A stretch of 64,000 bases of DNA from Blastococcus haudaquaticus (GTDB taxonomy: Bacteria; Actinomycetota; Actinomycetes; Mycobacteriales; Geodermatophilaceae): positions 310,001 to 374,000 of the forward strand of contig NZ_OCNK01000003.1 in NCBI RefSeq assembly GCF_900230285.1, read 5' to 3'. Under the pieces are notes generated by a model. The model ran no database searches. It had not been told where the DNA came from and saw only the letters and a list, made by a program, of their open reading frames with translations. A program made the position numbers and the translations under genes. Shown here in pieces: positions 1-64,000 of the stretch (positions within the stretch are counted from its first letter, which is position 1; each line of letters starts with the position of its first letter).

Positions 1-264
1 GCCCGCGTGCTGGAGCTGTTCGACGAACTGCAGCGCGAGCACGGGTTCGCCTGCTTGTTCATCAGCCACGACCTCGCCGTCGTCGACCTGCTGGCCGACC
101 GGATCGCAGTCCTCTACAAGGGACAGCTCGTCGAGGAGGGCACCGGCGCCGAGGTGCTCGGGGCGCCGCAGCACCCCTACACCCAGCGGCTCCTGGCCTC
201 GCTGCCCGTGCCGGATCCCGACGAGCAGGCCCGCCGGCGCGGCGTCTGGGAGTCGCTGCGCTAG
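1..264 (+). CDS. Oligopeptide/dipeptide ABC transporter ATP-binding protein, C-terminal fragment
   Basis: The gene enters from the left edge, so only about 87 C-terminal residues are seen. They include the switch histidine of the H-loop (ISHDL, around residue 22 of the visible part). They also include the HPYTQRLLASLPVPDP-type motif that marks the C-terminal extension of Opp/Dpp (nickel/peptide) ATPases. The protein would energise import of peptides or similar solutes at the inner face of the membrane. Walker A, signature and Walker B lie outside the window, so the substrate cannot be named. The gene ends two bases before the convergent Rieske gene and no terminator is seen between them. Confidence 0.85.
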   Translation, partial: ARVLELFDELQREHGFACLFISHDLAVVDLLADRIAVLYKGQLVEEGTGAEVLGAPQHPYTQRLLASLPVPDPDEQARRRGVWESLR

Positions 265-265
265 C

Positions 266-640
266 TCATTCCAGGACGACGTCGTCGCCCTGGCGGGTCG
301 CGCGGCGCACGCGCAGCCGCGCGATCCGGCCCAGGAGCTGCACGACCTGCGAGTAGACCGGCGTCGGGCCGTGGTAGCCGAGGAATCCCCGGGGACCCTC
401 GACCATCTCGCCGGTGCGCACGTCGTAGCGGCTCTGGTGCCACGGGCAGACCAGGCACCCGTCGGCGTCGATGCTGCCCTCGGAGAGGTCGGCGAGCTGG
501 TGCCGGCACCGGCGCGACACCGCGAAGTACCGGTCCTCGCCGGCGCCGTCCGCACCACGGTTGCCGACCGCCCAGTCCCCGGCGCGGCGCACCGTTCCGG
601 GCGGCACGTCGGCGGCGGGCAGGCGATCGGGTTCGCTCAC
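266..640 (-). CDS. Rieske [2Fe-2S] domain protein
   Basis: A 124-residue soluble protein. The two Rieske ligand boxes are visible as C45-R-H47 and C65-P-W-H68, which would hold a 2Fe-2S cluster through two Cys and two His. There is no catalytic domain, signal peptide or membrane segment, so it resembles a stand-alone Rieske ferredoxin of the ring-hydroxylating dioxygenase type. The GTG start at 640 is chosen because AGGAGG lies five bases upstream; an ATG at 676 is further out and lacks such a site. It is divergent from the TPM gene across a 53-bp gap. The redox partner is unknown. Confidence 0.85.
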   Translation of the reverse strand: MSEPDRLPAADVPPGTVRRAGDWAVGNRGADGAGEDRYFAVSRRCRHQLADLSEGSIDADGCLVCPWHQSRYDVRTGEMVEGPRGFLGYHGPTPVYSQVVQLLGRIARLRVRRATRQGDDVVLE

Positions 641-693
641 AGGTCCTCCTGGATAGGGTCGGCACCCGATCCTCACCCATCCCGGAGGTCCCC

Positions 694-2691
694 GTGCGCC
701 GGCTGTCCGTCGTCCTCGGGCTGCTGACGCTGCTCACCCTGCTCGGCGGCCCCGCGACCGCCGTCGACCCCCTCCGCCTCGACGAGCGGATCACCGACGA
801 CGCCGGCGTCCTCGGCGGCTCCCGTGGCGAGGTCGAGGACGCGATCGAGGAGCTCGAGTCGGCCGAGGGCGTCCAGCTCTACGTCGTCCTCGTCGACAGC
901 TTCGACGGGCTCGGCGGCCAGGAGTGGGCCGACGCCACCGCCCGGGTCTCCCAGCTCGGCCGCGACGAGGTCGTGTTCGCCGTCGCCGTGCAGGACCGCG
1001 CCTACGGCTACTCCGTCGACGAGGAGTTCCGGCTCGACGCCGCGGAGGTCGACCGCCTCGTGGCCGACGACGTCGAGCCCCGGCTCGCCGACGACGACTG
1101 GTCCGGTGCGGTGGTCGCGCTGGCCGACGGGCTCGGCGGCGGGGGTGGTGGCGGCTCGACGGCCCTGTGGGTGGTCGGTGGCGTCGCCGTCGTCGGCGGG
1201 GGTGCGTGGCTGGCGACGCGGTCGCGCCGGCGGAAGCCGGCCACGGCGCCGCCCAGCGGCCCGCCCGACCCGCACGCCGGGGTGCCGACCGAGCAGCTGC
1301 AGTTCCAGGCCAGCAGCGCCCTGCTGGAGCTGGACGAGGCGGTGCAGTCCTCGCAGCTGGACCTGGACTTCGCCCGCAACCAGTACGGCCCCGAGGCGGT
1401 GACCGGCTTCGACGAGGCACTCGCGCAGTCGCGGGCCGACCTGGCGCGCGCCTTCACCATCCGCCAGCAGCTCGACGACGAGACGGACGAGGACGACCCC
1501 ACCCGGCGCCGGATGCTCACCGAGCTCCTCGCCCTCGTCGAGGCCGGGGACGCGCGGCTGGACGACCAGGCCGAGGCGTTCGAGGAGCTGCGCGACCTCG
1601 AGCGGACGGCGCCGCAGGTCCTCGACGCGCTGGGCCCCCGGATCGCCGACCTGACCGGCCGCCTCCCCGCCGCGGAGGCCCGCCTCGCCGACCTCGCCGG
1701 CCGCTACGCCGACACCGCGCTGACGCCGGTCGCCGGCAACGTGCCCGAGGCGCGGGCCCGCCTGGCCGCGGCCGAGCAGGAGATCGCCGAGGCGCGGGCC
1801 GAGCTGGCGGCGGGGAAGCCGGGCGACGCCGTCACCGACGTCCGGGCCGCCGAGGACGCCGTCGCGCAGACCACCACCCTCCTGGACGCCGTCGACCGGC
1901 TCGCCGCCGACCTGGCCGCCGCCGCGGGCAGGGTGACCGCCGCGCGGACGGAGACGGAGAAGGACCTCGCCGAGGCGCGCGCCCTGGTCGGCGCCGGCGA
2001 CCGCACCGGCCTCGAGCCGCAGGTCGCGCGGGCGGAGGCGGCCCTGACCGCGGCCGACGCGGCGTCCTCGGGCGAGCGGCCCGACCCGCTCGCCGCCCTG
2101 CGCCTGCTGGAGGAGGCCGACACCGCGCTGGAGCAGGCGCTCGGTCCGGCGCGCGACGCCCAGGCGGCGGCGCGCCGGGCGACCGCGGCGCTGGAGGCGG
2201 CGCTGCTGACCGCCCGCTCGGCGATCGGCTCGGCGAGCGACTTCATCAGCACGCGGCGGGGCGCGGTCGGTGCGGACGCGCGCACCCGGCTGGCGGAGGC
2301 CCAGCGGCACCTCGACGTCGCCGTGGGAACGGCCGGCACCGACCCGGTGTCCGCCCTCCGTGAGGCGCAGCAGGCGACGTCCCTGGCGCAGCAGGCCACC
2401 GACCTCGCGACCAACGACCTGTCCGCCTGGTCCTCCGGCCGGGGCGGGTACGCGCCGGGAGGGTTCGGCGGTGGCTACCCCAGCCGCGGCGGCGGCGTGG
2501 ACCTGGGCAGCCTGGTTCTCGGCAGCATCCTGTCCGGGGGCGGGTCGGGCGGCGGTTACCGCAGCGGTGGGTACGGCGGCAGCCGGCGGCGCTCCAGCGG
2601 CGGGTTCGGCGGCGGCCGGTCGAGCGCGGGGCGCCGCTCCAGCGGAGGCCGCTCGGGTGGCGGCCGGCGCGGTGGAGGCGGACGCTTCTGA
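694..2691 (+). CDS. TPM-domain membrane protein with coiled coil and Gly-rich tail (copy 1)
   Basis: A 665-residue protein. It has a signal peptide (about 1-23), a TPM domain (about 30-148), a short Gly run, one membrane segment (about 156-173), and a long Ala/Glu/Arg-rich helical region likely to form coiled coils (about 200-580). It ends in a Gly/Ser/Arg-rich low-complexity tail (about 585-665). TPM domains (PF04536) are extracytoplasmic and have been linked to phosphatase activity or photosystem repair in other organisms; the role in actinobacteria is not established. GTG start with GGAGG six bases upstream. The next gene is a paralogue with the same architecture, indicating tandem duplication. 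Confidence 0.85.
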   Translation: MRRLSVVLGLLTLLTLLGGPATAVDPLRLDERITDDAGVLGGSRGEVEDAIEELESAEGVQLYVVLVDSFDGLGGQEWADATARVSQLGRDEVVFAVAVQDRAYGYSVDEEFRLDAAEVDRLVADDVEPRLADDDWSGAVVALADGLGGGGGGGSTALWVVGGVAVVGGGAWLATRSRRRKPATAPPSGPPDPHAGVPTEQLQFQASSALLELDEAVQSSQLDLDFARNQYGPEAVTGFDEALAQSRADLARAFTIRQQLDDETDEDDPTRRRMLTELLALVEAGDARLDDQAEAFEELRDLERTAPQVLDALGPRIADLTGRLPAAEARLADLAGRYADTALTPVAGNVPEARARLAAAEQEIAEARAELAAGKPGDAVTDVRAAEDAVAQTTTLLDAVDRLAADLAAAAGRVTAARTETEKDLAEARALVGAGDRTGLEPQVARAEAALTAADAASSGERPDPLAALRLLEEADTALEQALGPARDAQAAARRATAALEAALLTARSAIGSASDFISTRRGAVGADARTRLAEAQRHLDVAVGTAGTDPVSALREAQQATSLAQQATDLATNDLSAWSSGRGGYAPGGFGGGYPSRGGGVDLGSLVLGSILSGGGSGGGYRSGGYGGSRRRSSGGFGGGRSSAGRRSSGGRSGGGRRGGGGRF

Positions 2692-2803
2692 TCCGGAGCG
2701 CGGTCGGAGCCCGGCAGGGTCGCCGGGAACTCCGACGCGCTCCCAGGCGTGCCTACAGTCCGGGCGGCCTGACACGGTCGCCCCCGTTCGAAAGAGGTTC
2801 CCC

Positions 2804-4852
2804 GTGCGCCGGCTGACCATCGTGGCGCCCCTCGCGGCCGCCCTGCTCGTGGGCGGCGCCGCACCCGCCCTCGCCGAGCCGCCCAGCGGCGTCACCGGTC
2901 AGGTCAGCGACCAGGCCGACGTCCTGGACGCCGGCGAGGAGGCCGACGTCCTCCGGGAGCTGGAGTCGCTCGGCTCCGACACCGGTACCGAGACCTATGT
3001 CGTCTACGTGGACACCTTCGACGGCGTCGACCGGGTCGAGTGGGCCGAGACCACCGCGCGGCAGAGCGGGCTGGAGTCCGACGACGTGCTGATGGCCGTC
3101 GCCGTCGACGACCGCCTGTACGCGGTGGCCCCAGGAGCCGACGTCGACCGCGGTGAGCTGCAGGACGTGCTCGGCGGCGACGTCGAACCGCTGCTCTCCC
3201 AGGGCGACTGGGCCGGTGCCTCGGTGGCGCTCGCCGAGGGGCTCTCCGGCGGTGGCGGCGAATCGGCCGCGGCGACCGGCGCGTCCGGCGGTGGCGGCGG
3301 TGGCGCCCTGTTCGTCGTCCTGCTGCTGTTCGCGCTCGCCGGTGGCGCCTACTGGGCCGTCCGGCGGCGCAACCGCCGCCCCGCGCTCGCCGGCCAGGCT
3401 CCCCAGCAGCTCTCGGCCCCGGACCCGCACGCCGGCACCCCGACCGACAAGCTCAACTTCCGGGCCAGCAGCGAGCTGCTGGACCTGGACGAGAAGGTGC
3501 GCAGCGCGCAGGTCAACCTCGACTACGCGCGGTCCCACTTCGGCGAGCAGGCGGTGCCCGGGCTGGCCGAGGCGCTCGCGGAGTCGCGGTCGGAGCTGGC
3601 GCGGGCCTTCACCATCCGCCAGGAGCTCGACGACGAGATCCCCGAGGACGAGCCGACCCAGCGGGTCATGCTCACCGAGCTGCTCGCCCTCACCGGCGCC
3701 GCGGGCGGCCGGCTGGAGGCCCAGGAGAAGGCCATCGACGCCCTGCGCGAGCAGGAGCGGACGGTTCCGCAGGCGGTCGAGGCGCTGCAGCAGCGGATCG
3801 ACGACCTGCGGGGCCGGCTGCCCGAGGAACAGCGCCGGCTCGCCGGCCTGCAGGACCGGTATGCCGCCGCCACGGTGGCGCCGGTCGTGCAGAACGTCGC
3901 CGAGGCCGACGTGCGGCTGGCCGCGGCCGCCCAGGAGCTGGAGCTGGCCCGCGCCGACCAGGCCGAGGGGCTCACCGGTCGCTCGGTCGGCCGGCTGCGG
4001 GGTGCGGAGAACGCCGTCGGCCAGAGCGCGACCCTGCTCGACGCGATCTCCCGGCTGAGCACCGACCTCGGGGCGGCCGAGCAGCGCATCCCCGCGGCGC
4101 GCGCCGACATCGAGGAGGACCTCGCCGAGGCCCGGTCGCTGCTGCAGTCCGGCAGTCGCGCCGACCTGCGCTCGCGGATCGCCCGTGCCGAGGCGGCCCT
4201 GTCCGGCGCCGAGGAGGCGTTCCGCCCGCGGGACGGCGGACGGCCCGACCCGCTCGGGGCGCTGCGCCGGCTGGAGGAGGCCGACGCCGCGCTGGAGGAG
4301 GCCCTCCGGACCGCGCGCGACGAGCAGACCCGCGCGCGCCGGGCCGAGGAGTCACTCGGCCAGGCCATGCTCACCGCCCGGTCGACCGTGGCCGCGGCCG
4401 GCGACTTCATCAGCACGCGGCGCGGCGCGGTCGGGAGCACCGCCCGCACGCGGCTGGCGGAGGCCGAGCGGCACCTGGACGCGGCCGAGTCCCTGGCGCG
4501 CAGTGACCCGGCGGAGGCGCTCGCGGAGGCGCAGGCCGCGGACCGGCTCGCGCAGTACGCGCTGCAGGTCGCGGAGGCCGACGTCCAGCAGTGGTCGCAG
4601 CAGAACCAGTACGGCGGGTACGGCGGCTACGGGGGCGGCGGCTACGGCGGCGGCGGCTACGGGGGATACGGGCGCCAGCGCGGCGGCATCGGCCCGGTCG
4701 GCGCCGGTCTGGGCGGACTGCTGCTCGGCGGGCTCATCTTCGGCGGCGGAGGGGGCGACGGCGGCGGCGACTGGAACGCCGGGGACTTCGGCGGCGGGGG
4801 CGGCGACTTCGGGGGCGGCTTCGGCGGCGACTTCGGCGGCGGCGACTTCTGA
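2804..4852 (+). CDS. TPM-domain membrane protein with coiled coil and Gly-rich tail (copy 2)
   Basis: A 682-residue paralogue of the preceding gene. It has a signal peptide with an ALAEPP-type cleavage region (to about 26), a TPM domain, a Gly linker, a membrane segment (about 168-186), a helical region, and a tail rich in GGYGG and GGDFGG units (about 600-682). Both copies contain the motif DFISTRRGAVG before the last helix, a likely family signature. The reading frame is open far upstream, but the start is placed at GTG 2804 because the signal peptide begins there (VRRLTIVAPL, matching the copy 1 start) with AAAGAGG upstream. A TACAGT -10-like hexamer at 2752 suggests its own promoter in the 112-bp gap. 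Confidence 0.85.
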   Translation: MRRLTIVAPLAAALLVGGAAPALAEPPSGVTGQVSDQADVLDAGEEADVLRELESLGSDTGTETYVVYVDTFDGVDRVEWAETTARQSGLESDDVLMAVAVDDRLYAVAPGADVDRGELQDVLGGDVEPLLSQGDWAGASVALAEGLSGGGGESAAATGASGGGGGGALFVVLLLFALAGGAYWAVRRRNRRPALAGQAPQQLSAPDPHAGTPTDKLNFRASSELLDLDEKVRSAQVNLDYARSHFGEQAVPGLAEALAESRSELARAFTIRQELDDEIPEDEPTQRVMLTELLALTGAAGGRLEAQEKAIDALREQERTVPQAVEALQQRIDDLRGRLPEEQRRLAGLQDRYAAATVAPVVQNVAEADVRLAAAAQELELARADQAEGLTGRSVGRLRGAENAVGQSATLLDAISRLSTDLGAAEQRIPAARADIEEDLAEARSLLQSGSRADLRSRIARAEAALSGAEEAFRPRDGGRPDPLGALRRLEEADAALEEALRTARDEQTRARRAEESLGQAMLTARSTVAAAGDFISTRRGAVGSTARTRLAEAERHLDAAESLARSDPAEALAEAQAADRLAQYALQVAEADVQQWSQQNQYGGYGGYGGGGYGGGGYGGYGRQRGGIGPVGAGLGGLLLGGLIFGGGGGDGGGDWNAGDFGGGGGDFGGGFGGDFGGGDF

Positions 4853-4859
4853 GCCCTGC

Positions 4860-4876
4860 GCCCCGCGCTGCGGGGC
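4860..4876 (+). terminator. Compact GC hairpin after the TPM pair
   Basis: GCCCCGC and GCGGGGC flank a 3-nt loop immediately after the stop of the second TPM gene. There is no T-run, as is usual for terminators in GC-rich actinobacteria. It probably ends the TPM transcript before the VOC gene. Confidence 0.5.
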
Positions 4877-4936
4877 CTGGGAACTGTCGGAGCCCGGTGG
4901 CAGCGTGACCCCCCTCACACCCGTGGAGGAGGAGCG

Positions 4937-5710
4937 ATGCCCACCCGAGACACCCCCTGGCCCGACGGCACCCCCTGCTGGGTCGACGTCGGCACGCCCG
5001 ACATGGACGGCGCGAAGGCGTTCTACTCCGCGCTGTTCGGCTGGGAGTACGTCGGCGGCGATGCGGAGTTCGGGGGTTACAGCAGCGCGCAGCTCGACGG
5101 CCGGATGGTCGCCGGCCTCGGACCGCAGCAGGACCCCGACGATCCCACCCGCTGGACGACGTACTTCGCCGCGTCCGACGCGGCCGCCGGCGCCGAGCGC
5201 ATCCGGGCGGCCGGCGGCCGGGTGCTCGTCGAGCCGATGGAGGTCGGCCCGATGGGCACGATGGTCATCGCCCTCGACCCGCAGGGGAATCCGTTCGGTC
5301 TCTGGCAGGCCGGGATGCACACCGGCTACCAGATCCACAACGAGCCGGGAGCCCTGGCCTGGAACGAGGCGATGGTCGACGACACGTCGGGGGCGAAGCA
5401 GTTCTACACCGCCGTCTTCGGGTTCGGCTTCGACCAGCTGGGCGCCGAGGACGGCGCCGGCACGGACTACGCCACCTTCAGCACGGGCGGGAACCCGCTG
5501 GGCGGGCTGGCCGCGTCGGATCCGAGCATGCCCACGGGCTGGCTGACCTGCTTCGCGGTGGGTGCCACCGACGACACCGTGGCGCTCGTCGAGGCGAAGG
5601 GCGGGAAGGTGGTCACGCCGCCCGAGGACACGCCGTTCGGCCGGTTCGCCGTCGTCGAGGACCCGTGGGGGGCATCGTTCGAGGTCCTCCAGGACACGAC
5701 GTCGGGGTAG
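4937..5710 (+). CDS. VOC family protein with two glyoxalase-like domains
   Basis: A 257-residue protein made of two consecutive VOC (glyoxalase/bleomycin-resistance) units, about 11-118 and 137-253. Each opens with the typical strand and helix (VDVGTPDMDGAKAFYSALFG, then the similar NEAMVDDTSGAKQFYTAVFG). Double-VOC proteins of this length are common in actinobacteria, often with unknown substrate. ATG start with GGAGGAGGAG seven bases upstream. It ends six bases before the convergent pirin gene. Family membership is secure, the reaction is not. Confidence 0.85.
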   Translation: MPTRDTPWPDGTPCWVDVGTPDMDGAKAFYSALFGWEYVGGDAEFGGYSSAQLDGRMVAGLGPQQDPDDPTRWTTYFAASDAAAGAERIRAAGGRVLVEPMEVGPMGTMVIALDPQGNPFGLWQAGMHTGYQIHNEPGALAWNEAMVDDTSGAKQFYTAVFGFGFDQLGAEDGAGTDYATFSTGGNPLGGLAASDPSMPTGWLTCFAVGATDDTVALVEAKGGKVVTPPEDTPFGRFAVVEDPWGASFEVLQDTTSG

Positions 5711-5716
5711 CCCCGT

Positions 5717-6685
5717 TCAGCGCACGCGGCCCCGGGCCTTGAGCGGCAGCGCGGGCAGGGAGGGGGCGGACAGCCGGTCGCCGTCGAAGCCCTCGACGAC
5801 ACCGAAGCGCTCGTCCTCGGCGTTCCAGAGGTCGGCGTACTCGACGATCTCCTCACCCGACCGGCCGACGAAGTTCCACCACATGACCAGTTGCTCCTCG
5901 AACGGCTCTCCGCCGAGGAGCAGCAGGCTCGCGGCCTCCTCGGCCCGGAGCCGCACGGTCCGCCGGCCGGTGCCCAGGTAGAGCATCGAGCCGTGCGCGA
6001 CCGGGGCGCCCTCGACCGTCGCCGAGCCGCCGGCGGCCAGCACCGCGTACTCGAAGTCCGGCTCCAGGGGCAGCTCGACGTCGGCGCCGGCGGTCAGCGT
6101 CAGGTCGGCGCCGACCAGCGGGCTGTAGGCGGTGCCGGGCGAGGTGGCGTCGCCGACCGAGCCCATGAGCACCGTCGTCGTCAGGCCGTCGGAGGTGAAG
6201 CCGGGGAGGGTGGCGTGGTGCTCGAAGTGCGGCGCCACCTCGCGGTGCGCGTCGGGGAGCGCGACCCAGAGCTGCGCGCCGTGCAGGTAGCGCGGGTGCA
6301 CGGCCGGCGACTGCTCGGCGTGCGCGATGCCGTGCCCCGCGGTCATGAGCGCCAGCTGCCCGGGGCCGAACACCACGTCGCTGCCGACCGAGTCGCGGTG
6401 GTGGACCTCGCCCTGCAGCAGCCAGGAGACCGTCTGCAGCCCGGTGTGCGGGTGCGGGGCGACCTGCATGCCCGGCGAGCTGGTGACGTCGTCCGGGCCG
6501 TAGTGGTCCACGAACGCCCAGGCACCGACCATCCGGCGCCCGAGCGTGGGCAGCAGCCGCCGGACGCGGGTGCTCTCGCCCAGCAGCACCTCCTTGCCGG
6601 GCAGCAGGTCCAGGACCGGGCCGGCGGGCGTCGCCTCGAGGCCGCCCATCTCGCGGGCGGCCGGGCGGCGGTCGAGGTTGCTCAT
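5717..6685 (-). CDS. Pirin family protein (A)
   Basis: A 322-residue bicupin. The N-terminal cupin carries the pirin metal-binding histidines (PHPHTGLQT, then GEVHHRD and TAGHGIAHAE). The C-terminal pirin_C domain covers about 190-300. Pirins are iron-containing cupins; some act as quercetinases and others as redox sensors or coregulators. The start at ATG 6685 is chosen because GGAAGGAA lies six bases upstream; an in-frame ATG at 6727 lacks a site. It lies downstream of a second pirin in the same direction with a 49-bp gap, so the two may be co-transcribed. Confidence 0.9.
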   Translation of the reverse strand: MSNLDRRPAAREMGGLEATPAGPVLDLLPGKEVLLGESTRVRRLLPTLGRRMVGAWAFVDHYGPDDVTSSPGMQVAPHPHTGLQTVSWLLQGEVHHRDSVGSDVVFGPGQLALMTAGHGIAHAEQSPAVHPRYLHGAQLWVALPDAHREVAPHFEHHATLPGFTSDGLTTTVLMGSVGDATSPGTAYSPLVGADLTLTAGADVELPLEPDFEYAVLAAGGSATVEGAPVAHGSMLYLGTGRRTVRLRAEEAASLLLLGGEPFEEQLVMWWNFVGRSGEEIVEYADLWNAEDERFGVVEGFDGDRLSAPSLPALPLKARGRVR

Positions 6686-6734
6686 GCTCGTTCCTTCCCC
6701 GGCCCGGAGGGGGCCCATAGTGGCCACAAAGGTC

Positions 6735-7739
6735 CTACGAGACCTGACCAGTCTCGCCCCGGACGTCGGCGTGCGGAATGCGCCGGCCGTAACTGGCCGG
6801 GATGGAACCGAGCCGGCCCGCCTGGTGGTCGGTGAACGCGTCCATGACCTCCTGGCGGGTGTTCATGACGAACGGCCCGTACATGGCGATGGGCTCGCGG
6901 ATCGGGGCGCCGCCGAGGACGACGACGTCGAGCGCGGGGGTGCGCGACTCCTGGTGCACCGCGCCGTTGATGGTCACCGTGTCGCCGGGGCCGAGGACGG
7001 CGAGCTGCCCGGTGCGGACCGGGGCGCCGTCGATGCCGACCGAGCCGGTGCCGGACAGCACGTAGACGAGGGCGTTGAAGTCGCGGTTCCACGGCAGGTC
7101 CAGGGTGGCGCCGGGGGAGACGGTGGCGTGCACCATCGCCATCGGCGTGTAGGTGGACCCGGGCCCCGTGTGCCCCGCGACGTCGCCGGCGATCACCCGG
7201 AGGAAGGCGCCGGCGTCCGGGCTGGCCAGCAGCACGGACTCGTCGGCGCGCAGGTCCTGGTAGCGCGGCTCGACCCACTTCTGGGCGCGCGGCAGGTTCA
7301 CCCACAGCTGCAGGCCGTGGAAGAGCCCACCGCTGACGACGAGGTGCTCCGGCGGGCGCTCGATGTGCAGCACGCCGCCCCCTGCGGTCATCCACTGCGT
7401 GTCGCCGTTGCTGATCGTGCCGCCGCCCCCGTGGGAGTCGGCGTGCTCGAAGGTGCCGTCGATGATGTAGGTGACGGTCTCGAAACCGCGGTGCGGGTGC
7501 CACGACGTGCCCTTGGGCTCGCCCGGCGCGTACTCGACCTCGCCCATCTGGTCCATGTGGATGAACGGGTCGAGGTCGCGGAGGTCGACGCCCGCGAAGG
7601 CGCGGCGCACCGGGAAGCCCTCGCCCTCCAAGCCCGACGGCGCGGTGGTGACCGAGCGGGTGCGGCGGCGCACCGTTCCGGGTGCGGGCACGGGGACGCG
7701 GGCCAGGGTGGTGGTGTCCTCGACGGTCACGGCAGGCAT
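6735..7739 (-). CDS. Pirin family protein (B)
   Basis: A 334-residue bicupin, a divergent relative of pirin A. Metal-ligand region WHPHRGFET then EHADSHGG and TAGGGVLHIE; pirin_C follows in the second half. The reading frame continues upstream to 8306 but that part is an antisense shadow of the MTHFR-like gene. The start is ATG 7739 with GAGGAGG eight bases upstream. An inverted repeat GTTGA-N4-TCAAC sits 13 bases above the start codon. This is a likely repressor site, plausibly for a MarR/TetR-type redox or quinone sensor encoded elsewhere. Confidence 0.9.
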   Translation of the reverse strand: MPAVTVEDTTTLARVPVPAPGTVRRRTRSVTTAPSGLEGEGFPVRRAFAGVDLRDLDPFIHMDQMGEVEYAPGEPKGTSWHPHRGFETVTYIIDGTFEHADSHGGGGTISNGDTQWMTAGGGVLHIERPPEHLVVSGGLFHGLQLWVNLPRAQKWVEPRYQDLRADESVLLASPDAGAFLRVIAGDVAGHTGPGSTYTPMAMVHATVSPGATLDLPWNRDFNALVYVLSGTGSVGIDGAPVRTGQLAVLGPGDTVTINGAVHQESRTPALDVVVLGGAPIREPIAMYGPFVMNTRQEVMDAFTDHQAGRLGSIPASYGRRIPHADVRGETGQVS

Positions 7740-7752
7740 GCCGGCCTCCTCG

Positions 7753-7766
7753 GTTGAGTGTTCAAC
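7753..7766. promoter_or_regulatory. Inverted repeat GTTGA-N4-TCAAC before pirin B
   Basis: A 14-bp perfect-arm dyad lies between the ribosome binding site of pirin B and the start of the divergent MTHFR-like gene, so it could control either or both. Pirin and quinone-stress genes often lie behind MarR- or TetR-type dyads. No such regulator is encoded next to it here, so assignment to a family is a guess. Confidence 0.45.
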
Positions 7767-7795
7767 TAGTGGCACCGTAACCGCCCCGGGCGTCG

Positions 7796-8881
7796 ATGTC
7801 TTCCCCCTCTGCGCCGGTGCGCGTTTCGGCGGACCGGGCAGGGGCAGGACTCCCGACGATGGAGCCCGAGTCGTCCGCCGCCGGCCGGCTCGGCTGCCCG
7901 AAGCGCATGGTGTTCGGTCCGTGCGGCGGGGTCCGCGACGACGGCCGGTGCGAGCTCGCCGAGCACCGCTGCGTGTTCCTGGACGAGCCCCTGGTCCGCT
8001 GGCCCGGGCCGGCCGTCGAACCACCACCGCCCACCGGCCTCCTGGAACGGGCGCAGCACGGCCCCGTGGTGCTGGCCGACCTCTCCGTGCCCCCGTTCGA
8101 CGCCGCCGCCGTCCGCCGGGTGGTGTCGGTCCTCGGTCCGCAGTCGGACGGGCTGCTGCTGGGGGAACACGCCAACCGCCCCGACTTCCCCCCGACCATG
8201 CTCGCCGCGGAGGCCCTCGCCGCGGGCGGCCGGCTCTGGACGACGCTGGCCTGCCGCGATCGCAACCGCGTCGTCCTCGAGCAGGAGCTGGCCGGCCTCG
8301 CCGCACTCGGCGTCGACGGGGTCCTCTGCGTCACCGGCGACGGTCGCGGACCCGGCGTCCGGCCCGGCGTCAGCCAGGTGTTCGACCTCGACGGCGTGCG
8401 GCTGGCCGCGCTGGCCGCCGGGCACGGGCTGCAGGTCGCCGTCCCCGAGTCGCCGGAGGCACCACCGGTGGACCTGCGGCCCGCTCGGGTGGCGGAGAAG
8501 CAGCGGGCCGGTGCCCAGTTGTGCGTGCTCAACCACGTGCGCAGCCCGGCACGGGTGGCCGCGTTCGTCGTCGCCGCCCGGGCCGCCGGGGCGACCCTGC
8601 CCTTCGTCGCCGGCGTCGCCGTCTACACCGACGAGCGCTCCGCGCGGGTGCTGCAGCACTTCCCCGGCCTGCACCTCGACGACGCCGTGGTCGAGGCGGT
8701 GCTGGCCGCGCCCGATCCGCGGGAGGCCGGCATCGCCGCCGCGGTGGAGGAGGGCCGCGCGCTGCTGGCGGTCCCCGGGGTCGTCGGCGTGAACCTGTCC
8801 GGGATGGGCTCGGGCAGGGGTGAGGACGACGGCGCACGGATCAAGGCCGAGGTCGCCGAACGGATGAGAGAGGCAGCATGA
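7796..8881 (+). CDS. Methylenetetrahydrofolate reductase-like protein with N-terminal Cys-cluster domain
   Basis: A 361-residue protein. An N-terminal block with four cysteines (C34, C43, C52, C59, around the motif CPKRMVFGPCGG) matches the MTHFR_C/MetV-type zinc or Fe-S domain. It is followed by a MetF-like TIM-barrel region (about 85-350, with ACRDRNR and GVLCVTGDG segments). In most systems this Cys domain is a separate MetV subunit or lies at the other end, so the fusion order is notable. The expected reaction is CH2-THF to CH3-THF or a related folate step. ATG 7796 has no clear ribosome binding site; ATG 7859 just before the Cys domain is an alternative. It overlaps the downstream methyltransferase by ATGA. 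Confidence 0.75.
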   Translation: MSSPSAPVRVSADRAGAGLPTMEPESSAAGRLGCPKRMVFGPCGGVRDDGRCELAEHRCVFLDEPLVRWPGPAVEPPPPTGLLERAQHGPVVLADLSVPPFDAAAVRRVVSVLGPQSDGLLLGEHANRPDFPPTMLAAEALAAGGRLWTTLACRDRNRVVLEQELAGLAALGVDGVLCVTGDGRGPGVRPGVSQVFDLDGVRLAALAAGHGLQVAVPESPEAPPVDLRPARVAEKQRAGAQLCVLNHVRSPARVAAFVVAARAAGATLPFVAGVAVYTDERSARVLQHFPGLHLDDAVVEAVLAAPDPREAGIAAAVEEGRALLAVPGVVGVNLSGMGSGRGEDDGARIKAEVAERMREAA

Positions 8882-9642
8882 GTTCCCTGGAGAGCGAGGC
8901 CATGGAGGCGGAGTTCGACACCGTCGCCGGCTGGACCGAGGAGGCCGTCCGCACGCTGGGCCCGGAGTACGCCGTTCCCGCGGGCTGCCGGGGGAGCGGG
9001 AGCGAGGGTGCGCTGCGCTGGCTGGCCGACCGGCTCGACCTGCGTCCGGGCGCCCGGCTGCTGGACGACGGGGCCGGCGTGGGCGGACCGGCTGGCTGGC
9101 TGGCGGCCGAGCGCGGGGTGCGACCGGTGTGCGCGGAGCCGATGGCAGCCGCGGTCCGCGCCTCCCGACGGCTGTTCGGGCTCCCCTCCGTGGTGGCGAT
9201 GGCCCAGCAGCTGCCGTTCGCCGACGGCTCGTTCGACGCCGCCTGGTGCCTCGGCGTGCTGTGCACGACGTCGGACAAGGCCGGCTCGCTGGCCGAGCTG
9301 CGCCGGGTGCTCGTCCCGGGGGCGCGCCTCGGTCTGCTGGTGTTCGTGGCCGCCGGTCCGCTGCCGCCACCCCTGCCGGAGGGCAACGAGTTCCCGGGCG
9401 AGACCGAGCTGCTCGACCTGCTGGGCGGCGCGGGCTTCGACCTGCAGGACTCGGGGACCGCTGATCTCGCCGACAGCCCCGACGAGTGGCTGGAGCGGGC
9501 CGACGCCGTCGATGCGGAGGTGGCCCGCAGGCACGGGGAGGCGCCGGAGCACGAGCAGGCCCGCGAGAACGCCAAGCGGGTCGGCAGGCTCATCTCCGGG
9601 AAGCACCTGCGACCGTGGCTCGGGATCGCCATCGCCCGCTGA
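8878..9642 (+). CDS. Class I SAM-dependent methyltransferase
   Basis: A 254-residue Rossmann-fold methyltransferase. Motif I is LLDDGAGVGGPAGWL (about 61-75); the acidic end of strand 2 is CAEPM; motif post-I contains FADGSFDAAWCLGVL. It belongs to the Methyltransf_11/25-like group acting on small molecules. The start is fixed by the ATGA overlap with the MTHFR-like gene, which implies translational coupling. A folate one-carbon enzyme feeding a methyltransferase is a suggestive pairing, but SAM rather than methyl-THF is the expected donor. The acceptor cannot be told from sequence. Confidence 0.85.
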   Translation: MSSLESEAMEAEFDTVAGWTEEAVRTLGPEYAVPAGCRGSGSEGALRWLADRLDLRPGARLLDDGAGVGGPAGWLAAERGVRPVCAEPMAAAVRASRRLFGLPSVVAMAQQLPFADGSFDAAWCLGVLCTTSDKAGSLAELRRVLVPGARLGLLVFVAAGPLPPPLPEGNEFPGETELLDLLGGAGFDLQDSGTADLADSPDEWLERADAVDAEVARRHGEAPEHEQARENAKRVGRLISGKHLRPWLGIAIAR

Positions 9643-9692
9643 GCAGGCTGAGCCCGCTGAGGACCCGAAACGCGCGGGACACACGCCGTCAT

Positions 9693-9698
9693 TAGGTT
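9693..9698 (+). promoter_or_regulatory. -10 hexamer TAGGTT of a probable leaderless transcript
   Basis: TAGGTT fits the actinobacterial TANNNT -10 pattern and lies exactly seven bases before ATG 9706. There is no ribosome binding site between them, so transcription should begin at or next to the A of the start codon. Confidence 0.45.
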
Positions 9699-9705
9699 CG
9701 TCGCC

Positions 9706-11334
9706 ATGGCGGACCTCTTCGACGGCTACTCCCTCGGGGAGCAGTGGGACGAGATGTTCGCCCGCGTCTCCGAGCCGCGGGCCGCGTACGCCGGTCTGTT
9801 CGCGTCGCTGCAGCCCATGGCCGGCGAGGAACTGGCCGCCCGCGCCGACGTGCTCTCGCAGACCTACCGCGACGCGGGCGTCACCTTCGCCCACGCGGGG
9901 GAGGAGCAGCCGTTCCCCCTCGACATCGTGCCGCGGGTCATCGGCGCCGAGGAGTGGGCGGTCATCGAGCGCGGGGTGGCCCAGCGGGTGCACGCGCTGG
10001 AGGCCTTCCTCGCCGACGTCTACGGGGCCGGGCAGGTGTTCACCGACCGGGTCGTGCCACGCAGCGTGGTCACCACCAGCGCGCACTTCCACCGCCAGGC
10101 GCACGGGCTGGTGCCACCCAACGGCGTCCGCGTGCACGTCAGCGGCATCGACCTGGTGCGCGACGAGGCCGGCGACTTCCGCGTGCTCGAGGACAACCTG
10201 CGCTCGCCGTCGGGCGTCAGCTACGTCATCACCAACCGCGCGGCGATGAGCCAGGTCCTTCCGGAGCTCTTCGCCGACCACCGCATCCAGCCGGTCGCCG
10301 ACTACCCGAGCCGGCTGCTCGCCGCGCTCAAGGCGTCCGCCCCGTCGAACGTCGCCGACCCCACGGTCGTCGTCCTCACCCCGGGCGTCTACAACTCCGC
10401 CTACTTCGAGCACGCGCTGCTGGCCCGCCAGATGGGCGTCGAGCTGGTGGAGGGCCGCGACCTCGTCTGCGCGGGCAACCAGGTCAGCATGCGGACGACG
10501 GACGGCCAGCAGCGGGTCGACGTCATCTACCGCCGGATCGACGACGAGTTCCTCGACCCGGTGCACTTCCGCCCCGACTCCGTGATCGGCTGCGCGGGCG
10601 TCCTGAACGCCGCCCGCGCCGGCCGGGTGACCATCGCCAACGCCGTCGGCAACGGCGTCGCCGACGACAAGCTGCTCTACACCTGGGTCCCCGACCTCAT
10701 CCGCTACTACCTGGACGAGGAGCCGGTGCTGCAGAACGCCGACACCTACCGCCTGGACGAGCGGGACACCGTGGAGTGGGTGCTGGAGTCCCTCGACCAG
10801 CTGGTGCTCAAGCCGGTGGACGGGTCCGGCGGCAAGGGCATCGTCATCGGGCCGAAGGCGGACGAGAAGACGCTCGACGAGCTCGCGGTCAAGGTGCGGG
10901 CCCGTCCGCGGGACTGGATCGCGCAGAAGCCGATCGGCCTCTCCACCTGCCCGACGCTGATCGGCGGCCGGATCGCCCCCCGGCACGTGGACCTCCGGCC
11001 GTTCGCCATCAACGACGGCGACAAGGTGTGGGTGCTGCCCGGGGGGCTGACCCGGGTGGCGCTGCCCGAGGGGGAGCTGGTGGTCAACTCCAGCCAGGGT
11101 GGCGGCTCGAAGGACACCTGGGTGATCAGCCCGCCGCGGCAGGGCAACGGCGCAGGTGCGGACGACGACGCGGCTCCGGACCTGACGACGATCGAGTTCA
11201 CCGCCGTCGACCTCCCCGACGACCCGCCGGCGCCGGACCCGGGCCCGCTGGGCGACACCGTGGTGGGCCAGGGTCAGCAGCAGCAGCAGGGGGCCTTCAT
11301 GGCCAGTTCGGCCCCTCGGGGGACCAGGTGCTGA
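9706..11334 (+). CDS. Circularly permuted ATP-grasp protein (amidoligase-type)
   Basis: A 542-residue member of the DUF404/DUF407 (CP_ATPgrasp) family. Visible landmarks are the N-terminal GEQWDEMF region, the EDNLRSPSGVSYV block, and the ATP-grasp core with VLKPVDGSGGKGI and NPSLRPF-like RHVDLRPFAI segments. Known members sit beside alpha-E and transglutaminase-like genes and are predicted to join amino acids or peptides. The family occurs in mycobacteria as Rv2411c. The next gene starts inside its end (7-nt overlap). The last 50 residues are Asp/Pro/Gln-rich and poorly conserved. Confidence 0.88.
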   Translation: MADLFDGYSLGEQWDEMFARVSEPRAAYAGLFASLQPMAGEELAARADVLSQTYRDAGVTFAHAGEEQPFPLDIVPRVIGAEEWAVIERGVAQRVHALEAFLADVYGAGQVFTDRVVPRSVVTTSAHFHRQAHGLVPPNGVRVHVSGIDLVRDEAGDFRVLEDNLRSPSGVSYVITNRAAMSQVLPELFADHRIQPVADYPSRLLAALKASAPSNVADPTVVVLTPGVYNSAYFEHALLARQMGVELVEGRDLVCAGNQVSMRTTDGQQRVDVIYRRIDDEFLDPVHFRPDSVIGCAGVLNAARAGRVTIANAVGNGVADDKLLYTWVPDLIRYYLDEEPVLQNADTYRLDERDTVEWVLESLDQLVLKPVDGSGGKGIVIGPKADEKTLDELAVKVRARPRDWIAQKPIGLSTCPTLIGGRIAPRHVDLRPFAINDGDKVWVLPGGLTRVALPEGELVVNSSQGGGSKDTWVISPPRQGNGAGADDDAAPDLTTIEFTAVDLPDDPPAPDPGPLGDTVVGQGQQQQQGAFMASSAPRGTRC

Positions 11335-12278
11335 GCCGGATCGCGGAGTCGCTGTTCTGGATCGGCCGCTACGTGGAGCGCGCCGACGACACCGCCCGCA
11401 TCCTCGACGTGCACACCCAGCGCCTGGTCGAGGACCCCTGGATCGACGAGCGCCGGGCCTGCTCGAACCTGCTGGGACTGATGGGCTCGCCCACGCCGGA
11501 GGCCGAGGCCGACACCGAGCGGGTGCTCGCCACCCTGGCGTTCGACCGGACCAGCCCCGGCTCGATCGTCGGCGCCCTGTCGGCGGCGCGGGAGAACGCC
11601 CGCGGCGCCCGCGAGGTGCTGAGCGCGGAGATCTGGGAGTCGCTCAACGTCACCCACAACGCCCTGCCGCAGCAGCGCACGATGGCCCGCCGCTACGGCC
11701 CGCACTCGCTGTTCCGCTTCGTCCGGGAACGCTCGGCGATGGTCTTCGGCCTGGCCGACTCCACGATGAGCCGCGACGAGAGCTGGCTGTTCCTCATCCT
11801 CGGCCGCTCGCTGGAGCGGGTGGACATGACCTCCCGGATCATCTCCACGCGCATCCTGGCCGGGGACGCCGCGCCGTCGTGGACGCTGGTGCTGCGCTCG
11901 ACCGGTGCCTACGAGCCCTACCTGCGCACCTACCGCGGCATGGTGAACAGCAGCCGGGCGGCGGAGTTCCTGCTGCTGGACCGGCTGTTCCCGCGCTCGG
12001 TGTTCGCGGCCCTGGAGCAGGCGGAGGCGTGCCTGGCGGAGCTGGAGCGCTCCACCGTCCGCGACGCCGCCCGCGTCGGCGTGGCCGGCGAGGCGCACCG
12101 CATCGTGGGCCGCGCCCGCACGATGCTGGAGTTCATGAGCCCGCCCGAGCTGCTGACCGGTCTGCCCGCGCGGCTGGAGGAGCTGCAGCGCACCTCCTCG
12201 GCGGCCAGCGCCGCGGTGACCCACCGCTTCTTCACCGAGCAGGCGCCGCAGGTGTGGGTGCCGGAGGAGGCGGGATGA
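11328..12278 (+). CDS. Alpha-E domain protein
   Basis: A 316-residue, all-helical protein of the Alpha-E family (PF04168), recognised by its N-terminal signature RIAESLFWIGRYVERADDTAR and an even spread of helices. The biochemical role is unknown; genome neighbourhoods always pair it with cp-ATP-grasp and transglutaminase genes, as here. GTG start at 11328 overlaps the upstream stop by seven bases, and the downstream gene starts in its stop (ATGA), so the three proteins are translationally coupled. The mycobacterial counterpart is Rv2410c. Confidence 0.88.
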   Translation: MLSRIAESLFWIGRYVERADDTARILDVHTQRLVEDPWIDERRACSNLLGLMGSPTPEAEADTERVLATLAFDRTSPGSIVGALSAARENARGAREVLSAEIWESLNVTHNALPQQRTMARRYGPHSLFRFVRERSAMVFGLADSTMSRDESWLFLILGRSLERVDMTSRIISTRILAGDAAPSWTLVLRSTGAYEPYLRTYRGMVNSSRAAEFLLLDRLFPRSVFAALEQAEACLAELERSTVRDAARVGVAGEAHRIVGRARTMLEFMSPPELLTGLPARLEELQRTSSAASAAVTHRFFTEQAPQVWVPEEAG

Positions 12279-13168
12279 CGCAGAGCCAGGCCCAGAGCCA
12301 GGTGGCCCATTCCCGGCCCGCTGCCCACCGCTGGCGGCTGCAGGTCGTGCACCGCACCCGGTTCCACTACACCGGGCAGGTCCGCTCCAGCTACAACGAG
12401 GCGCGGCTGACGCCGGAGAGCAGCAACCGGCAGACGACGCTGCGCTCCAAGGTCGAGATCGAACCGGCCGCGACCGCCTACGCCTACCGCGACTACTGGG
12501 GGTCGACGGTCACCGCGTTCGACCTGCACAGCCCGCACTCCGAGCTCGTCGTCACCGGGACGTCGATCGTGGAGGCCGGGCCCGACCTCGGCGGGCACGA
12601 CCGCGTGGGCTGGAGCAGCCTCGCGGCCGGCGAGGTGCGCGCGCAGTTCGGCGAGCTGCTGAGCCCCACCCCGCTGACGGCCATGGACGACGAGGTGGTG
12701 GCCGAGGCGCGGGCAGCGGTCGGCGACGCCCGGCCGCAGCAGGCCGGCCGGGTGATCTGCGAGTTCGTCCGCGACCGCATCGGCTACCTCTCCGGGTCGA
12801 CGAACGTGAAGACCAACGCCATGCAGGCCTGGAGCGCGGGCCAGGGGGTCTGCCAGGACATCTCCCACGTCACCGTGGGCCTGCTGCGGGCGCTCGGCCT
12901 GCCGGCGCGCTACGTCTCCGGCTACCTGCACCCCAGGCCCGGCGCGGAGATCGGTGTCCCGGTCACCGGCGAGAGCCACGCCTGGGTCGAGTGGTGGGAC
13001 GGCGGCTGGAACGCCTACGACCCCACCAACGCCGTCGAGATCGGCACCCGGCACGTCACGCTCGGCCGGGGCCGCGACTACGGCGACGTCCCACCGTTCA
13101 AGGGCCTGTTCTCCGGGCCGAAGAGCGAGGGGCACACGGTGACGGTGGAGGTCACCCGCCTGGCCTGA
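12275..13168 (+). CDS. Transglutaminase-like cysteine protease family protein
   Basis: A 297-residue cytosolic protein with an N-terminal beta domain (bact_transglu_N, about 22-110) and a transglutaminase core. The Cys-His-Asp triad is visible: Cys in QGVCQDISH, His in GESHAWVEWW, Asp in AYDPTN. It may cleave or transfer isopeptide bonds made by the ATP-grasp partner; that link is inference from the constant neighbourhood. The start is ATG 12275 in the ATGA overlap; the reading frame open further upstream is antisense-free shadow of the alpha-E gene. The mycobacterial counterpart is Rv2409c. Confidence 0.9.
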   Translation: MTQSQAQSQVAHSRPAAHRWRLQVVHRTRFHYTGQVRSSYNEARLTPESSNRQTTLRSKVEIEPAATAYAYRDYWGSTVTAFDLHSPHSELVVTGTSIVEAGPDLGGHDRVGWSSLAAGEVRAQFGELLSPTPLTAMDDEVVAEARAAVGDARPQQAGRVICEFVRDRIGYLSGSTNVKTNAMQAWSAGQGVCQDISHVTVGLLRALGLPARYVSGYLHPRPGAEIGVPVTGESHAWVEWWDGGWNAYDPTNAVEIGTRHVTLGRGRDYGDVPPFKGLFSGPKSEGHTVTVEVTRLA

Positions 13169-13201
13169 GGTCCCGGCCGCGGACCTGGGACACTGGAGGC
13201 G

Positions 13202-15022
13202 ATGAGCGCACCCCTGAACCTGGTCAACCTCGAGCGGGTGCACAAGGCACACGGCACGACCGTGATCCTCGACGACGTCTCCCTGGGCGTCGCCGCGGGC
13301 GAGCGGATCGGCGTCGTCGGCCGCAACGGCGGGGGCAAGAGCACCCTGCTGTCGCTGCTGACCGGCACCGACGAACCCGACTCCGGCCGGGTCACCCGCC
13401 GTGGCGACCTCGCCATGGGAGTCCTCGACCAGCTGGGCACCCTGCCGGTCGGGACGACGATCCGCGACGTCGTGCTGCCCACGACCATGTTCGCGAACGA
13501 GCACGAGTGGGCCGCCGACCCCGCGGTCCGCAGCGTGCTCGCCGGGCTGGAGCTCGACCGGATGGGCCTGGACGCGCCGGTGGCCCCGATGTCCGGTGGC
13601 GAGCGGCGCCGGGTCGCCCTGGCCGCGCAGCTGATCCGCCCGCTGGACCTGCTGGTGCTCGACGAGCCGACCAACCACCTGGACGTCGAGGGGGTCGCCT
13701 GGCTGGCCGAGTACGTCAACCAGCGGGCCGGCGGGCTGGTCGTCGTCACCCACGACCGGTGGTTCCTCGACGAGGTCTGCACCACGACGTGGGAGGTCGC
13801 CGGCGGCAGCGTGCACGCCTACGACGGCGGCTACTCGGCCTACACGCTCGCCCGTGCGGAGCGGGCGCGGATCTCCTCGGTCACCGAGGAGCGGCGCCAG
13901 AACCTGGTGCGCAAGGAGCTGGCCTGGCTGCGCCGCGGCCCGCCCGCCCGGACCAGCAAGCCGAAGTTCCGCATCGAGGCCGCGCAGGCGCTGATCGCCG
14001 ACGAGCCCCCGGCGCGGGACACGATGGCGCTCAAGGGCTTCGCCGCCCGGCGGCTCGGCAAGACCGTCTACGACGTCGAGGACGTCGACTACGCGGTTCC
14101 CACCGACGACGGACCCCGCAGCCTGTTCCAGGACCTCACCTGGCACGTCGGCCCGGGCGACCGGATCGGGATCGTGGGCGTCAACGGCGCGGGCAAGACG
14201 TCGCTGCTGAAGCTGCTGGTCGGGGAGACGAAGCCGGACGCCGGGAGGGTCGTGGTCGGCCAGACCGTGGCACCGGCCTACCTCTCCCAGCACGTCACCG
14301 AGCTGCCCCCGCGCGCCCGGGTGCTGGAGGCCGTGCAGGACGTCGCCCGCATCGCCCGGATCGGCAACCAGGAGATCTCGGCATCCACGCTGGCCGAGCG
14401 GTTCGGCTTCGCGGCGAACCGGCAGTGGACGCCCGTCGGCGACCTCTCCGGCGGTGAGCGGCGGCGGCTCCAGCTGCTGCGGCTCCTCATGGCCGAGCCC
14501 AACGTGCTGGTGCTCGACGAGCCGACCAACGACCTCGACATCGACACGCTGACCGCGCTGGAGGACCTGCTCGACAGCTTCCCCGGCACGGTGCTCGTGG
14601 TCAGCCACGACCGGTACTTCGTCGACCGGGTCTGCGACAAGGTCGTCGCGCTCCTCGGCGACGGCACGCTGGCCGAGCTGCCCGGCGGGGTGGACGAGTA
14701 CCTGCGGCGCCGGGCCGCGGGCGGGGCCCCGCTGACCACGGCCTCGGGCGACGGCGGGCCGCGGCCGGTCGGTTCGCCGTCGACGGCGGCACCCGCGGTC
14801 TCCGCGGCGGAGGCGAGGGCAGCGAAGAAGGAGGCCAGCCGGCTGGAGCGGCGCATGCTCAAGCTGGACGCCGACGAGAAGAAGCTGCACGCGCAGCTGG
14901 CGGAGGCCGCCGCCGACTACGCGAAGGCGGCCGCGCTGGACGCCGAGCTCAAGGCCGTGCACGCGGAGAAGGAACAGGTCGAGAACGACTGGCTGGCCGC
15001 GACGGAGCTCGCCGACGGCTGA
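13202..15022 (+). CDS. ABC-F family ATPase (Uup/Etta-like ribosomal protein)
   Basis: A 606-residue protein with two ABC cassettes and no membrane domain. Cassette 1: Walker A GRNGGGKST (about 41-49), signature MSGGERRRVALA, Walker B LLVLDEPTNHLD. Cassette 2: Walker A GVNGAGKTS (about 327), signature LSGGERRRLQLL, Walker B VLVLDEPTNDLD. A C-terminal coiled coil (about 535-606) resembles that of Uup. ABC-F proteins act on the ribosome in translation or antibiotic protection. ATG start with GGAGG six bases upstream. It follows the transglutaminase gene by 33 bases. Confidence 0.92.
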   Translation: MSAPLNLVNLERVHKAHGTTVILDDVSLGVAAGERIGVVGRNGGGKSTLLSLLTGTDEPDSGRVTRRGDLAMGVLDQLGTLPVGTTIRDVVLPTTMFANEHEWAADPAVRSVLAGLELDRMGLDAPVAPMSGGERRRVALAAQLIRPLDLLVLDEPTNHLDVEGVAWLAEYVNQRAGGLVVVTHDRWFLDEVCTTTWEVAGGSVHAYDGGYSAYTLARAERARISSVTEERRQNLVRKELAWLRRGPPARTSKPKFRIEAAQALIADEPPARDTMALKGFAARRLGKTVYDVEDVDYAVPTDDGPRSLFQDLTWHVGPGDRIGIVGVNGAGKTSLLKLLVGETKPDAGRVVVGQTVAPAYLSQHVTELPPRARVLEAVQDVARIARIGNQEISASTLAERFGFAANRQWTPVGDLSGGERRRLQLLRLLMAEPNVLVLDEPTNDLDIDTLTALEDLLDSFPGTVLVVSHDRYFVDRVCDKVVALLGDGTLAELPGGVDEYLRRRAAGGAPLTTASGDGGPRPVGSPSTAAPAVSAAEARAAKKEASRLERRMLKLDADEKKLHAQLAEAAADYAKAAALDAELKAVHAEKEQVENDWLAATELADG

Positions 15023-15053
15023 CCGGACGGGCCGGCGCACGGTGTCCTGACGA

Positions 15054-15093
15054 CGCTCGTGCTCTGAGTCCGTGGGGACTCAGAGCTCGAGCG
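15054..15093. repeat. Long hairpin with GCTCTGAGTCC inner stem (copy 1)
   Basis: The stem GCTCTGAGTCC / GGACTCAGAGC (15061-15071 with 15076-15086) has a 4-nt loop. It extends outward through a T-T mismatch into CGCTCG / CGAGCG. It lies between the ABC-F gene and the mrp operon and could terminate the former. The same inner stem recurs at 25974-26011 with different outer arms. No T-run follows. The rest of the 15023-15293 gap holds a TAACCT -10-like hexamer at 15217 and nothing else I can assign. Confidence 0.7.
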
Positions 15094-15293
15094 TGCCGGG
15101 GGAGCAGGGGGCAGGCGGCGGCCTCGGCGCGGCTGCCCTGGCCAGGCCGACGCGACCGCCGGGACGAGTGCCGAGAGCGGGCTTGTGACGCCCGGCGGGC
15201 GATGACGCGGGGCCGGTAACCTGGCGGCACCGCCGCTGGTGTCCGTCCGACGTCTGTGGTCGTCCCCGAGCCCCTCGAGACTCCCGGAGACCC

Positions 15294-18179
15294 GTGCTCG
15301 CTGTCCTGCTCCTCCACGTGGTGGCCGCCGTCCTGGCGCCCGTCCTCGTGCGGTGGTGGGGCCGGAACGCCTTCGTGCTGCTGGCGGCGGTGCCCGCGGC
15401 GGGCTTCGGCTGGGCGCTGACCCGCCTGGCCGCGGTCACCGACGGCGGCGAGGTCACCGAGACGATCCCGTGGGTCCCCGCCCTCGATCTCGACGTCGCC
15501 CTGCGGCTGGACGCCCTCTCGCTGACCTTCGCGCTGCTGGTCACCGGCGTCGGCGCGCTCGTGCTCCTCTACTGCGCCCGCTACTTCGAGCCCGGCGACG
15601 AGGGGACCGGCCGCTTCGCCGGCACCCTCACCGCGTTCGCCGGCTCCATGCTCGGCCTGGTCCTCGCCGACGACCTGCTGCTGCTCTACGTCTTCTGGGA
15701 GCTCACCACCGTCTTCTCCTACCTGCTCATCGGTGGGTCGGGGACCAAGCTCGCCGCCCGTCGCGCCGCCAGCCAGGCGCTGATCCTCACCACCGCGGGC
15801 GGGCTGGCCATGCTGATCGGGCTGATCATGCTGGGCGAGACCAGCGGGAGCTACCTGCTGTCGGAGGTCGTCGCCGAGCCGGGCAGCGGCCCGCTCCTGG
15901 TCGCGGGCACGATGCTCGTCCTCGCCGGAGCCGTGACCAAGTCGGCGATGATCCCGTTCCACTTCTGGCTGCCCGCCGCCATGGAAGCGCCCACCCCGGT
16001 CAGCGCGTACCTGCACGCCGCGGCGATGGTGAAGGCCGGCATCTACCTGGTGGCGCGGCTGGCTCCCGGCTTCGCCGACGTGCCGGGCTGGCGCCCGGTC
16101 CTGCTGGTCCTCGGGCTGGCCACCATGCTGGTGGGCGGGTACCGCGCGCTGCGGCAGAACGACCTCAAACTGCTGCTGGCCTTCGGCACGGTGAGTCAGC
16201 TCGGTTTCCTCATGGTGCTGGTCGGCGGCGGGAGCCGGGAGCTGGCCGCCGCCGGGCTGGCGATGACGCTGGCGCACGCGTTGTTCAAGTCCACGCTGTT
16301 CCTCACCGTCGGGGTGATCGACCACGCGACGGGGGTCCGCGACCTGCGCACGCTGTCCGGCCTGGGCCGCCGGCTCCCGGTGCTGGCCGTCATCGGCACG
16401 CTGGCTGCCGCCTCGATGGCCGGTCTGCCGCCGCTGCTGGGCTTCGTCGGCAAGGAGGCGGCGTTCACCGCGCTCCTGGACGGCGGCCTGCCCGACCGGA
16501 CCGTCGCCGCGGCGGAGCTGGCCGGCCTGGTTCTGGGGTCGGTGATCACCGCCGCCTACACCGCGCGGTTCCTGTGGGGAGCCTTCGCGCGCAAACCCGG
16601 CCTCGCGCCGACCGAACCGGCCGAGCTGATCCACCCGCCCGGCGCGCTCTTCCTGGCCGCGCCCGCGGTCCTCGCCGTCGCCGGCCTCCTCGCCGGGCCC
16701 TTCAGCCCCGTCCTGGAGCCGCTGGTCGCGTCCTACGCCGACGGGCTGCCGCTCCTCGCGCCGGAGGCCGAGCAGCTCGCGTTGTGGCACGGGCTCCAGC
16801 CGGCGCTGCTGCTGTCGCTGCTCACCGTCCTCGGCGGCGCGCTCCTGTTCGCCGTCCGCCGCACGGTCTTCCGCACCCAGCGGCGGCTGGCGGTGGGCGC
16901 GTCGGCGGACGAGGGCTACTGGAACACGCTGCAGGCGCTCGATCGGCTGGCGGTCCTCGTCACCGGGACGACGCAGCGCGGCTCGCTGCCGGCCTACCTC
17001 GGTACGATCCTCGTCGTCGTGCTCGCCCTGCCGGGGGCGGTGCTGCTGTTCCGGGCCCCGTGGCCGGGGGAGTGGCGGGCGTGGGACACCCCCATCCAGG
17101 CCCTGGTCGGCGCGGTCGCGCTCATCGCCGCCGCTCTCGCGCTGCGCATCCGCCAGCGGCTCTCGGCAGTCCTCGTCGTGGGGGTCACCGGCTACGCGCT
17201 CGCGGTGCTCTTCGCGCTGCAGGGCGCCCCGGACCTCGCCCTCACCCAGTTCCTCGTCGAGACGCTCACCCTGGTCGTCTTCGTGCTGGTGCTGCGCAAG
17301 CTGCCGAAGGACATCGCCGAGCGGCACCGGCCCCGCGAGCGCGCCGTGCGCGGGGTCATCGCCGTCGCCGTCGGGACGCTGATGGCCGCCGCCGGCGCGG
17401 TGGCCATGAGCGTGCGCACCGCCACCCCGGTCTCGGTGGACTACCCGGAGGCCGCCTACGACTTCGGTGGTGGCCAGAACGTCGTCAACGTGACGCTCGT
17501 CGACATCCGGGCCTGGGACACGCTCGGCGAGATCTCCCTGGTCGTCGTGGCTGCGACCGGTGTGGCCAGCCTGGTGTTCCTGCGCAGGCGGACCGGCGCC
17601 GTCGAGCGGCTGGACCCGGTGGAGCTGGCCCGGCAGGAGCGCACGTCCCGCCGCGCACCCCGCGGGCAGTGGCTGGCCGCCTCCGCGGCGCTGGCCCCCG
17701 AGCGGCGGTCGGTGATCCTCGAGGTGATCACCAGGATCCTGTTCCACACCATCCTGGTCTTCTCGCTGTTCCTGCTCTTCAGCGGGCACAACGAGCCGGG
17801 CGGCGGGTTCGCCGGTGGCCTGGTCGCGGGCCTGGCGCTGGTGCTGCGCTACCTGGCCGGTGGCCGCTACGAGCTGGGCGAGGCCGCCCCCGTCGACCCC
17901 GGGCTCCTGCTCGGGGCCGGCCTGCTCTTCGCCGGGGGGACCGGCGTCGCCGGGCTGCTGCTGGGTGCGGACGTCCTCCAGACGGCGATCCTGCAGACCA
18001 CCCTGCCGGTGCTCGGCGACGTCAAGCTGGTCACCTCGCTGTTCTTCGACATCGGCGTCTACCTGATCGTGGTGGGGCTCGTGCTCGACATCCTGCGGAG
18101 CCTCGGCGCCGAGCTGGACCGCCAGGTGGACGAGGACGACCCGATCGACGCCGCGCGCGGAGAGGTGATCGTCCGATGA
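15294..18179 (+). CDS. mrpA: Mrp Na+/H+ antiporter, fused subunits A and B
   Basis: A 961-residue polytopic membrane protein. Residues about 1-650 are NuoL/MrpA-like with proton-channel helices (e.g. KSAMIPFHFWLP and HALFKSTLF). Residues 650-790 form the MrpA C-terminal extension, and about 800-955 match MrpB (FSLFLLFSGHNEPGGGFAGGL). Fusion of A and B is common in actinobacteria. The complex uses the proton gradient to export Na+ and helps in pH and salt tolerance. GTG start with CGGAG upstream. It overlaps mrpC by ATGA; all six mrp genes overlap by four bases and must be one operon. Confidence 0.93.
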   Translation: MLAVLLLHVVAAVLAPVLVRWWGRNAFVLLAAVPAAGFGWALTRLAAVTDGGEVTETIPWVPALDLDVALRLDALSLTFALLVTGVGALVLLYCARYFEPGDEGTGRFAGTLTAFAGSMLGLVLADDLLLLYVFWELTTVFSYLLIGGSGTKLAARRAASQALILTTAGGLAMLIGLIMLGETSGSYLLSEVVAEPGSGPLLVAGTMLVLAGAVTKSAMIPFHFWLPAAMEAPTPVSAYLHAAAMVKAGIYLVARLAPGFADVPGWRPVLLVLGLATMLVGGYRALRQNDLKLLLAFGTVSQLGFLMVLVGGGSRELAAAGLAMTLAHALFKSTLFLTVGVIDHATGVRDLRTLSGLGRRLPVLAVIGTLAAASMAGLPPLLGFVGKEAAFTALLDGGLPDRTVAAAELAGLVLGSVITAAYTARFLWGAFARKPGLAPTEPAELIHPPGALFLAAPAVLAVAGLLAGPFSPVLEPLVASYADGLPLLAPEAEQLALWHGLQPALLLSLLTVLGGALLFAVRRTVFRTQRRLAVGASADEGYWNTLQALDRLAVLVTGTTQRGSLPAYLGTILVVVLALPGAVLLFRAPWPGEWRAWDTPIQALVGAVALIAAALALRIRQRLSAVLVVGVTGYALAVLFALQGAPDLALTQFLVETLTLVVFVLVLRKLPKDIAERHRPRERAVRGVIAVAVGTLMAAAGAVAMSVRTATPVSVDYPEAAYDFGGGQNVVNVTLVDIRAWDTLGEISLVVVAATGVASLVFLRRRTGAVERLDPVELARQERTSRRAPRGQWLAASAALAPERRSVILEVITRILFHTILVFSLFLLFSGHNEPGGGFAGGLVAGLALVLRYLAGGRYELGEAAPVDPGLLLGAGLLFAGGTGVAGLLLGADVLQTAILQTTLPVLGDVKLVTSLFFDIGVYLIVVGLVLDILRSLGAELDRQVDEDDPIDAARGEVIVR

Positions 18180-18711
18180 CCCCCACGATCGTCCTGCCGG
18201 TGATCATCGGTGGCCTCTACGCCGCCGGGGTGTACCTGCTGCTGGACCGCAGCCTCACCCGTGTGCTGCTCGGCTTCCTGCTGCTCGGCAACGCGACGAA
18301 CCTGCTGCTGCTGTCCGCGGGCGGGCCGCCGGGGCTGGCGCCGATCCTGGGCTACGCCGAGCCGGACGAGATGAGCGATCCGCTGCCCCAGGCCCTCATC
18401 CTCACCGCGATCGTCATCACCTTCGGGATCGCGGCGTTCCTCCTCGCGATCATCTACCGCTCCTGGCGGTTGGTGCGTCAGGAGGTGATCGAGGTGGACG
18501 AGGAGGACCGCCGGGTGGCCCGCCGGTCGGACACCGACGCCGACGACATCGATCCGGACGACCTCGCCCCCGAGGACCGCCCGGCCATGCACGCCGACAC
18601 CTTCGCGGCCGACGGCGACAGCGACGGGGACATCGAGCGCAAGCTGGCCGCCCGGTACGCGGGCATCCCGTCCGACGACGTCGACCTCCCCCCGACGCAG
18701 GGGAGCCGCCG

Positions 18712-18715
<4 letters not shown>
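18176..18715 (+). CDS. mrpC: Mrp antiporter subunit C
   Basis: A 179-residue NuoK-like subunit with three membrane helices (about 4-22, 30-46 and 75-97). A long acidic cytoplasmic tail (about 105-179, rich in Asp/Glu) is absent from shorter MrpC proteins. Conserved segments are LLLGNATNLLLL and DPLPQALILTAIVI, the classical MrpC/NuoK signature. The start lies in the ATGA overlap with mrpA. The tail may dock with other subunits; that is inference. Confidence 0.93.
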
Positions 18716-20447
<1,732 letters not shown>

Positions 20448-20451
<4 letters not shown>

Positions 20452-21041
20452 CGGGCGGCGCGGCGACCCCCGGGTTCGGGCACCAGCTGCGGCACCAGCT
20501 GCCGCTGCTGGTCTGGCTCGTGCTGGTCTGGAACCTGCTCTGGGGCACCTGGTCGTGGGCCAACCTGCTGAGCGGCATGCTGGTCGCCCTCGCCGTCACG
20601 CTGCTGCTGCCACTGCCCCCGGTGGTCGGCGGTGCCCGGGTGCGTCCGCTGCCCCTGCTGCGGTTCCTGGGCCATTTCCTCGTCGACCTGGTGAGCTCCG
20701 GAGCGCTGGTGGCGTGGCAGACCGTCCGCCCGCGGGGGATCGACCGGAGCGCGATCATCACCGTGCAGCTGCGTACGGACTCGGACCTGCTGCTGACCAT
20801 CCTCACCGAGTCGCTGACGCTCGTGCCCGGGTCGATGGTCATCGAGCTCGACCGGGAGCGGCAGGTCATCGCGCTGCACGTCCTGCACGTGCAGGACGAG
20901 TCCGACGTCGAGCGCCAGCGCGCCGCGGTGCTCGCCGAGGAGGAACGCGTGGTCCGGGCCTTCGGCTCGCCGGACGAGATCGCGGCGCTGGACGCGGCGC
21001 CGGGGGAGAGCCCCGCCGGGACGGGGCGGAGGACGCCGTGA
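20448..21041 (+). CDS. mrpE: Mrp antiporter subunit E
   Basis: A 197-residue MrpE/MnhE protein: two or three N-terminal helices (about 18-62 and 70-92) and a cytoplasmic domain with the family motif LTESLTLVPGSMV and a later HVLHVQ segment. MrpE is needed for assembly or full activity of the complex. GTG start in a GTGA overlap with mrpD; its stop overlaps the start of mrpF. Confidence 0.93.
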
Positions 21042-21379
21042 CCGTCGTCTTCTGGTTCGCCTACGGGATGCTCGGGATCGGCGCCCTCCTCGCCCTGGTC
21101 CGCCTCGGCACGGGTCCGTCGCTGCTCGACCGGGTGGTGGCCACGGACACGCTGCTGGTGATCATCGCGGCCGGACTGGCCGTCCACGCGGGGCTGCAGC
21201 GCGACCCGACCGTCGTCCCGGTGCTGGTGGTGGTCTCCCTGCTGGCATTCGTCGGCTCGGTGTCGGTGGCCCGGTACATCGGCGGCATGCTGGTGGCCTC
21301 CACCGGTGACGGTCAGGACGTCGGGCTGCCGGAGGCGGCCGAGGAGAAGGCCGCCCGGGCAGCGGAGGGCGACCGATGA
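21038..21379 (+). CDS. mrpF: Mrp antiporter subunit F
   Basis: A 113-residue protein with three membrane helices and the MrpF signature RLGTGPSLLDRVVATDTL near residues 23-40. A short charged tail follows. GTG start overlaps the mrpE stop, and mrpG starts in its own stop (ATGA). Confidence 0.92.
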   Translation: MTVVFWFAYGMLGIGALLALVRLGTGPSLLDRVVATDTLLVIIAAGLAVHAGLQRDPTVVPVLVVVSLLAFVGSVSVARYIGGMLVASTGDGQDVGLPEAAEEKAARAAEGDR

Positions 21380-21843
21380 GCGCCGTGGAGGGCATCGGCG
21401 ACGTGGTGGCCGTCGTCCTGCTGCTGCTGGGAGCGTTCCTGTGCCTCACCGCGGGGCTCGGCCTGGTGCGGTTCCCGGACGTCCTCACCCGGATGCACGC
21501 CGGCACCAAGCCGCAGGTGCTGGGTGTGCTGGCGATCATGGTCGGCGCGGCGATCCGGCTGCAGGGCTGGTCGGCCACCTGGATGCTGCTCCTGGTCGCC
21601 GCGTTCCAGATGCTGACCGCGCCGGTGAGCGCGCACATGATCAGCCGGGTGGCCTACCGCCGACGGCACGTGCGGCGGGACCGGCTGCTCGTGGACGAGC
21701 TGCACACCGGCGGCGAGGTGCGCGACAGCGTCTACCGCGGCGACGAGCCGGCGGACGCGCCGCCCGAGCAGCCGGCCGAGGCGCTCCTGCAGAGCCGCCG
21801 CGAGGACCGGGCCGACGGCAGGACCGCTCAGCCGCCGAGCTGA
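21376..21843 (+). CDS. mrpG: Mrp antiporter subunit G
   Basis: A 155-residue protein with three membrane helices (about 9-30, 41-63 and 66-88) and the MrpG motif LGLVRFPDVLTRMHAGTKPQ. The C-terminal 60 residues are charged and variable. It is the last gene of the mrp operon. Its final 16 bases overlap the end of the convergent VOC gene. Confidence 0.92.
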   Translation: MSAVEGIGDVVAVVLLLLGAFLCLTAGLGLVRFPDVLTRMHAGTKPQVLGVLAIMVGAAIRLQGWSATWMLLLVAAFQMLTAPVSAHMISRVAYRRRHVRRDRLLVDELHTGGEVRDSVYRGDEPADAPPEQPAEALLQSRREDRADGRTAQPPS

Positions 21844-22709
21844 CCGAGCCAGAACGGCAGTCCCTGGTCGTCCCGGCAGAGCGCGCCCAGCCCGTAGGAT
21901 TGCCGCTCGATCTCACCGGCGTTCCCGCCGGCGGTCAGGACGGCGGCGACCGCGACCTCGATGTCGTCGACGGCGTACATGGGGACGGTGCCAGGCTCGC
22001 TGCTGCCGCCGCCGATGCCGACCATCGGTGAGGGTCCCTCGACCTGCCAGCCGTCGGGCACCCGTCCGGGCACGGCGGTCCAGCCGAGGACCGCGCCGTA
22101 GAAGTCCAGCGCCCGCCGGCCGTCGGGGACGTTGAGGGTGAGGTAGACGGGATCGCCGGGCCTCGGCGCCGGTGCGGCCGTCCCGGTGACCGACTGGACC
22201 ATCCAGCGGTGGCCGTAGGGGTCGATGAGCCGGCCACCGCGGCCGTAGGGCTCGTCGGTGGCGGGCCGTTCGATCGTCGCTCCCGCGCTCTCGGCCCGGC
22301 TCATGACGGCGTCGACGTCGGGCACCGAGAGGTGGAGGGAGACCGGCGGCTTCGCGTCCCCGGGCCCCCGGAGGCCGTACTCCGGGTACTCGTCGGCGAG
22401 GTAGAGGGTGGCGCCGGCGATCTCCAGCTCCGCGTGGCCGACGCGGTCGCCGTCCAGGTAGGGGTCGCCGACGGTGTGGGCCCCGAAGGCCTCGGCGTAC
22501 CAGCTGATCGCGGCGCGGGCGTCGCGGACGACGAGATAGGGGGTGATCGCGGACATGGTCGTCCTCCTCGGGGCTGCGGTGATGGTGGGACGCTGCTGGA
22601 GCAGTTCGCGGCTGAGCCGGTCACGCAGGGCGGCGGCGAACGCGGGGTCGGGGTCCACCGGGGTCGAGGGGCGGGCCAGCGACCGGAACGGCCGCTCGGG
22701 ATCGGTCAC
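21828..22709 (-). CDS. VOC domain protein with short anti-sigma-like N-terminus
   Basis: A 293-residue protein. Residues 1-45 (RPSTPVDPDPAFAAALRDRLSREL) resemble the short N-terminal helix found at the start of many actinobacterial sigma-associated proteins. Two VOC units follow: a PhnB-like one (about 52-175) and a second one (about 185-290). GTG start 22709 overlaps the sigma factor stop (GTGA), so synthesis is coupled to the sigma factor. ATG 22556 (MSAITPYLVV) with a nearby GGAGGAC is an alternative start that would give the plain VOC protein. Pairing suggests a sensor or a target of the sigma factor. Confidence 0.7.
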   Translation of the reverse strand: MTDPERPFRSLARPSTPVDPDPAFAAALRDRLSRELLQQRPTITAAPRRTTMSAITPYLVVRDARAAISWYAEAFGAHTVGDPYLDGDRVGHAELEIAGATLYLADEYPEYGLRGPGDAKPPVSLHLSVPDVDAVMSRAESAGATIERPATDEPYGRGGRLIDPYGHRWMVQSVTGTAAPAPRPGDPVYLTLNVPDGRRALDFYGAVLGWTAVPGRVPDGWQVEGPSPMVGIGGGSSEPGTVPMYAVDDIEVAVAAVLTAGGNAGEIERQSYGLGALCRDDQGLPFWLGQLGG

Positions 22710-23239
22710 GGGGCACCTCCCGGCTGCTCGGTGGACTCGTAGTGACGGCGGAACGCGGTGCGGGCGCGGACGAGCAGGGCCTCGGTGGCGTGGAGGGTGC
22801 GGCCGAGGTGTGCCGCGACCTGTGGCACGGGGAGGTCGTCGAGGTACCGCAGGGTGAGGGCGGCCCGGTGCGCGGGGGAGAGCTCCGCGAGGACCTGCTG
22901 CGCCCGCAGCGTGTCGAGTTCGTCGTCCCAGGGGTCCTCGCTGCGGTCGGCACCGCCGTCGAGCAGCCGCAGGCCCCGCTCCTCGCGCTCGAGCCGGCGC
23001 CAGTGGTCGACGAGCTTGTGCCGCGCGGTGCCGATCAGCCAGGGGACGGTCGTGCTGCCGCCGTCGTTCTCCGCGCGGACGGCGGCGAGGAACGTCTCCG
23101 CGGTGAGGTCCTCGGCCAGGGCGCGCTGGCCGCAGCGGGCCAGCAGGTAGCCGTAGACCTCGGGGAGCGCCCGGTCGTAGAGCGACAGCAGCCCGGGATC
23201 GGGCGGTGGCCCCACCGCGCGCGATCCCGGGCTGCTCAT
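22706..23239 (-). CDS. ECF-type RNA polymerase sigma factor
   Basis: A 177-residue sigma-70 family protein with only regions 2 (about 22-88: LLARCGQRALAEDLTAETFLAA, then PWLIGTARHKLVDHWRR) and 4 (about 113-165: LAELSPAHRAALTLRYLDDL). ECF sigma factors redirect transcription in response to envelope or chemical signals, usually under an anti-sigma factor. No classical anti-sigma gene is adjacent; the coupled downstream gene is a VOC protein. I see no clear ECF autoregulatory promoter in the 52-bp gap upstream. Confidence 0.9.
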   Translation of the reverse strand: MSSPGSRAVGPPPDPGLLSLYDRALPEVYGYLLARCGQRALAEDLTAETFLAAVRAENDGGSTTVPWLIGTARHKLVDHWRRLEREERGLRLLDGGADRSEDPWDDELDTLRAQQVLAELSPAHRAALTLRYLDDLPVPQVAAHLGRTLHATEALLVRARTAFRRHYESTEQPGGAP

Positions 23240-23291
23240 GTCCCTCCGTCGTCCGGGAGCCGGTTCCTCCGACGCCCTGACGGCAGAATTC

Positions 23292-25112
<1,821 letters not shown>

Positions 25113-25125
25113 TCACGGCAGGTCA

Positions 25126-25166
25126 CCGCGGCGAGGGGGCCGACCTAGGAGAGGGCCTCGCCGCGG
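25126..25166 (-). promoter_or_regulatory. Attenuator hairpin of the leuA leader
   Basis: CCGCGGCGAGG (25126-25136) is perfectly complementary to CCTCGCCGCGG (25156-25166). On the transcribed strand the first arm overlaps the last codons of the leader peptide, just after its Leu codons. A ribosome paused on the leucine codons would therefore affect folding. No U-run follows, so control may act on Rho-dependent or translational steps. Confidence 0.6.
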
Positions 25167-25192
25167 CTCATAAGCAGGAGGCTGCCGCGCAC
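25145..25192 (-). CDS. leuL: leuA leader peptide with three consecutive Leu codons
   Basis: A 15-residue open frame, MRGSLLLMSRGEALS, starts at GTG 25192 and stops at TAG, 104 bases before leuA. Codons 5-7 are CTC CTG CTT, followed by one more Leu codon (CTC) near the end. A leucine-codon leader ahead of leuA is the known arrangement for attenuation in actinobacteria. A TACCGT -10-like hexamer lies six bases upstream with no ribosome binding site, so the leader is probably translated from a leaderless mRNA. It lies 20 bases beyond the stop of the co-oriented XRE gene. Confidence 0.72.
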   Translation of the reverse strand: MRGSLLLMSRGEALS

Positions 25193-25198
25193 GTGCCC

Positions 25199-25204
25199 AC
25201 GGTA
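25199..25204 (-). promoter_or_regulatory. -10 hexamer TACCGT of the leu leader transcript
   Basis: TACCGT fits TANNNT and is six bases before the GTG of the leader peptide. No convincing -35 is seen. The promoter sits between the XRE stop codon and the leader. Confidence 0.45.
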
Positions 25205-25212
25205 GCAGCGGG

Positions 25213-25845
25213 TCAGCCGACGTCGCACGAACACGGGCAGCCCTCGGCGTGGACCGGCCGCCCGCTCCAGTCCTCGAGGTCGTCGCACCCGCTCAGGCAG
25301 TGGCACTCGAAGAACTCGGGCAGCCGTCGGGACTCCCCGGCGAGGCAACGGCGCTCGCGGTCCTCGTCCCGCCGGCGCCGTCGCACCGCCGCCCGTTCGG
25401 CCGCCCGTTCCTCCGGTGAGTCGCCGGGCTGCGGGAGCTGGTGGTCCTCGGGAGTGCCGACCCGACGCCGGACCGCGTCCCGCAGCCGTCGGTCGCGGTC
25501 GAACGTGTACCAGGGGCGGGCGCGGCCGTAGTGGTGGTCGTCGTGCCACCAGCCCTGGTCGCTGTACCGGGTGTCGAGATGGGCGGGAAACCGGCGGTCC
25601 GCCCTGTCCCGGACGGCCTGCGACGACATCGGCGCCACCTCCTGACCTTCTCCGTCGACGAGGGCGACGGTCAGGCCCGCCTGAGCCGCCGCCCGGACGA
25701 GGGCGCCGGTGGGAAGGTCGGACGCGTTCCGCTCGGCGCGGGCGATCGCCGACTGCGAGATCCCGCACGCCCGGGCCAGCTCCCGCTGCGACAGGTCGGC
25801 CAGACGTCGGATGCGACGGAGCGCGCCGGCGAGGTCGAACGTCAC
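25213..25845 (-). CDS. XRE-family DNA-binding protein with Cys-rich C-terminus
   Basis: A 210-residue protein. The N-terminal helix-turn-helix (about 5-58: IRRLADLSQRELARACGISQ, then AIARAERNAS) is a clear XRE/Cro domain. The middle is Arg/Asp-rich and hydrophilic. The C-terminus holds six cysteines in CHCLSGC and CPCSC clusters with a nearby His, suggesting a metal site. GTG 25845 puts the helix-turn-helix at the very N-terminus; an alternative start at 25935 would add 30 unlike residues. A dyad CGCAGC-N4-GCTGCG overlaps the start codon, a likely autoregulatory site. The target is unknown. Confidence 0.75.
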   Translation of the reverse strand: MTFDLAGALRRIRRLADLSQRELARACGISQSAIARAERNASDLPTGALVRAAAQAGLTVALVDGEGQEVAPMSSQAVRDRADRRFPAHLDTRYSDQGWWHDDHHYGRARPWYTFDRDRRLRDAVRRRVGTPEDHQLPQPGDSPEERAAERAAVRRRRRDEDRERRCLAGESRRLPEFFECHCLSGCDDLEDWSGRPVHAEGCPCSCDVG

Positions 25846-25860
25846 GCAGCAGATGCTGCG
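25845..25860. promoter_or_regulatory. Dyad CGCAGC-N4-GCTGCG at the XRE start codon
   Basis: Perfect 6-bp arms touch the GTG of the XRE gene. The position suggests autorepression by the encoded protein, or an mRNA hairpin at the initiation site. Confidence 0.4.
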
Positions 25861-25973
25861 GTGCGCGGGACGCCCAGGACGTCGGGACGGCGATCGGTGG
25901 ACGGACCCAGCTCCTGTGGGCACACCGCACCGCACCGCACCGTCGGACCGAGGCTCGGGGGCGTCTCCCGGAA

Positions 25974-26011
25974 CCTCGTGCTCTGAGTCGCCGGGGACTC
26001 AGAGCCCGAGG
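25974..26011. repeat. Long hairpin with GCTCTGAGTC inner stem (copy 2)
   Basis: GCTCTGAGTC (25980-25989) pairs with GACTCAGAGC (25996-26005) around a 6-nt loop. A T-C mismatch outside it leads into CCTCG / CGAGG. The inner stem matches the copy at 15054-15093; the outer arms differ but each remains self-complementary. Confidence 0.7.
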
Positions 26012-26041
26012 TTCCCGGCACCCCCTCAGGTGCGCGCCTGC

Positions 26042-26152
26042 ACCGGCGGGGGGTCACGGGTGCGGGTGCGGTGCGGGGTGCGGGGTGCGGGGTGCGGTGC
26101 GGGGGGCGGTGCGGGTCACGGGTGCGGGGTGCAGGTGCCGTGCCCGTGCCGC
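26042..26152. repeat. G-rich short tandem tract (GGTGC/GGGGTGC units)
   Basis: About 110 bases built from repeated GGTGCGG and GGGGTGC units with a doubled CACGGGTGCGG block. Runs of three to six G suggest possible G-quadruplex formation on the + strand. The tract ends about 55 bases before ATG 26207. Such tracts vary easily in length. Confidence 0.7.
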
Positions 26153-26206
26153 CGACGTCCGCCTGCACAATCCTCCCGGGCACTGGGCGACGAGGGGTAC
26201 GGCGGT

Positions 26207-26866
26207 ATGACAGGCAGACCGGCCGGGGGGCGCCGCCAGGAACCCGACGGGCCGACGCGGTCGGAGCGACTGCTCCGTGGCACCTGGATCGTCGCGGCCT
26301 TCCTCGCCGTGCTGATGGGGGTGTTCGTCGTCCCGATCCAGTTCATCGACGCTCGCGACACGGCCAGGGCGCAGCGGATCGAGAGCAGCGACGCCGAGGC
26401 CTACCCGGTCCTCGAGATCCGGCAGCGGGTCGGGAGCACCCGCACCGGCTACGTGGTGGAGGAGCAGGTCGCGACCTACCGGTCGCCGGCGGGCACGGCC
26501 ACGGTCGAGCTGCGCAGTTACGACTCGAGTGCGGTCGTCCGGGATGAGGAGGGCTGGTTCGCGGTGCCGGTCCGCGGCGGCCCCGCGGAGGTGTTCGTGT
26601 CCGACGACGGCCGCACGGGCTACCTGGCCGAGGACTACCGGCTCCTCCTGGACGGCGGGTACGACGGCCTCTACCGGGCGGCCGACTCCTGGATCGGTGG
26701 CTGGGCCCTCGTCGGCCTGGGCACTCTGACGTGGTTGTCGGTGCGGCGCACCCGTCGCGGGGTGACGTCCGGACGGCGGGCCGTGCTCGCGCCTGCGCTG
26801 TACTGCGCCGTGGCCGCGGGTCTGGTCCCGCTGGCGTACGGGGTCTCCCTCCTGCTGGACGCGTGA
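26207..26866 (+). CDS. Membrane protein of unknown function with three helices
   Basis: A 219-residue protein I do not recognise with confidence. It has an Arg/Gly-rich cytoplasmic start, a membrane helix (about 26-46), a likely extracytoplasmic beta-rich domain (about 60-150, with STRTGYVVEEQVATYRSP), and two C-terminal helices (about 160-180 and 194-217). The layout resembles DUF3592-like proteins. ATG 26207 is chosen from the start of the N-terminal hydrophilic stretch; no strong ribosome binding site is seen, and TACGGC just upstream is a poor -10. Confidence 0.6.
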   Translation: MTGRPAGGRRQEPDGPTRSERLLRGTWIVAAFLAVLMGVFVVPIQFIDARDTARAQRIESSDAEAYPVLEIRQRVGSTRTGYVVEEQVATYRSPAGTATVELRSYDSSAVVRDEEGWFAVPVRGGPAEVFVSDDGRTGYLAEDYRLLLDGGYDGLYRAADSWIGGWALVGLGTLTWLSVRRTRRGVTSGRRAVLAPALYCAVAAGLVPLAYGVSLLLDA

Positions 26867-26915
26867 TCGGGGCCCGAGCTGGGGGCCGGGACCTCGCACG
26901 GGCCCGGCGCGAGGA

Positions 26916-28508
26916 TCAGAAGTCCTTCTTCAGCCGGAGCCGCAGCGGCCGGCCGTCGGGGTCGTCGAGCAGGCGGTAGACCGGGGTCGCCCAGAGGCGG
27001 GTGTACCAGGGCAGTCGCTCGGCGTGGTGCTCGCGCAGCCGACCCGGTGGGCGGGGCCCCTGCCGACCGCCGGCGTGCCATGCGTCGAGGGCGGCCGCCC
27101 GCTCGACCAGGGTCTCGACGAAGCGTCCGGGGTCGAGGACGAGGTCGTCCTCGCTCCCGTCGGCGGCGAGGTCCAGGTGCTCGCGCGCCAGGGCCAGGCG
27201 CAGGTCGCGCGCGAAGGTCCGGGCACCCTCGCCGGTGCCCGCAGGGTCCCGCGGCTCGCGCTCGTCCCGGGTGCTGTCCAGGACGGTGCTGGACAGCTCG
27301 CTGTCGTGGGTCCAGGAGCGCCGGTTGAAGTTGTCGCTGCCGACGCTGGCCCACATGTCGTCGGCGACGCAGACCTTGGCGTGCACGTAGACCGGCGTCC
27401 CGGCGTGGTTCTCGACGTCGAAGACGTGCACCCGCCCTTCCCCCGCCTTCCGGCACATCTCGATCGCCTGCCAGCGGCCCACGTACTGCGGCCGCTCCGC
27501 GAACGCACCGTCCTGGTCGGGCACCCGGGGCACGACGACGACCAGGTGCAGCTCCGGGTGGTCGGCCAGCGCCTCGGCGAACAGGCGGGCCACCTCGGCC
27601 GACCACATGTACTGGTCCTCGAGGTAGATCAGCCGCCGGGCACGCTTGATCGCCTTGGTGTAGCCCCGCGCGACCGACCGCTCGCCGTCCGGAGCGAAGT
27701 CGTAGGGCGGCCGGATCGCGGGATAGGTCCGCAGGTTCTGCACGAAGTGCGGTCCGCACTCCGGCGGTGGCGGCAGCTGGGGCGGCAGGGGGTCGGCGTG
27801 CAACCGGGCGTCGTGCAGCTTGTCGTGGATCCAGGCCAGCGGATGGTCCGCGTCCGGGCTGTTGGGGTCGTCCCAGCGCTCCCGGAACACCGTGTCGAGC
27901 ACGTGCACGGCCGGCCCCCGGATCTGCAGCTGCACGTCGTGCCACGGCGGGTTCCGCCCGTACGCGGCGGCCATCGGCAGCGCCTGCGGGTCACCTAGGT
28001 GCTCGGCGTCATCCCGGCGGGAGTAGCAGAGGTCGATCCCGCCGACGAAGGCGATGTCCTTCGACGGGTCCTCGTCGTGCCGCAGCACCACCATCTTCTG
28101 GTGGTGGCTGCCCATCCGGCGGATCCGCTGGTCGAGGATCACCTCTCCGCCGCCGTGCTCGATCTCCCGGTCCAGCGAGCGGTTCGACTCCTTGTTCATC
28201 TGCACGGCCTGCATGTGGGAGCGCCAGACCAGCCCGCGGACGCAGACCCCGCGCTGCACGGCCTCGGTGAACAGCTCGGCCACCGTGGGCCCGTCCTCGC
28301 GCAGCTTCTCGTCGGGGTCGCCGCGCCAGTCGGTGAAGAACAGGTGGTCTCCCGCGTTCAGCGAGCGCACCTCGTCGACCAGCCGGTCGAAGTAGGCGAC
28401 CCCGTGCAGCAGGGGCTCGGCGAGGTTCCCCGCCGTCCACCCGGGCACCGCGGTATGGGGGTTGCCGCGCTCCTCGGCGGTCAGCAGCCACTGCTCCGGT
28501 TCGTCCAC
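26916..28508 (-). CDS. Phospholipase D-like / cardiolipin synthase-like protein
   Basis: A 530-residue protein with two PLD catalytic boxes. Box 1 is the variant HHQKMVVL followed by an Asp in DIAFVGGID (about 155-178). Box 2 is [20 protein letters not shown] (about 385-405). There is no signal peptide or N-terminal membrane helix, unlike classical cardiolipin synthase, so it may be a soluble phosphodiesterase. GTG 28508 is chosen; the frame continues to 28565 but would then cross the lysC promoter. Convergent with the membrane-protein gene upstream. Confidence 0.8.
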
Positions 28509-28568
28509 CGGATGATCACAACGCGCTGGTGGCGGGGGCGCAACAAACGGTGCGCCGGTGCACATCGG

Positions 28569-28574
28569 TAGCCT
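28569..28574 (+). promoter_or_regulatory. -10 hexamer TAGCCT before lysC
   Basis: TAGCCT fits TANNNT and is eight bases from the lysC GTG, so the transcript may be leaderless or start a base or two before it. A GGGAG also lies within that gap. Confidence 0.35.
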
Positions 28575-28582
28575 TGGGAGCC

Positions 28583-30982
<2,400 letters not shown>

Positions 30983-30991
30983 CTCACCGGC

Positions 30992-32815
30992 CTACGGCTT
31001 CACGTGCTTCAGGGCGAACGCGAGCGCGACCTCGACCTGGCGGATGGTCTCCTCGATGACCAGCGATCCGTGCCCGGCGTCGAACCGGTAGACCTCGTGC
31101 TCCTTGCCGAGCTCCTCCAGGCGACCCAGGTAGTTGTCGATCTGCCGGATCGGGCAGCGCGGGTCGTTCGCGCCCGCGACCACGAGCACCGGCGCGGCGA
31201 CGGCGTCCACGTAGGTGATCGGGGAAGAGCGCACGTACACGTCGCGCACCTCCTCCGGTGACCCGCCGAACAGCGCGCGGTCGTAGGCCCGGAGGCCCTC
31301 CATCTCGTCCTCGTAGGCGGCCAGGTAGTCGGCGACCGGCACCTCGGCGATACCCGCCGCCCACCGCTCCGGCTGCGTCCCGAGACCGAGCAGCGTCAGG
31401 AAACCGCCCCACGAGCCGCCGGTCAGCAGCGCCCGCTCGCGGTCGAGGAACCCCTCGGCCAGCAGGGCGTCGTAGACGGCGGCGACGTCCTCGAGCTCGG
31501 TGAGCCCGGGCCGGCCGGTGAGCGCGTCCCGCCACACCGACCCGTAGCCGGTGGACCCGCGGTAGTTCACGTGCACGACGGCGTACCCGGCGTCCACGTA
31601 GGCCGCGCGGCGGGCGCGGTAGGAGTCGTCGTCGGCGGCCTCGGGACCGCCGTGGACGAGGAACGCCGTCGCGTACGGCGGCGGGCCCTCGGGACGGACG
31701 ACGAGGGCGTGGATGTCGCCACCCGGGCCGGGCACCCACCGGTCCTCGACCGGGTAGGCGGCGGGCGGCTCCTCGTCGGCGACCGCCAGGACGACGGGAC
31801 CGTCGGCGCGGCGGATCACCGGGGGCAGCTCGGCCGACGACCAGGCCAGCTCCACGGTGCCGTCCGGGCGGGCGGTGGCTCCGCGCACGACACCCGGCGG
31901 GGTCTCCAGCTTCTCCAGTGCCCCGGTGGCCAGGTCGTAGCGGTAGATCTCGCTCCGGGCGGCGTGGTCGTGCCCGACCAGCAGCGCCGAGCCGTCCGGG
32001 TAGAAGCCCGCCGTCACGTCACCGGGCAGGTCGAGGACGATCTCGGTCTCGGTGTCGGCCTCGACATCCCAGATGAGCAGCTCCTCGCGGCCGCGACGTT
32101 CGTGCCCCACCAGCAGGCGCCGGTCGTCGGGCAGCGGACCGAACTCCAGCGCGTGCAGGCCGCGGCCCTCGCCGTCCCACTTCTCCGCGACGACCGCGGG
32201 GGAGTCCTCGGTGGTGTCGGCCGTCCGCAGGACCCTCAGCGCGGGGTAGCGCGGGTCGCCGTGCTCGGAGTGCGAGACCACCAGCAGCGCGTCGTCCCGC
32301 GTGAGCGCGTCCACCGACGCCGGGTCGGCGTGCCGGTAGATCACCCGCGGCGAGCCGTCGGCGGGCGCCAGCCACAGCTCGCTGCCGTCGTCCGTGGACC
32401 GCCCGATCGCCACCAGCGTGCGGCCGACCTCCAGCCCGGCGGGGTAGGCCGGCTCCACCTCGTCGACGGCGACCGCGTCGGGACCGCCGCCGAACGGCTG
32501 GGTCATCCACACGCCGAACTCGTCGCCGTCGGTGTCGGCGAACCACCAGATCGTCTCGCCGTCCGGGCTCAGCGTCGCGATCAGCGTGCCGTTCGGCCGG
32601 TCGGTGATCTTCCGGTGCTCGCCGGTGTCCCGGTCCCAGGCGTACTGCTCCACGACGCCGCTGAGGTCGGAGGAGTAGACGTTCCGCTGCGGCGCATCGA
32701 GCGCCCAGTCGGGCAGGGACACCCGCGGCGCGCGGAAGCGGGCCTGCCAGCGGGCGGTGACCTCGGGCGGGAGAGCGGGCTGCTGGGCGGCGCCAGGAGA
32801 AGAAAGGGCGGTCAC
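30992..32815 (-). CDS. S9 family prolyl oligopeptidase-like serine peptidase
   Basis: A 607-residue cytosolic peptidase: an N-terminal beta-propeller region (about 60-365, WD-like repeats such as DGETIWWFADTDGDEF) and a C-terminal alpha/beta hydrolase domain. The nucleophile is Ser in GGSWGG, the acid is Asp in AGANDPRCP, and the base is His in DAGHGS. Such enzymes cut short peptides, often after Pro or hydrophobic residues, or act as acyl-amino-acid-releasing enzymes. GTG 32815 has GGGGA upstream. A four-base gap separates it from the CNNM gene above it. Confidence 0.88.
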   Translation of the reverse strand: MTALSSPGAAQQPALPPEVTARWQARFRAPRVSLPDWALDAPQRNVYSSDLSGVVEQYAWDRDTGEHRKITDRPNGTLIATLSPDGETIWWFADTDGDEFGVWMTQPFGGGPDAVAVDEVEPAYPAGLEVGRTLVAIGRSTDDGSELWLAPADGSPRVIYRHADPASVDALTRDDALLVVSHSEHGDPRYPALRVLRTADTTEDSPAVVAEKWDGEGRGLHALEFGPLPDDRRLLVGHERRGREELLIWDVEADTETEIVLDLPGDVTAGFYPDGSALLVGHDHAARSEIYRYDLATGALEKLETPPGVVRGATARPDGTVELAWSSAELPPVIRRADGPVVLAVADEEPPAAYPVEDRWVPGPGGDIHALVVRPEGPPPYATAFLVHGGPEAADDDSYRARRAAYVDAGYAVVHVNYRGSTGYGSVWRDALTGRPGLTELEDVAAVYDALLAEGFLDRERALLTGGSWGGFLTLLGLGTQPERWAAGIAEVPVADYLAAYEDEMEGLRAYDRALFGGSPEEVRDVYVRSSPITYVDAVAAPVLVVAGANDPRCPIRQIDNYLGRLEELGKEHEVYRFDAGHGSLVIEETIRQVEVALAFALKHVKP

Positions 32816-32819
32816 CGCC

Positions 32820-33923
32820 CTATCTTCCCCCGGCGCCCGCTCCGGCCACCGTGGTGCCCCGGTCCGCGTCGTCGTCCTCGTCCACCCGCCGTCGCTCGGC
32901 GGCCGCGTCGCGCACGTCGCCGATGAGCCGCTCCAGCACGTCCTCCAGGGCGACGATCCCCCGGGTGCGGCCACCTTGGTCGACCCTCCCCATGTGGGTT
33001 CCCGCCCTGCGCATGGCGGCGAGCACGTCGGGGAGGTCCTCGTCGGCCCGCAGCTCGACGAACGGCGTGATGTGCTCGGCGGCGATCGGCTCGTCCCGGG
33101 CGTCGCGACCGGCGTCGAGCACGTCCTTGACGTGCACGAACCCCAGCAGCTCTCCCTGGCTCCCGCCGACCGGGTAGCGGCTGAACCCGTACTCCGCCAC
33201 GGCCGCCTCCAACTGCCGCGGGGTGGTGCTGCGCGGCACGCAGATCACCTCGTCCATCGGCAGCAGCACGGCGTCGATGTCGTGCTGCTCGAAGGTGAGC
33301 GCGCCGGCGACCAGCTCGCCCACCTCGTCGCCCAGCCGGCCTTCGCGGCGTGACTGGGTGACCATCGACCGGATCTCCGTCTCGTCGAAGCTCGCCGCCA
33401 CCTCGTCGGTGGGCTGCACCCCGAACAGCCGGACGAATGCGTTGGCCAGGGTGTTGAAGAACCAGATGAAGGGCCGCAGCACGCGCACGAGCGCCGCGAG
33501 CGGGGGGCCGAGGGCCAGGGCGGCGCGGTCCGGGCCGGCCAGGGTGATGTTCTTGGGCACCATCTCGCCCAGGACCATGTGCAGCACGGTCACCAGCGCG
33601 AGGGCGATCGTGAGGGAGATCGGGTGCAGCAGGCCCTCGGGCAGGTGCGCCGCCTCGAGCGGCACCTCGATGAGGTGGGCGATCGCCGGTTCGCCGACGG
33701 CGCCCAGGCCCAGCGAGCAGAGGGTGATGCCCAGCTGCGCGCCGGCCATCATCTCGCTGACGTTGCGGATGGCGGCCAGGGTCTTCACGGCCCGCGCCGA
33801 GCCGGCCTCGGCGCGCGGCTCGATCTGGTCGGCGCGGGTGGAGACCAGGGCGAACTCGGCGGCGACGAAGAACGCGTTGCCCAGGAGCAGGGCCACCAGG
33901 ACGAGGAGGCTGACGACGGTCAC
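32820..33923 (-). CDS. CNNM/CorC-family membrane protein with CBS pair (short copy)
   Basis: A 367-residue protein with an N-terminal CNNM (DUF21) domain of three or four helices (about 3-165, opening LLVLVALLLGNAFFVAAEFAL). Two CBS domains follow (about 215-340, with QLEAAVAEYGFSRYPV), and there is little or no transporter-associated C-terminal domain. CNNM proteins take part in Mg2+/Co2+ homeostasis, CBS pairs sensing nucleotides. GTG start in a GTGA overlap with the paralogue upstream, so both are co-expressed. Confidence 0.88.
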   Translation of the reverse strand: MTVVSLLVLVALLLGNAFFVAAEFALVSTRADQIEPRAEAGSARAVKTLAAIRNVSEMMAGAQLGITLCSLGLGAVGEPAIAHLIEVPLEAAHLPEGLLHPISLTIALALVTVLHMVLGEMVPKNITLAGPDRAALALGPPLAALVRVLRPFIWFFNTLANAFVRLFGVQPTDEVAASFDETEIRSMVTQSRREGRLGDEVGELVAGALTFEQHDIDAVLLPMDEVICVPRSTTPRQLEAAVAEYGFSRYPVGGSQGELLGFVHVKDVLDAGRDARDEPIAAEHITPFVELRADEDLPDVLAAMRRAGTHMGRVDQGGRTRGIVALEDVLERLIGDVRDAAAERRRVDEDDDADRGTTVAGAGAGGR

Positions 33924-35236
33924 GCTGCCAGCTCCACGCGCTCGGCGGAGGTGACGTCGGCGCGGACGCGGGCGACACGGCGGCCCTCGACCGTCTCGAC
34001 GGTGAGCGTCACGCCGTCGAGCTCGACCGTGTCGCCGGACTCGGGCAGCTTCTGCAGCTGCTCGGCGAGGAACCCGGCGACCGTCTCGTACCTGCCCTCG
34101 GGGATGGGTACGCCGGTGCGCTCGAGCACCTCGTCCGGCCGCAGCAGGCCCGACAGCAGCCAGGTGTCGTCGTCGAGCCGGCGCAGGGTGCGCAGCGGGC
34201 GGTCGGTCTCGTCGGCGATCTCCCCGACCAGCTCCTCGACGATGTCCTCGAGCGTGACGATCCCGTGGGTGGCGCCCCACTCGTCGACGACCAGCGCCAT
34301 CTGCAGTCCCTGGTCGCGCAGCAGGTCCAGCAGCCGCTCCAGCTGCAGCGACGACGGCACGGCGAGCACCGGCGAGGAGAGCTCTCCGGCGGTGCGTCGC
34401 CCGCGATCGGCCTCGGGGACCGCGACGGCGTGCTTGACGTGGACGATGCCCGTGACCTCGTCGAGGTCGGAGCCGTACACGGGGAAGCGGGAGTTGCCGG
34501 ACATGACGGCGGCCTCGATCACCTCGGCGGCGGTGGCGCTGGCCCGCAGGGTCCACAACCGGGTGCGCGGGGTCATGACGTCGGTGGCGTACTTGCTGCC
34601 CAGCCGGAGCGAGCGCTGCAGCAGGCGCGCCGCCACGGGGGAGAGGTCCCCCTCCTCGGCCGACCGGCGGGCCACCGCGGCCAGCTCGTCGGCGCCGCGG
34701 GCGGTGTCCAGTTCCTCGCGGGGCTCGAAGCCGAGCCGGCGCACGATCCAGTTCGCCAGGCCCTGGAGCGCGCCCACCAACCAGCCGAAGACCCGCGTGA
34801 AGGCACGCATCCCGGGCGCGACGAAGGCGGCGACGGCCATCGGGTTGGCGATGGCCAGGTTCTTGGGACCCAGCTCCCCGAGCAGCATCTGCAACGTGGT
34901 GGCGAGGGCGATCGCCAGGCCGATGGAGATGCCCATCGCGGTCGCCTGTGGCAGCCCCAGCGCCTCCAGCGGCCCGCGCAGCAGCCCGCCGATCGCCGGC
35001 TCGGCGAGGTAGCCCACCACCAGCGTGGTCAGCGTGATCCCGAGCTGGGCGGCCGACAGCTGGGTGGACAGGGTCTGCAGGGCGCGGACGACGGCCCGGC
35101 CGCGGGCGTCGCCGTCGGCAGCGGCCTCCTCGGCCCGGCCGCGGTCGACGGTGGTCAAGGAGAACTCGGCGGCGACGAAGAAGCCGGTGAAGGCTGTCAG
35201 CACCACGGCGGCGAGCAGGAGCAGCCATTCGGTCAT
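33920..35236 (-). CDS. CNNM/CorC-family membrane protein with CBS pair and CorC domain (long copy)
   Basis: A 438-residue protein with a CNNM domain (about 3-190, TEWLLLLAAVVLTAFTGFFVAAEF), a CBS pair (about 210-330) and a C-terminal CorC/HlyC domain (about 345-425, LPESGDTVELDGVTLTVETV). ATG 35236 is used because the frame upstream runs through the tRNA-Pro gene and is not coding. The neighbouring shorter paralogue suggests a heteromeric metal transporter. Confidence 0.88.
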   Translation of the reverse strand: MTEWLLLLAAVVLTAFTGFFVAAEFSLTTVDRGRAEEAAADGDARGRAVVRALQTLSTQLSAAQLGITLTTLVVGYLAEPAIGGLLRGPLEALGLPQATAMGISIGLAIALATTLQMLLGELGPKNLAIANPMAVAAFVAPGMRAFTRVFGWLVGALQGLANWIVRRLGFEPREELDTARGADELAAVARRSAEEGDLSPVAARLLQRSLRLGSKYATDVMTPRTRLWTLRASATAAEVIEAAVMSGNSRFPVYGSDLDEVTGIVHVKHAVAVPEADRGRRTAGELSSPVLAVPSSLQLERLLDLLRDQGLQMALVVDEWGATHGIVTLEDIVEELVGEIADETDRPLRTLRRLDDDTWLLSGLLRPDEVLERTGVPIPEGRYETVAGFLAEQLQKLPESGDTVELDGVTLTVETVEGRRVARVRADVTSAERVELAA

Positions 35237-35290
35237 CGCCCACTCGGTGCCCGCTGCGGACCACGCCCAACCGGAACGAGACGGGAACGA

Positions 35291-35320
35291 CTCAGGGGCC
35301 GCCATGTGGCGGCCCCTGAG
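35291..35320 (-). terminator. Strong hairpin downstream of tRNA-Pro
   Basis: CTCAGGGGCCGCC and GGCGGCCCCTGAG form a perfect 13-bp stem with a 4-nt loop, eight bases past the tRNA 3' end. It is the likely terminator of the tRNA transcript. Confidence 0.75.
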
Positions 35321-35327
35321 CCGGTGG

Positions 35328-35401
35328 TCGGGGTGACAGGATTTGAACCTGCGGCCTCGTCGTCCCGAACGACGCGCGCTACCAAGCTGCGCCACACCCC
35401 G
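35328..35401 (-). tRNA. tRNA-Pro (anticodon CGG)
   Basis: A 74-nt cloverleaf. The acceptor stem is CGGGGTG/CACCCCG with discriminator A, the D arm GCGCAGCTTGGTAGCGC, the anticodon stem CGTCG/CGACG with loop TTCGGGA (anticodon CGG, reading CCG), and the T arm GCAGGTTCAAATCCTGT. The 3' CCA is not encoded. No introns. Confidence 0.97.
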
Positions 35402-35432
35402 AGGCCGTGGACGAGTCTAGCGGGGTCTCATC

Positions 35433-36344
35433 TCAGGCGTCCCGGGGGGTGAGGGTGAGCAGCGTCGCCTCCGGCGGGCAGGCGAAGCGCAGGGGTGCGT
35501 AGGGGCTGGTGCCCAGGCCCGCCGAGATGTGCAGCCAGGTACCGGACGGGTGCTCCGCCGTCGGCTCCGCCCAGCGGTGCAGCCACCGGACGCGATCGCG
35601 GTCGATGCCGCAGTTGGTGACGAGGGCGCCGTAGAACGGCACCCGCAACTGGCCGCCGTGGGTGTGCCCGCAGAGCAGCAGGTCGTACCCGTCGGCGGCG
35701 AAGCGGTCCAGGACCCGTGGCTCGGGTGAGTGCGCCAGCCCGATCCGGACGTCAGCGGTGGCATCGGCCGGCCCCGCGACCAGGTCGTACCGGTCGCGCT
35801 TCAGGTGGGAGTCGTCGACGCCCGCGAAGGCGATCCGCCGTCCGCCGACGGTGAGCTCGCCGGCCGCGTTGGTGAGGTCCAGCCACCCACGGGCCAGCAT
35901 CCCGTCGCGGAGGTCGCGCCACGGCAGCTCGGTCCCGTGCACCCGCTTGTGGTCGGGCCAGAAGTACTTCAGCGGGTTCTTCGGACGGGGGGCGTAGTAG
36001 TCGTTGCTGGCCAGGACGAACGCGCCCGGCCGGTCCATCAGCGGGTCCAGCGCCTCCAACGTGCCCGGCACGGCGTCGAAACCGGCCAGGTTGTCCCCGG
36101 TGTTGATCACGACGTCGGGCTCGAGGTCCGCGAGCCCGGCGACCCACTCCTGCTTGGACCGCTGGTGGGCCGTCATGTGCAGGTCGGAGATCTGCAGGAT
36201 CCTCAGCGGCGCGGACCCCGGGGCCAGCACCGGGACGTCGAAGCGGCGGAGCGTCCACCGCGTGCGCTCGTACAGCCCGGCGTAGGCGGTGGCCGCCGCG
36301 CCGGACGCGACGGCGGCGGCGGGGAGGGCGGTGTACCAGCGCAC
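35433..36344 (-). CDS. Metallophosphoesterase (membrane-anchored)
   Basis: A 303-residue protein with an N-terminal hydrophobic anchor (about 2-25) and a calcineurin-like phosphoesterase domain. Metal motifs are visible: ISDLHM (D-x-H), NTGDN (GD), LASNDYY (GNH variant), GLAHSP (GxxH) and LCGHTHGGQ (GHTH). This resembles YkuE/LpxH-like proteins such as mycobacterial Rv3683. GTG 36344 is chosen; an alternative at 36380 would invade the divergent YqeY-like gene promoter. Substrate unknown. Confidence 0.85.
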   Translation of the reverse strand: MRWYTALPAAAVASGAAATAYAGLYERTRWTLRRFDVPVLAPGSAPLRILQISDLHMTAHQRSKQEWVAGLADLEPDVVINTGDNLAGFDAVPGTLEALDPLMDRPGAFVLASNDYYAPRPKNPLKYFWPDHKRVHGTELPWRDLRDGMLARGWLDLTNAAGELTVGGRRIAFAGVDDSHLKRDRYDLVAGPADATADVRIGLAHSPEPRVLDRFAADGYDLLLCGHTHGGQLRVPFYGALVTNCGIDRDRVRWLHRWAEPTAEHPSGTWLHISAGLGTSPYAPLRFACPPEATLLTLTPRDA

Positions 36345-36397
36345 GGTCGGAGAGCCTACGTGCGCGGTCCGTGCGCGCACCGTGCCAGGCTGGTGCG

Positions 36398-36850
36398 GTG
36401 GCTGACCTGAAGAACCGCCTGCGCGAGGACCTGACCACCGCGATGAAGGCGCGCGACGAGCTGCGGACGGCGACGCTCCGCATGGTGCTGACCGCCGTCA
36501 CCTCCGAGGAGGTGTCGGGCAAGGAGGCCCGCGAGCTCTCCGACGACGAGGTGATGGGCGTGCTGCGGCGCGAGGCGAAGAAGCGCCGTGAGGCCGCCGA
36601 GGCGTTCGCCGGCGCCGGCCGCGCCGAGCAGGCCGAGCGCGAGGAGGCCGAGGGGGGCGTGCTGGCGGACTATCTGCCGGCGCAGCTGGAGGACGCCGAC
36701 CTGGCCGCGATCGTCGCCGACGTCGTCACCCGGACCGGCGCGTCGGGCATGAAGGACATGGGCAGGGTCATGGGCGCGGTGCAGGGCGCCGTCGCCGGCC
36801 GCGCCGAGGGCGGCCGGGTCGCCGCGGAGGTGCGCCGCCAGCTCGGCTGA
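36398..36850 (+). CDS. GatB/YqeY domain protein
   Basis: A 150-residue soluble helical protein of the YqeY family, opening VADLKNRLREDLTTAMKARDELRT with SEMKDMGRVMG-like signature GASGMKDMGRVMG near 115-128. The domain resembles the tail of GatB that binds tRNA; YqeY is thought to be a tRNA-related accessory factor. GTG 36398 is used because homologues begin at this ADL motif. It lies 53 bp from the divergent phosphoesterase. Confidence 0.9.
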   Translation: MADLKNRLREDLTTAMKARDELRTATLRMVLTAVTSEEVSGKEARELSDDEVMGVLRREAKKRREAAEAFAGAGRAEQAEREEAEGGVLADYLPAQLEDADLAAIVADVVTRTGASGMKDMGRVMGAVQGAVAGRAEGGRVAAEVRRQLG

Positions 36851-36900
36851 GGCCTCCTCCAGGGGCTCGCCGCGAGCCTGCGAGCGGTGAGGAGGAGGCT
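36851..36900. repeat. Conserved-core hairpin, copy R4
   Basis: Arms GCCTCCTCC (36852-36860) and GGAGGAGGC (36891-36899) enclose a core that on the minus strand reads CACCGCTCGCAGGCTCGCGG and on into CGAGCCCCT. The core is near-identical to those of R1-R3 but the arms are unrelated to theirs. It lies between two convergent genes and probably terminates both. Confidence 0.8.
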
Positions 36901-36908
36901 TCCCTTCC

Positions 36909-39167
36909 TCAGTCGTCGAAGGGGAAGCCCTCGCCGAACGGGTCCTCCTCGGTGGTCCCCTCCTGCACGGGCGGGTCCACCGGCGTCGCCGGCTGCTCCG
37001 TCGTGCCGGTGTCGTCGGGGGTCTGGCCGTCACTCGGCGCCGAGGGCTCGTCCCGCTCGTCGTCCCGGTCGTCGCCCCGCCCGTTGTCCGGCGCCGGCGC
37101 CGGACGTCCGGAACCCCGGGTGCCCGCGGCGACGGCGGGGTCCTCGGGCGGGAAGCTCGCCGTCGGCCGGCCGCTCAGGACGGGCTCCATCGCGTCGTGC
37201 CAGATCGTCGCGCCCTTCCCACCACCGAAGCCGCCGACGCTGCGATCCTCGACCGAGTTCCACACCAGGACGCTGGCCGAGTACTCGGGCGTGTAGCCGA
37301 CGAACGCCACGGACGCGTTGTTGTTGATCGTTCCGGTCTTGCCGGCGATCTCGTGGCCGGGGATGTACGCCCGGCTCGCCGTCTGGCCGGAGTAGCCCGG
37401 CTCGACGTCCTTGCGCAGCATCTGGTTCAGCGTGTTGGCCACGCCTGCGGGAATGGCCTCCGCCGTGCAGCTGTCGCCCTTGACCACCGGCTGGCCGTCG
37501 TCGCCGACCACCGGCTGGCCCCCGCGGTCGAGGACCTGCACCACGGGGGTGGGGTCGCACCGCGTGCCGCTGGCGGCCAGCGTCGAGTAGGCGCTCGCCA
37601 GGTCCAGGGGGCTGACCGCGTCGGTGCCGAAGGTGAACGACCCGCGGTTCTCCTCGATGATCTGGTCGGCGGGAGTCTGCGTGACCGGGTTGTCGAACTT
37701 CATGCCCATCCGCTCGGCCATGCGCACCGGTCCTTCGACCGAGCCGAGCGCGTCCTCCATCGCCAGGAAGTACGTGTTCGACGACATGTACAGGGCCCGC
37801 TCCATGTCGAGCGTGCCCGGGTAGCCGCTGCCGGCGTTCGGGACGCAGTACATGCCGCCGTTGTTCCGCCCCTGGCAGGGGCCCCGGTAGACCCGCGAGG
37901 TGTACGGGTCGGACGTGCTGATGGTGTAGCCCTTGCCGTACCCCTGCTCGAGCGCTGCGGCGGCGGTGAACACCTTGAAGGTCGACCCGGATCCGCGGCT
38001 CGGCACGACGTTCAGGTTGACCGACTCGCACTCCTGCGACTCGGCGTCGCAGCCGTACCGGCGGTTGTTGGCCATGGCCAGCACGTGGCCGGTGCCCGGT
38101 TCGACCGCGGTGTAGGTGCCGACCAGCTCGTCGCCCATGGCGAGCGTGTTGAGGACCGCCTGTTCCCCGGCGGCCTGCATGTCCGGTCGCAGCGTGGTCT
38201 GGATCGTCCAGCCGCCGTTCTTGATCTCGTTCTCGCTCAGGCCCAGGGTGCCGGTCAGGTAGCTGAGGACGTAGGCGCAGAAGAAGCCGCCCGTCGTGGC
38301 GTCGATGCAGCCGTTCTGCGGGTTCGCGCCCGGGGTGACGGCCACCGGCTGGGCGGAGATGTCGGTGAGCTCCTGCGGGGTGATGTGCCCGAGGTCGGCC
38401 ATCCGCTGCAGCACCTGGTTGCGCCGGATCTGCGCGTTCTCGGGGTTGGTGATCGGGTCGTCGTTGGCGGGGCTCTGCACGAGGCCGGCCAGCATGGCGG
38501 CCTGGGGGAGCGTCAGGTCGATCGCGTTGACGCTGAAGTACTTCTGCGCGGCGGCCTGGATGCCGTACGCGCCCTGCCCGAAGTACACGATGTTCAGGTA
38601 GCGGGTGAGGATCTCGTCCTTCGAGAAGGTCTCCTCCAGGGCCATCGCCAGCCGCGCCTCGCGCAGCTTGCGGCCGACGTTCTGCTCGGTGGCCGCCTGC
38701 CGGTCCTCGGGCGTCGTCGCCGTCTGCAGCAGGGTCTGCTTCACCAGCTGCTGCGTGAGGGTCGAGCCACCCTCCTGCACCGAGCCGGCCGCCACGTTCT
38801 TGACGAGGGCGCGCATGGTGCCCTGCACGTCGAGGCCGTTGTGCTCGTAGAACCGCGAGTCCTCGATGTCGACCAGCGCCCGCTTCATGATCTCCGAGAT
38901 CTGATCGGGCGCCACCGGCGTGCGGTTGTTCTCGTACAGGTACGTGATCAACGATCCGTCGGCGGCCAGGACCTGGCTGTTGCCGGCCGGCGTCTTGTCG
39001 GTCAGCTCGACCGGCAGGGCGTCCAGCAGCGACGCCGAGTTGCGCGCGACCAGACCCGTCCCCCCGACCCAGGGGAACAGGAGGCCGGCGAGCAGCGCAC
39101 CGGCGACGACGATCGTCGCGACGAGCTTCGCGAGGGCACGGGACCGGGACTGCACGTTCTCCGACAT
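36909..39167 (-). CDS. ponA2: Bifunctional penicillin-binding protein (class A)
   Basis: A 752-residue peptidoglycan glycosyltransferase/transpeptidase. There is a short cytoplasmic start and a membrane anchor (about 14-34). The GT51 domain (about 70-260) has EDSRFYEHNGLD and GGSTLTQQLVKQ. The transpeptidase domain has SGSTFK, SSNTYF and GKTGT motifs (about 390-620). The C-terminal 90 residues are Pro/Asp/Glu-rich; the PASTA domain of mycobacterial PonA2 is not seen. It keeps the position beside the Get3-like pair seen in mycobacteria, but the whiB4 gene found between them there is missing. Confidence 0.93.
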   Translation of the reverse strand: MSENVQSRSRALAKLVATIVVAGALLAGLLFPWVGGTGLVARNSASLLDALPVELTDKTPAGNSQVLAADGSLITYLYENNRTPVAPDQISEIMKRALVDIEDSRFYEHNGLDVQGTMRALVKNVAAGSVQEGGSTLTQQLVKQTLLQTATTPEDRQAATEQNVGRKLREARLAMALEETFSKDEILTRYLNIVYFGQGAYGIQAAAQKYFSVNAIDLTLPQAAMLAGLVQSPANDDPITNPENAQIRRNQVLQRMADLGHITPQELTDISAQPVAVTPGANPQNGCIDATTGGFFCAYVLSYLTGTLGLSENEIKNGGWTIQTTLRPDMQAAGEQAVLNTLAMGDELVGTYTAVEPGTGHVLAMANNRRYGCDAESQECESVNLNVVPSRGSGSTFKVFTAAAALEQGYGKGYTISTSDPYTSRVYRGPCQGRNNGGMYCVPNAGSGYPGTLDMERALYMSSNTYFLAMEDALGSVEGPVRMAERMGMKFDNPVTQTPADQIIEENRGSFTFGTDAVSPLDLASAYSTLAASGTRCDPTPVVQVLDRGGQPVVGDDGQPVVKGDSCTAEAIPAGVANTLNQMLRKDVEPGYSGQTASRAYIPGHEIAGKTGTINNNASVAFVGYTPEYSASVLVWNSVEDRSVGGFGGGKGATIWHDAMEPVLSGRPTASFPPEDPAVAAGTRGSGRPAPAPDNGRGDDRDDERDEPSAPSDGQTPDDTGTTEQPATPVDPPVQEGTTEEDPFGEGFPFDD

Positions 39168-39208
39168 CGGCGTCGAATGTACGTGGCTCCCGGGCGCTGA
39201 TGCCGTGG

Positions 39209-40444
39209 TCAGGCGCGGCGCGCGGGGAGGACGCGCGTGCGCGGTGTGCCCGTCGGCGTGTCATCGTCCGCGCCGGTCAGGGCGTCGGCCATGCCCCGCA
39301 GTCCGTCGAGGTCGTGGACGTCCCCCGCGGCGGCCGGCACGGTGCGCACGGCGACCTCCGGATGGGCGCTGGTGAACCGGTCGGCGAGGTGCTGCTCCCG
39401 GGTGGCCAGGAGCATCCGCTCGGCGTGCACGCGCAGCGCCGCCGCGGCCAGGCCGGCCCCCGGTCCACCGGCCTCGGCGACCTCCTCGGCCGCGCCCTCG
39501 GCCCGCGTGGCCGACAGCGCCGTCGTCGCCGGCGGGTGGGTGCGGTTGACGACGAGGCCGGCCAGCGGCATGCCCTCCGCCGAGAGCCGGTCGACGAAGT
39601 AGGACGCCTCGCGCAGCGCGTCGGGCTCCGGCGTCGCGACGACGACGAACCAGGTGCCCGGCCGGCGGAGGAGCTCGTAGGTCGCGGTCGCGCGCTCGCG
39701 GAAGCCGCCGAACATGGTGTCCAGCGCCGCCACGAAGGCGGAGATGTCGCGCAGCAGCTGCCCGCCCAGGATCTTGCTGATGATCCGGCTGAAGAACATG
39801 AAGCCGGCGCTGGCGATCTTGAAGCCGGACCGGCTGGGCGCGGTGAGCAGCCGGATCATCGTGCCGTCGAGGAACCGGCTCATGCGGTTCGGGGCGTCGA
39901 GGAAGTCCAGCGCCGACCGCGACGGCGGGGTGTCGACGATGATCAGGTCCCACTGGTCGCTGGCCCGCAGCTGGCCCAGCTTCTCCATCGCCATGTACTC
40001 CTGCGTCCCGGAGAAGGAGGACGACAGGGTCTGGTAGAAGGGGTTCTCCAGGATCGCCTGGCCGCGTTCGGGCGTGGAATGAGCGGTGACGATGTCGTCG
40101 AACGTCCGCTTCATGTCCAGCATCATCGCGTGCAGTTCGCCGTCGGCACCCGGTACTTCCACCCGCCGCGGCTCGTTGTCCAGCTCCACCAGCCCGAGCG
40201 ACTGGGCCAGTCGCCGGGCGGGGTCGATGGTGAGGACGACGACCGTCCGGCCGGCTTCCGCGGCGGCCAGCGCCAGGGCGGCCGACGTCGTCGTCTTGCC
40301 GACGCCACCGGCGCCGCAGCAGACGACGATCCGCGTCTCCGGGTCGGTGATCAGCGCCTGCAGGTCCATCGCGGGCGCGACGGGTGCGGGGCGGGCCGGG
40401 CGGGTGGCCCGTGCCGGGCGCTCCGGCTGCGCGGCGGCGCTCAC
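39209..40444 (-). CDS. bagB: ArsA/Get3-like ATPase (BagB-type)
   Basis: A 411-residue P-loop ATPase. The Walker A is GAGGVGKTT (about 42-50), in which the signature lysine of the deviant Walker A (KGGxGKT) is replaced by Ala. Switch motifs IIVDTPPS and LTIDPARRL follow. The first 25 residues are Pro/Ala-rich. Mycobacterial Rv3679-Rv3680 (BagA-BagB) form a heteromeric complex in the same genomic context, and Rv3680 also carries AGGVGKT. The partner probably supplies the intact lysine. GTG start overlaps the bagA stop by four bases. Confidence 0.88.
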   Translation of the reverse strand: MSAAAQPERPARATRPARPAPVAPAMDLQALITDPETRIVVCCGAGGVGKTTTSAALALAAAEAGRTVVVLTIDPARRLAQSLGLVELDNEPRRVEVPGADGELHAMMLDMKRTFDDIVTAHSTPERGQAILENPFYQTLSSSFSGTQEYMAMEKLGQLRASDQWDLIIVDTPPSRSALDFLDAPNRMSRFLDGTMIRLLTAPSRSGFKIASAGFMFFSRIISKILGGQLLRDISAFVAALDTMFGGFRERATATYELLRRPGTWFVVVATPEPDALREASYFVDRLSAEGMPLAGLVVNRTHPPATTALSATRAEGAAEEVAEAGGPGAGLAAAALRVHAERMLLATREQHLADRFTSAHPEVAVRTVPAAAGDVHDLDGLRGMADALTGADDDTPTGTPRTRVLPARRA

Positions 40445-41442
40445 GCGGCCGCCACCTCGGTGCGCAGGTGGTCCTCGAGACGGGCGGCCAGCTCGAACAG
40501 CGAGCCCAGGTCCATCGGCCCGGTCAGGAGGGGCAGCTCGATCGTCGGCCGGCCGAGCGCCTCCACCTCGTCGCGCAGCGCGTCCTGCCCGGCCCATCGC
40601 CGGGCGTGCTCGGTCACCTCGGCCACGAGCGCCTGCGCCAGTTCCGGGCCGCCGGTCAGGTGGGCGGCGGCCAGCGCCGGCGCGAGGTCCGCACCGGTGA
40701 GCCGGCCCTCCGCCGCACGGGTGAGCTCCTCGACCGGGAGCACCGGCTCGGTGGCCATGTTGACGATCACCGAGCCCACCGGCAGCTCGGCCTTCGTGAG
40801 CTCGTCGATCGCGTCGGCGGTCTCCTGCACCGGCATGTCCTCGAGCAGGGTGACCAGGTGCACCGCCGTCTGTGGCGAGCGCAGCACCGCCATCACGCCG
40901 TCGCTCTGGGTCTTGATGGGACCGGATCGGGCCAGCTGCCCCATCTCGTTGGTGACGTTGAGGAACCGCGTGATGCGGCCGGTCGGTGGTGCGTCGACGA
41001 CGACGGCGTCGTAGACGGGCCGGCCGTCGTGGCGGCGGGTCACCGCCTCCTTGACCTTGCCGGTGATGAGGACGTCCCGGAGGCCCGGCGCGATCGACGT
41101 CGCGAAGTCGATCGCGCCCATCTTGCGGAGCGCCCGTCCGGCACGGCGCAGGTTGTAGAACATGTCGAGGTAGTCCAGCAGCGCCTCCTCGACGTCGATC
41201 GCCAGCGCCTTGACCTCGCCGCCGCCCCGGGTGACCGCCACGCGACGCTCCTCGTAGGGGAGCGGTGGCGTGTCGAAGAGCTGGGCGACGCCTTGCCGGC
41301 CCTCCGTCTCGACCAGCAGCACCGTGCGGCCGTCGGAGGCCAGGGCGAGGGCCAGCGCGGCGGCGACGGTGGTCTTGCCGGTCCCGCCCTTGCCGGTGAC
41401 GACGTGCAGGCGCACGGGGGAGGAGTCGGGGCTCACCTGCAC
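40441..41442 (-). CDS. bagA: ArsA/Get3-like ATPase (BagA-type)
   Basis: A 333-residue ATPase with the complete deviant Walker A GKGGTGKTT (about 17-25), switch-I-like LLVETEGRQG, and VVVDAPPTGR in switch II. It matches the bacterial Get3-like A subunit; in mycobacteria the pair affects stress and metabolite tolerance, and transport of anions is only predicted. GTG 41442 is the ORF start; a second GTG two codons later is equally possible. It forms an overlapping pair with the following gene. Confidence 0.88.
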   Translation of the reverse strand: MQVSPDSSPVRLHVVTGKGGTGKTTVAAALALALASDGRTVLLVETEGRQGVAQLFDTPPLPYEERRVAVTRGGGEVKALAIDVEEALLDYLDMFYNLRRAGRALRKMGAIDFATSIAPGLRDVLITGKVKEAVTRRHDGRPVYDAVVVDAPPTGRITRFLNVTNEMGQLARSGPIKTQSDGVMAVLRSPQTAVHLVTLLEDMPVQETADAIDELTKAELPVGSVIVNMATEPVLPVEELTRAAEGRLTGADLAPALAAAHLTGGPELAQALVAEVTEHARRWAGQDALRDEVEALGRPTIELPLLTGPMDLGSLFELAARLEDHLRTEVAAA

Positions 41443-41524
41443 CAGCCTAGGAGCAGCGTAAGGACCCCGTCCTCCTCACACCTCGCAAGCTCAGCCTGAG
41501 CCTCGGGACGGAGCCGTGCTGCGC

Positions 41525-41530
41525 TAGCGT
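41525..41530 (+). promoter_or_regulatory. -10 hexamer TAGCGT, probable leaderless DUF4177 transcript
   Basis: TAGCGT fits TANNNT and lies six bases before ATG 41537 with no ribosome binding site between, in the gap between divergent bagA and the DUF4177-ridA-NUDIX operon. Confidence 0.5.
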
Positions 41531-41536
41531 CGCCCC

Positions 41537-41707
41537 ATGACCGAACCCGCCCGCCGCCGGTGGGAGTACGCCACCATCCCGCTGCTGATCCACAACACCA
41601 AGGCGATCCTCGACTCCTGGGGCGTCGACGGGTGGGAGCTGGTGACCGTGCTCCCGGGGCCCGGCGGCTCCGACCAGCTGGTCGCCTACCTCAAGCGACC
41701 GGCATGA
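41537..41707 (+). CDS. DUF4177 small protein
   Basis: A 56-residue protein, MTEPARRRWEYATIPLLI at its start and WGVDGWELVTVLPGPG in the middle, typical of DUF4177 proteins (mycobacterial Rv3678A position). Function unknown. It starts an operon: its stop overlaps the start of the RidA gene (ATGA). Too short to be supported by length alone; the family match and conserved neighbourhood make it real. Confidence 0.85.
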   Translation: MTEPARRRWEYATIPLLIHNTKAILDSWGVDGWELVTVLPGPGGSDQLVAYLKRPA

Positions 41708-42159
41708 GCTGGCACGCCCGCCTCGCCGAGCTGGGCATCCGTCTCCCGGCCGTCGCGGCACCGGTCGCCGCGTACGTGCCTGCCGTCCGCACGGGCAACC
41801 TGGTCTTCACGTCGGGCCAGCTGCCGTTCGTCGACGGCGGCCTGCGCCGCACCGGCAAGGTCGGCGGATCCGTCGATGCCGAGGCGGCCGCGGCGGACGC
41901 GAAGGTGTGCGCCCTCAACGCCCTGGCGGCGATCGACGAGCTCGTCGGCCTGGATTCCGTGGCCCGCGTCGTGCGGGTCGTCGGCTACGTGGCCAGCGCC
42001 GAGGGGTTCAGCGGCCAGCCGCGCGTGGTGAACGGCGCCAGCGAGCTGCTCGGCAAGATCTTCGGCGAGGCCGGCCAGCACGCCCGCAGCGCCGTCGGCG
42101 TCGCCGAGCTGCCCCTGGGCGCCCCGGTCGAGGTCGAGCTGACCGTCGAGCTCAGGTGA
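41704..42159 (+). CDS. RidA family protein
   Basis: A 151-residue YjgF/RidA/L-PSP fold protein. Conserved features are NLVFTSGQLPFVDG near residues 37-50 and the C-terminal EVELTVEL strand. The group is close to Rv3678c. Classical RidA hydrolyses reactive enamine/imine intermediates; the Arg that binds the carboxylate (usually in the R-x-x-x strand near 105) is not obvious here, so the activity is uncertain. The start is fixed by ATGA overlap; GTGA overlap leads on to the NUDIX gene. Confidence 0.85.
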   Translation: MSWHARLAELGIRLPAVAAPVAAYVPAVRTGNLVFTSGQLPFVDGGLRRTGKVGGSVDAEAAAADAKVCALNALAAIDELVGLDSVARVVRVVGYVASAEGFSGQPRVVNGASELLGKIFGEAGQHARSAVGVAELPLGAPVEVELTVELR

Positions 42160-42950
42160 CCGCGGAGCCGAGGCAGGCGGCGACCGTGCTCCTGCTGCGG
42201 GACGGCGCTCCCGGACTCGAGGTCTATCTGCTCCGACGCACCAAGGGCATGCCGTTCGCCGGCGGGATGACCGCCTACCCCGGGGGTGGCGTCGACCCCC
42301 GCGACGGCGATGTCGAGGTCGGCTGGGCCGGCCCGTCCCCGGCGCAGTGGGCCGCGGCCTTCGGCTGCGACGAGCGGACGGCGCGCGAGCTGGTCTGCGC
42401 CGCGGTGCGGGAGACCTTCGAGGAGGCGGGCGTGCTGCTCGCCGGTGATCCCGACGGCGGCGCCGTCGTCCCGGACGTCTCCGGGGACGACTGGGAGGCG
42501 CAGCGGCAGGCCCTGCTGACCCGGGACCTGTCGCTGACCGAGCTGCTGGCCGGCCGTGGCCTGGCGCTGCGGTCGGACCTGCTGCGGCCGTTCGCGCACT
42601 GGATCACCCCGCCGGTCGAGCCCCGGCGCTACGACACCAAGTTCTTCGTCGCCGCGCTGCCGGTGGGGCAGGAGGCGCGGGACGTCTCGGGGGAGGCCGA
42701 CGAGGCGTCCTGGCTGACGCCGTCCGCTGCCCTGGCCGAGGCCACCGCCGGAGCCCGGCCGATGCTGCCGCCGACCACGCACACGCTCGGCCAGCTGCAG
42801 CCGTTCCCCGACGTCGCGGCCGCCCTCGCCGGGTCGCCGCCGGAACCGCTGCACCCGATCAGCCCCACGTTCGAGGAGACCCCCGACGGCCACTGGGCCG
42901 TCCTCCCCGACGGCACCCGCATCCGCATGGTCGTGCCACTTCCATCGTGA
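42156..42950 (+). CDS. NUDIX hydrolase
   Basis: A 264-residue NUDIX protein. The Nudix box reads GGGVDPRDGD with a long insertion before RETFEEAGVLLAG (about 100-113). The final part binds the substrate. This subgroup (NUDT19-like) is large and may act on CoA or nucleotide sugars. GTG start in GTGA overlap. Its TGA lies in the first stem of the second stop-codon element. Confidence 0.8.
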   Translation: MTAEPRQAATVLLLRDGAPGLEVYLLRRTKGMPFAGGMTAYPGGGVDPRDGDVEVGWAGPSPAQWAAAFGCDERTARELVCAAVRETFEEAGVLLAGDPDGGAVVPDVSGDDWEAQRQALLTRDLSLTELLAGRGLALRSDLLRPFAHWITPPVEPRRYDTKFFVAALPVGQEARDVSGEADEASWLTPSAALAEATAGARPMLPPTTHTLGQLQPFPDVAAALAGSPPEPLHPISPTFEETPDGHWAVLPDGTRIRMVVPLPS

Positions 42951-43048
42951 TCCTCCGGATCACACCGCGGCCAGGTGCCGTTCCCCCGCTGCGCCGAGCC
43001 GTTGCGTCGCGCCGTCGCAGGACCCCTTCGGGGCCCACTCGGCGCGAC
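42947..43048 (+). repeat. Two-hairpin element on a stop codon (copy B, after NUDIX)
   Basis: Hairpin 1 is GTGATCC-TCC-GGATCAC (42947-42963) and contains the NUDIX stop. The linker matches copy A. Hairpin 2 has arms GTCGCGCCG/CGGCGCGAC (43006-43014 with 43040-43048) around an inner CCCC-TTC-GGGG. Compared with copy A, C-G in stem 1 has become T-A on both sides. It lies between the convergent NUDIX and crp genes. Confidence 0.75.
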
Positions 43049-43072
43049 AGGCGCGTCCCCCGGAACGCAGGA

Positions 43073-43100
43073 GGCCCCGCACCACTCCGGGTGCGGGGCC
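43073..43100. terminator. Terminator hairpin of crp
   Basis: GGCCCCGCACC and GGTGCGGGGCC form an 11-bp stem with a 6-nt loop, 20 bases beyond the crp stop. It could work in both directions for the convergent NUDIX gene. Confidence 0.7.
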
Positions 43101-43120
43101 GTCCGTCGTTCAGTGCTGTC

Positions 43121-43795
43121 TCACCTCGCGCGGCGGCGCAGGCGCTCCTCGTCGAGGACGACGACCGACTTGCCCTGCAGCTGGATCCAGCCGCGGTGCA
43201 CGAAGTCGGCCAGTGCCTTGTTCACGGTCTCGCGCGAGGCGCCGACCAACTGGGCCAGCTCTTCCTGCGTGAGGTCGTGCTTGACGCGCAGGCCGTCGCT
43301 CTCGCGGCTGCCGAACCGGTCGGCCATCTGCAGCAGCGCCTTGGCCACGCGGCCGGGGACGTCGGTGAAGATCAGGTCGGCGACCGAGTCGTTGGTGCGG
43401 CGCAGGCGACGGGCCAGGACGCGGAGCAGCTGCTCGCCGATCTCCGGGTGCGCCTCGATCCACGGGCGCAGCACGCTCTGCGGCATGCGGGCCAGCTTCA
43501 CGTCGGTCACCGCGGTGGCGGTCGCCGTGCGCGGGCCGGGGTCGAACACCGACAACTCGCCGAACTGGTCGGACGGGCCCATGACGGCCAGCACGTTCTC
43601 GCGGCCGTCGGGCGACCGGCGGGACAGCTTGATCTTGCCCGAGACGACGATGTAGAGGCTGTCGCCGGGCTCGCCCTCGTTGAAGACGACGCGGCCGCGG
43701 GGCAGCGTGATCATCTCCAGCCGACTGGCGACGGGGCTCACCGCGTCCTCCGAGAGCCCCTGGAAGATCCCGGACTGGGCCAGCACCTCGTCCAC
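43121..43795 (-). CDS. crp: CRP/FNR-family global regulator
   Basis: A 224-residue protein nearly colinear with mycobacterial Crp (Rv3676). The cAMP-binding domain has [16 protein letters not shown] (phosphate-binding cassette, about 70-85). The C-terminal helix-turn-helix reads [24 protein letters not shown]. In mycobacteria and Corynebacterium (GlxR) it controls carbon and respiration genes, including acs. GTG 43795 is chosen because GAGAGGA lies seven bases upstream and it gives the same length as the homologue. Confidence 0.95.
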
Positions 43796-43821
43796 TGCAC
43801 GTCCTCTCACTGCCGTTCATG

Positions 43822-43839
43822 CGGACGCAGAGGCGTCCG
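43822..43839. promoter_or_regulatory. Leader hairpin CGGACGC-N4-GCGTCCG
   Basis: Perfect 7-bp arms with a 4-nt loop in the 5' leader of crp, 27 bases above the start codon. It may stabilise or attenuate the transcript, or be an operator half. Confidence 0.35.
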
Positions 43840-43850
43840 GCTCCGGAGCG

Positions 43851-43856
43851 AGTCTA
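43851..43856 (-). promoter_or_regulatory. -10 hexamer TAGACT of crp
   Basis: On the minus strand TAGACT fits TANNNT, with a possible -35 GGTGAC sixteen bases further up. That -35 overlaps the CRP-like site at 43863. Confidence 0.4.
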
Positions 43857-43862
43857 GGCGGC

Positions 43863-43878
43863 TGTGCAGTCGGTCACC
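43863..43878. promoter_or_regulatory. CRP-like site TGTGC-N6-TCACC upstream of crp
   Basis: Matches 8 of 10 positions of the CRP/GlxR consensus TGTGA-N6-TCACA and lies where it would cover the crp -35, consistent with negative autoregulation as known for other CRP proteins. Confidence 0.4.
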
Positions 43879-43946
43879 CGTTCGGTGGGTCGCCGCGTCC
43901 CTCGTTGGAGCGAGTGGGCTGGACCACAGGCAGGGCCGCGGGCGAC

Positions 43947-44186
43947 CTAGACCATCGGAGGGTTGGCCGTGGCGCCGCGGTTCCTGCGGCGCCGACGCCA
44001 CCGGTTGAGCGCCCGGCGGATGCCCGACGTCGCGAGGGTGTCGACCTCGCCCGGCGTGGCGGTGTCGAGGAACTCCGACACCTCGCGGGGCCCGGCCGGC
44101 CGGCGCAGCGGCTCCTCGACGCGCTCCATCACGAGCAGGAAGGCGATCAGCAGCGGGGGGAAGAGGATGACGCTCAGTGCCACCAT
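43947..44186 (-). CDS. Small single-helix membrane protein
   Basis: A 79-residue protein with one N-terminal membrane helix (about 2-22, VALSVILFPPLLIAFLLVM) and a basic tail ending in Arg runs. It takes the position of Rv3675 between crp and nth in mycobacteria. ATG 44186 is chosen because GGAGGACAGGC lies upstream; the longer open frame from 44249 lacks support. Function unknown. It is divergent from nth and upstream of crp in the same direction. Confidence 0.7.
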   Translation of the reverse strand: MVALSVILFPPLLIAFLLVMERVEEPLRRPAGPREVSEFLDTATPGEVDTLATSGIRRALNRWRRRRRNRGATANPPMV

Positions 44187-44275
44187 GCCTGTCCTCCACC
44201 TCCGCGCGCGGGCGGCTCCGCGCCGACCTGTCGGTTCCCAGGATGACACGCCCCGAACCCGTCAGCGGGGCCGCC

Positions 44276-44281
44276 TACGCT
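44276..44281 (+). promoter_or_regulatory. -10 hexamer TACGCT, probable leaderless nth transcript
   Basis: TACGCT fits TANNNT, exactly seven bases before GTG 44289, with no ribosome binding site between. Confidence 0.45.
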
Positions 44282-44288
44282 CGACCGC

Positions 44289-45113
44289 GTGTCCCTGCCC
44301 GTGTCCCTGCCCGTGACGCAGCCGCCCGCGCAGCCTGCCTACGCCCGTCCGGCGCCGCCCCGTCGCCCCGCTCCGGCCGCCCGCACCGGCGCCTCACCCT
44401 TCGACGCGTCCGAGACGTCGCTGTCGCGGACCCGCCGCGCGCGGCGGATGTCCCGCGAGCTGGCGCTGATCCACCCCGACGCGCACTGCGAACTGGACTT
44501 CACGAACGCCTTCGAGCTGCTCGTGGCCACGGTGTTGTCGGCCCAGACCACCGACAAGATGGTCAACAAGGTGACGCCGACGCTCTTCGCCCGCTACCCC
44601 GACGCGGTCGCCCTCGCCGGCGCCGACCGTGACGAGCTGGAGACCATCCTCAAGCCGACCGGGTTCTTCCGGGCCAAGGCCAACTCCGTGCTGGGGCTCA
44701 GCCAGGCGCTGGTCGAGCGCTTCGACGGCGAGGTGCCCGGCCGTATGGCGGACCTGGTGACCCTGCCCGGCGTCGGCCGGAAGACCGCCAACGTCGTCCT
44801 CGGCAACGCCTTCGGGGTGCCCGGCCTCACCGTCGACACCCACTTCGGCCGGTTGGTCCGCCGGTTCGGCTGGACCGCGGAGGAGGACCCGGTCAAGGTC
44901 GAGGCGGAGATCGCCGAGCTGATCCAGAAGAAGGAGTGGACCGACTTCAGCCACCGCGTGATCTTCCACGGCCGTCGGGTCTGCCACGCCAAGAAGGCCG
45001 CCTGCGGTGCCTGCGGCCTGGCGAAGTGGTGCCCCTCCTTCGGCATCGGCCCGGTGGACCCCGAGGTCGCGCTGAGGCTGGTCAAGACCCCGGCCGCGTC
45101 GGACACCGAGTGA
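44289..45113 (+). CDS. nth: Endonuclease III
   Basis: A 274-residue DNA glycosylase/AP lyase for oxidised pyrimidines. The helix-hairpin-helix [12 protein letters not shown] contains the catalytic Lys, and the Asp lies in VDTHFGRL. The 4Fe-4S ligands follow as C-x6-C-x2-C-x5-C ([17 protein letters not shown]). The N-terminal 45 residues are a Pro/Ala-rich extension without counterpart in E. coli Nth, as is usual in actinobacteria. GTG start; first gene of nth-tlpA-nudL operon by TGATG overlap. Confidence 0.94.
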
Positions 45114-45676
45114 TGCGGCCCCGCGCACTCGCCGTCGCCTGCCTGCTGGCCCTGACCGCCTGCTCCTCGGAGGAGGCCCCCGCGCCGGACGGCGCCGACG
45201 CCCAGCCGACGTCGCTCACGGCCTGCCCCGAGCAGCCCGACGTCGCGGCTCAGGGGGACGAGCTCATGCCGGCGCTGTCGCTGGACTGCCCCGGCGGCGG
45301 CACGCTGGACCTCGGCCGGGCCCCGGGGATGCCGACCGTGGTGAACCTCTGGGGGAGCTGGTGCGGCCCCTGCAGGGAGGAGCTGCCGCTGCTGCAGGAC
45401 TTCGCCGCAGGCGCCGGCGAGCAGGTGCGCGTCGTCGGCGTGATCAGCCGGGACGGCGTGCCCCAGGCGGAGTCGTTCGCGGCCGATGCCGGCATCGGCT
45501 TCCCCAACGCCTTCGACGGCGAGGGCGAGCTGATGGCCGGCCTGGGCCTCAACGCGCTGCCCTTCACCTACTTCCTGGACGCCGAGGGGGGCGTGGTGCA
45601 CGTGCAGACGCGCCCGGTCAGCTCCGTCGACGAACTGCGTGCGCTCGCCACCGAGCACCTCGGGGTCCAGCTGTGA
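45113..45676 (+). CDS. TlpA/ResA-like thioredoxin lipoprotein
   Basis: A 187-residue exported thiol-disulfide protein. The signal peptide ends in the lipobox LTAC (Cys17), giving a lipid-anchored protein on the outer face of the membrane. The thioredoxin domain (about 65-187) has active-site WCGPC, and LGLNALPFTYFLD provides the cis-Pro. Expected role: keep thiols of apocytochromes or cell-wall proteins reduced. Overlaps nth by TGATG and the NUDIX gene by GTGA. Counterpart of Rv3673c. Confidence 0.9.
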   Translation: MRPRALAVACLLALTACSSEEAPAPDGADAQPTSLTACPEQPDVAAQGDELMPALSLDCPGGGTLDLGRAPGMPTVVNLWGSWCGPCREELPLLQDFAAGAGEQVRVVGVISRDGVPQAESFAADAGIGFPNAFDGEGELMAGLGLNALPFTYFLDAEGGVVHVQTRPVSSVDELRALATEHLGVQL

Positions 45677-46443
45677 GCGCCGCGGAGGCCGACGGCCGGA
45701 CCGACGACCTGCCCGACTACCTGGTGCGCCTGCTCGACGCGGCCGGCGACCTGCCGCTGCGCCACCGCATGCCGCAGGCCGGCGCCACGGCCCGCCGCTC
45801 CGCCGTCCTGATCCTGTTCGGCGAGAGCGCCGCGGGACCCGACGTGCTGCTCATCGAGAAGTCCGCGCACCTGCGCAGCCACGCCGGGCAGCCCGCCTTC
45901 CCGGGCGGCGGGGTCGACCCCGGGGACGACTTCCCGGTGGGGACGGCGTTGCGGGAGGCGCAGGAGGAGGCGGGGATCGACCCGGCCGGCGTCCGGGTGC
46001 TGGCGACGCTCCAGGAGCTGTACCTCCCGCCGTCGGACCGTCTCGTCGTCCCCGTGGTGGCCTGGTGGGACGACCCGCGCGACGTCAGCGTCGGTGATCC
46101 GCAGGAGGTCGCCCGGGTGGCCCGGGTGCCCCTGGCGGAGCTGGTGAACCCGGCCAACCGCTTCCGGCTCCGCCATCCCCTCGGTTACGTCGGGCCGGCC
46201 TTCGCGGTGGCCGACATGCTCGTGTGGGGCTTCACCGCCGGTCTGCTCGAGGCCATCCTCGACGCGGCAGGTCTCGCACAGCCGTGGGACGAGCGCGACG
46301 TGCGACCCATCCCCGAGTCGATGCTGCGGCCTTACACCCTCCCCGGCTCCGGGGACGACGACCCCGAGGGCGACGCCGCCGCGCCGACGGTCGCCGATCC
46401 CGCACCGGACGGCCCGCCGACGCGTACGGTTCGGCCCCGATGA
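45673..46443 (+). CDS. CoA-type NUDIX hydrolase
   Basis: A 256-residue NUDIX protein of the NudL/CoAse subgroup. The UPF0035 signature LRSHAGQPAFPGGGVDP leads directly into the Nudix box with REAQEEAGID (about 96-105). It probably hydrolyses CoA or acyl-CoA at the pyrophosphate. GTG start in GTGA overlap with the thioredoxin gene. A Pro/Asp-rich tail ends in the ATGA overlap with the next gene. Counterpart of Rv3672c. Confidence 0.88.
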   Translation: MSAAEADGRTDDLPDYLVRLLDAAGDLPLRHRMPQAGATARRSAVLILFGESAAGPDVLLIEKSAHLRSHAGQPAFPGGGVDPGDDFPVGTALREAQEEAGIDPAGVRVLATLQELYLPPSDRLVVPVVAWWDDPRDVSVGDPQEVARVARVPLAELVNPANRFRLRHPLGYVGPAFAVADMLVWGFTAGLLEAILDAAGLAQPWDERDVRPIPESMLRPYTLPGSGDDDPEGDAAAPTVADPAPDGPPTRTVRPR

Positions 46444-46916
46444 AGGAGAGGACCCTCTTGCCCCCCACCGCTCGCAGGCTCGCGGCGGGCCCCCGCAAGA
46501 GGGCCGCCGCGGCCTCCCTGGCGATCGTCGTGCTCGCCGGATGCGGCGGCGGCGAGGAGGCTCCCGGTGCGGCAGCGCCCAGCACCGCGGACGGCGTCGG
46601 CGAGGTCACCACGGCGCCCGACGGCGCCCAGGAGATCACCCTCCAGACGCAGGACGACTACGTGTTCGTCCCCGACCGCTTCACCGTCGCGCCGGGCACG
46701 GTCCGCCTGACAGTGGTCAACGTGGCCGAGGAGATGACGCACAACCTCGAGTTCTCCGGGGGCGGGCCCGAGGAGATCTCCGAGGGCATCTCGCTGCTGG
46801 CGCCCGGCGAGGAGAAGACCATCGAGTTCGAGGTGAGCGCGCCCGGCGACCAGCCGTTCGAGTGCACCTTCCACGTCCAGCTCGGGCAGGTCGGCACGAT
46901 GACGGTGAGCGGCTAG
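46440..46916 (+). CDS. Cupredoxin-like lipoprotein
   Basis: A 158-residue protein with a lipobox VLAGC. A type-1 copper fold follows (about 65-158): His in MTHNLEF, then C-T-F-H and Met near the end (CTFHVQLGQVGTM), the usual His-Cys-His-Met set. The signal peptide n-region is encoded by repeat R1. ATG 46440 is suggested by ATGA overlap, but TTG 46458 has AAGGAGAGG at the right distance and removes six residues; both are possible. It sits where no gene exists between NUDIX and marP in mycobacteria. Confidence 0.78.
   Translation: MKERTLLPPTARRLAAGPRKRAAAASLAIVVLAGCGGGEEAPGAAAPSTADGVGEVTTAPDGAQEITLQTQDDYVFVPDRFTVAPGTVRLTVVNVAEEMTHNLEFSGGGPEEISEGISLLAPGEEKTIEFEVSAPGDQPFECTFHVQLGQVGTMTVSG
46450..46505. 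repeat. Conserved-core hairpin, copy R1 (inside the lipoprotein start)
   Basis: Arms CCCTCTTGC (46453-46461) and GCAAGAGGG (46495-46503), with an outer GG/CC pair beyond a bulged A. The core is CCCCCACCGCTCGCAGGCTC then GCGGCGGGCCCC. In the same orientation and with the same bulged A as R2, but with different arms. It encodes residues LLPPTARRLAAGPRKR of the lipoprotein leader. Confidence 0.8.
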
Positions 46917-46919
46917 CCG

Positions 46920-48101
46920 GTGAGCCTCGTCGACGTCGTCCTCATCGTCCTGGCCCTGGTGTTCGCGCTGTCCGGCTTCCGACAGGGCCTCGTCGTCTCG
47001 TCCACGTCGATCCTCGGCTTCCTCGGCGGCGCCGTCGTCGGGGCGCAGCTCTCCGGTCCCGTCGCGGAGCGGATCGACGGGTCCAGCGTCACGCGGGTCT
47101 TCGCGGCCCTGGTGGTGGTGCTCGCCGCGGCGCTGCTCGGTCAGATCCTCGCGGGAGCGATCGGGCGGGCCATCCGCGGCCAGCTCACGTGGGAACCGGC
47201 GAAGATGCTCGACTCCGTCGCGGGTGCGGTCGTCTCGGCGACGGCGGTCCTCCTGGTCGCCTGGATGGTCGCCTCCCCGCTGGCGAGCTCGCCGTTCCCG
47301 CAGGTGGCCAGCCAGGTCCGGCAGTCGGCGCTCGTCCAGGCCGTCGACCGCGCCGTCCCCGACGGGGTGCGCACGGTCTACGACAACCTCCGCGACGCCA
47401 TCGACCGGCGGGGCCTGCCCGATGTGCTCGACCCCCTCACCCCCACGCAGGTGCGCGACGTCGAGGCGCCCGACCAGGCGCTGCTGGCCAGCCCCGTGGT
47501 GGCGTCGGTCCAGGGGTCGGTCGTCAAGATCAGCGGGGTCGCGGCGTCGTGCTCGCGGCAGATCGACGGCTCCGGATTCGTCTACGCCCAGGAGCGGGTG
47601 ATGACCAACGCGCACGTGCTGGCAGGCGTCACCGACCCCGTCGTGCTGGCCGAGGGCGAGGAGTACGACGCCACCCCCGTGTACGTGGACGAGGAGATCG
47701 ACGTCGCCGTCCTCGCCGTCCCGGGGCTGGACACGGTGCCCCTGTCGTTCACCGCCCAGTCCGCCGACGCGGGCGACGACGCGATCATCATGGGCTATCC
47801 CGGCGGCGGTCCGTTCTACGTCGGTGCGGCCCGGGTGCGTGACCGCGGCGAGATCAGCGGCCCCGACTTCCGCAACTCCCAGACCGTCGTGCGCGACGTC
47901 TACGCGCTGTTCGGCACGGTCCGCGCCGGGAACTCCGGCGGTCCGCTGTTCGCCCCCGACGGCAGCGTCCTCGGCGTCGTCTTCGCCTCCGCCATCGACG
48001 ACCCCGACACCGGCTACGCGCTCACCGGGCCCCAGGTCTCGGAGGCCGCGACGGTGGGCAGCCAGGCCGTCGCCGAGGTCGGCACCGGCCCGTGCGAGTG
48101 A
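46920..48101 (+). CDS. marP: Membrane serine protease MarP-like
   Basis: A 393-residue protein with four CvpA-like N-terminal helices (about 4-22, 30-48, 58-80 and 97-118) and an extracytoplasmic chymotrypsin-fold protease (about 185-390). The triad is visible: His in TNAHV, Asp in EIDVAVL, Ser in GNSGGPL. Two cysteines (in AASCSRQ and GTGPCE) could form the redox-sensing disulfide of MarP. MarP protects mycobacteria from acid and oxidative stress by processing a cell-wall hydrolase. GTG start, four bases after the lipoprotein stop. R2 follows as terminator. Confidence 0.92.
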   Translation: MSLVDVVLIVLALVFALSGFRQGLVVSSTSILGFLGGAVVGAQLSGPVAERIDGSSVTRVFAALVVVLAAALLGQILAGAIGRAIRGQLTWEPAKMLDSVAGAVVSATAVLLVAWMVASPLASSPFPQVASQVRQSALVQAVDRAVPDGVRTVYDNLRDAIDRRGLPDVLDPLTPTQVRDVEAPDQALLASPVVASVQGSVVKISGVAASCSRQIDGSGFVYAQERVMTNAHVLAGVTDPVVLAEGEEYDATPVYVDEEIDVAVLAVPGLDTVPLSFTAQSADAGDDAIIMGYPGGGPFYVGAARVRDRGEISGPDFRNSQTVVRDVYALFGTVRAGNSGGPLFAPDGSVLGVVFASAIDDPDTGYALTGPQVSEAATVGSQAVAEVGTGPCE

Positions 48102-48103
48102 AA

Positions 48104-48160
48104 GGACCCCCGTTCCCCCCACCACTCGCTCCGCTCGCGGCGGGTCCCTGAACGGGGGCC
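48104..48160. repeat. Conserved-core hairpin, copy R2
   Basis: Arms CCCCCGTTC (48107-48115) and GAACGGGGG (48150-48158), preceded by GGA and followed by CC as in R1. Core: CCCCCACCACTCGCTCCGCT, then CGCGGCGGGTCCCT. Two bases after the marP stop, so very probably its terminator. Confidence 0.85.
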
Positions 48161-48189
48161 GTTCCAGCGCGTCACCACGGGCCGCCGCG

Positions 48190-49116
48190 CTACGCGGCCC
48201 AACGGGCGATGGCCTCGGTGACCTCGGTGGGGGATTCCTCGTGGGGGAAGTGGCCGATGCCGGGGAGCTCCCGGAACTCGTAGGCGCCCGCGACGTACCG
48301 GCCCGAGCCGCGAGCGGTGCCGACCAGCACGCAGGAGTCCAGCGTCCCGTGCAGTTGCAGCGTGGGTGCGGTGACCGGAGCCGACATCCGCCGGGCGTAA
48401 CGCAGCCCGTCGGGCCGCAGCTGCGAGCGGGCCGCCCAGCGGTAGTACTCCATCGCGCCGTAGGCGGCCTGCGGGATCCGGGCGGCCGCCCGATAGCGGT
48501 CCACCGCTTCCGCGAAGTCCGGCGTACGCGTCCACGCCGGCCCGGACCAGCGCTGCATGAGGTCGGCCACCGGGTCGTCGTCGGCGCGGGTCAGCCGGCG
48601 CTCCGGCAGACGCGGCACCTGGAACCCGAGGGCGTACCGCGACGCCTTGCGCTGCGCGGGGTCGGTCATGCCGGCCCGCAGCCGCCGGGGATGCGCCATG
48701 GAGAGGACCACCAGCCGGCGCACGGTGCGCGGGTGCAGCGCCGCCATGGTCCAGCCGAGCAGCCCGCCCCAGTCGTGGCCGACCACGACCGCCTCCTGCT
48801 CACCGAGTGCGCGCACCAGCGCCGCGACGTCGGCCGACAGCGTGGGCAGGTCGTACCCCCGCGGTGGCTTGTCGCTGGCGCCGTAGCCGCGCAGGTCGGG
48901 GGCCACGACGTGGAAGCCCGCGGCGGCCAGGTCGGTCAGCTGCGACCGCCAGGTCCACCAGAACTGCGGGAAGCCGTGGAGCAGCAGCACCAGCGGTCCC
49001 TCGCCGGCCTCCGCCGCGTGCAGCCGGACGCCGTTGGCGGAGATGTCGCGATGGGTCCACGGCCCCGGGAGCAGGACGCTGGTCGCGTCCGGCGGGCCGT
49101 TCACCGGGTCCGGCAC
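48190..49116 (-). CDS. ephE: Alpha/beta hydrolase, epoxide hydrolase type
   Basis: A 308-residue alpha/beta hydrolase. The oxyanion-hole motif is LLLHGFPQFWW (about 44-54), and the nucleophile is Asp115 in GHDWGG rather than Ser, which marks epoxide hydrolases and haloalkane dehalogenases. The general base His is in GIGHFPHEE near the C-terminus. The position matches Rv3670 (ephE). GTG 49116 is chosen just after the holin-X stop; GTG 49104 is an alternative. Substrate unknown. Confidence 0.85.
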   Translation of the reverse strand: MPDPVNGPPDATSVLLPGPWTHRDISANGVRLHAAEAGEGPLVLLLHGFPQFWWTWRSQLTDLAAAGFHVVAPDLRGYGASDKPPRGYDLPTLSADVAALVRALGEQEAVVVGHDWGGLLGWTMAALHPRTVRRLVVLSMAHPRRLRAGMTDPAQRKASRYALGFQVPRLPERRLTRADDDPVADLMQRWSGPAWTRTPDFAEAVDRYRAAARIPQAAYGAMEYYRWAARSQLRPDGLRYARRMSAPVTAPTLQLHGTLDSCVLVGTARGSGRYVAGAYEFRELPGIGHFPHEESPTEVTEAIARWAA

Positions 49117-49123
49117 GCCCCGG

Positions 49124-49636
49124 TCAGACCGTGTAGGAGTCGGTGCCCGCCCGCTTGACCCGGCCGTTGCTGACCTCCGGGACGGCGCGGTGACGCTCGC
49201 CCGGAGCCTCGCGGTGCAGGACGTCGGGCAGGTCGGAGAGGGTCTCCATCGTCCGCTCGGGCTTCTCGATCTTTTTGAGCATCCGCTTCCCGATGAGCGC
49301 GCAGACACCCGCCAGGAGCAGCAGGAACACCGTCACGATCCCGTAGGAGATCCAGCGGGGGAGCCCCAGGGCGGTCAGCGCCTCGGCGACGGTCACGAAG
49401 AAGTAGATGCCGGCGAAGGCGACCAGCACGCCCGCCGCGGCGAACAGCCCGATGCTGATCCCGGCCTTCTTCGCCGACTTCCCGATCTCGGCCTTGGCCA
49501 GCTCGATCTCGCTGCGGACCAGCGTCGACATGTCCGCCATGGCGCTCTGGACCAGGGTGCCGACGGACGGCTCCTCGGCACCTGCGGACCGGACTGCCGG
49601 CGGCGTGCTGGACGCGCTGGACACACTGTGGGCCAC
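49124..49636 (-). CDS. Actinobacterial holin-X family membrane protein
   Basis: A 170-residue protein with an amphipathic start, two membrane helices (about 60-82 and 92-115) and a basic tail. This is the Phage_holin_3_6/Holin-X pattern (VGTLVQSAMADMSTLVRSEIELAKAEI). Most such proteins have no phage link; function unknown. GTG 49636 has AGGAGGAGC five bases upstream. It is the first gene of a pair with ephE. Confidence 0.85.
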   Translation of the reverse strand: MAHSVSSASSTPPAVRSAGAEEPSVGTLVQSAMADMSTLVRSEIELAKAEIGKSAKKAGISIGLFAAAGVLVAFAGIYFFVTVAEALTALGLPRWISYGIVTVFLLLLAGVCALIGKRMLKKIEKPERTMETLSDLPDVLHREAPGERHRAVPEVSNGRVKRAGTDSYTV

Positions 49637-49753
49637 GAGTGGCTCCTCCTGTCGGGCTGCGCTGCGCGCGGTGGATCGATCGTCCTGCTCAGGGGAATGG
49701 TGCCGCACCTCCAGGCAGTGCGCGCTATGGCCCCGTCCAGACGCTCGCCCCGG

Positions 49754-49802
49754 CCCCTTGCAGGGGCCCGACGCGAGCGTGCGACCGGTGGGGGGCAAGG
49801 GG
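49754..49802. repeat. Conserved-core hairpin, copy R3
   Basis: Arms CCCCTTGC (49754-49761) and GCAAGGGG (49795-49802). On the minus strand the core reads CCCCCACCGGTCGCACGCTC then GCGTCGGGCCCCT. It lies between acs and the promoter region of the holin gene. A T-run follows only on the + strand. Confidence 0.8.
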
Positions 49803-49808
49803 TGTTTT

Positions 49809-51761
49809 TCAGTCCTCCGCGGGTGCCGCCGGCAGCTTGTCCTTGATCAGGTTCATCACCGACGAGTCGGTTAGCGTGGTGACGTCGCCCAGCTCCCGGT
49901 TCTCCGCGATGTCCCGCAGCAGGCGGCGCATGATCTTGCCCGAGCGGGTCTTGGGCAGCTCCTGCACGACCATGATCTGGCGCGGCTTCGCGATGGGGCC
50001 GATGTCCCGGGCGACGTGGTTGCGCAACGTCTGGACCAGCTCGTCGCCGGAGTCCTCGGCGTTGCCGCGGAGGATGACGAAGGCGACGATGCCCTGCCCC
50101 GTGGTCGGGTCGCTGGCGCCGACGACGGCCGCCTCGGCCACCGTCGGGTGGCCCACCAGCGAGGACTCGACCTCGGTGGTGGAGATGCGGTGCCCGGACA
50201 CGTTCATGACGTCGTCCACGCGGCCGAGCAACCAGATGTTGCCGTCGGCGTCCTTCTTGGCGCCGTCGCCGGCGAAGTAGACGTTCTTCCCGAAGCGCGA
50301 CCAGTAGGTGTCGACGTAGCGGTCGTCGTCGCCCCAGATCGTGCGCAGCATCGACGGCCACGGCTCGGTCAGCACCAGCAGCCCGGTCGAGTCGTCGCTC
50401 AGCTCGTTGCCCTCGTCGTCGACGACCTTCGCGGAGATGCCGGGGAACGGGACCTGGGCCGACCCGGGCACGAGGTCGGTGACTCCCGGCAACGGCGTCA
50501 GCATGTGCGCGCCGGTCTCCGTCTGCCACCAGGTGTCCATGATCGGGCAGCGGCCTCCGCCGATGTTCTTGTGGTACCAGAGCCACGCCTCCGGGTTGAT
50601 CGGCTCACCGACCGAGCCGAGCAGGCGGAGGCTGGACAGGTCGAAGCCGGCGGGGATGTCCTCGCCCCACTTCATGAACGTGCGGATCACCGTCGGCGCC
50701 GTGTACAGGATGGTCACGCCGTACTTCTGGATCAGCTCGAACCAGCGGCCGCGGTGCGGCGTCTCCGGCGTCCCCTCGTACATGACGCTCGTGGCCCGGT
50801 TGGCCAGCGGCCCGTACACGATGTAGCTGTGGCCGGTGACCCAGCCGACGTCGGCGGCGGTCCAGTAGACGTCGTCGTCGGGCTTGAGGTCGAACGTCGC
50901 CCAGTGCGTGTAGGCGACCTGGGTCAGGTAGCCGCCGCTCGTGTGCAGGATGCCCTTGGGCTTCGCCGTCGTCCCCGACGTGTACATGATGTAGAGCGGG
51001 TGCTCGGCGTCGAAGGACTCCGGCTCGTGCTCGGCGGACTGCCGGTCCACGACGTCGTGCCACCAGAGATCGCGGCCCTCGGTCCACTCGACGTCCTGCT
51101 CGGTGCGCTTGACCACCAGGACGTTGCGGACGCCGGGGCTGCGGCCCACGGCGTCGTCGACGGCGGGCTTCAGCGCGCTGGGGGCGCCACGGCGGTAGCC
51201 GCCGTCGGAGGTGATGACCAGGACGGCGCCGGCGTCGTCGAGCCGGCTGGCCAGGGCGTCGGCGGAGAAGCCGCCGAAGACGACCATGTGGACGGCGCCG
51301 ATGCGGGCGCAGGCCAGCATCGCGATGATCGTCTCGGGGATCATCGGCATGTAGATCGCGACGCGGTCGCCGGCGTTCACGCCGAGCTCGGTCAGGGCGT
51401 TGGCCGCCTTGCTGACCTCGTCCTTGAGCTGGGCGTAGGTGATCGTGCGGGTGTCGCCCGGCTCGCCCTCCCAGTGGTAGGCGACCTGGTCGCCGTGCCC
51501 GTCCTCGACGTGCCGGTCGACGCAGTTGTAGGCGACGTTGAGCTTGCCGCCGACGAACCACTTGGCGAAGGGCGGGTTGCTCCAGTCGAGCACCTCGTCC
51601 CACTCCTGGGTCCACGTGAGCCTGCGGGCCTGCTTCGCCCAGAACGCCAGGCGGTCGGCGGACGCCTCGTCGTAGACGTCGGGGCCGACGTTGGCGTGGG
51701 CGGCGAGCTGCTCGGGCGGCTGGAACGGCCGGCCTTCCGTCGAGGTCGTCGTCTCGCTCAT
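49809..51761 (-). CDS. acs: Acetyl-CoA synthetase
   Basis: A 650-residue AMP-forming acetate-CoA ligase. The adenylation core has [11 protein letters not shown] (about 262-272). The C-terminal catalytic Lys is in [12 protein letters not shown] near residue 608, the site of regulation by acetylation in the family. ATG 51761 is chosen because GGGAGG lies seven bases upstream; the longer frame to 51815 lacks support. A CRP-like dyad lies in the upstream gap. Counterpart of Rv3667. Confidence 0.95.
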
Positions 51762-51817
51762 GCGGTACCTCCCTAGTCCGGCGGCGCGCGCTCGGGGCGG
51801 CGCTGCCACGCTCACAT

Positions 51818-51833
51818 AGTGGCTCCCGCCACA
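51818..51833. promoter_or_regulatory. CRP-like dyad TGTGG-N6-CCACT upstream of acs
   Basis: On the minus strand TGTGGCGGGAGCCACT keeps the TGTG-N8-CAC spacing of CRP sites and matches 7 of 10 consensus positions. GTGGC/GCCAC is a perfect dyad. It lies between divergent acs and the FhuF-like gene. Confidence 0.35.
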
Positions 51834-51844
51834 CCGTATGGCTC

Positions 51845-52579
51845 GTGGGCCTGCGCGTCTGCTCCGGGACGGTGGACGGCCGGTTCCACGCGGCGGCCGG
51901 TCAGACTGGCCCGGTGGCGGGCGGCATGGAGGGCGCGGTGGCGGCGACCTCCTTCGCCGATCCCGGCTGGACGGCTCAGGTCCTGGCGCGACGGGCCCGG
52001 GCGCAGGGCACGACCGACCGCCGGGTGCTGGCGACGGTCTGGTGGTACTCGGTGTCGTCGGTGCTGCTCACCCCGCCGCTGGCCGGACTGGTCGCCGGGA
52101 TCCCGCGTTCCGGGCGGCTGGCGGACCTGTCGGTGACGCTCGCACCGGGCCTGCTGCCGGTCACGGCGGTGGCCGTGGGGCCGGGGTCCGGCGACCTCGC
52201 GGCCGATCTGCGCGGGTCGCTGGCGTCGGTCGTGGCGGCCGTGGCCGAGGCGGGGGACCTCCGGGAGCGCCCCCTGTGGGCGATCGCGACCGACTCGCTG
52301 GCCAACCGGCTGCTGGCGGTCGGTCAGGCCGTGGGGGACGTGGACCGGGCGACGGCGCTGGCCGTGCCGCTGGCCGAGGCCGTGGGAGCGCCGTTGCCCG
52401 TCCCGCGCTACGAGGACGTCGGTGGGCGTCGCTTCGTCCGGCGGGGCTCCTGCTGCCTCGTCGACCGGACCCGCTGGGGGGCGACCTGCACCTCCTGCCC
52501 GCACCGGCGACCCGAGGAGCGGCGGCAGCTCCTGCAGCGCCTCGCCCGGCCCGACGGAGAGGCGGCGGAGCCGGGCTGA
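51845..52579 (+). CDS. FhuF-like (2Fe-2S) ferric reductase family protein
   Basis: A 244-residue protein ending in the FhuF cysteine motif C-C-x10-C-x2-C ([16 protein letters not shown]). This is a 2Fe-2S site typical of siderophore-iron reductases. The middle ([18 protein letters not shown]) matches the family. Start choice is weak: GTG 51845 gives the full frame; GTG 51914 and ATG 51926 are alternatives and none has a clear ribosome binding site. No siderophore genes are nearby. Confidence 0.72.
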
Positions 52580-52619
52580 GCGGTGTCGCACCCAGGCGAC
52601 GTCGGGACGATGATCGGCG

Positions 52620-52635
52620 CTGTCGACGTCGACAG
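52620..52635. promoter_or_regulatory. 16-bp perfect palindrome CTGTCGACGTCGACAG
   Basis: Perfect dyad centred 17 bases above the ATG of the dioxygenase gene, next to its GGGGGA ribosome binding site. By chance a 16-bp palindrome is very rare. Either a repressor operator or an mRNA stem masking initiation. Confidence 0.5.
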
Positions 52636-52644
52636 GGGGAAGCC

Positions 52645-53496
52645 ATGGCCGTCATGCCCGCCGCGTTCTTCGGTCACGGCAGTCCCATGAACGCCTTGGA
52701 GAAGAACCGGTACACCGAGGCGTGGCGGGCCTTCGGCCAGGCGGTGCCCCGGCCGCGGGCGATCCTCGTCGTCTCGGCGCACTGGTACGTGCAGGCGACC
52801 GCGGTCACGGCCATGGCGAGGCCGCGCACGATCCACGACTTCTTCGGCTTCCCGCCGGAGCTCTTCCAGGTCGACTACCGCCCGCCGGGACTGCCGGAGC
52901 TGTACGAGCAGATCGCCGACATCGTCCACCCGGCCTGGGTGGGCGCCGACCGCGAGAGCTGGGGCATCGACCACGGGGCATGGTCTGTGCTGGTGCACGC
53001 CTTCCCGGACGCGGACGTCCCCGTCGTCCAGCTGTCGATCAACGCGCTCAAGCCGTTCGACTACCACCTGCAGCTCGGTGCGGCGCTGGCCCCGCTGCTG
53101 GAGGACGGCGTGCTGGTGATGGGCAGCGGCAACGTCGTGCACAACCTCGGCGGGGTGAGCCGCGCGTTGCCGGACGCCGGGTTCGACTGGGCGCAGCGGT
53201 TCGACGAGCGCGCCAAGGAGCTGATGCTCACCGATCCCACCGGAGTCGGCCGGCTCGACGGGCACCGCGACTACGACCTCGCCGTCCCCACCCCCGACCA
53301 CTTCCTGCCGCTGCTCTACGTGGCGGGCGTCGCCGGGGCGACGGGCACGCCCGCGCAGGTCCTCGTGGACGGCTACTCCTACGGCTCCCTGTCCATGACG
53401 GCCTACACCGTGGGCATGGAGCCGCCCCCCGTCTCCGGCACCGGTGTCGCGGCCCCGCTGCCGGACGGCCCACCCGCGGACGGCGTGAACGTCTAG
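52645..53496 (+). CDS. DODA-type (LigB superfamily) extradiol ring-cleavage dioxygenase
   Basis: A 283-residue protein. Metal and catalytic histidines are seen in FFGHGSPMNAL (about 10-20), VVSAHWYV (about 45-52), GIDHGAWS, and GSGNVVHNLG. This pattern is that of E. coli YgiD, a 4,5-DOPA dioxygenase using Zn2+ or Fe2+. ATG 52645 with GGGGGA upstream. The physiological catechol is unknown. Confidence 0.88.
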   Translation: MAVMPAAFFGHGSPMNALEKNRYTEAWRAFGQAVPRPRAILVVSAHWYVQATAVTAMARPRTIHDFFGFPPELFQVDYRPPGLPELYEQIADIVHPAWVGADRESWGIDHGAWSVLVHAFPDADVPVVQLSINALKPFDYHLQLGAALAPLLEDGVLVMGSGNVVHNLGGVSRALPDAGFDWAQRFDERAKELMLTDPTGVGRLDGHRDYDLAVPTPDHFLPLLYVAGVAGATGTPAQVLVDGYSYGSLSMTAYTVGMEPPPVSGTGVAAPLPDGPPADGVNV

Positions 53497-53518
53497 GCGT
53501 TCCCGCGCGAACGCCTGC

Positions 53519-54091
53519 TCAGCGGTCGACGCCGGTCGTCGCGGTCCGCAGCCGCGACACCGCGGCAGCCGGATCGGCCGCGGAGAACGACACCCGCTCG
53601 ACCGTCGAGATCCGCCCGTCGACGTCGACCGGCGTCGGGGTGGCGAAGCGGAGCTCGACGTCGGTCCCGCCCATGAAGGACACGGCGACCCCGTCGTCCG
53701 TCATCTCGACCGTCCTCCCGTGCTCGTTCCGCACGTGCTTCCGCACCTGGACGACGTCCTCCAGCGGCACCCGCACCGACCGGAAGTGCCCGGAGCGCAG
53801 CACCAGCTCGCCGTCGCGCAGCAGGTGCGGGTGCTGCCGGGTCGTGGCGTCGAACGCGAGGAGCCCCAGCACCCCGTAGACGCTCAGCGCCAGGAGGCTC
53901 CAGCGCAGCGGAGGCCAGGAGACGAGCACGTGCACGATCACGGTCTCGATGACCCCGACCGCGGTGATCGTCCAGACCACGGCGCGGTCCAGACCGTTGT
54001 AGGCCAAGGGGACGTCGTCCGGCCCGACGTCCGTCCGCCCGCGGAGCGCCCACCACAGCGCACGCGCCAGATCCAGCTGGTTCCGCAGCAC
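53519..54091 (-). CDS. Membrane protein with PH-like domain
   Basis: A 190-residue protein with two N-terminal helices (about 33-52 and 60-79). A beta-rich C-terminal domain (about 90-185) with the RSVRVPLEDVVQVRK core resembles bacterial PH domains. GTG 54091 directly follows the TGA of the XRE gene upstream, so it belongs to the ABC-XRE operon. It may anchor or sense at the membrane; function unknown. Confidence 0.65.
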   Translation of the reverse strand: MLRNQLDLARALWWALRGRTDVGPDDVPLAYNGLDRAVVWTITAVGVIETVIVHVLVSWPPLRWSLLALSVYGVLGLLAFDATTRQHPHLLRDGELVLRSGHFRSVRVPLEDVVQVRKHVRNEHGRTVEMTDDGVAVSFMGGTDVELRFATPTPVDVDGRISTVERVSFSAADPAAAVSRLRTATTGVDR

Positions 54092-54385
54092 TCAGGCCGT
54101 CCGGCCGGGCGGCTCCGCGCCGTCGGCCGGGGCCGCCGTGCGGGGCAGGTCGCTGATGCGGGGGAAGGGCTCCGTGGAGAAGATGGTCTCCACGGGCAGG
54201 GCGAAGAACTCCGCGATCCGCAGCGCGAGGTTCAGGCTGGGGTTGTACTCGCCGCGTTCCAGGTAGCCCACGGTCTGGTAGTGGACGCCGAGTGCGTCGG
54301 CGAGCTGCCGCCGGGTCACCTGCTGTTCCGCCCGCAGCAGCGCGATGCGGTTGTAGACGGCATCCCCGGCGCGCTCCCCGCTCAC
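54092..54385 (-). CDS. XRE-family transcriptional regulator
   Basis: A 97-residue protein with a compact helix-turn-helix (about 10-65: QQVTRRQLADALGVHYQTVG, then YLERGEYNPSLNLALRIAEFF). This is the YozG-like group often linked with DUF2178/ABC genes. GTG start with AGGAGGT four bases away. It lies 31 bases after the permease gene. It is the natural candidate to bind the two AGTA-N4-TACT sites before this operon. Confidence 0.85.
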   Translation of the reverse strand: MSGERAGDAVYNRIALLRAEQQVTRRQLADALGVHYQTVGYLERGEYNPSLNLALRIAEFFALPVETIFSTEPFPRISDLPRTAAPADGAEPPGRTA

Positions 54386-54416
54386 TCCACCTCCTCGCCG
54401 GCGCTCGCCGGCTCGC

Positions 54417-55271
54417 TCACTTGACCCACTGCAGCGCGGCCTCCTTGGCCTCCTGCACCTGGGAGCCCGATGTCCGGCGTGCCATGCGGCGCAGCACCCG
54501 GGGCGTCACCAGCAGCCCGAAGACCGCCCACGCGCCGAGCACCAGCACCGTCAGCGAGCTGCGCCAGGAGTCGCCGACCTCGAGGGCCGCCGCCGCGTCG
54601 GGGAGGAAGGCCGACCGCATGCCCAGGCCGATCCAGTAGGTCGGGAACACCTGCGCGACGACCTGGACCCACCCCCACATGGCCTGGATCGGGAAGAAGA
54701 TGCCCGAGATCGAGGTCAGGACGATGACCGGCAGCATGCCCCAGGTGCCCACCTTCTGGACGCTGGGCACCACCGAGCCGATGATCATCCCCAGCGGCAG
54801 CGTGGCGAGCAGGCCCAGGACGCACACCCAGACGACGGTCGCCCAGCCGGCGAGGCCGTTGCTCATCACGTCGTCGAAGAGCAGGAAGCTCGGCACGAGG
54901 ATCACCAGGAGCAGCGGGAACAGGCTCAGCGAGTGGTAGACCACCTGCCCGGTCACGTAGCCCTGCATCCCGTGCGGCAGCGCCTTGTGCCGCAGGAGCG
55001 TCCCGTCCTCGCGCTCCATGGCGAGCGAGTAGGCCGGCCCGATCACCACCCCGAACGCCAGCAGCGCGCCCAGGATGCTCGGGAGGGCGAAGGACGGGAG
55101 CAGCAGGTCGGTGCCCTCCACCTCGCTGTCGCGGTTGAACCACAGGTAGGCGAGCGTGGCCACGCCCATGAACATGTAGAAGCCCTGGTCCTGAGGGCTG
55201 CGCAGGCTCAGGACGAACTCCGTCCAGCCCCGGCGCAGGCCGAGGCCGATCGCGTGCCGGGTGGGGTTCAT
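54417..55271 (-). CDS. ABC-2 type transporter permease
   Basis: A 284-residue membrane protein with six helices in the ABC-2 layout (about 28-45, 60-85, 105-128, 140-165, 170-192, 235-256). The frame open to 55907 upstream is an antisense-type shadow of the ATPase. ATG 55271 overlaps the ATPase stop (ATGA). The substrate is unknown; lipids, peptides or drugs are usual for this class. Confidence 0.9.
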   Translation of the reverse strand: MNPTRHAIGLGLRRGWTEFVLSLRSPQDQGFYMFMGVATLAYLWFNRDSEVEGTDLLLPSFALPSILGALLAFGVVIGPAYSLAMEREDGTLLRHKALPHGMQGYVTGQVVYHSLSLFPLLLVILVPSFLLFDDVMSNGLAGWATVVWVCVLGLLATLPLGMIIGSVVPSVQKVGTWGMLPVIVLTSISGIFFPIQAMWGWVQVVAQVFPTYWIGLGMRSAFLPDAAAALEVGDSWRSSLTVLVLGAWAVFGLLVTPRVLRRMARRTSGSQVQEAKEAALQWVK

Positions 55272-56221
55272 CGGGAGACCTCCGCGAGGGTCGGGGTGCG
55301 CCGGGCGCCGGACTCGAAGGTCGCGACCATGGCGATGTAGGTGTCCTCGAGGCTGGCCCGCCGGACCTCGAGGTCCTCGATCTCCTCGCCGTGCTGCTCG
55401 AACAGCCGGCGGACGAACGGGGTGGCGTCCTCCGTCGCGTGGACGAAGCGCTCCCCCTTGCGGGTCCAGCGCACCTCCGCGTTCCCGGCCACCTGACGGG
55501 TCAGGGCCTCCGCGCTGCCGTTGGCGACGATGTGCCCGTCGGCCAGGATGAGCATCCGGTCGGCCAGCCGCTCGGCCTCGGCGAGGTCGTGCGTGGTGAG
55601 CAGGATGCTCGTGCCCTCCAGGTCGGAGAGCCGGTGCACCAGGTCGTGGAAGTCGCGCCGGGCCTGCGGGTCGAAGCCGGCGGTCGGCTCGTCGAGGAAC
55701 AGCAGTTCGGGACGGCCGATGATGCCCACGGCCACGTCGAGCCGGCGCCGCTGCCCGCCCGAGAGCTGGCCGATCTTGCGGTCCGCGTGCTCCACGAGGC
55801 CGACGGTGTCCAGCAGCCAGTCCACCTCGTAGGGACGCGTGCGCTCGGGCGTCGAGTAGGCGACGAAGTAGCCGCCCAGCTGCTCCAGCAGGCGCCGGGG
55901 CGTCCACCGGGCGTGGTCCCGCCAGGACTGGAGGACGACGCCGACCCGGGCGCGCCAGGCGTCGCCGGCCTGGGCCGGGTCCTCGCCGAGCACCCGCACC
56001 TCACCGCCGGAGCGGAGTCGGAAGCCCTCGAGGATCTCGATCGTGGTGGTCTTGCCCGCCCCGTTGGGGCCGAGCAGGCAGACCACCTCGCCGGCGTGGA
56101 CGTCGAAGTCGACGCCGGTCAGGACGTCGCGCGGGCCGTAGGTCATCTGCAGTCCGCGGACGCTGACGACGGGTTCACCCGTCGGTCCGCCGAGTGCCTG
56201 GGACCCGATCTCGGTGCTCAC
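55268..56221 (-). CDS. ABC transporter ATP-binding protein
   Basis: A 317-residue exporter ATPase. Walker A is GPNGAGKTT (about 50-58), signature LSGGQRRRLDVA, Walker B LLFLDEPTAGFD, H-loop THDLAEAE. A C-terminal extension (about 240-317) is typical of DrrA/CcmA-like exporters. ATG 56221 is the ORF start. Its promoter 40 bases above overlaps two operators. First gene of the operon ATPase-permease-XRE-PH protein. Confidence 0.93.
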   Translation of the reverse strand: MSTEIGSQALGGPTGEPVVSVRGLQMTYGPRDVLTGVDFDVHAGEVVCLLGPNGAGKTTTIEILEGFRLRSGGEVRVLGEDPAQAGDAWRARVGVVLQSWRDHARWTPRRLLEQLGGYFVAYSTPERTRPYEVDWLLDTVGLVEHADRKIGQLSGGQRRRLDVAVGIIGRPELLFLDEPTAGFDPQARRDFHDLVHRLSDLEGTSILLTTHDLAEAERLADRMLILADGHIVANGSAEALTRQVAGNAEVRWTRKGERFVHATEDATPFVRRLFEQHGEEIEDLEVRRASLEDTYIAMVATFESGARRTPTLAEVSR

Positions 56222-56260
56222 TGGCGACCCCGCCTCCGTCGAACCGGCTTGATGGCGGAG

Positions 56261-56289
56261 ATAGTAGGTGTACTACATCGGGAGTACAA
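56261..56289 (-). promoter_or_regulatory. Promoter TTGTAC-17-TACTAT of the ABC-XRE operon
   Basis: On the minus strand TTGTAC (-35) and TACTAT (-10) are 17 bases apart, and both lie inside the two operator sites, so bound repressor would block polymerase. Confidence 0.55.
56263..56274. promoter_or_regulatory. Operator 1, AGTA-N4-TACT
   Basis: TAGTAGGTGTACTA is a perfect 5-bp-arm dyad on the -10 element. Same pattern as operator 2, centred 20 bp away (two helical turns). Confidence 0.65.
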
Positions 56290-56294
56290 CTACT
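56283..56294. promoter_or_regulatory. Operator 2, AGTA-N4-TACT
   Basis: AGTACAACTACT covers the -35 element. AT-rich sites like these stand out in 73 percent GC surroundings. A regulator of the XRE type with this half-site is encoded in the operon. Confidence 0.65.
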
Positions 56295-56325
56295 CTCGCT
56301 CCGAGCAACCCGGCAGACTGCCCCC

Positions 56326-56538
56326 ATGAGTGAACCGGCCACGGGCCCCGCCGCCTACTTCCCGTCCATCGAGAAGAAGTACGGCCGGCCGATCGCCGAG
56401 TGGAAGGACCTGATCCGCTCGTCGCCGCTGACGAGGCACATGGAGCTGGTGGCCTGGCTCAAGGCCGAGCACGGTCTCGGCCACGGGCACGCGAACGCTC
56501 TGGTGGCCCACACCCTCGCCGAGGGCTCGGTGAGCTAG
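56326..56538 (+). CDS. DUF4287 small protein
   Basis: A 70-residue protein of the DUF4287 type (AYFPSIEKKYGRPIAEWKDL, then HMELVAWLKAEHGLGHGHAN). The family is small, cytosolic and uncharacterised. ATG 56326 is used; no ribosome binding site is clear. It is divergent from the ABC operon across the twin operators. Its TAG stop interlocks with the TAG of cysG on the other strand (4-bp overlap). Confidence 0.85.
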   Translation: MSEPATGPAAYFPSIEKKYGRPIAEWKDLIRSSPLTRHMELVAWLKAEHGLGHGHANALVAHTLAEGSVS

Positions 56539-57815
56539 TCGAGGTCTGCGTCGTCCGGCGTCGGCTCGTCGTGCGGGCCGTTCAGCCCGACGACGGCTCC
56601 CACCACCCACACCGCGGGAGGCCGGACGGCCTCCTCGGCGATCACCTGCGGCAGCGCCGCCAGCGTCGTCCGGATCGTGCGCTGGGTCGGCGTCGAGCCG
56701 TCCGTGACCACCGCGACCGGGGTGTCCGGCGCGCGGCCGTGCGCCACGAGAGCCGCGGCGATGGCCGGCGCCGTCTCCACGCCCATGAGGACGACGACGG
56801 TGCCGCGCAGCCGCGCGATCGCCGGCCAGTCGACCAGTGACTGGGGGTGGCCCGGCGGCAGGTGCCCCGAGACGACGACGAACTCGTGGGTGAGCCCCCG
56901 GTGGGTGACCGGGATGCCGGCCAGGCCGGGGACGGCGATGGCGCTGGTGACCCCGGGGACGACCTCCACCGGCACGCCGGCGGCGACGCACGCCTCCAGT
57001 TCCTCCATCCCGCGCCCGAAGACGAACGGGTCGCCGCCCTTGAGGCGCACCACGCGCCGGCCGGCCAGGGCGTGCTCGACCAGCAGGGCGTTGATCTGCT
57101 CCTGCGCCATGGAGCGCCCGCGGGGGAGCTTCGAGGCGTCGATGACCTCGACGTGCGTGGGCAGGGTCTCCAGCAGGGACAGCGGCGCGAGGTGGTCGGC
57201 CAGGACGACGTCGGCCTGGGCGACCGCCTGCCGGCCGCGCACGGTGATCAGGCCGGGGTCGCCGGGTCCGCCGCCGACCAGGACGACGCTGCCGGTGGGG
57301 GCGACCGCCGGGGTGCGAGCCGCCCGGTCGGCGATGCTCCCGTCGGTCAGTCCCGCGACGACGGCGTCGCGCACGCCGATCGCCCGCTGCGGGTCGCCGC
57401 CGCCGTGGACACCGACGACGAGCTCGCCGTGCCGGGCGACGGCGGGGGTCCACACGTTGGAGGCGGAGCGGTCGTCCGCGCGGGCGCAGAAGAGCCGGGC
57501 CCGCTCGGCCTCCTCGGCCACCGCCGCGTTCACGGTGGGGTCGTCGGTGGCGGCGACGGCGTACCAGGCGCCGTCCAGGTCGCCCGGCTCGTACCGGCGG
57601 CGGACCCAGCTGAGGGATCCCGGCTCCACGAGGGCCTCGATCGCCGGGGTCACCTCCGGGGAGACGACGGTGACCCGGGCCCGCGCCGCCAGCAGCCCCG
57701 CGACCCGGCGGTGCGCCACCTGACCCCCGCCCACCACCACGACGCGGCGGTCGTGCAGCCGGAGCCCGACGGGGTAGACCACCCCGCTCTCCGGGGGGAC
57801 GGGGGTGGCGTTCAT
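56535..57815 (-). CDS. cysG: Siroheme synthase (CysG-type, fused precorrin-2 dehydrogenase and uroporphyrinogen methyltransferase)
   Basis: A 426-residue protein. The N-terminal Rossmann domain (about 12-165, VVVVGGGQVAHRR) matches precorrin-2 dehydrogenase/ferrochelatase. The C-terminal SUMT domain (about 178-410) has VGGGPGDPGLITVRG, MAQEQINALL and RLKGGDPFVFGRG. It makes precorrin-2 or siroheme from uroporphyrinogen III. The start lies in the TGATG junction with cobT. Co-transcription with cobT joins siroheme and cobalamin supply. Confidence 0.93.
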   Translation of the reverse strand: MNATPVPPESGVVYPVGLRLHDRRVVVVGGGQVAHRRVAGLLAARARVTVVSPEVTPAIEALVEPGSLSWVRRRYEPGDLDGAWYAVAATDDPTVNAAVAEEAERARLFCARADDRSASNVWTPAVARHGELVVGVHGGGDPQRAIGVRDAVVAGLTDGSIADRAARTPAVAPTGSVVLVGGGPGDPGLITVRGRQAVAQADVVLADHLAPLSLLETLPTHVEVIDASKLPRGRSMAQEQINALLVEHALAGRRVVRLKGGDPFVFGRGMEELEACVAAGVPVEVVPGVTSAIAVPGLAGIPVTHRGLTHEFVVVSGHLPPGHPQSLVDWPAIARLRGTVVVLMGVETAPAIAAALVAHGRAPDTPVAVVTDGSTPTQRTIRTTLAALPQVIAEEAVRPPAVWVVGAVVGLNGPHDEPTPDDADLD

Positions 57816-58906
57816 CAGCCCTTCTCGGTCACGCCGGCGGAGTCGAACGTGGCGACGTCGCGCAGCGCCCGCGCGGCGCTCGCCACCAGGGGCAGGGCGA
57901 GGAGGGCGCCGGTGCCCTCGCCCAGCCGGAGGTCGAGGCCCAGGAGCGGGCGCAGGCCGAGGGACTGCAGGGCGATCGTGTGGCCCGGCTCGACCGAGGT
58001 GTGGCCGGCCAGCGCGTACTCCAGGGCGGTGGGGCACAGCCCGGCGGCGACCAGCGCGGCCGATCCGGCGATGGCGCCGTCGAGCAGCACCGGCACGCGC
58101 GCGGCGGCGGCGGCGATGATGAACCCCGCCAGCGCGGCGTGCTCCAGCCCGCCCACCTCGGCGAGCACGGCCAGCGCCGCTGCCGGGGTGCTCGGACGGG
58201 TCGGCACCCGGCCGACCGCCCGCGTCACCACCTCCACCTTCCGGGCCAGCGTCGGGTCGTCGACGCCGGTGCCCCGGCCGGTCGCGGCTGCCGGCGCGGC
58301 GCCGGTGAAGGCGCAGACCAGGGCGGCCGAGGCCGTGGTGTTGGCGATGCCCATGTCGCCGGTGATCAGGCAGGGGGAGGCGGTGGCCAGGCGGGTGGCC
58401 ACCTCGATGCCGGCCTCGACCGCCTGGCGGGCCTCGTCCAGGGTCATGGCCGGACCCTCGGCCAGGTCGGCCGTACCGGGCCGCACCTTGCGGTCCATCA
58501 GGCCGTCCGCGGGGTCGAGCGTCGCGGCGACGCCGACGTCCACGACGACCACCTCGGCGCCCAGCTCGGCGGCGAAGGCGTTCACCACGGCACCGCCGGC
58601 GAGGAAGTTGGCCACCATCTGGGCGGTCACCTCCTGCGGCCAGGGCGTGACGCCCTGGGCGTGCACGCCGTGGTCGGCGGCGAACACCGCGACGACCGCA
58701 GGGACGGGCAGCGGGGCGGGGCAGCTGCCCGCGATGCCGGCCAGCTGGGCGGCAACGTCCTCGAGCACGCCGAGCGAGCCCGGTGGCTTCGTCATCCGGT
58801 CCAGGCGCTCGCGGGCTACGCGCTCGGCGGCCGCGTCGCGCGGGACGACGGCGTCGATGGTGTCGCCGAGCAACGTGCCGGCGAACGGGTTCGGGTCGGT
58901 GCTCAG
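57815..58906 (-). CDS. cobT: Nicotinate-nucleotide-dimethylbenzimidazole phosphoribosyltransferase (CTG start)
   Basis: A 363-residue CobT that makes alpha-ribazole phosphate for the lower ligand of cobalamin. The phosphate-binding region MTKPPGSLG is at about 38-46, and the catalytic Glu is in LGEGTGALLAL near 320. The only start that agrees with homologue length (about 360) is CTG 58906, preceded by GAGGAG five bases away; no ATG or GTG lies within 35 codons upstream with such a site. The upstream 154-bp gap shows no cobalamin riboswitch that I can recognise. Confidence 0.88.
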   Translation of the reverse strand: MSTDPNPFAGTLLGDTIDAVVPRDAAAERVARERLDRMTKPPGSLGVLEDVAAQLAGIAGSCPAPLPVPAVVAVFAADHGVHAQGVTPWPQEVTAQMVANFLAGGAVVNAFAAELGAEVVVVDVGVAATLDPADGLMDRKVRPGTADLAEGPAMTLDEARQAVEAGIEVATRLATASPCLITGDMGIANTTASAALVCAFTGAAPAAATGRGTGVDDPTLARKVEVVTRAVGRVPTRPSTPAAALAVLAEVGGLEHAALAGFIIAAAAARVPVLLDGAIAGSAALVAAGLCPTALEYALAGHTSVEPGHTIALQSLGLRPLLGLDLRLGEGTGALLALPLVASAARALRDVATFDSAGVTEKG

Positions 58907-59023
58907 GGCGTCTCCTCGGTACCGGGGTTCTGGGCACAGGATTCCAGCGGGTCGGGGCGCGGGCGCACGGGAGGTCCGACGGCACTGTGCCAAGGGCACA
59001 TGACGCGCCGGTTTCGCCGTCAC

Positions 59024-59053
59024 TTGACGATCCGGAAAGTGAAACTCCATACT
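59024..59053 (+). promoter_or_regulatory. Promoter TTGACG-18-CATACT, probable leaderless transcript
   Basis: TTGACG (59024-59029) and CATACT (59048-59053) with an 18-bp spacer. The ATG at 59061 is seven bases beyond the -10 and has no ribosome binding site. Confidence 0.55.
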
Positions 59054-59058
59054 TTCCG
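59033..59058. promoter_or_regulatory. Dyad CGGAAAGT-N10-ACTTTCCG on the promoter
   Basis: Perfect 8-bp arms with a 10-nt spacer spread over the spacer and -10 of the promoter. A winged-helix regulator is encoded in the same operon. Confidence 0.6.
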
Positions 59059-59060
59059 AC

Positions 59061-59528
59061 ATGGAAAGCGACGGCACGGCGATGGACACGACGGCTGCCG
59101 CGGCGGAGCTCGCCGCGCTCGACGCGGACCGGGCGCGCCTGGCAGAACGGGTGGTGCAGCCCTGGTGGTACGACGCGCTGCTCGGGCTGCTGGTGGCCGG
59201 GTTCATCTCGTCGTACTCCAGTCACAACGGCTGGATCATCACGGGCGCACTGGTGGTGTTCCTCGTCGGTCTGCGCGGCCTGATGGCCGTCTACCGGCGC
59301 ATCACCGGCATGTGGGTGAGCGGGCTGCGTCCCGGTGCCACGCAGCGGGCCGTGCGGGTCTGGTTCGTCGGCTACGCCGTCGTCGTGGCGGCGGGGGCGG
59401 TCGTCGAGTTCGGCCTGGAGATCCGCGGCGCGATGGTCGTCGCCGGGGTCGTCCTGGGCCTCGGGATCGCGGCGATCAGCCAGTGGTGGGCGCGGATCTA
59501 CGTCGCCGAGCTGCGGGGCGAGCTGTGA
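59061..59528 (+). CDS. Four-helix membrane protein
   Basis: A 155-residue protein with four predicted membrane helices (about 38-53, 58-75, 100-121 and 124-142). The N-terminal 30 residues are acidic and hydrophilic. It resembles the small membrane proteins encoded with MarR-like regulators in actinobacteria; function unknown. ATG 59061 is supported by the leaderless promoter. It overlaps the regulator gene by GTGA. Confidence 0.75.
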   Translation: MESDGTAMDTTAAAAELAALDADRARLAERVVQPWWYDALLGLLVAGFISSYSSHNGWIITGALVVFLVGLRGLMAVYRRITGMWVSGLRPGATQRAVRVWFVGYAVVVAAGAVVEFGLEIRGAMVVAGVVLGLGIAAISQWWARIYVAELRGEL

Positions 59529-59818
59529 CGGCGGTCCAGCCGCGCTTCGACTCCGTGGTGCACATGCCGCCCCGCCTGCAGGTGTGCGGGCTGCTGGCCG
59601 CGGTGACCGACATGGACTTCGCCACCGTCCGCGAGCAGGTCGGCGTCAGCGACTCGGTGCTCTCCAAGCACGTGCGCCAGCTGGAGGAGGCGGGGTACGT
59701 GACGGTCCGCAAGTCCACCCGCGCCTCCCGCGTGCGCACCAACCTGGCGCTCACACCGGCCGGCCGGACGGCGTTCGACGCGCACGTCGCGGAGCTGCGG
59801 AGGATCACCGGCGCCTGA
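59525..59818 (+). CDS. Winged-helix transcriptional regulator (MarR/ArsR-like)
   Basis: A 97-residue DNA-binding protein. The winged helix covers residues 15-90, with recognition region TVREQVGVSDSVLSKHVRQLEEAGYVTV and wing RASRVRTNLALTPAG (HTH_34 type). No metal-binding cysteines of ArsR are seen. GTG start coupled to the membrane-protein stop. It probably represses its own operon through the CGGAAAGT dyad. Confidence 0.85.
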   Translation: MTAVQPRFDSVVHMPPRLQVCGLLAAVTDMDFATVREQVGVSDSVLSKHVRQLEEAGYVTVRKSTRASRVRTNLALTPAGRTAFDAHVAELRRITGA

Positions 59819-59861
59819 CCGGGCAGAGTGGGCCCCGGCGGGGACCGGGGAGCGGGGTGCG

Positions 59862-60923
59862 GTGGGCGAGGGACGGCGGCGGCTGCTCGACCTGGCCCTC
59901 GTCACGGTCGCGGCGGTCCTCGTCAGCGCCGGCCTCGCCGCGACCGGGGTCCCGTCGCCGGCGTTGTTCGGCGGACTGCTGGCCGGTCTGGTCCGCGCGC
60001 TCGCCGTCCCGGGAGCGGTGGTCGTCCCGGGCGCCGTCGCCGCCGGCGGTCAGGCGGTCATCGGCGTGGCCATGGGCGCGCTGGTCGACGTGGAGACCCT
60101 CCGCGCGGTCGCCGAGAACTGGCTGCCCGTGCTGGGTGTGACCGTCGGGACCCTCCTGCTCAGCCTCGGCGCCGGCTCGCTGCTGCGGCTGAACGGCGGG
60201 ATCAGCCCGGTGACCGGCGCCTTCTCCATGATCGCCGGGGGCGCGTCGGGGATCATCGCGATGGCCCGGGACCTCGGCGCCGACGACCGCATGGTCGCCG
60301 TCCTCCAGTACCTGCGCGTCCTGGTCATCGTGCTGCTCATGCCGGCGGTGGCCGTGGCCGCCTACGGCTCCTCCTCCGGGAGCGTGGGCCCGTCGCCGGC
60401 GACGGATGCCGCCGGCTGGCCGGCCGGGCTGCTGTTCACGGCGGGATGCGCGGTCGGCGGTCTGCTCGTGGGCCGGCTGCTGCGCCTCCCGGTCGCCGCC
60501 CTGCTCGCCCCGATGATCGCGGCTGCCGTCGTCGACCTGACCGGGGTCGCCGGTGACCTCGCGGTGCCGGATCTCGCGCAGAGTGCCGCGTTCCTCGTCA
60601 TCGGCCTGCAGGTCGGCGTCAGCTTCACCCGGGACAGCGTGCGCACGATCGGCCGGGCGCTGCCGCTGGCGCTGGTCCTCATCCTCGCGCTCATCGTGAC
60701 GTCGGCCGGGCTCGGGGCAGTGCTGTCGGCGGCGACGGGGGCCAGCCTGCTCGACGGCTACCTGGCCACCACTCCGGGCGGCCTCTACGCCGTGCTGGCC
60801 ACCGCGACCGATCTCGGTGCCGACGTCACCTTCGTGCTGGCGGTCCAGGTGCTCCGGCTGTTCGCCGTGCTGCTGAGCGCCCCGCTCGTCGCCCGGTGGC
60901 TCCGGCGACGCGCGGCCGGCTGA
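59862..60923 (+). CDS. AbrB-type membrane transporter
   Basis: A 353-residue polytopic protein of the AbrB/ammonia-monooxygenase-related family (PF05145), made of two repeats. Each carries a glycine-rich pore motif, SMIAGGASGIIAMARDLGAD and TPGGLYAVLATATDLGAD. About ten helices. Members are predicted transporters, some needed for acid or aromatic handling; substrate unknown. GTG 59862 with GGGGAGCGGGG upstream, 43 bases after the regulator. Confidence 0.85.
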   Translation: MGEGRRRLLDLALVTVAAVLVSAGLAATGVPSPALFGGLLAGLVRALAVPGAVVVPGAVAAGGQAVIGVAMGALVDVETLRAVAENWLPVLGVTVGTLLLSLGAGSLLRLNGGISPVTGAFSMIAGGASGIIAMARDLGADDRMVAVLQYLRVLVIVLLMPAVAVAAYGSSSGSVGPSPATDAAGWPAGLLFTAGCAVGGLLVGRLLRLPVAALLAPMIAAAVVDLTGVAGDLAVPDLAQSAAFLVIGLQVGVSFTRDSVRTIGRALPLALVLILALIVTSAGLGAVLSAATGASLLDGYLATTPGGLYAVLATATDLGADVTFVLAVQVLRLFAVLLSAPLVARWLRRRAAG

Positions 60924-60992
60924 CCCAGCCGCGGATCGCGCCTATCCTGGCTGACCGGGCATCCGGGCCCGGAGCTGCTGGAGGAGGCGGAA

Positions 60993-61259
60993 CTGACCGA
61001 GGACGCATCGGCCGGGACGGACACCAGCGCGGACGACGACGCCGTGCTGCTGTTCCTCGGCGGCCCCCTCGACGGGCGGGTGGAGATCCGCCCGGCCCGG
61101 CACGGCGACCCGCTGCCGACGGTCACCCACGTGCACCTGCACGGCGGGCCGAAGGTGGTGCACCGCTACGACCTCGAGCCGCTCACCGAGGGCGCGGCCG
61201 TCTACAACCTCCGTCAGCCGGGCAACAAGCCGGCGCGCGACGAGTCCGTCGCCGACTGA
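60993..61259 (+). CDS. Hypothetical 88-residue protein (CTG start)
   Basis: A small acidic protein, about 88 residues if it starts at CTG 60993. This start has GGAGGAGG five bases upstream and no ATG, GTG or TTG in frame before it. GTG 61044 inside would give 71 residues but has no ribosome binding site. A conserved-looking core LLFLGGPLDGRVEI, HVHLHGG and HRYDLEP gives it the look of a real protein; family unknown to me. TATCCT at 60944 is a possible -10. Confidence 0.6.
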   Translation: MTEDASAGTDTSADDDAVLLFLGGPLDGRVEIRPARHGDPLPTVTHVHLHGGPKVVHRYDLEPLTEGAAVYNLRQPGNKPARDESVAD

Positions 61260-61315
61260 CGCGGGACCGGCGAAGCCGTTGACTCCGTGACGGCACCAGG
61301 AGAACGCTCCCTGGC

Positions 61316-62047
61316 ATGACCGCCCGAACCGCCGTCCTGGAGCGGGCTCCGGCGATGGGACTGGCGGCCGTCGAGTACGGCCGCTTCGCCCAGCTGGTCC
61401 AGGATCTCGATGCGGCCGACCTGTCGCGTCCGACCGACTGCCCGGACTGGGACGTGCGCGCGATGGCCGGGCACGTGCTCGGCATGGCCGAGATGGTGAC
61501 GTCGCTCCCCGCCTTCATCGGCCAGAACGCGGCGGCCGCGCGTGCGGGCGGTGGCATCGACGCCCTCACCGGCCTGCAGGTGCGGCGCACGGCCGGGTTG
61601 TCGACGGAAGAGCTCGTGGCGCGGCTGGTGGCCGTGGGGCCTCGCGCTGTGCGGGGCAGGCGCCGGCTCTCGGCGGTCCTGGGGCGGCTCCCGCTCCCGG
61701 AGAAGCAGGTCGTCGGAAGCGAGACGGAGCTCTGGCGGTTCGGTTACCTCTTCGACGTGATCCTGACCCGCGACACCTGGATGCACCGGATGGACGTCTC
61801 GCGGGCGACCGGCCGGGAACCCGAGCTCACCGCCGACCACGACGCGGTGCTCGTCGCCGATGTCGTCGCGGAGTGGGCGGCCCGGCACGGCCGTCCCTAC
61901 CGGCTCCGGCTCACCGGGCCGGCCGGCGGCACGTGGTCCGCCGGCGAGGGTGGCGACGAGCTCGAGCTCGACGCCGTGGAGTTCTGCCGCCTGCTCTCCG
62001 GCCGCGGCAGCGGGGCCGGGCTGCTGGCGCAGCAGGTCCCCTTCTAG
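61316..62047 (+). CDS. Maleylpyruvate isomerase family mycothiol-dependent enzyme
   Basis: A 243-residue DinB-like protein. The MDMPI N-terminal domain (about 18-150) has DCPDWDVRAMAGHVLG and later RDTWMHRMDV, whose His residues bind the metal. A second region (about 160-240) is the MDMPI C-terminal-like part. Such enzymes use mycothiol, which supports an actinobacterial origin. ATG 61316 with CAGGAG upstream. Substrate unknown. Confidence 0.85.
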   Translation: MTARTAVLERAPAMGLAAVEYGRFAQLVQDLDAADLSRPTDCPDWDVRAMAGHVLGMAEMVTSLPAFIGQNAAAARAGGGIDALTGLQVRRTAGLSTEELVARLVAVGPRAVRGRRRLSAVLGRLPLPEKQVVGSETELWRFGYLFDVILTRDTWMHRMDVSRATGREPELTADHDAVLVADVVAEWAARHGRPYRLRLTGPAGGTWSAGEGGDELELDAVEFCRLLSGRGSGAGLLAQQVPF

Positions 62048-62051
62048 CCGG

Positions 62052-62576
62052 TCACCAGCCCTGCACGCGACGGGCCTCGGCCACGACGCGGTCGAAGCGC
62101 GCCCGGTCCAGGGCGGCGCCCTCCCGGCGCACCGCGGCCGGGTCGAGCTCCAGCAGGCGGTCCAGGCGGATCTCGCTGGGGCGGCCACGGGAGTCCCAGG
62201 CGCCGGTGCCGATGTCGGTCCACACGCGACCGTGCCGGGACTCGTCGGCCAGGTCCCGGTCGTGGTCCTTGCTGGTGAGCATCAGGCCCAGGAGATCGCC
62301 CCCTCGACGGCCGATCACCAGGACCGGCCGGTCCTTGCCCCGGCCGTCGCCCTCGTCGTAGGGCACCCACGTCCAGACGATCTCGCCCGGGTCGGGTCGT
62401 CCGTCGGCGCGCGGCCGGTACTCGAGGTCCGGTACACCGGACTGGTCCCGCTGCCGGGCCGTGCGGGCCGACCTCCGGGACGGCGCCGCGACGGCTCCGG
62501 CACCGGAGCGGAGCGCGCGGCGGACGAGCGTCGCGGCCCGGCCGGCAAGCCGGAGGATGCCGTCGTCACGTGCCAT
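62052..62576 (-). CDS. PemK/MazF-like protein (no antitoxin seen)
   Basis: A 174-residue protein. The first 55 residues are basic; the rest (about 58-174) has the MazF-like SH3 barrel with DPGEIVWTWVPYDEGDGRGKDRPVLVIG and LTSKDHD. It is longer than true MazF toxins (about 110-120). No antitoxin gene lies beside it, and similar solitary proteins are common in actinobacteria, so toxin function is doubtful. It starts at GTG/ATG 62576; the upstream 168-bp gap holds two dyads. Confidence 0.75.
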   Translation of the reverse strand: MARDDGILRLAGRAATLVRRALRSGAGAVAAPSRRSARTARQRDQSGVPDLEYRPRADGRPDPGEIVWTWVPYDEGDGRGKDRPVLVIGRRGGDLLGLMLTSKDHDRDLADESRHGRVWTDIGTGAWDSRGRPSEIRLDRLLELDPAAVRREGAALDRARFDRVVAEARRVQGW

Positions 62577-62623
62577 GCCGGCACCGTACGGGCAGCCGCT
62601 CCCGGGTGGCGGCTGGAGCCCCG

Positions 62624-62641
62624 TGTGTCACTTGTGACACA
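62624..62641. promoter_or_regulatory. Dyad TGTGTCAC-N2-GTGACACA
   Basis: Perfect 8-bp arms with two central bases, in the gap between the divergent PemK-like gene and the 65-residue protein gene. Probably a repressor or activator site. Confidence 0.5.
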
Positions 62642-62646
62642 TCGGT

Positions 62647-62656
62647 ACCAATTGGT
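62647..62656. promoter_or_regulatory. Palindrome ACCAATTGGT
   Basis: Perfect 10-bp dyad, AT-rich for this genome, six bases from the TGTGTCAC dyad. Confidence 0.35.
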
Positions 62657-62744
62657 CACGCAGGGGGTTGGAGTGGCCGATGAGGGGGCACCATCGGCGC
62701 CACGGGGCGAACGCGGTGGGGCGTCCCGTCAGAAGGGGACAGCC

Positions 62745-62942
62745 ATGACGACGTCCGAACCGGTACGACCGGCGGTCCCGCGGGCCCGGGAGGTACAGGC
62801 GAGCGTCCTGGCCGCCTTCCAGCTCGTCGAGGACGCGCGCTACTTCGGCAGCGATCGTCGCCCCCGCAAGAGCCGGTCCCGGCTGCTGGCCGAGCGCGCC
62901 GTGGCCGACCGCAGGCGGCTCCGGGACCTGCGCACCGGCTGA
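62745..62942 (+). CDS. Hypothetical 65-residue protein
   Basis: A small Arg-rich protein (MTTSEPVRPAVPRAREVQAS at its start; DRRPRKSRSRLLAERAVADRR later). ATG 62745 has AAGGGGA six bases upstream. The coding third-position bias is good, but I do not recognise the family. Control by the two dyads above is likely. Ends 31 bases before the convergent VOC gene. Confidence 0.6.
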   Translation: MTTSEPVRPAVPRAREVQASVLAAFQLVEDARYFGSDRRPRKSRSRLLAERAVADRRRLRDLRTG

Positions 62943-62973
62943 GCGGTCTCCGCTCGCGTGGCCAGGTGTACGG

Positions 62974-63399
62974 CTAGGCCACGCAGAACTCGTTGCCCTC
63001 GGGGTCGGCCATGGTGACCCACGAGAAGGGGCCCTGGGACGCACGCCAGAGCTCGGTCGCGCCCATCGCCAGGAGGCGGGACACCTCGGCCTCCTGCTGC
63101 TCCGCGCCCACGCGCACGTCGAGGTGCACCCGGTTCTTGCCGCTCTTGGGGTCCGAGCCCTGCTGGAAGAGGACGCGCGGACGGTGGGGCCCCGGGGAGT
63201 TGATGGCGGCGCCCTGCTTCCAGACGAGCGCGCCGCGGTGCCGGGTCGCGTCGTCCTCCGAGGCGGCCCCGGAGTCGATCATCCGCCGGATGAACGCCTC
63301 GTCCTGCGGCTCCACCTGCCAGCCGAGGGCCTCCGCCCACCAGTCGGCCATGGCGTGCGGGTCGGCGCTGTCGATCGTGACCTGGAAGTCGAGTGCCAT
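62974..63399 (-). CDS. VOC family protein (single domain)
   Basis: A 141-residue glyoxalase-like protein with the VOC fold (MALDFQVTIDSADPHAMADW at the start; ADPEGNEFCVA at the C-terminal end). The family is often annotated Glyoxalase_6. ATG 63399 fits the first strand of the fold; the ribosome binding site is weak. The enzyme activity is unknown. Confidence 0.85.
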   Translation of the reverse strand: MALDFQVTIDSADPHAMADWWAEALGWQVEPQDEAFIRRMIDSGAASEDDATRHRGALVWKQGAAINSPGPHRPRVLFQQGSDPKSGKNRVHLDVRVGAEQQEAEVSRLLAMGATELWRASQGPFSWVTMADPEGNEFCVA

Positions 63400-63434
63400 G
63401 CCCGGACGGTAGGGGAGGGTGGCGACGGAAAGTG

Positions 63435-64000
63435 CTACAGCTCGTGCGCGAGGTCCGCCCGGATCGTCGCGTCGTCGGGAAGATCGGAGTCCAGCGCGCA
63501 GTGGTCCTTGAGCACCCGGCCGAAGGGCGTCAGGGTCTTCGGGTCGATCTGCCGAGCGGGGTCCCACAGTCCCGACCGCATGACGGACTTCGGGCACTGG
63601 AAGTAGGCCCGCTGCACGTCGAGGACCAGCACGGACAGCGGCGCCCGCCCGAACTCGGTGAGGTCGACGTCGAGGTCCTCGGGGCGGACCAGCGTCGTCG
63701 TCCCGTAGACACGCAGGGTCTGCTCGACGCCCGGGACCAGGAACATCAGCGCTGCCCGGGGGTTTGCCGCGACGTTCTTCAGGCTGTCCACGCGGTTGTT
63801 GCCGGGCCGGTCGGGCAGGGCCAGCCGGTGCTCGTCGAGGACGTGCACGAAGCCCGGGTCACCGCCCCGCGGTGAGATGTCCGGCCAGCCCTCGGCGTCG
63901 GCGGTGGCCAGCGTCGCGAAGGGGGAGTGGGCGATGAACTCGCGGCAGTGCCGGTCGAGACGGTCGATCACCTTGTCCAGCACCAGCCCGCCCGGTGTCC
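63435..64000 (-). CDS. Pyridoxamine 5'-phosphate oxidase family protein (5' end outside window)
   Basis: At least 188 residues are seen and the frame stays open to the right edge. The core (ATADAEGWPDISPRGGDPGF, then PDRPGNNRVDSLKNVAANP and ALMFLVPG) is the MSMEG_1061-type FMN-dependent PPOX group. These are probable flavin reductases, not the PLP enzyme. GTG 63983 is the first start in the window, but homologues begin further upstream, so I mark it partial. Confidence 0.85.
   Translation of the reverse strand, partial: TPGGLVLDKVIDRLDRHCREFIAHSPFATLATADAEGWPDISPRGGDPGFVHVLDEHRLALPDRPGNNRVDSLKNVAANPRAALMFLVPGVEQTLRVYGTTTLVRPEDLDVDLTEFGRAPLSVLVLDVQRAYFQCPKSVMRSGLWDPARQIDPKTLTPFGRVLKDHCALDSDLPDDATIRADLAHEL

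Follow-up and report, generated by a model that had tools for sequence, protein, structure and literature searches.

A dispersed REP-like palindrome beside stop codons in Geodermatophilaceae, with stem changes expected if the fold of the opposite strand is kept

Why should several hairpins with one common loop and differing arms occur close together in a bacterial genome? The question was raised by a first-pass annotation of 64,000 nucleotides of Blastococcus haudaquaticus (contig NZ_OCNK01000003.1, positions 310,001 to 374,000; this whole stretch is called the window below), in which four such hairpins were described and were regarded as possible terminators, mobile elements of the REP/BIME type or RNA protein-binding sites. 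All four were present at their positions, together with a fifth copy that had been overlooked (Table 1), and the next-best match of our covariance model in the window scored 17.3 bits. Genes and stops were called by codon-score scripts and not by a gene finder. The core is found on the plus strand in the copies at 46.4 and 48.1 kb, whereas those at 36.8 and 49.7 kb have it on the minus strand. The arm sequences had been matched to the wrong copies and were reassigned as GCCTCCTCC (36.85 kb), CCCTCTTGC (46.45 kb), CCCCCGTTC (48.1 kb) and CCCCTTGC (49.75 kb), respectively. The ColicinV/trypsin gene upstream of copy 4 is the one that we take to be MarP-like.

Table 1. Hairpin copies in the window and the gene that is partly encoded by one of them.
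Feature	Coordinates	Strand	R1 score (bits)	Setting and basis
Element copy 1	36847..36907	-	53.5	Between converging stops of YqeY-like gene (36371-36850 +) and penicillin-binding-protein gene (36909-39167 -); neighbours by Pfam
Element copy 2	41460..41518	+	32.5	No coding-supported stop upstream (codon-score scripts)
Element copy 3	46448..46508	+	80	3' of TGA of NUDIX gene (45361-46443 +)
Element copy 4	48102..48163	+	73.3	Abuts TGA of ColicinV/trypsin (MarP-like) gene (46920-48101 +)
Element copy 5	49748..49808	-	60.1	Abuts TGA of acetyl-CoA-synthetase-like gene (49809-51815 -)
Cupredoxin-like protein gene	46440..46916	+		Pfam PF00127; open reading frame and orthologues

With as many as 3 mismatches allowed, the core was found three times in the window and not at all in 100 shuffles, the copy at 48102 being missed by the core pattern because of a one-base insertion in its loop. 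The copies had been placed within 13 kb of one block, which proved wrong: a 21-base core pattern gave 88 genomic matches against 3 in the reversed control, and the covariance model R1, for which we chose 29 copies and defined the structure ourselves, detected at least 150 copies over the 4.5 Mb genome. The repeat unit, about 60 bp long, has long arms and an inner stem, and its loop of 10 bases (TCGCAnGCTC) is highly conserved among copies; some copies carry a tail beginning with GTTCCA. At the Rfam gathering score the window matched a tRNA only and no family covered the hairpins, so a known Rfam family was rejected; no description of the repeat was found in the openly readable literature on Geodermatophilaceae and hairpins or palindromes. 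A chance match and a match at a locus edge were removed before the nearly gap-free alignment A1 was made, on which RNAalifold returned five inner pairs only, because the arm lengths differ. Alignments A3 (gathered by core similarity) and A4 (gathered mostly by a pattern of 5' arm and core) were both aligned to the model, and both are therefore selected samples.

The arms are not unrelated, as had been supposed: GGACC..GGCC is common to most copies, and it is mainly the middle of the arm that varies, in pairs. Among 99 copies, two-sided changes were seen in 14 of the 18 pairs, with 198 double-changed cells against 51.3 after shuffling, and covariation was seen again in a set of 136 matches, most of which came from named contigs. 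The fold is supported because of this covariation across copies, which was far above shuffled and slid controls, and not by the folding of single copies, which was unremarkable in comparison with shuffles (z from -0.6 to -1.7). The first-pass annotation had tied its reading of selection on the fold to the existence of further copies and of covarying stems; copies were found genome-wide, their stems covary, and that reading survived.

The one-sided changes in the stems bear on the strand that is folded. Read on the gene's strand, 94 cells were of the A-C type and 22 of the G-U type, with the three outermost pairs omitted because a bulged A misaligns there (with all 18 pairs kept, 117 were A·C and 30 were G·U) and with counts that are non-independent because the copies are related; one inner pair gave 44 of the 94 A-C cells, and 50 against 21 were left without it. 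Unpaired sites showed the opposite trend. Where the gene's strand has its conserved bulged A, or A opposed to C, G-U pairs are formed on the opposite strand. The stem changes are, as shown statistically, those expected if the opposite-strand fold is kept, and from the excess of A·C over G·U the fold of that strand therefore seems to be the kept one. The opposite strand also folded more stably in 97 of the 99 and 133 of the 136 copies, and with DNA energies in 90 and 124 of them, respectively. A T-rich tail (at least 3 T of 8) followed the hairpin on the opposite strand in 78/98 and 112/135 copies, where it runs into the stop codon and consists in part of the stop codon read backwards, and on the gene's strand in 8/98 and 13/135.

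The position relative to genes is narrow. A coding-supported stop was found for 70 of 98 copies within the 25 nt searched (28 copies had none), and in 69 of these 70 the stem began -1 to 6 nt after the stop; A occupied position -1 in 90/98 and position -2 in 77/98 copies. Neighbours were counted for 89 copies, 22 of which were without a coding-supported stop and 4 of which had one 31-42 nt off. In the codirectional setting 34 copies were oriented with the genes and 10 against them (p 4e-4), and convergent gene ends were not significantly enriched (28 of 62 elements, compared with 132 of 361 gene ends; p 0.20). Within a 400-kb stretch a copy was found at 10 of 361 gene ends, by which the main terminator of the genome was rejected as an identity of the repeat. 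The downstream reading frame passes through the element in 4 of 98 copies; one of these is copy 3, which is read in frame within the first codons of the following gene and thus encodes the N-terminal part of the cupredoxin-like protein, for which a lipoprotein-type signal peptide was assigned, with its signal and lipobox, by eye.

The repeat has so far been seen only in the Geodermatophilaceae, a family of soil and stone bacteria: matches were obtained in 28 of 38 genomes of the family, in none of 12 genomes from other families of the same order, and in none of a phylum sample of 295 further genomes. Within the genus, one relative (G015) had no copy at E 1e-5, and 14 others had 28 to 151 at E 1e-3. 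At the site orthologous to that behind the MarP-like gene, 20 genomes were occupied and 10 were empty among the best 30 of 57 matching genomes, as judged by eye, and the element was reversed in 5 of the 20. Stops other than TGA were found at 13 of the 20 occupied and 2 of the 10 empty sites (p 0.05), which is a hint only that occupied and empty sites differ in stop codon. Another relative (G012) carries a copy at the place orthologous to copy 2. At the MarP-like and acetyl-CoA-synthetase-like genes, however, G012 has unrelated hairpins directly 3' of the stop, and the reverse holds at a third site, with an unrelated 21-bp hairpin in B. haudaquaticus and the element in G012 (all by eye). The one exact empty/filled pair (G012 L290, n=1, by eye) showed no target-site duplication, the remaining pairs being too diverged to judge. 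Copies look mostly single, and some are close, nested, inverted or arranged as tandem identical units. A REP-like mobile palindrome is thus well supported as far as mobility is concerned.

The suggested REP/BIME type was supported in behaviour (dispersal, gain or lack of copies at orthologous sites, and copies that are nested, in tandem or inverted), and the repeat belongs to REPs in the wide sense, with many dispersed palindromic copies, mostly extragenic and near 3' ends; it was not supported in machinery. The RAYT/IS200 transposase domain PF01797 was found neither in the genome itself nor in any of 57 genomes of the family, with 5 of 14 control genomes positive. The tags GTAG and CGTC were absent beside the stem on the gene's strand (0/98), and on the other strand the counts were 0/98 for GTAG and 2/98 for CGTC. 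A RAYT-driven GTAG/CGTC REP was rejected on both grounds. For an autonomous parent, 18 intervals between close copies were viewed and one protein from each of 10 was scanned; nine had an ordinary Pfam domain, one had none, and no transposase was among them. Carriage by phage or plasmid was not supported in two narrow tests, in which one exact pattern was found in no viral contig and one 61-base copy matched no plasmid.

We consider it moderately probable that this is a mobile REP-like repeat which is retained as an outward-facing terminator on the strand opposite the gene. An enzyme would move or copy the repeat in the form of a DNA hairpin; on the opposite strand, a hairpin resembling an intrinsic terminator would stop convergent or antisense transcription at the end of the gene, and the repeat could be kept at gene ends for that reason. 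The terminator-like function is a putative one, to which the opposite-strand fold and tail point. Against it stand the lack of enrichment at convergent ends, where its usefulness would be greatest, and the reversed element at 5 of the 20 occupied MarP-like sites; a consensus terminator scan (5 T of 8, loop of 3-8) called none of the five sites in the window. More tentatively, the copies may be spreading barriers that face outward against antisense or convergent transcription, placed nearly on the stops, with the fold under selection on the strand opposite the gene, belonging neither to GTAG/CGTC REPs nor to RAYT or attC systems and moved by a not-yet-known class of enzyme.

A purely selfish mobile hairpin, whose fold on one strand serves only to move it in single-stranded form, as DNA, and which lies behind stops as the sites of least harm, is a possible but doubtful explanation. 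Presence and absence, nesting and tandem copies agree with it, as do the greater stability of the opposite strand with DNA energies and the relative G015, which manages without the repeat; however, harmless insertion alone predicts neither the spacing of -1 to 6 nt nor the orientation bias of 34 to 10, and the search for a mobiliser (PF01797 and the proteins between close copies) found none. Less likely still, the hairpins may be intrinsic terminators of the ordinary kind that serve the upstream gene, with loops that are alike through common descent alone. Hairpin terminators without a U-tract have been proposed for actinobacteria, and the terminators of the first-pass annotation fit in their position directly 3' of stops, mostly oriented with the gene; the unrelated hairpins that replace the element at three sites between G012 and B. 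haudaquaticus give the impression that these places call for a hairpin of some kind. The rest does not fit: few gene ends have a copy, the scan was negative, the gene's strand has the hairpin but rarely the U-rich tail, the better fold is on the opposite strand, G-U, which would be tolerable in gene-strand RNA, is rarer than A-C, and one copy forms part of the reading frame of a downstream gene. An RNA site towards the 3' end of the upstream mRNA, recognised by a protein or a processing enzyme, is improbable, since the mRNA strand folds less well and shows A-C instead of G-U and no Rfam match was obtained, although the conserved loop and the orientation with the gene would suit it. An attC site of integrons is likewise a hairpin of similar length 3' of a gene with the other strand as its active form, but an attC-like site is very improbable and integron attC was rejected: the integrase TIGR02249 exceeded its cut-off in none of the 57 genomes (nor in the 14 controls, hence no positive control; matches below the cut-off occurred in all 57 and all 14, as expected from other tyrosine recombinases), the neighbouring genes are ordinary and most 3' flanks do not start with GTT.

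The mobile, outward-facing terminator that we favour can be set beside known repeats. In passages of PMC3733652, GTAG/CGTC REPs and REPINs are short, many-copy palindromes near gene 3' ends with stems that vary in pairs, some lie inside reading frames, the tag often supplies a stop codon, and CGTC REPs are likewise without a dedicated transposase; the present repeat resembles them in copy number, shortness, position, paired stem variation and its occasional place within frames. It is actinobacterial, and the word Actinobacteria is absent from the text of that paper (PMC3733652). Its arms are longer than in those REPs, with an inner stem and a loop of 10 bases; GTAG and CGTC do not occur beside the stem on the gene's strand, and PF01797 was found in none of the 57 genomes of its family. 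MIRU repeats of mycobacteria insert at DTGA. They are described in passages of PMC12548453 and PMC4213456 as mobile mycobacterial repeats at -4 stop/start overlaps, tandem at some sites, and are thus also actinobacterial mobile repeats with tandem copies; however, in those passages they are not called palindromes, whereas ours are mostly single hairpins after stops, through which the downstream frame seldom reads. SPRITE and other terminator-like MITEs of pneumococci are likewise mobile, resemble terminators and insert into one another (according to passages of PMC10969869), with the difference, by description and not by sequence, that the terminator-like features of our repeat are on the strand opposite the gene. 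Rickettsia palindromic elements are translated as part of host proteins (in passages of PMC3733652), as copy 3 is, but translation is the exception here. The comparison of A·C with G·U is a simple test for the selected strand of any repeated palindrome and could be used on REP, SPRITE and others, and the pairs of species with and without a copy are natural experiments on the effect of the hairpin on its neighbours. If our reading is true, a REP-like repeat that has a tag of its own and is tied to stop codons is carried by an actinobacterial family in which no RAYT is detectable.

The ~60-bp hairpin repeat (the element) is very probably a real, mobile and family-specific repeat. The four hairpins claimed by the first-pass annotation were all confirmed at the sequence level, and a further copy was found in the window (see the table). 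The consensus on the gene's strand (that of the upstream gene whose stop codon the element adjoins), as read by eye from the alignment of the four window copies and 85 others of the Blastococcus haudaquaticus genome (GCF_900230285.1), is AAGGACCCCnnTGCCCCCCACCgCTCGCAnGCTCGCGGCGGGnCCCTGCAnnGGGGCC, and in part of the aligned copies GTTCCA is appended on its 3' side. The outer arms are mutually paired and of two types, ..TGC/GCA.. and GTCCTCCTC/GAGCCTCTGGAC, between which intermediates exist, and the conserved loop TCGCAnGCTC is closed by the inner stem CCCaCCGC/GCGGcGGG. A covariance model (R1; 61 positions, 18 pairs) was built from 29 copies with the structure supplied by hand. In an alignment of 99 copies, standard pairs occupied 92.9% of the cells versus 80.1% after shuffling, two-sided changes occurred at 14 of the 18 pairs, and none of 500 shuffles attained any of five covariation measures, the signal being lost on sliding the partner. 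Double-changed cells numbered 198 versus 51.3 shuffled there and 220 versus 52.1 in a second alignment (136 matches, mostly from named contigs), both alignments being fitted to R1 and hence leaning towards its fold, and the copies being related. Covariation was far above the shuffles in both, and the earlier claim of selection on the fold was supported.

Coordinates of features in the window
Feature	Position	Strand	Source
tRNA gene, the sole Rfam match in the window	35328-35401	-	Rfam
Additional (fifth) copy of the element	41460-41518		
NUDIX gene	45361-46443	+	
Element in frame in the cupredoxin-like lipoprotein	46440-46508		
MarP-like gene (ColicinV/trypsin domains)	46920-48101	+	

The search for further copies and relatives proposed by the first-pass annotation was carried out with R1 and was positive on both counts. 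At least 150 matches, all with E <=1.3e-4, were obtained in the own genome (150 of 11827 first-look candidates scored), and an exhaustive search of 800 kb showed a gap between the lowest-scoring copy accepted (32.5 bits) and the match below it (19.8). The 21-base core pattern, with up to 3 mismatches allowed, gave 88 matches (41 forward and 47 reverse) versus 3 for the reversed control. In species genomes the pattern scan gave at least 80 loci, and among the matches listed all were from Geodermatophilaceae (Geodermatophilus, Blastococcus, Modestobacter, Trujillonella and unnamed Geodermatophilaceae). At E 0.001, R1 had at least one match in every one of 18 relatives from the family, with a single weak one in G015, and none in 12 genomes from other families of the order. 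At E 1e-5, matches were found in 28 of 38 genomes of a family sample, own included (5 to at least 143 per genome); the ten genomes without a match at this threshold were G015 and members of groups g18 (4), g21 (4) and g23 (1). Among 296 genomes of a phylum sample, the own genome was the sole one matching under stricter filters with 18 candidates scored per genome.

Gain, loss and rearrangement were read by eye. Behind the MarP-like gene's 3' end (30 genomes with loci fetched, the best 30 of 57 matching), an element or clear remnant was present in 20 and absent in 10, and 5 of the 20 occupied sites carried a reversed element. In the relatives G013, G009 and G002 a reversed element separates the stop codon from an older element's 3' half. 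At another site of the relative G012, an element with TAGAAGGACC is nested inside the loop of a second one. Over 400 kb, a counterpart in G012 was found for 5 of 15 own copies (one degenerate) and one in the own genome for 4 of 8 G012 copies, with an exact filled/empty pair (G012 TAAGA|hairpin|GTCA, own genome TGAGA|GTCA); at another common site the arm types differ. Between L319:2286-2346 (own) and L286:16039-16099 (G012), an orthologous site at converging genes, arms and loop are alike and the orientation is opposite, as if the element had been flipped in place. At L298:2976-3034, the element of G012 is replaced in the own genome by a perfect hairpin of ~21 bp that is unrelated to it; two further gene ends show the converse arrangement. 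In G045, identical 66-nt units stand in tandem at two contig ends (the start of L346 and the end of L347), which suggests that a longer tandem array broke the assembly. An unknown enzyme has an even chance of being the mover, the alternative being that the hairpins were moved by recombination and replication slippage.

Coding sequence reads towards the element on the same strand in 69 of 89 copies (15 on the other strand, 5 neither), and in this set 34 elements between codirectional genes are oriented with the genes and 10 against. A coding-supported stop lies within 25 nt upstream in 70 of 98 copies, and the stem starts -1 to 6 nt past it in 69 of these 70; a wider search of the 89 copies gave 63 close stops, 4 at 31-42 nt and 22 copies without a stop. 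An A adjoins the stem in 90 of 98 copies, with another A one base further out in 77 of 98. TAA stops are enriched at elements (10/70 versus 9/362 genes, p 2e-4), and TAG stops are not over-represented in the same comparison, a pattern that would fit a purine tag occasionally completing the stop codon. In 400 kb, 10 of 361 gene ends have a copy. In the own genome the EF-Ts gene is flanked by copies on both sides (at L001:1479-2461), and L352 of G045 holds two copies in similar surroundings; this is possibly an old pair of insertions into a core operon.

The NUDIX gene and its downstream gene overlap as ATGA, and the element after that TGA is in frame and encodes the start of a cupredoxin-like lipoprotein, forming its N-terminal part. 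In 11 of 29 genomes in which this junction could be located, a whole or partial element was seen there by eye. Since orthologues elsewhere lack the element or have a variant form, the signal peptide start seems, as judged from sequence, to have been rebuilt from the repeat. In 4 of 98 copies a downstream frame, coding in appearance, runs through the element. A second own-genome copy (L320:7729-7789) lies at a GTGA stop/start overlap, where the downstream frame seems to cross it.

The strand opposite to the gene's is probably the selected one. One-sided stem changes on the gene's strand, with the three outermost pairs left out, gave 94 A·C versus 22 G·U over the two alignments together; a single inner pair contributes 44 A·C changes, and its removal leaves 50 versus 21. 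Of 222 readable copies, 193 have A·C as the opposed bases within the inner stem, while T·G was seen a single time and G·T in none. As an A·C opposition on the gene's strand corresponds to G·U on its complement, this pattern is expected from selection on the opposite strand; simple mutation bias was rejected because unpaired sites show the opposite trend (at conserved ones, C>T 36/2135 and G>A 2/467). Of the two strands, the opposite one folds more stably in 97/99 and 133/136 copies with RNA energies and in 90/99 and 124/136 with DNA energies; in one copy displayed, the position of the A that bulges out on the gene's strand takes part in a G·U pair on the opposite strand. A tail with at least 3 T of 8 follows in 78/98 and 112/135 copies on the opposite strand versus 8/98 and 13/135 on the gene's strand, the copies being related in all these strand counts and the T excess being partly the stop codon read backwards.

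That the element acts as an outward terminator is a tentative reading from sequence features. As to the earlier terminator suggestion, the T-rich tail and the better fold lie on the opposite strand. A consensus scan that demanded more T in the tail called no terminator at the five window sites, and convergent neighbours were not significantly raised (28/62 versus 132/361, p 0.20). In its favour, 38% of element-free facing gene ends fold below -30 kcal/mol versus 11% shuffled (n 53), so hairpins seem to be wanted there.

An integron attC site was rejected, as no match above the cut-off of TIGR02249 (integron integrase) was found in 57 genomes, with no positive control among the 14 control genomes. 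As to the earlier suggestion of a REP/BIME-type mobile element, the element behaves as a REP-like mobile palindrome but falls outside the GTAG/CGTC class, failing the tag test and that for a REP-associated tyrosine transposase (RAYT); a partner transposase of this kind, as sought by the first-pass annotation, was found in none of 57 family genomes. No description of the family, its tag, its restriction or its opposite-strand signature was found in the literature searched. The kind of element is already known: according to PMC3733652, REPs too are located close to 3' ends, their tag can supply a stop codon and they occur within reading frames, and a transposase is lacking for the CGTC REPs.
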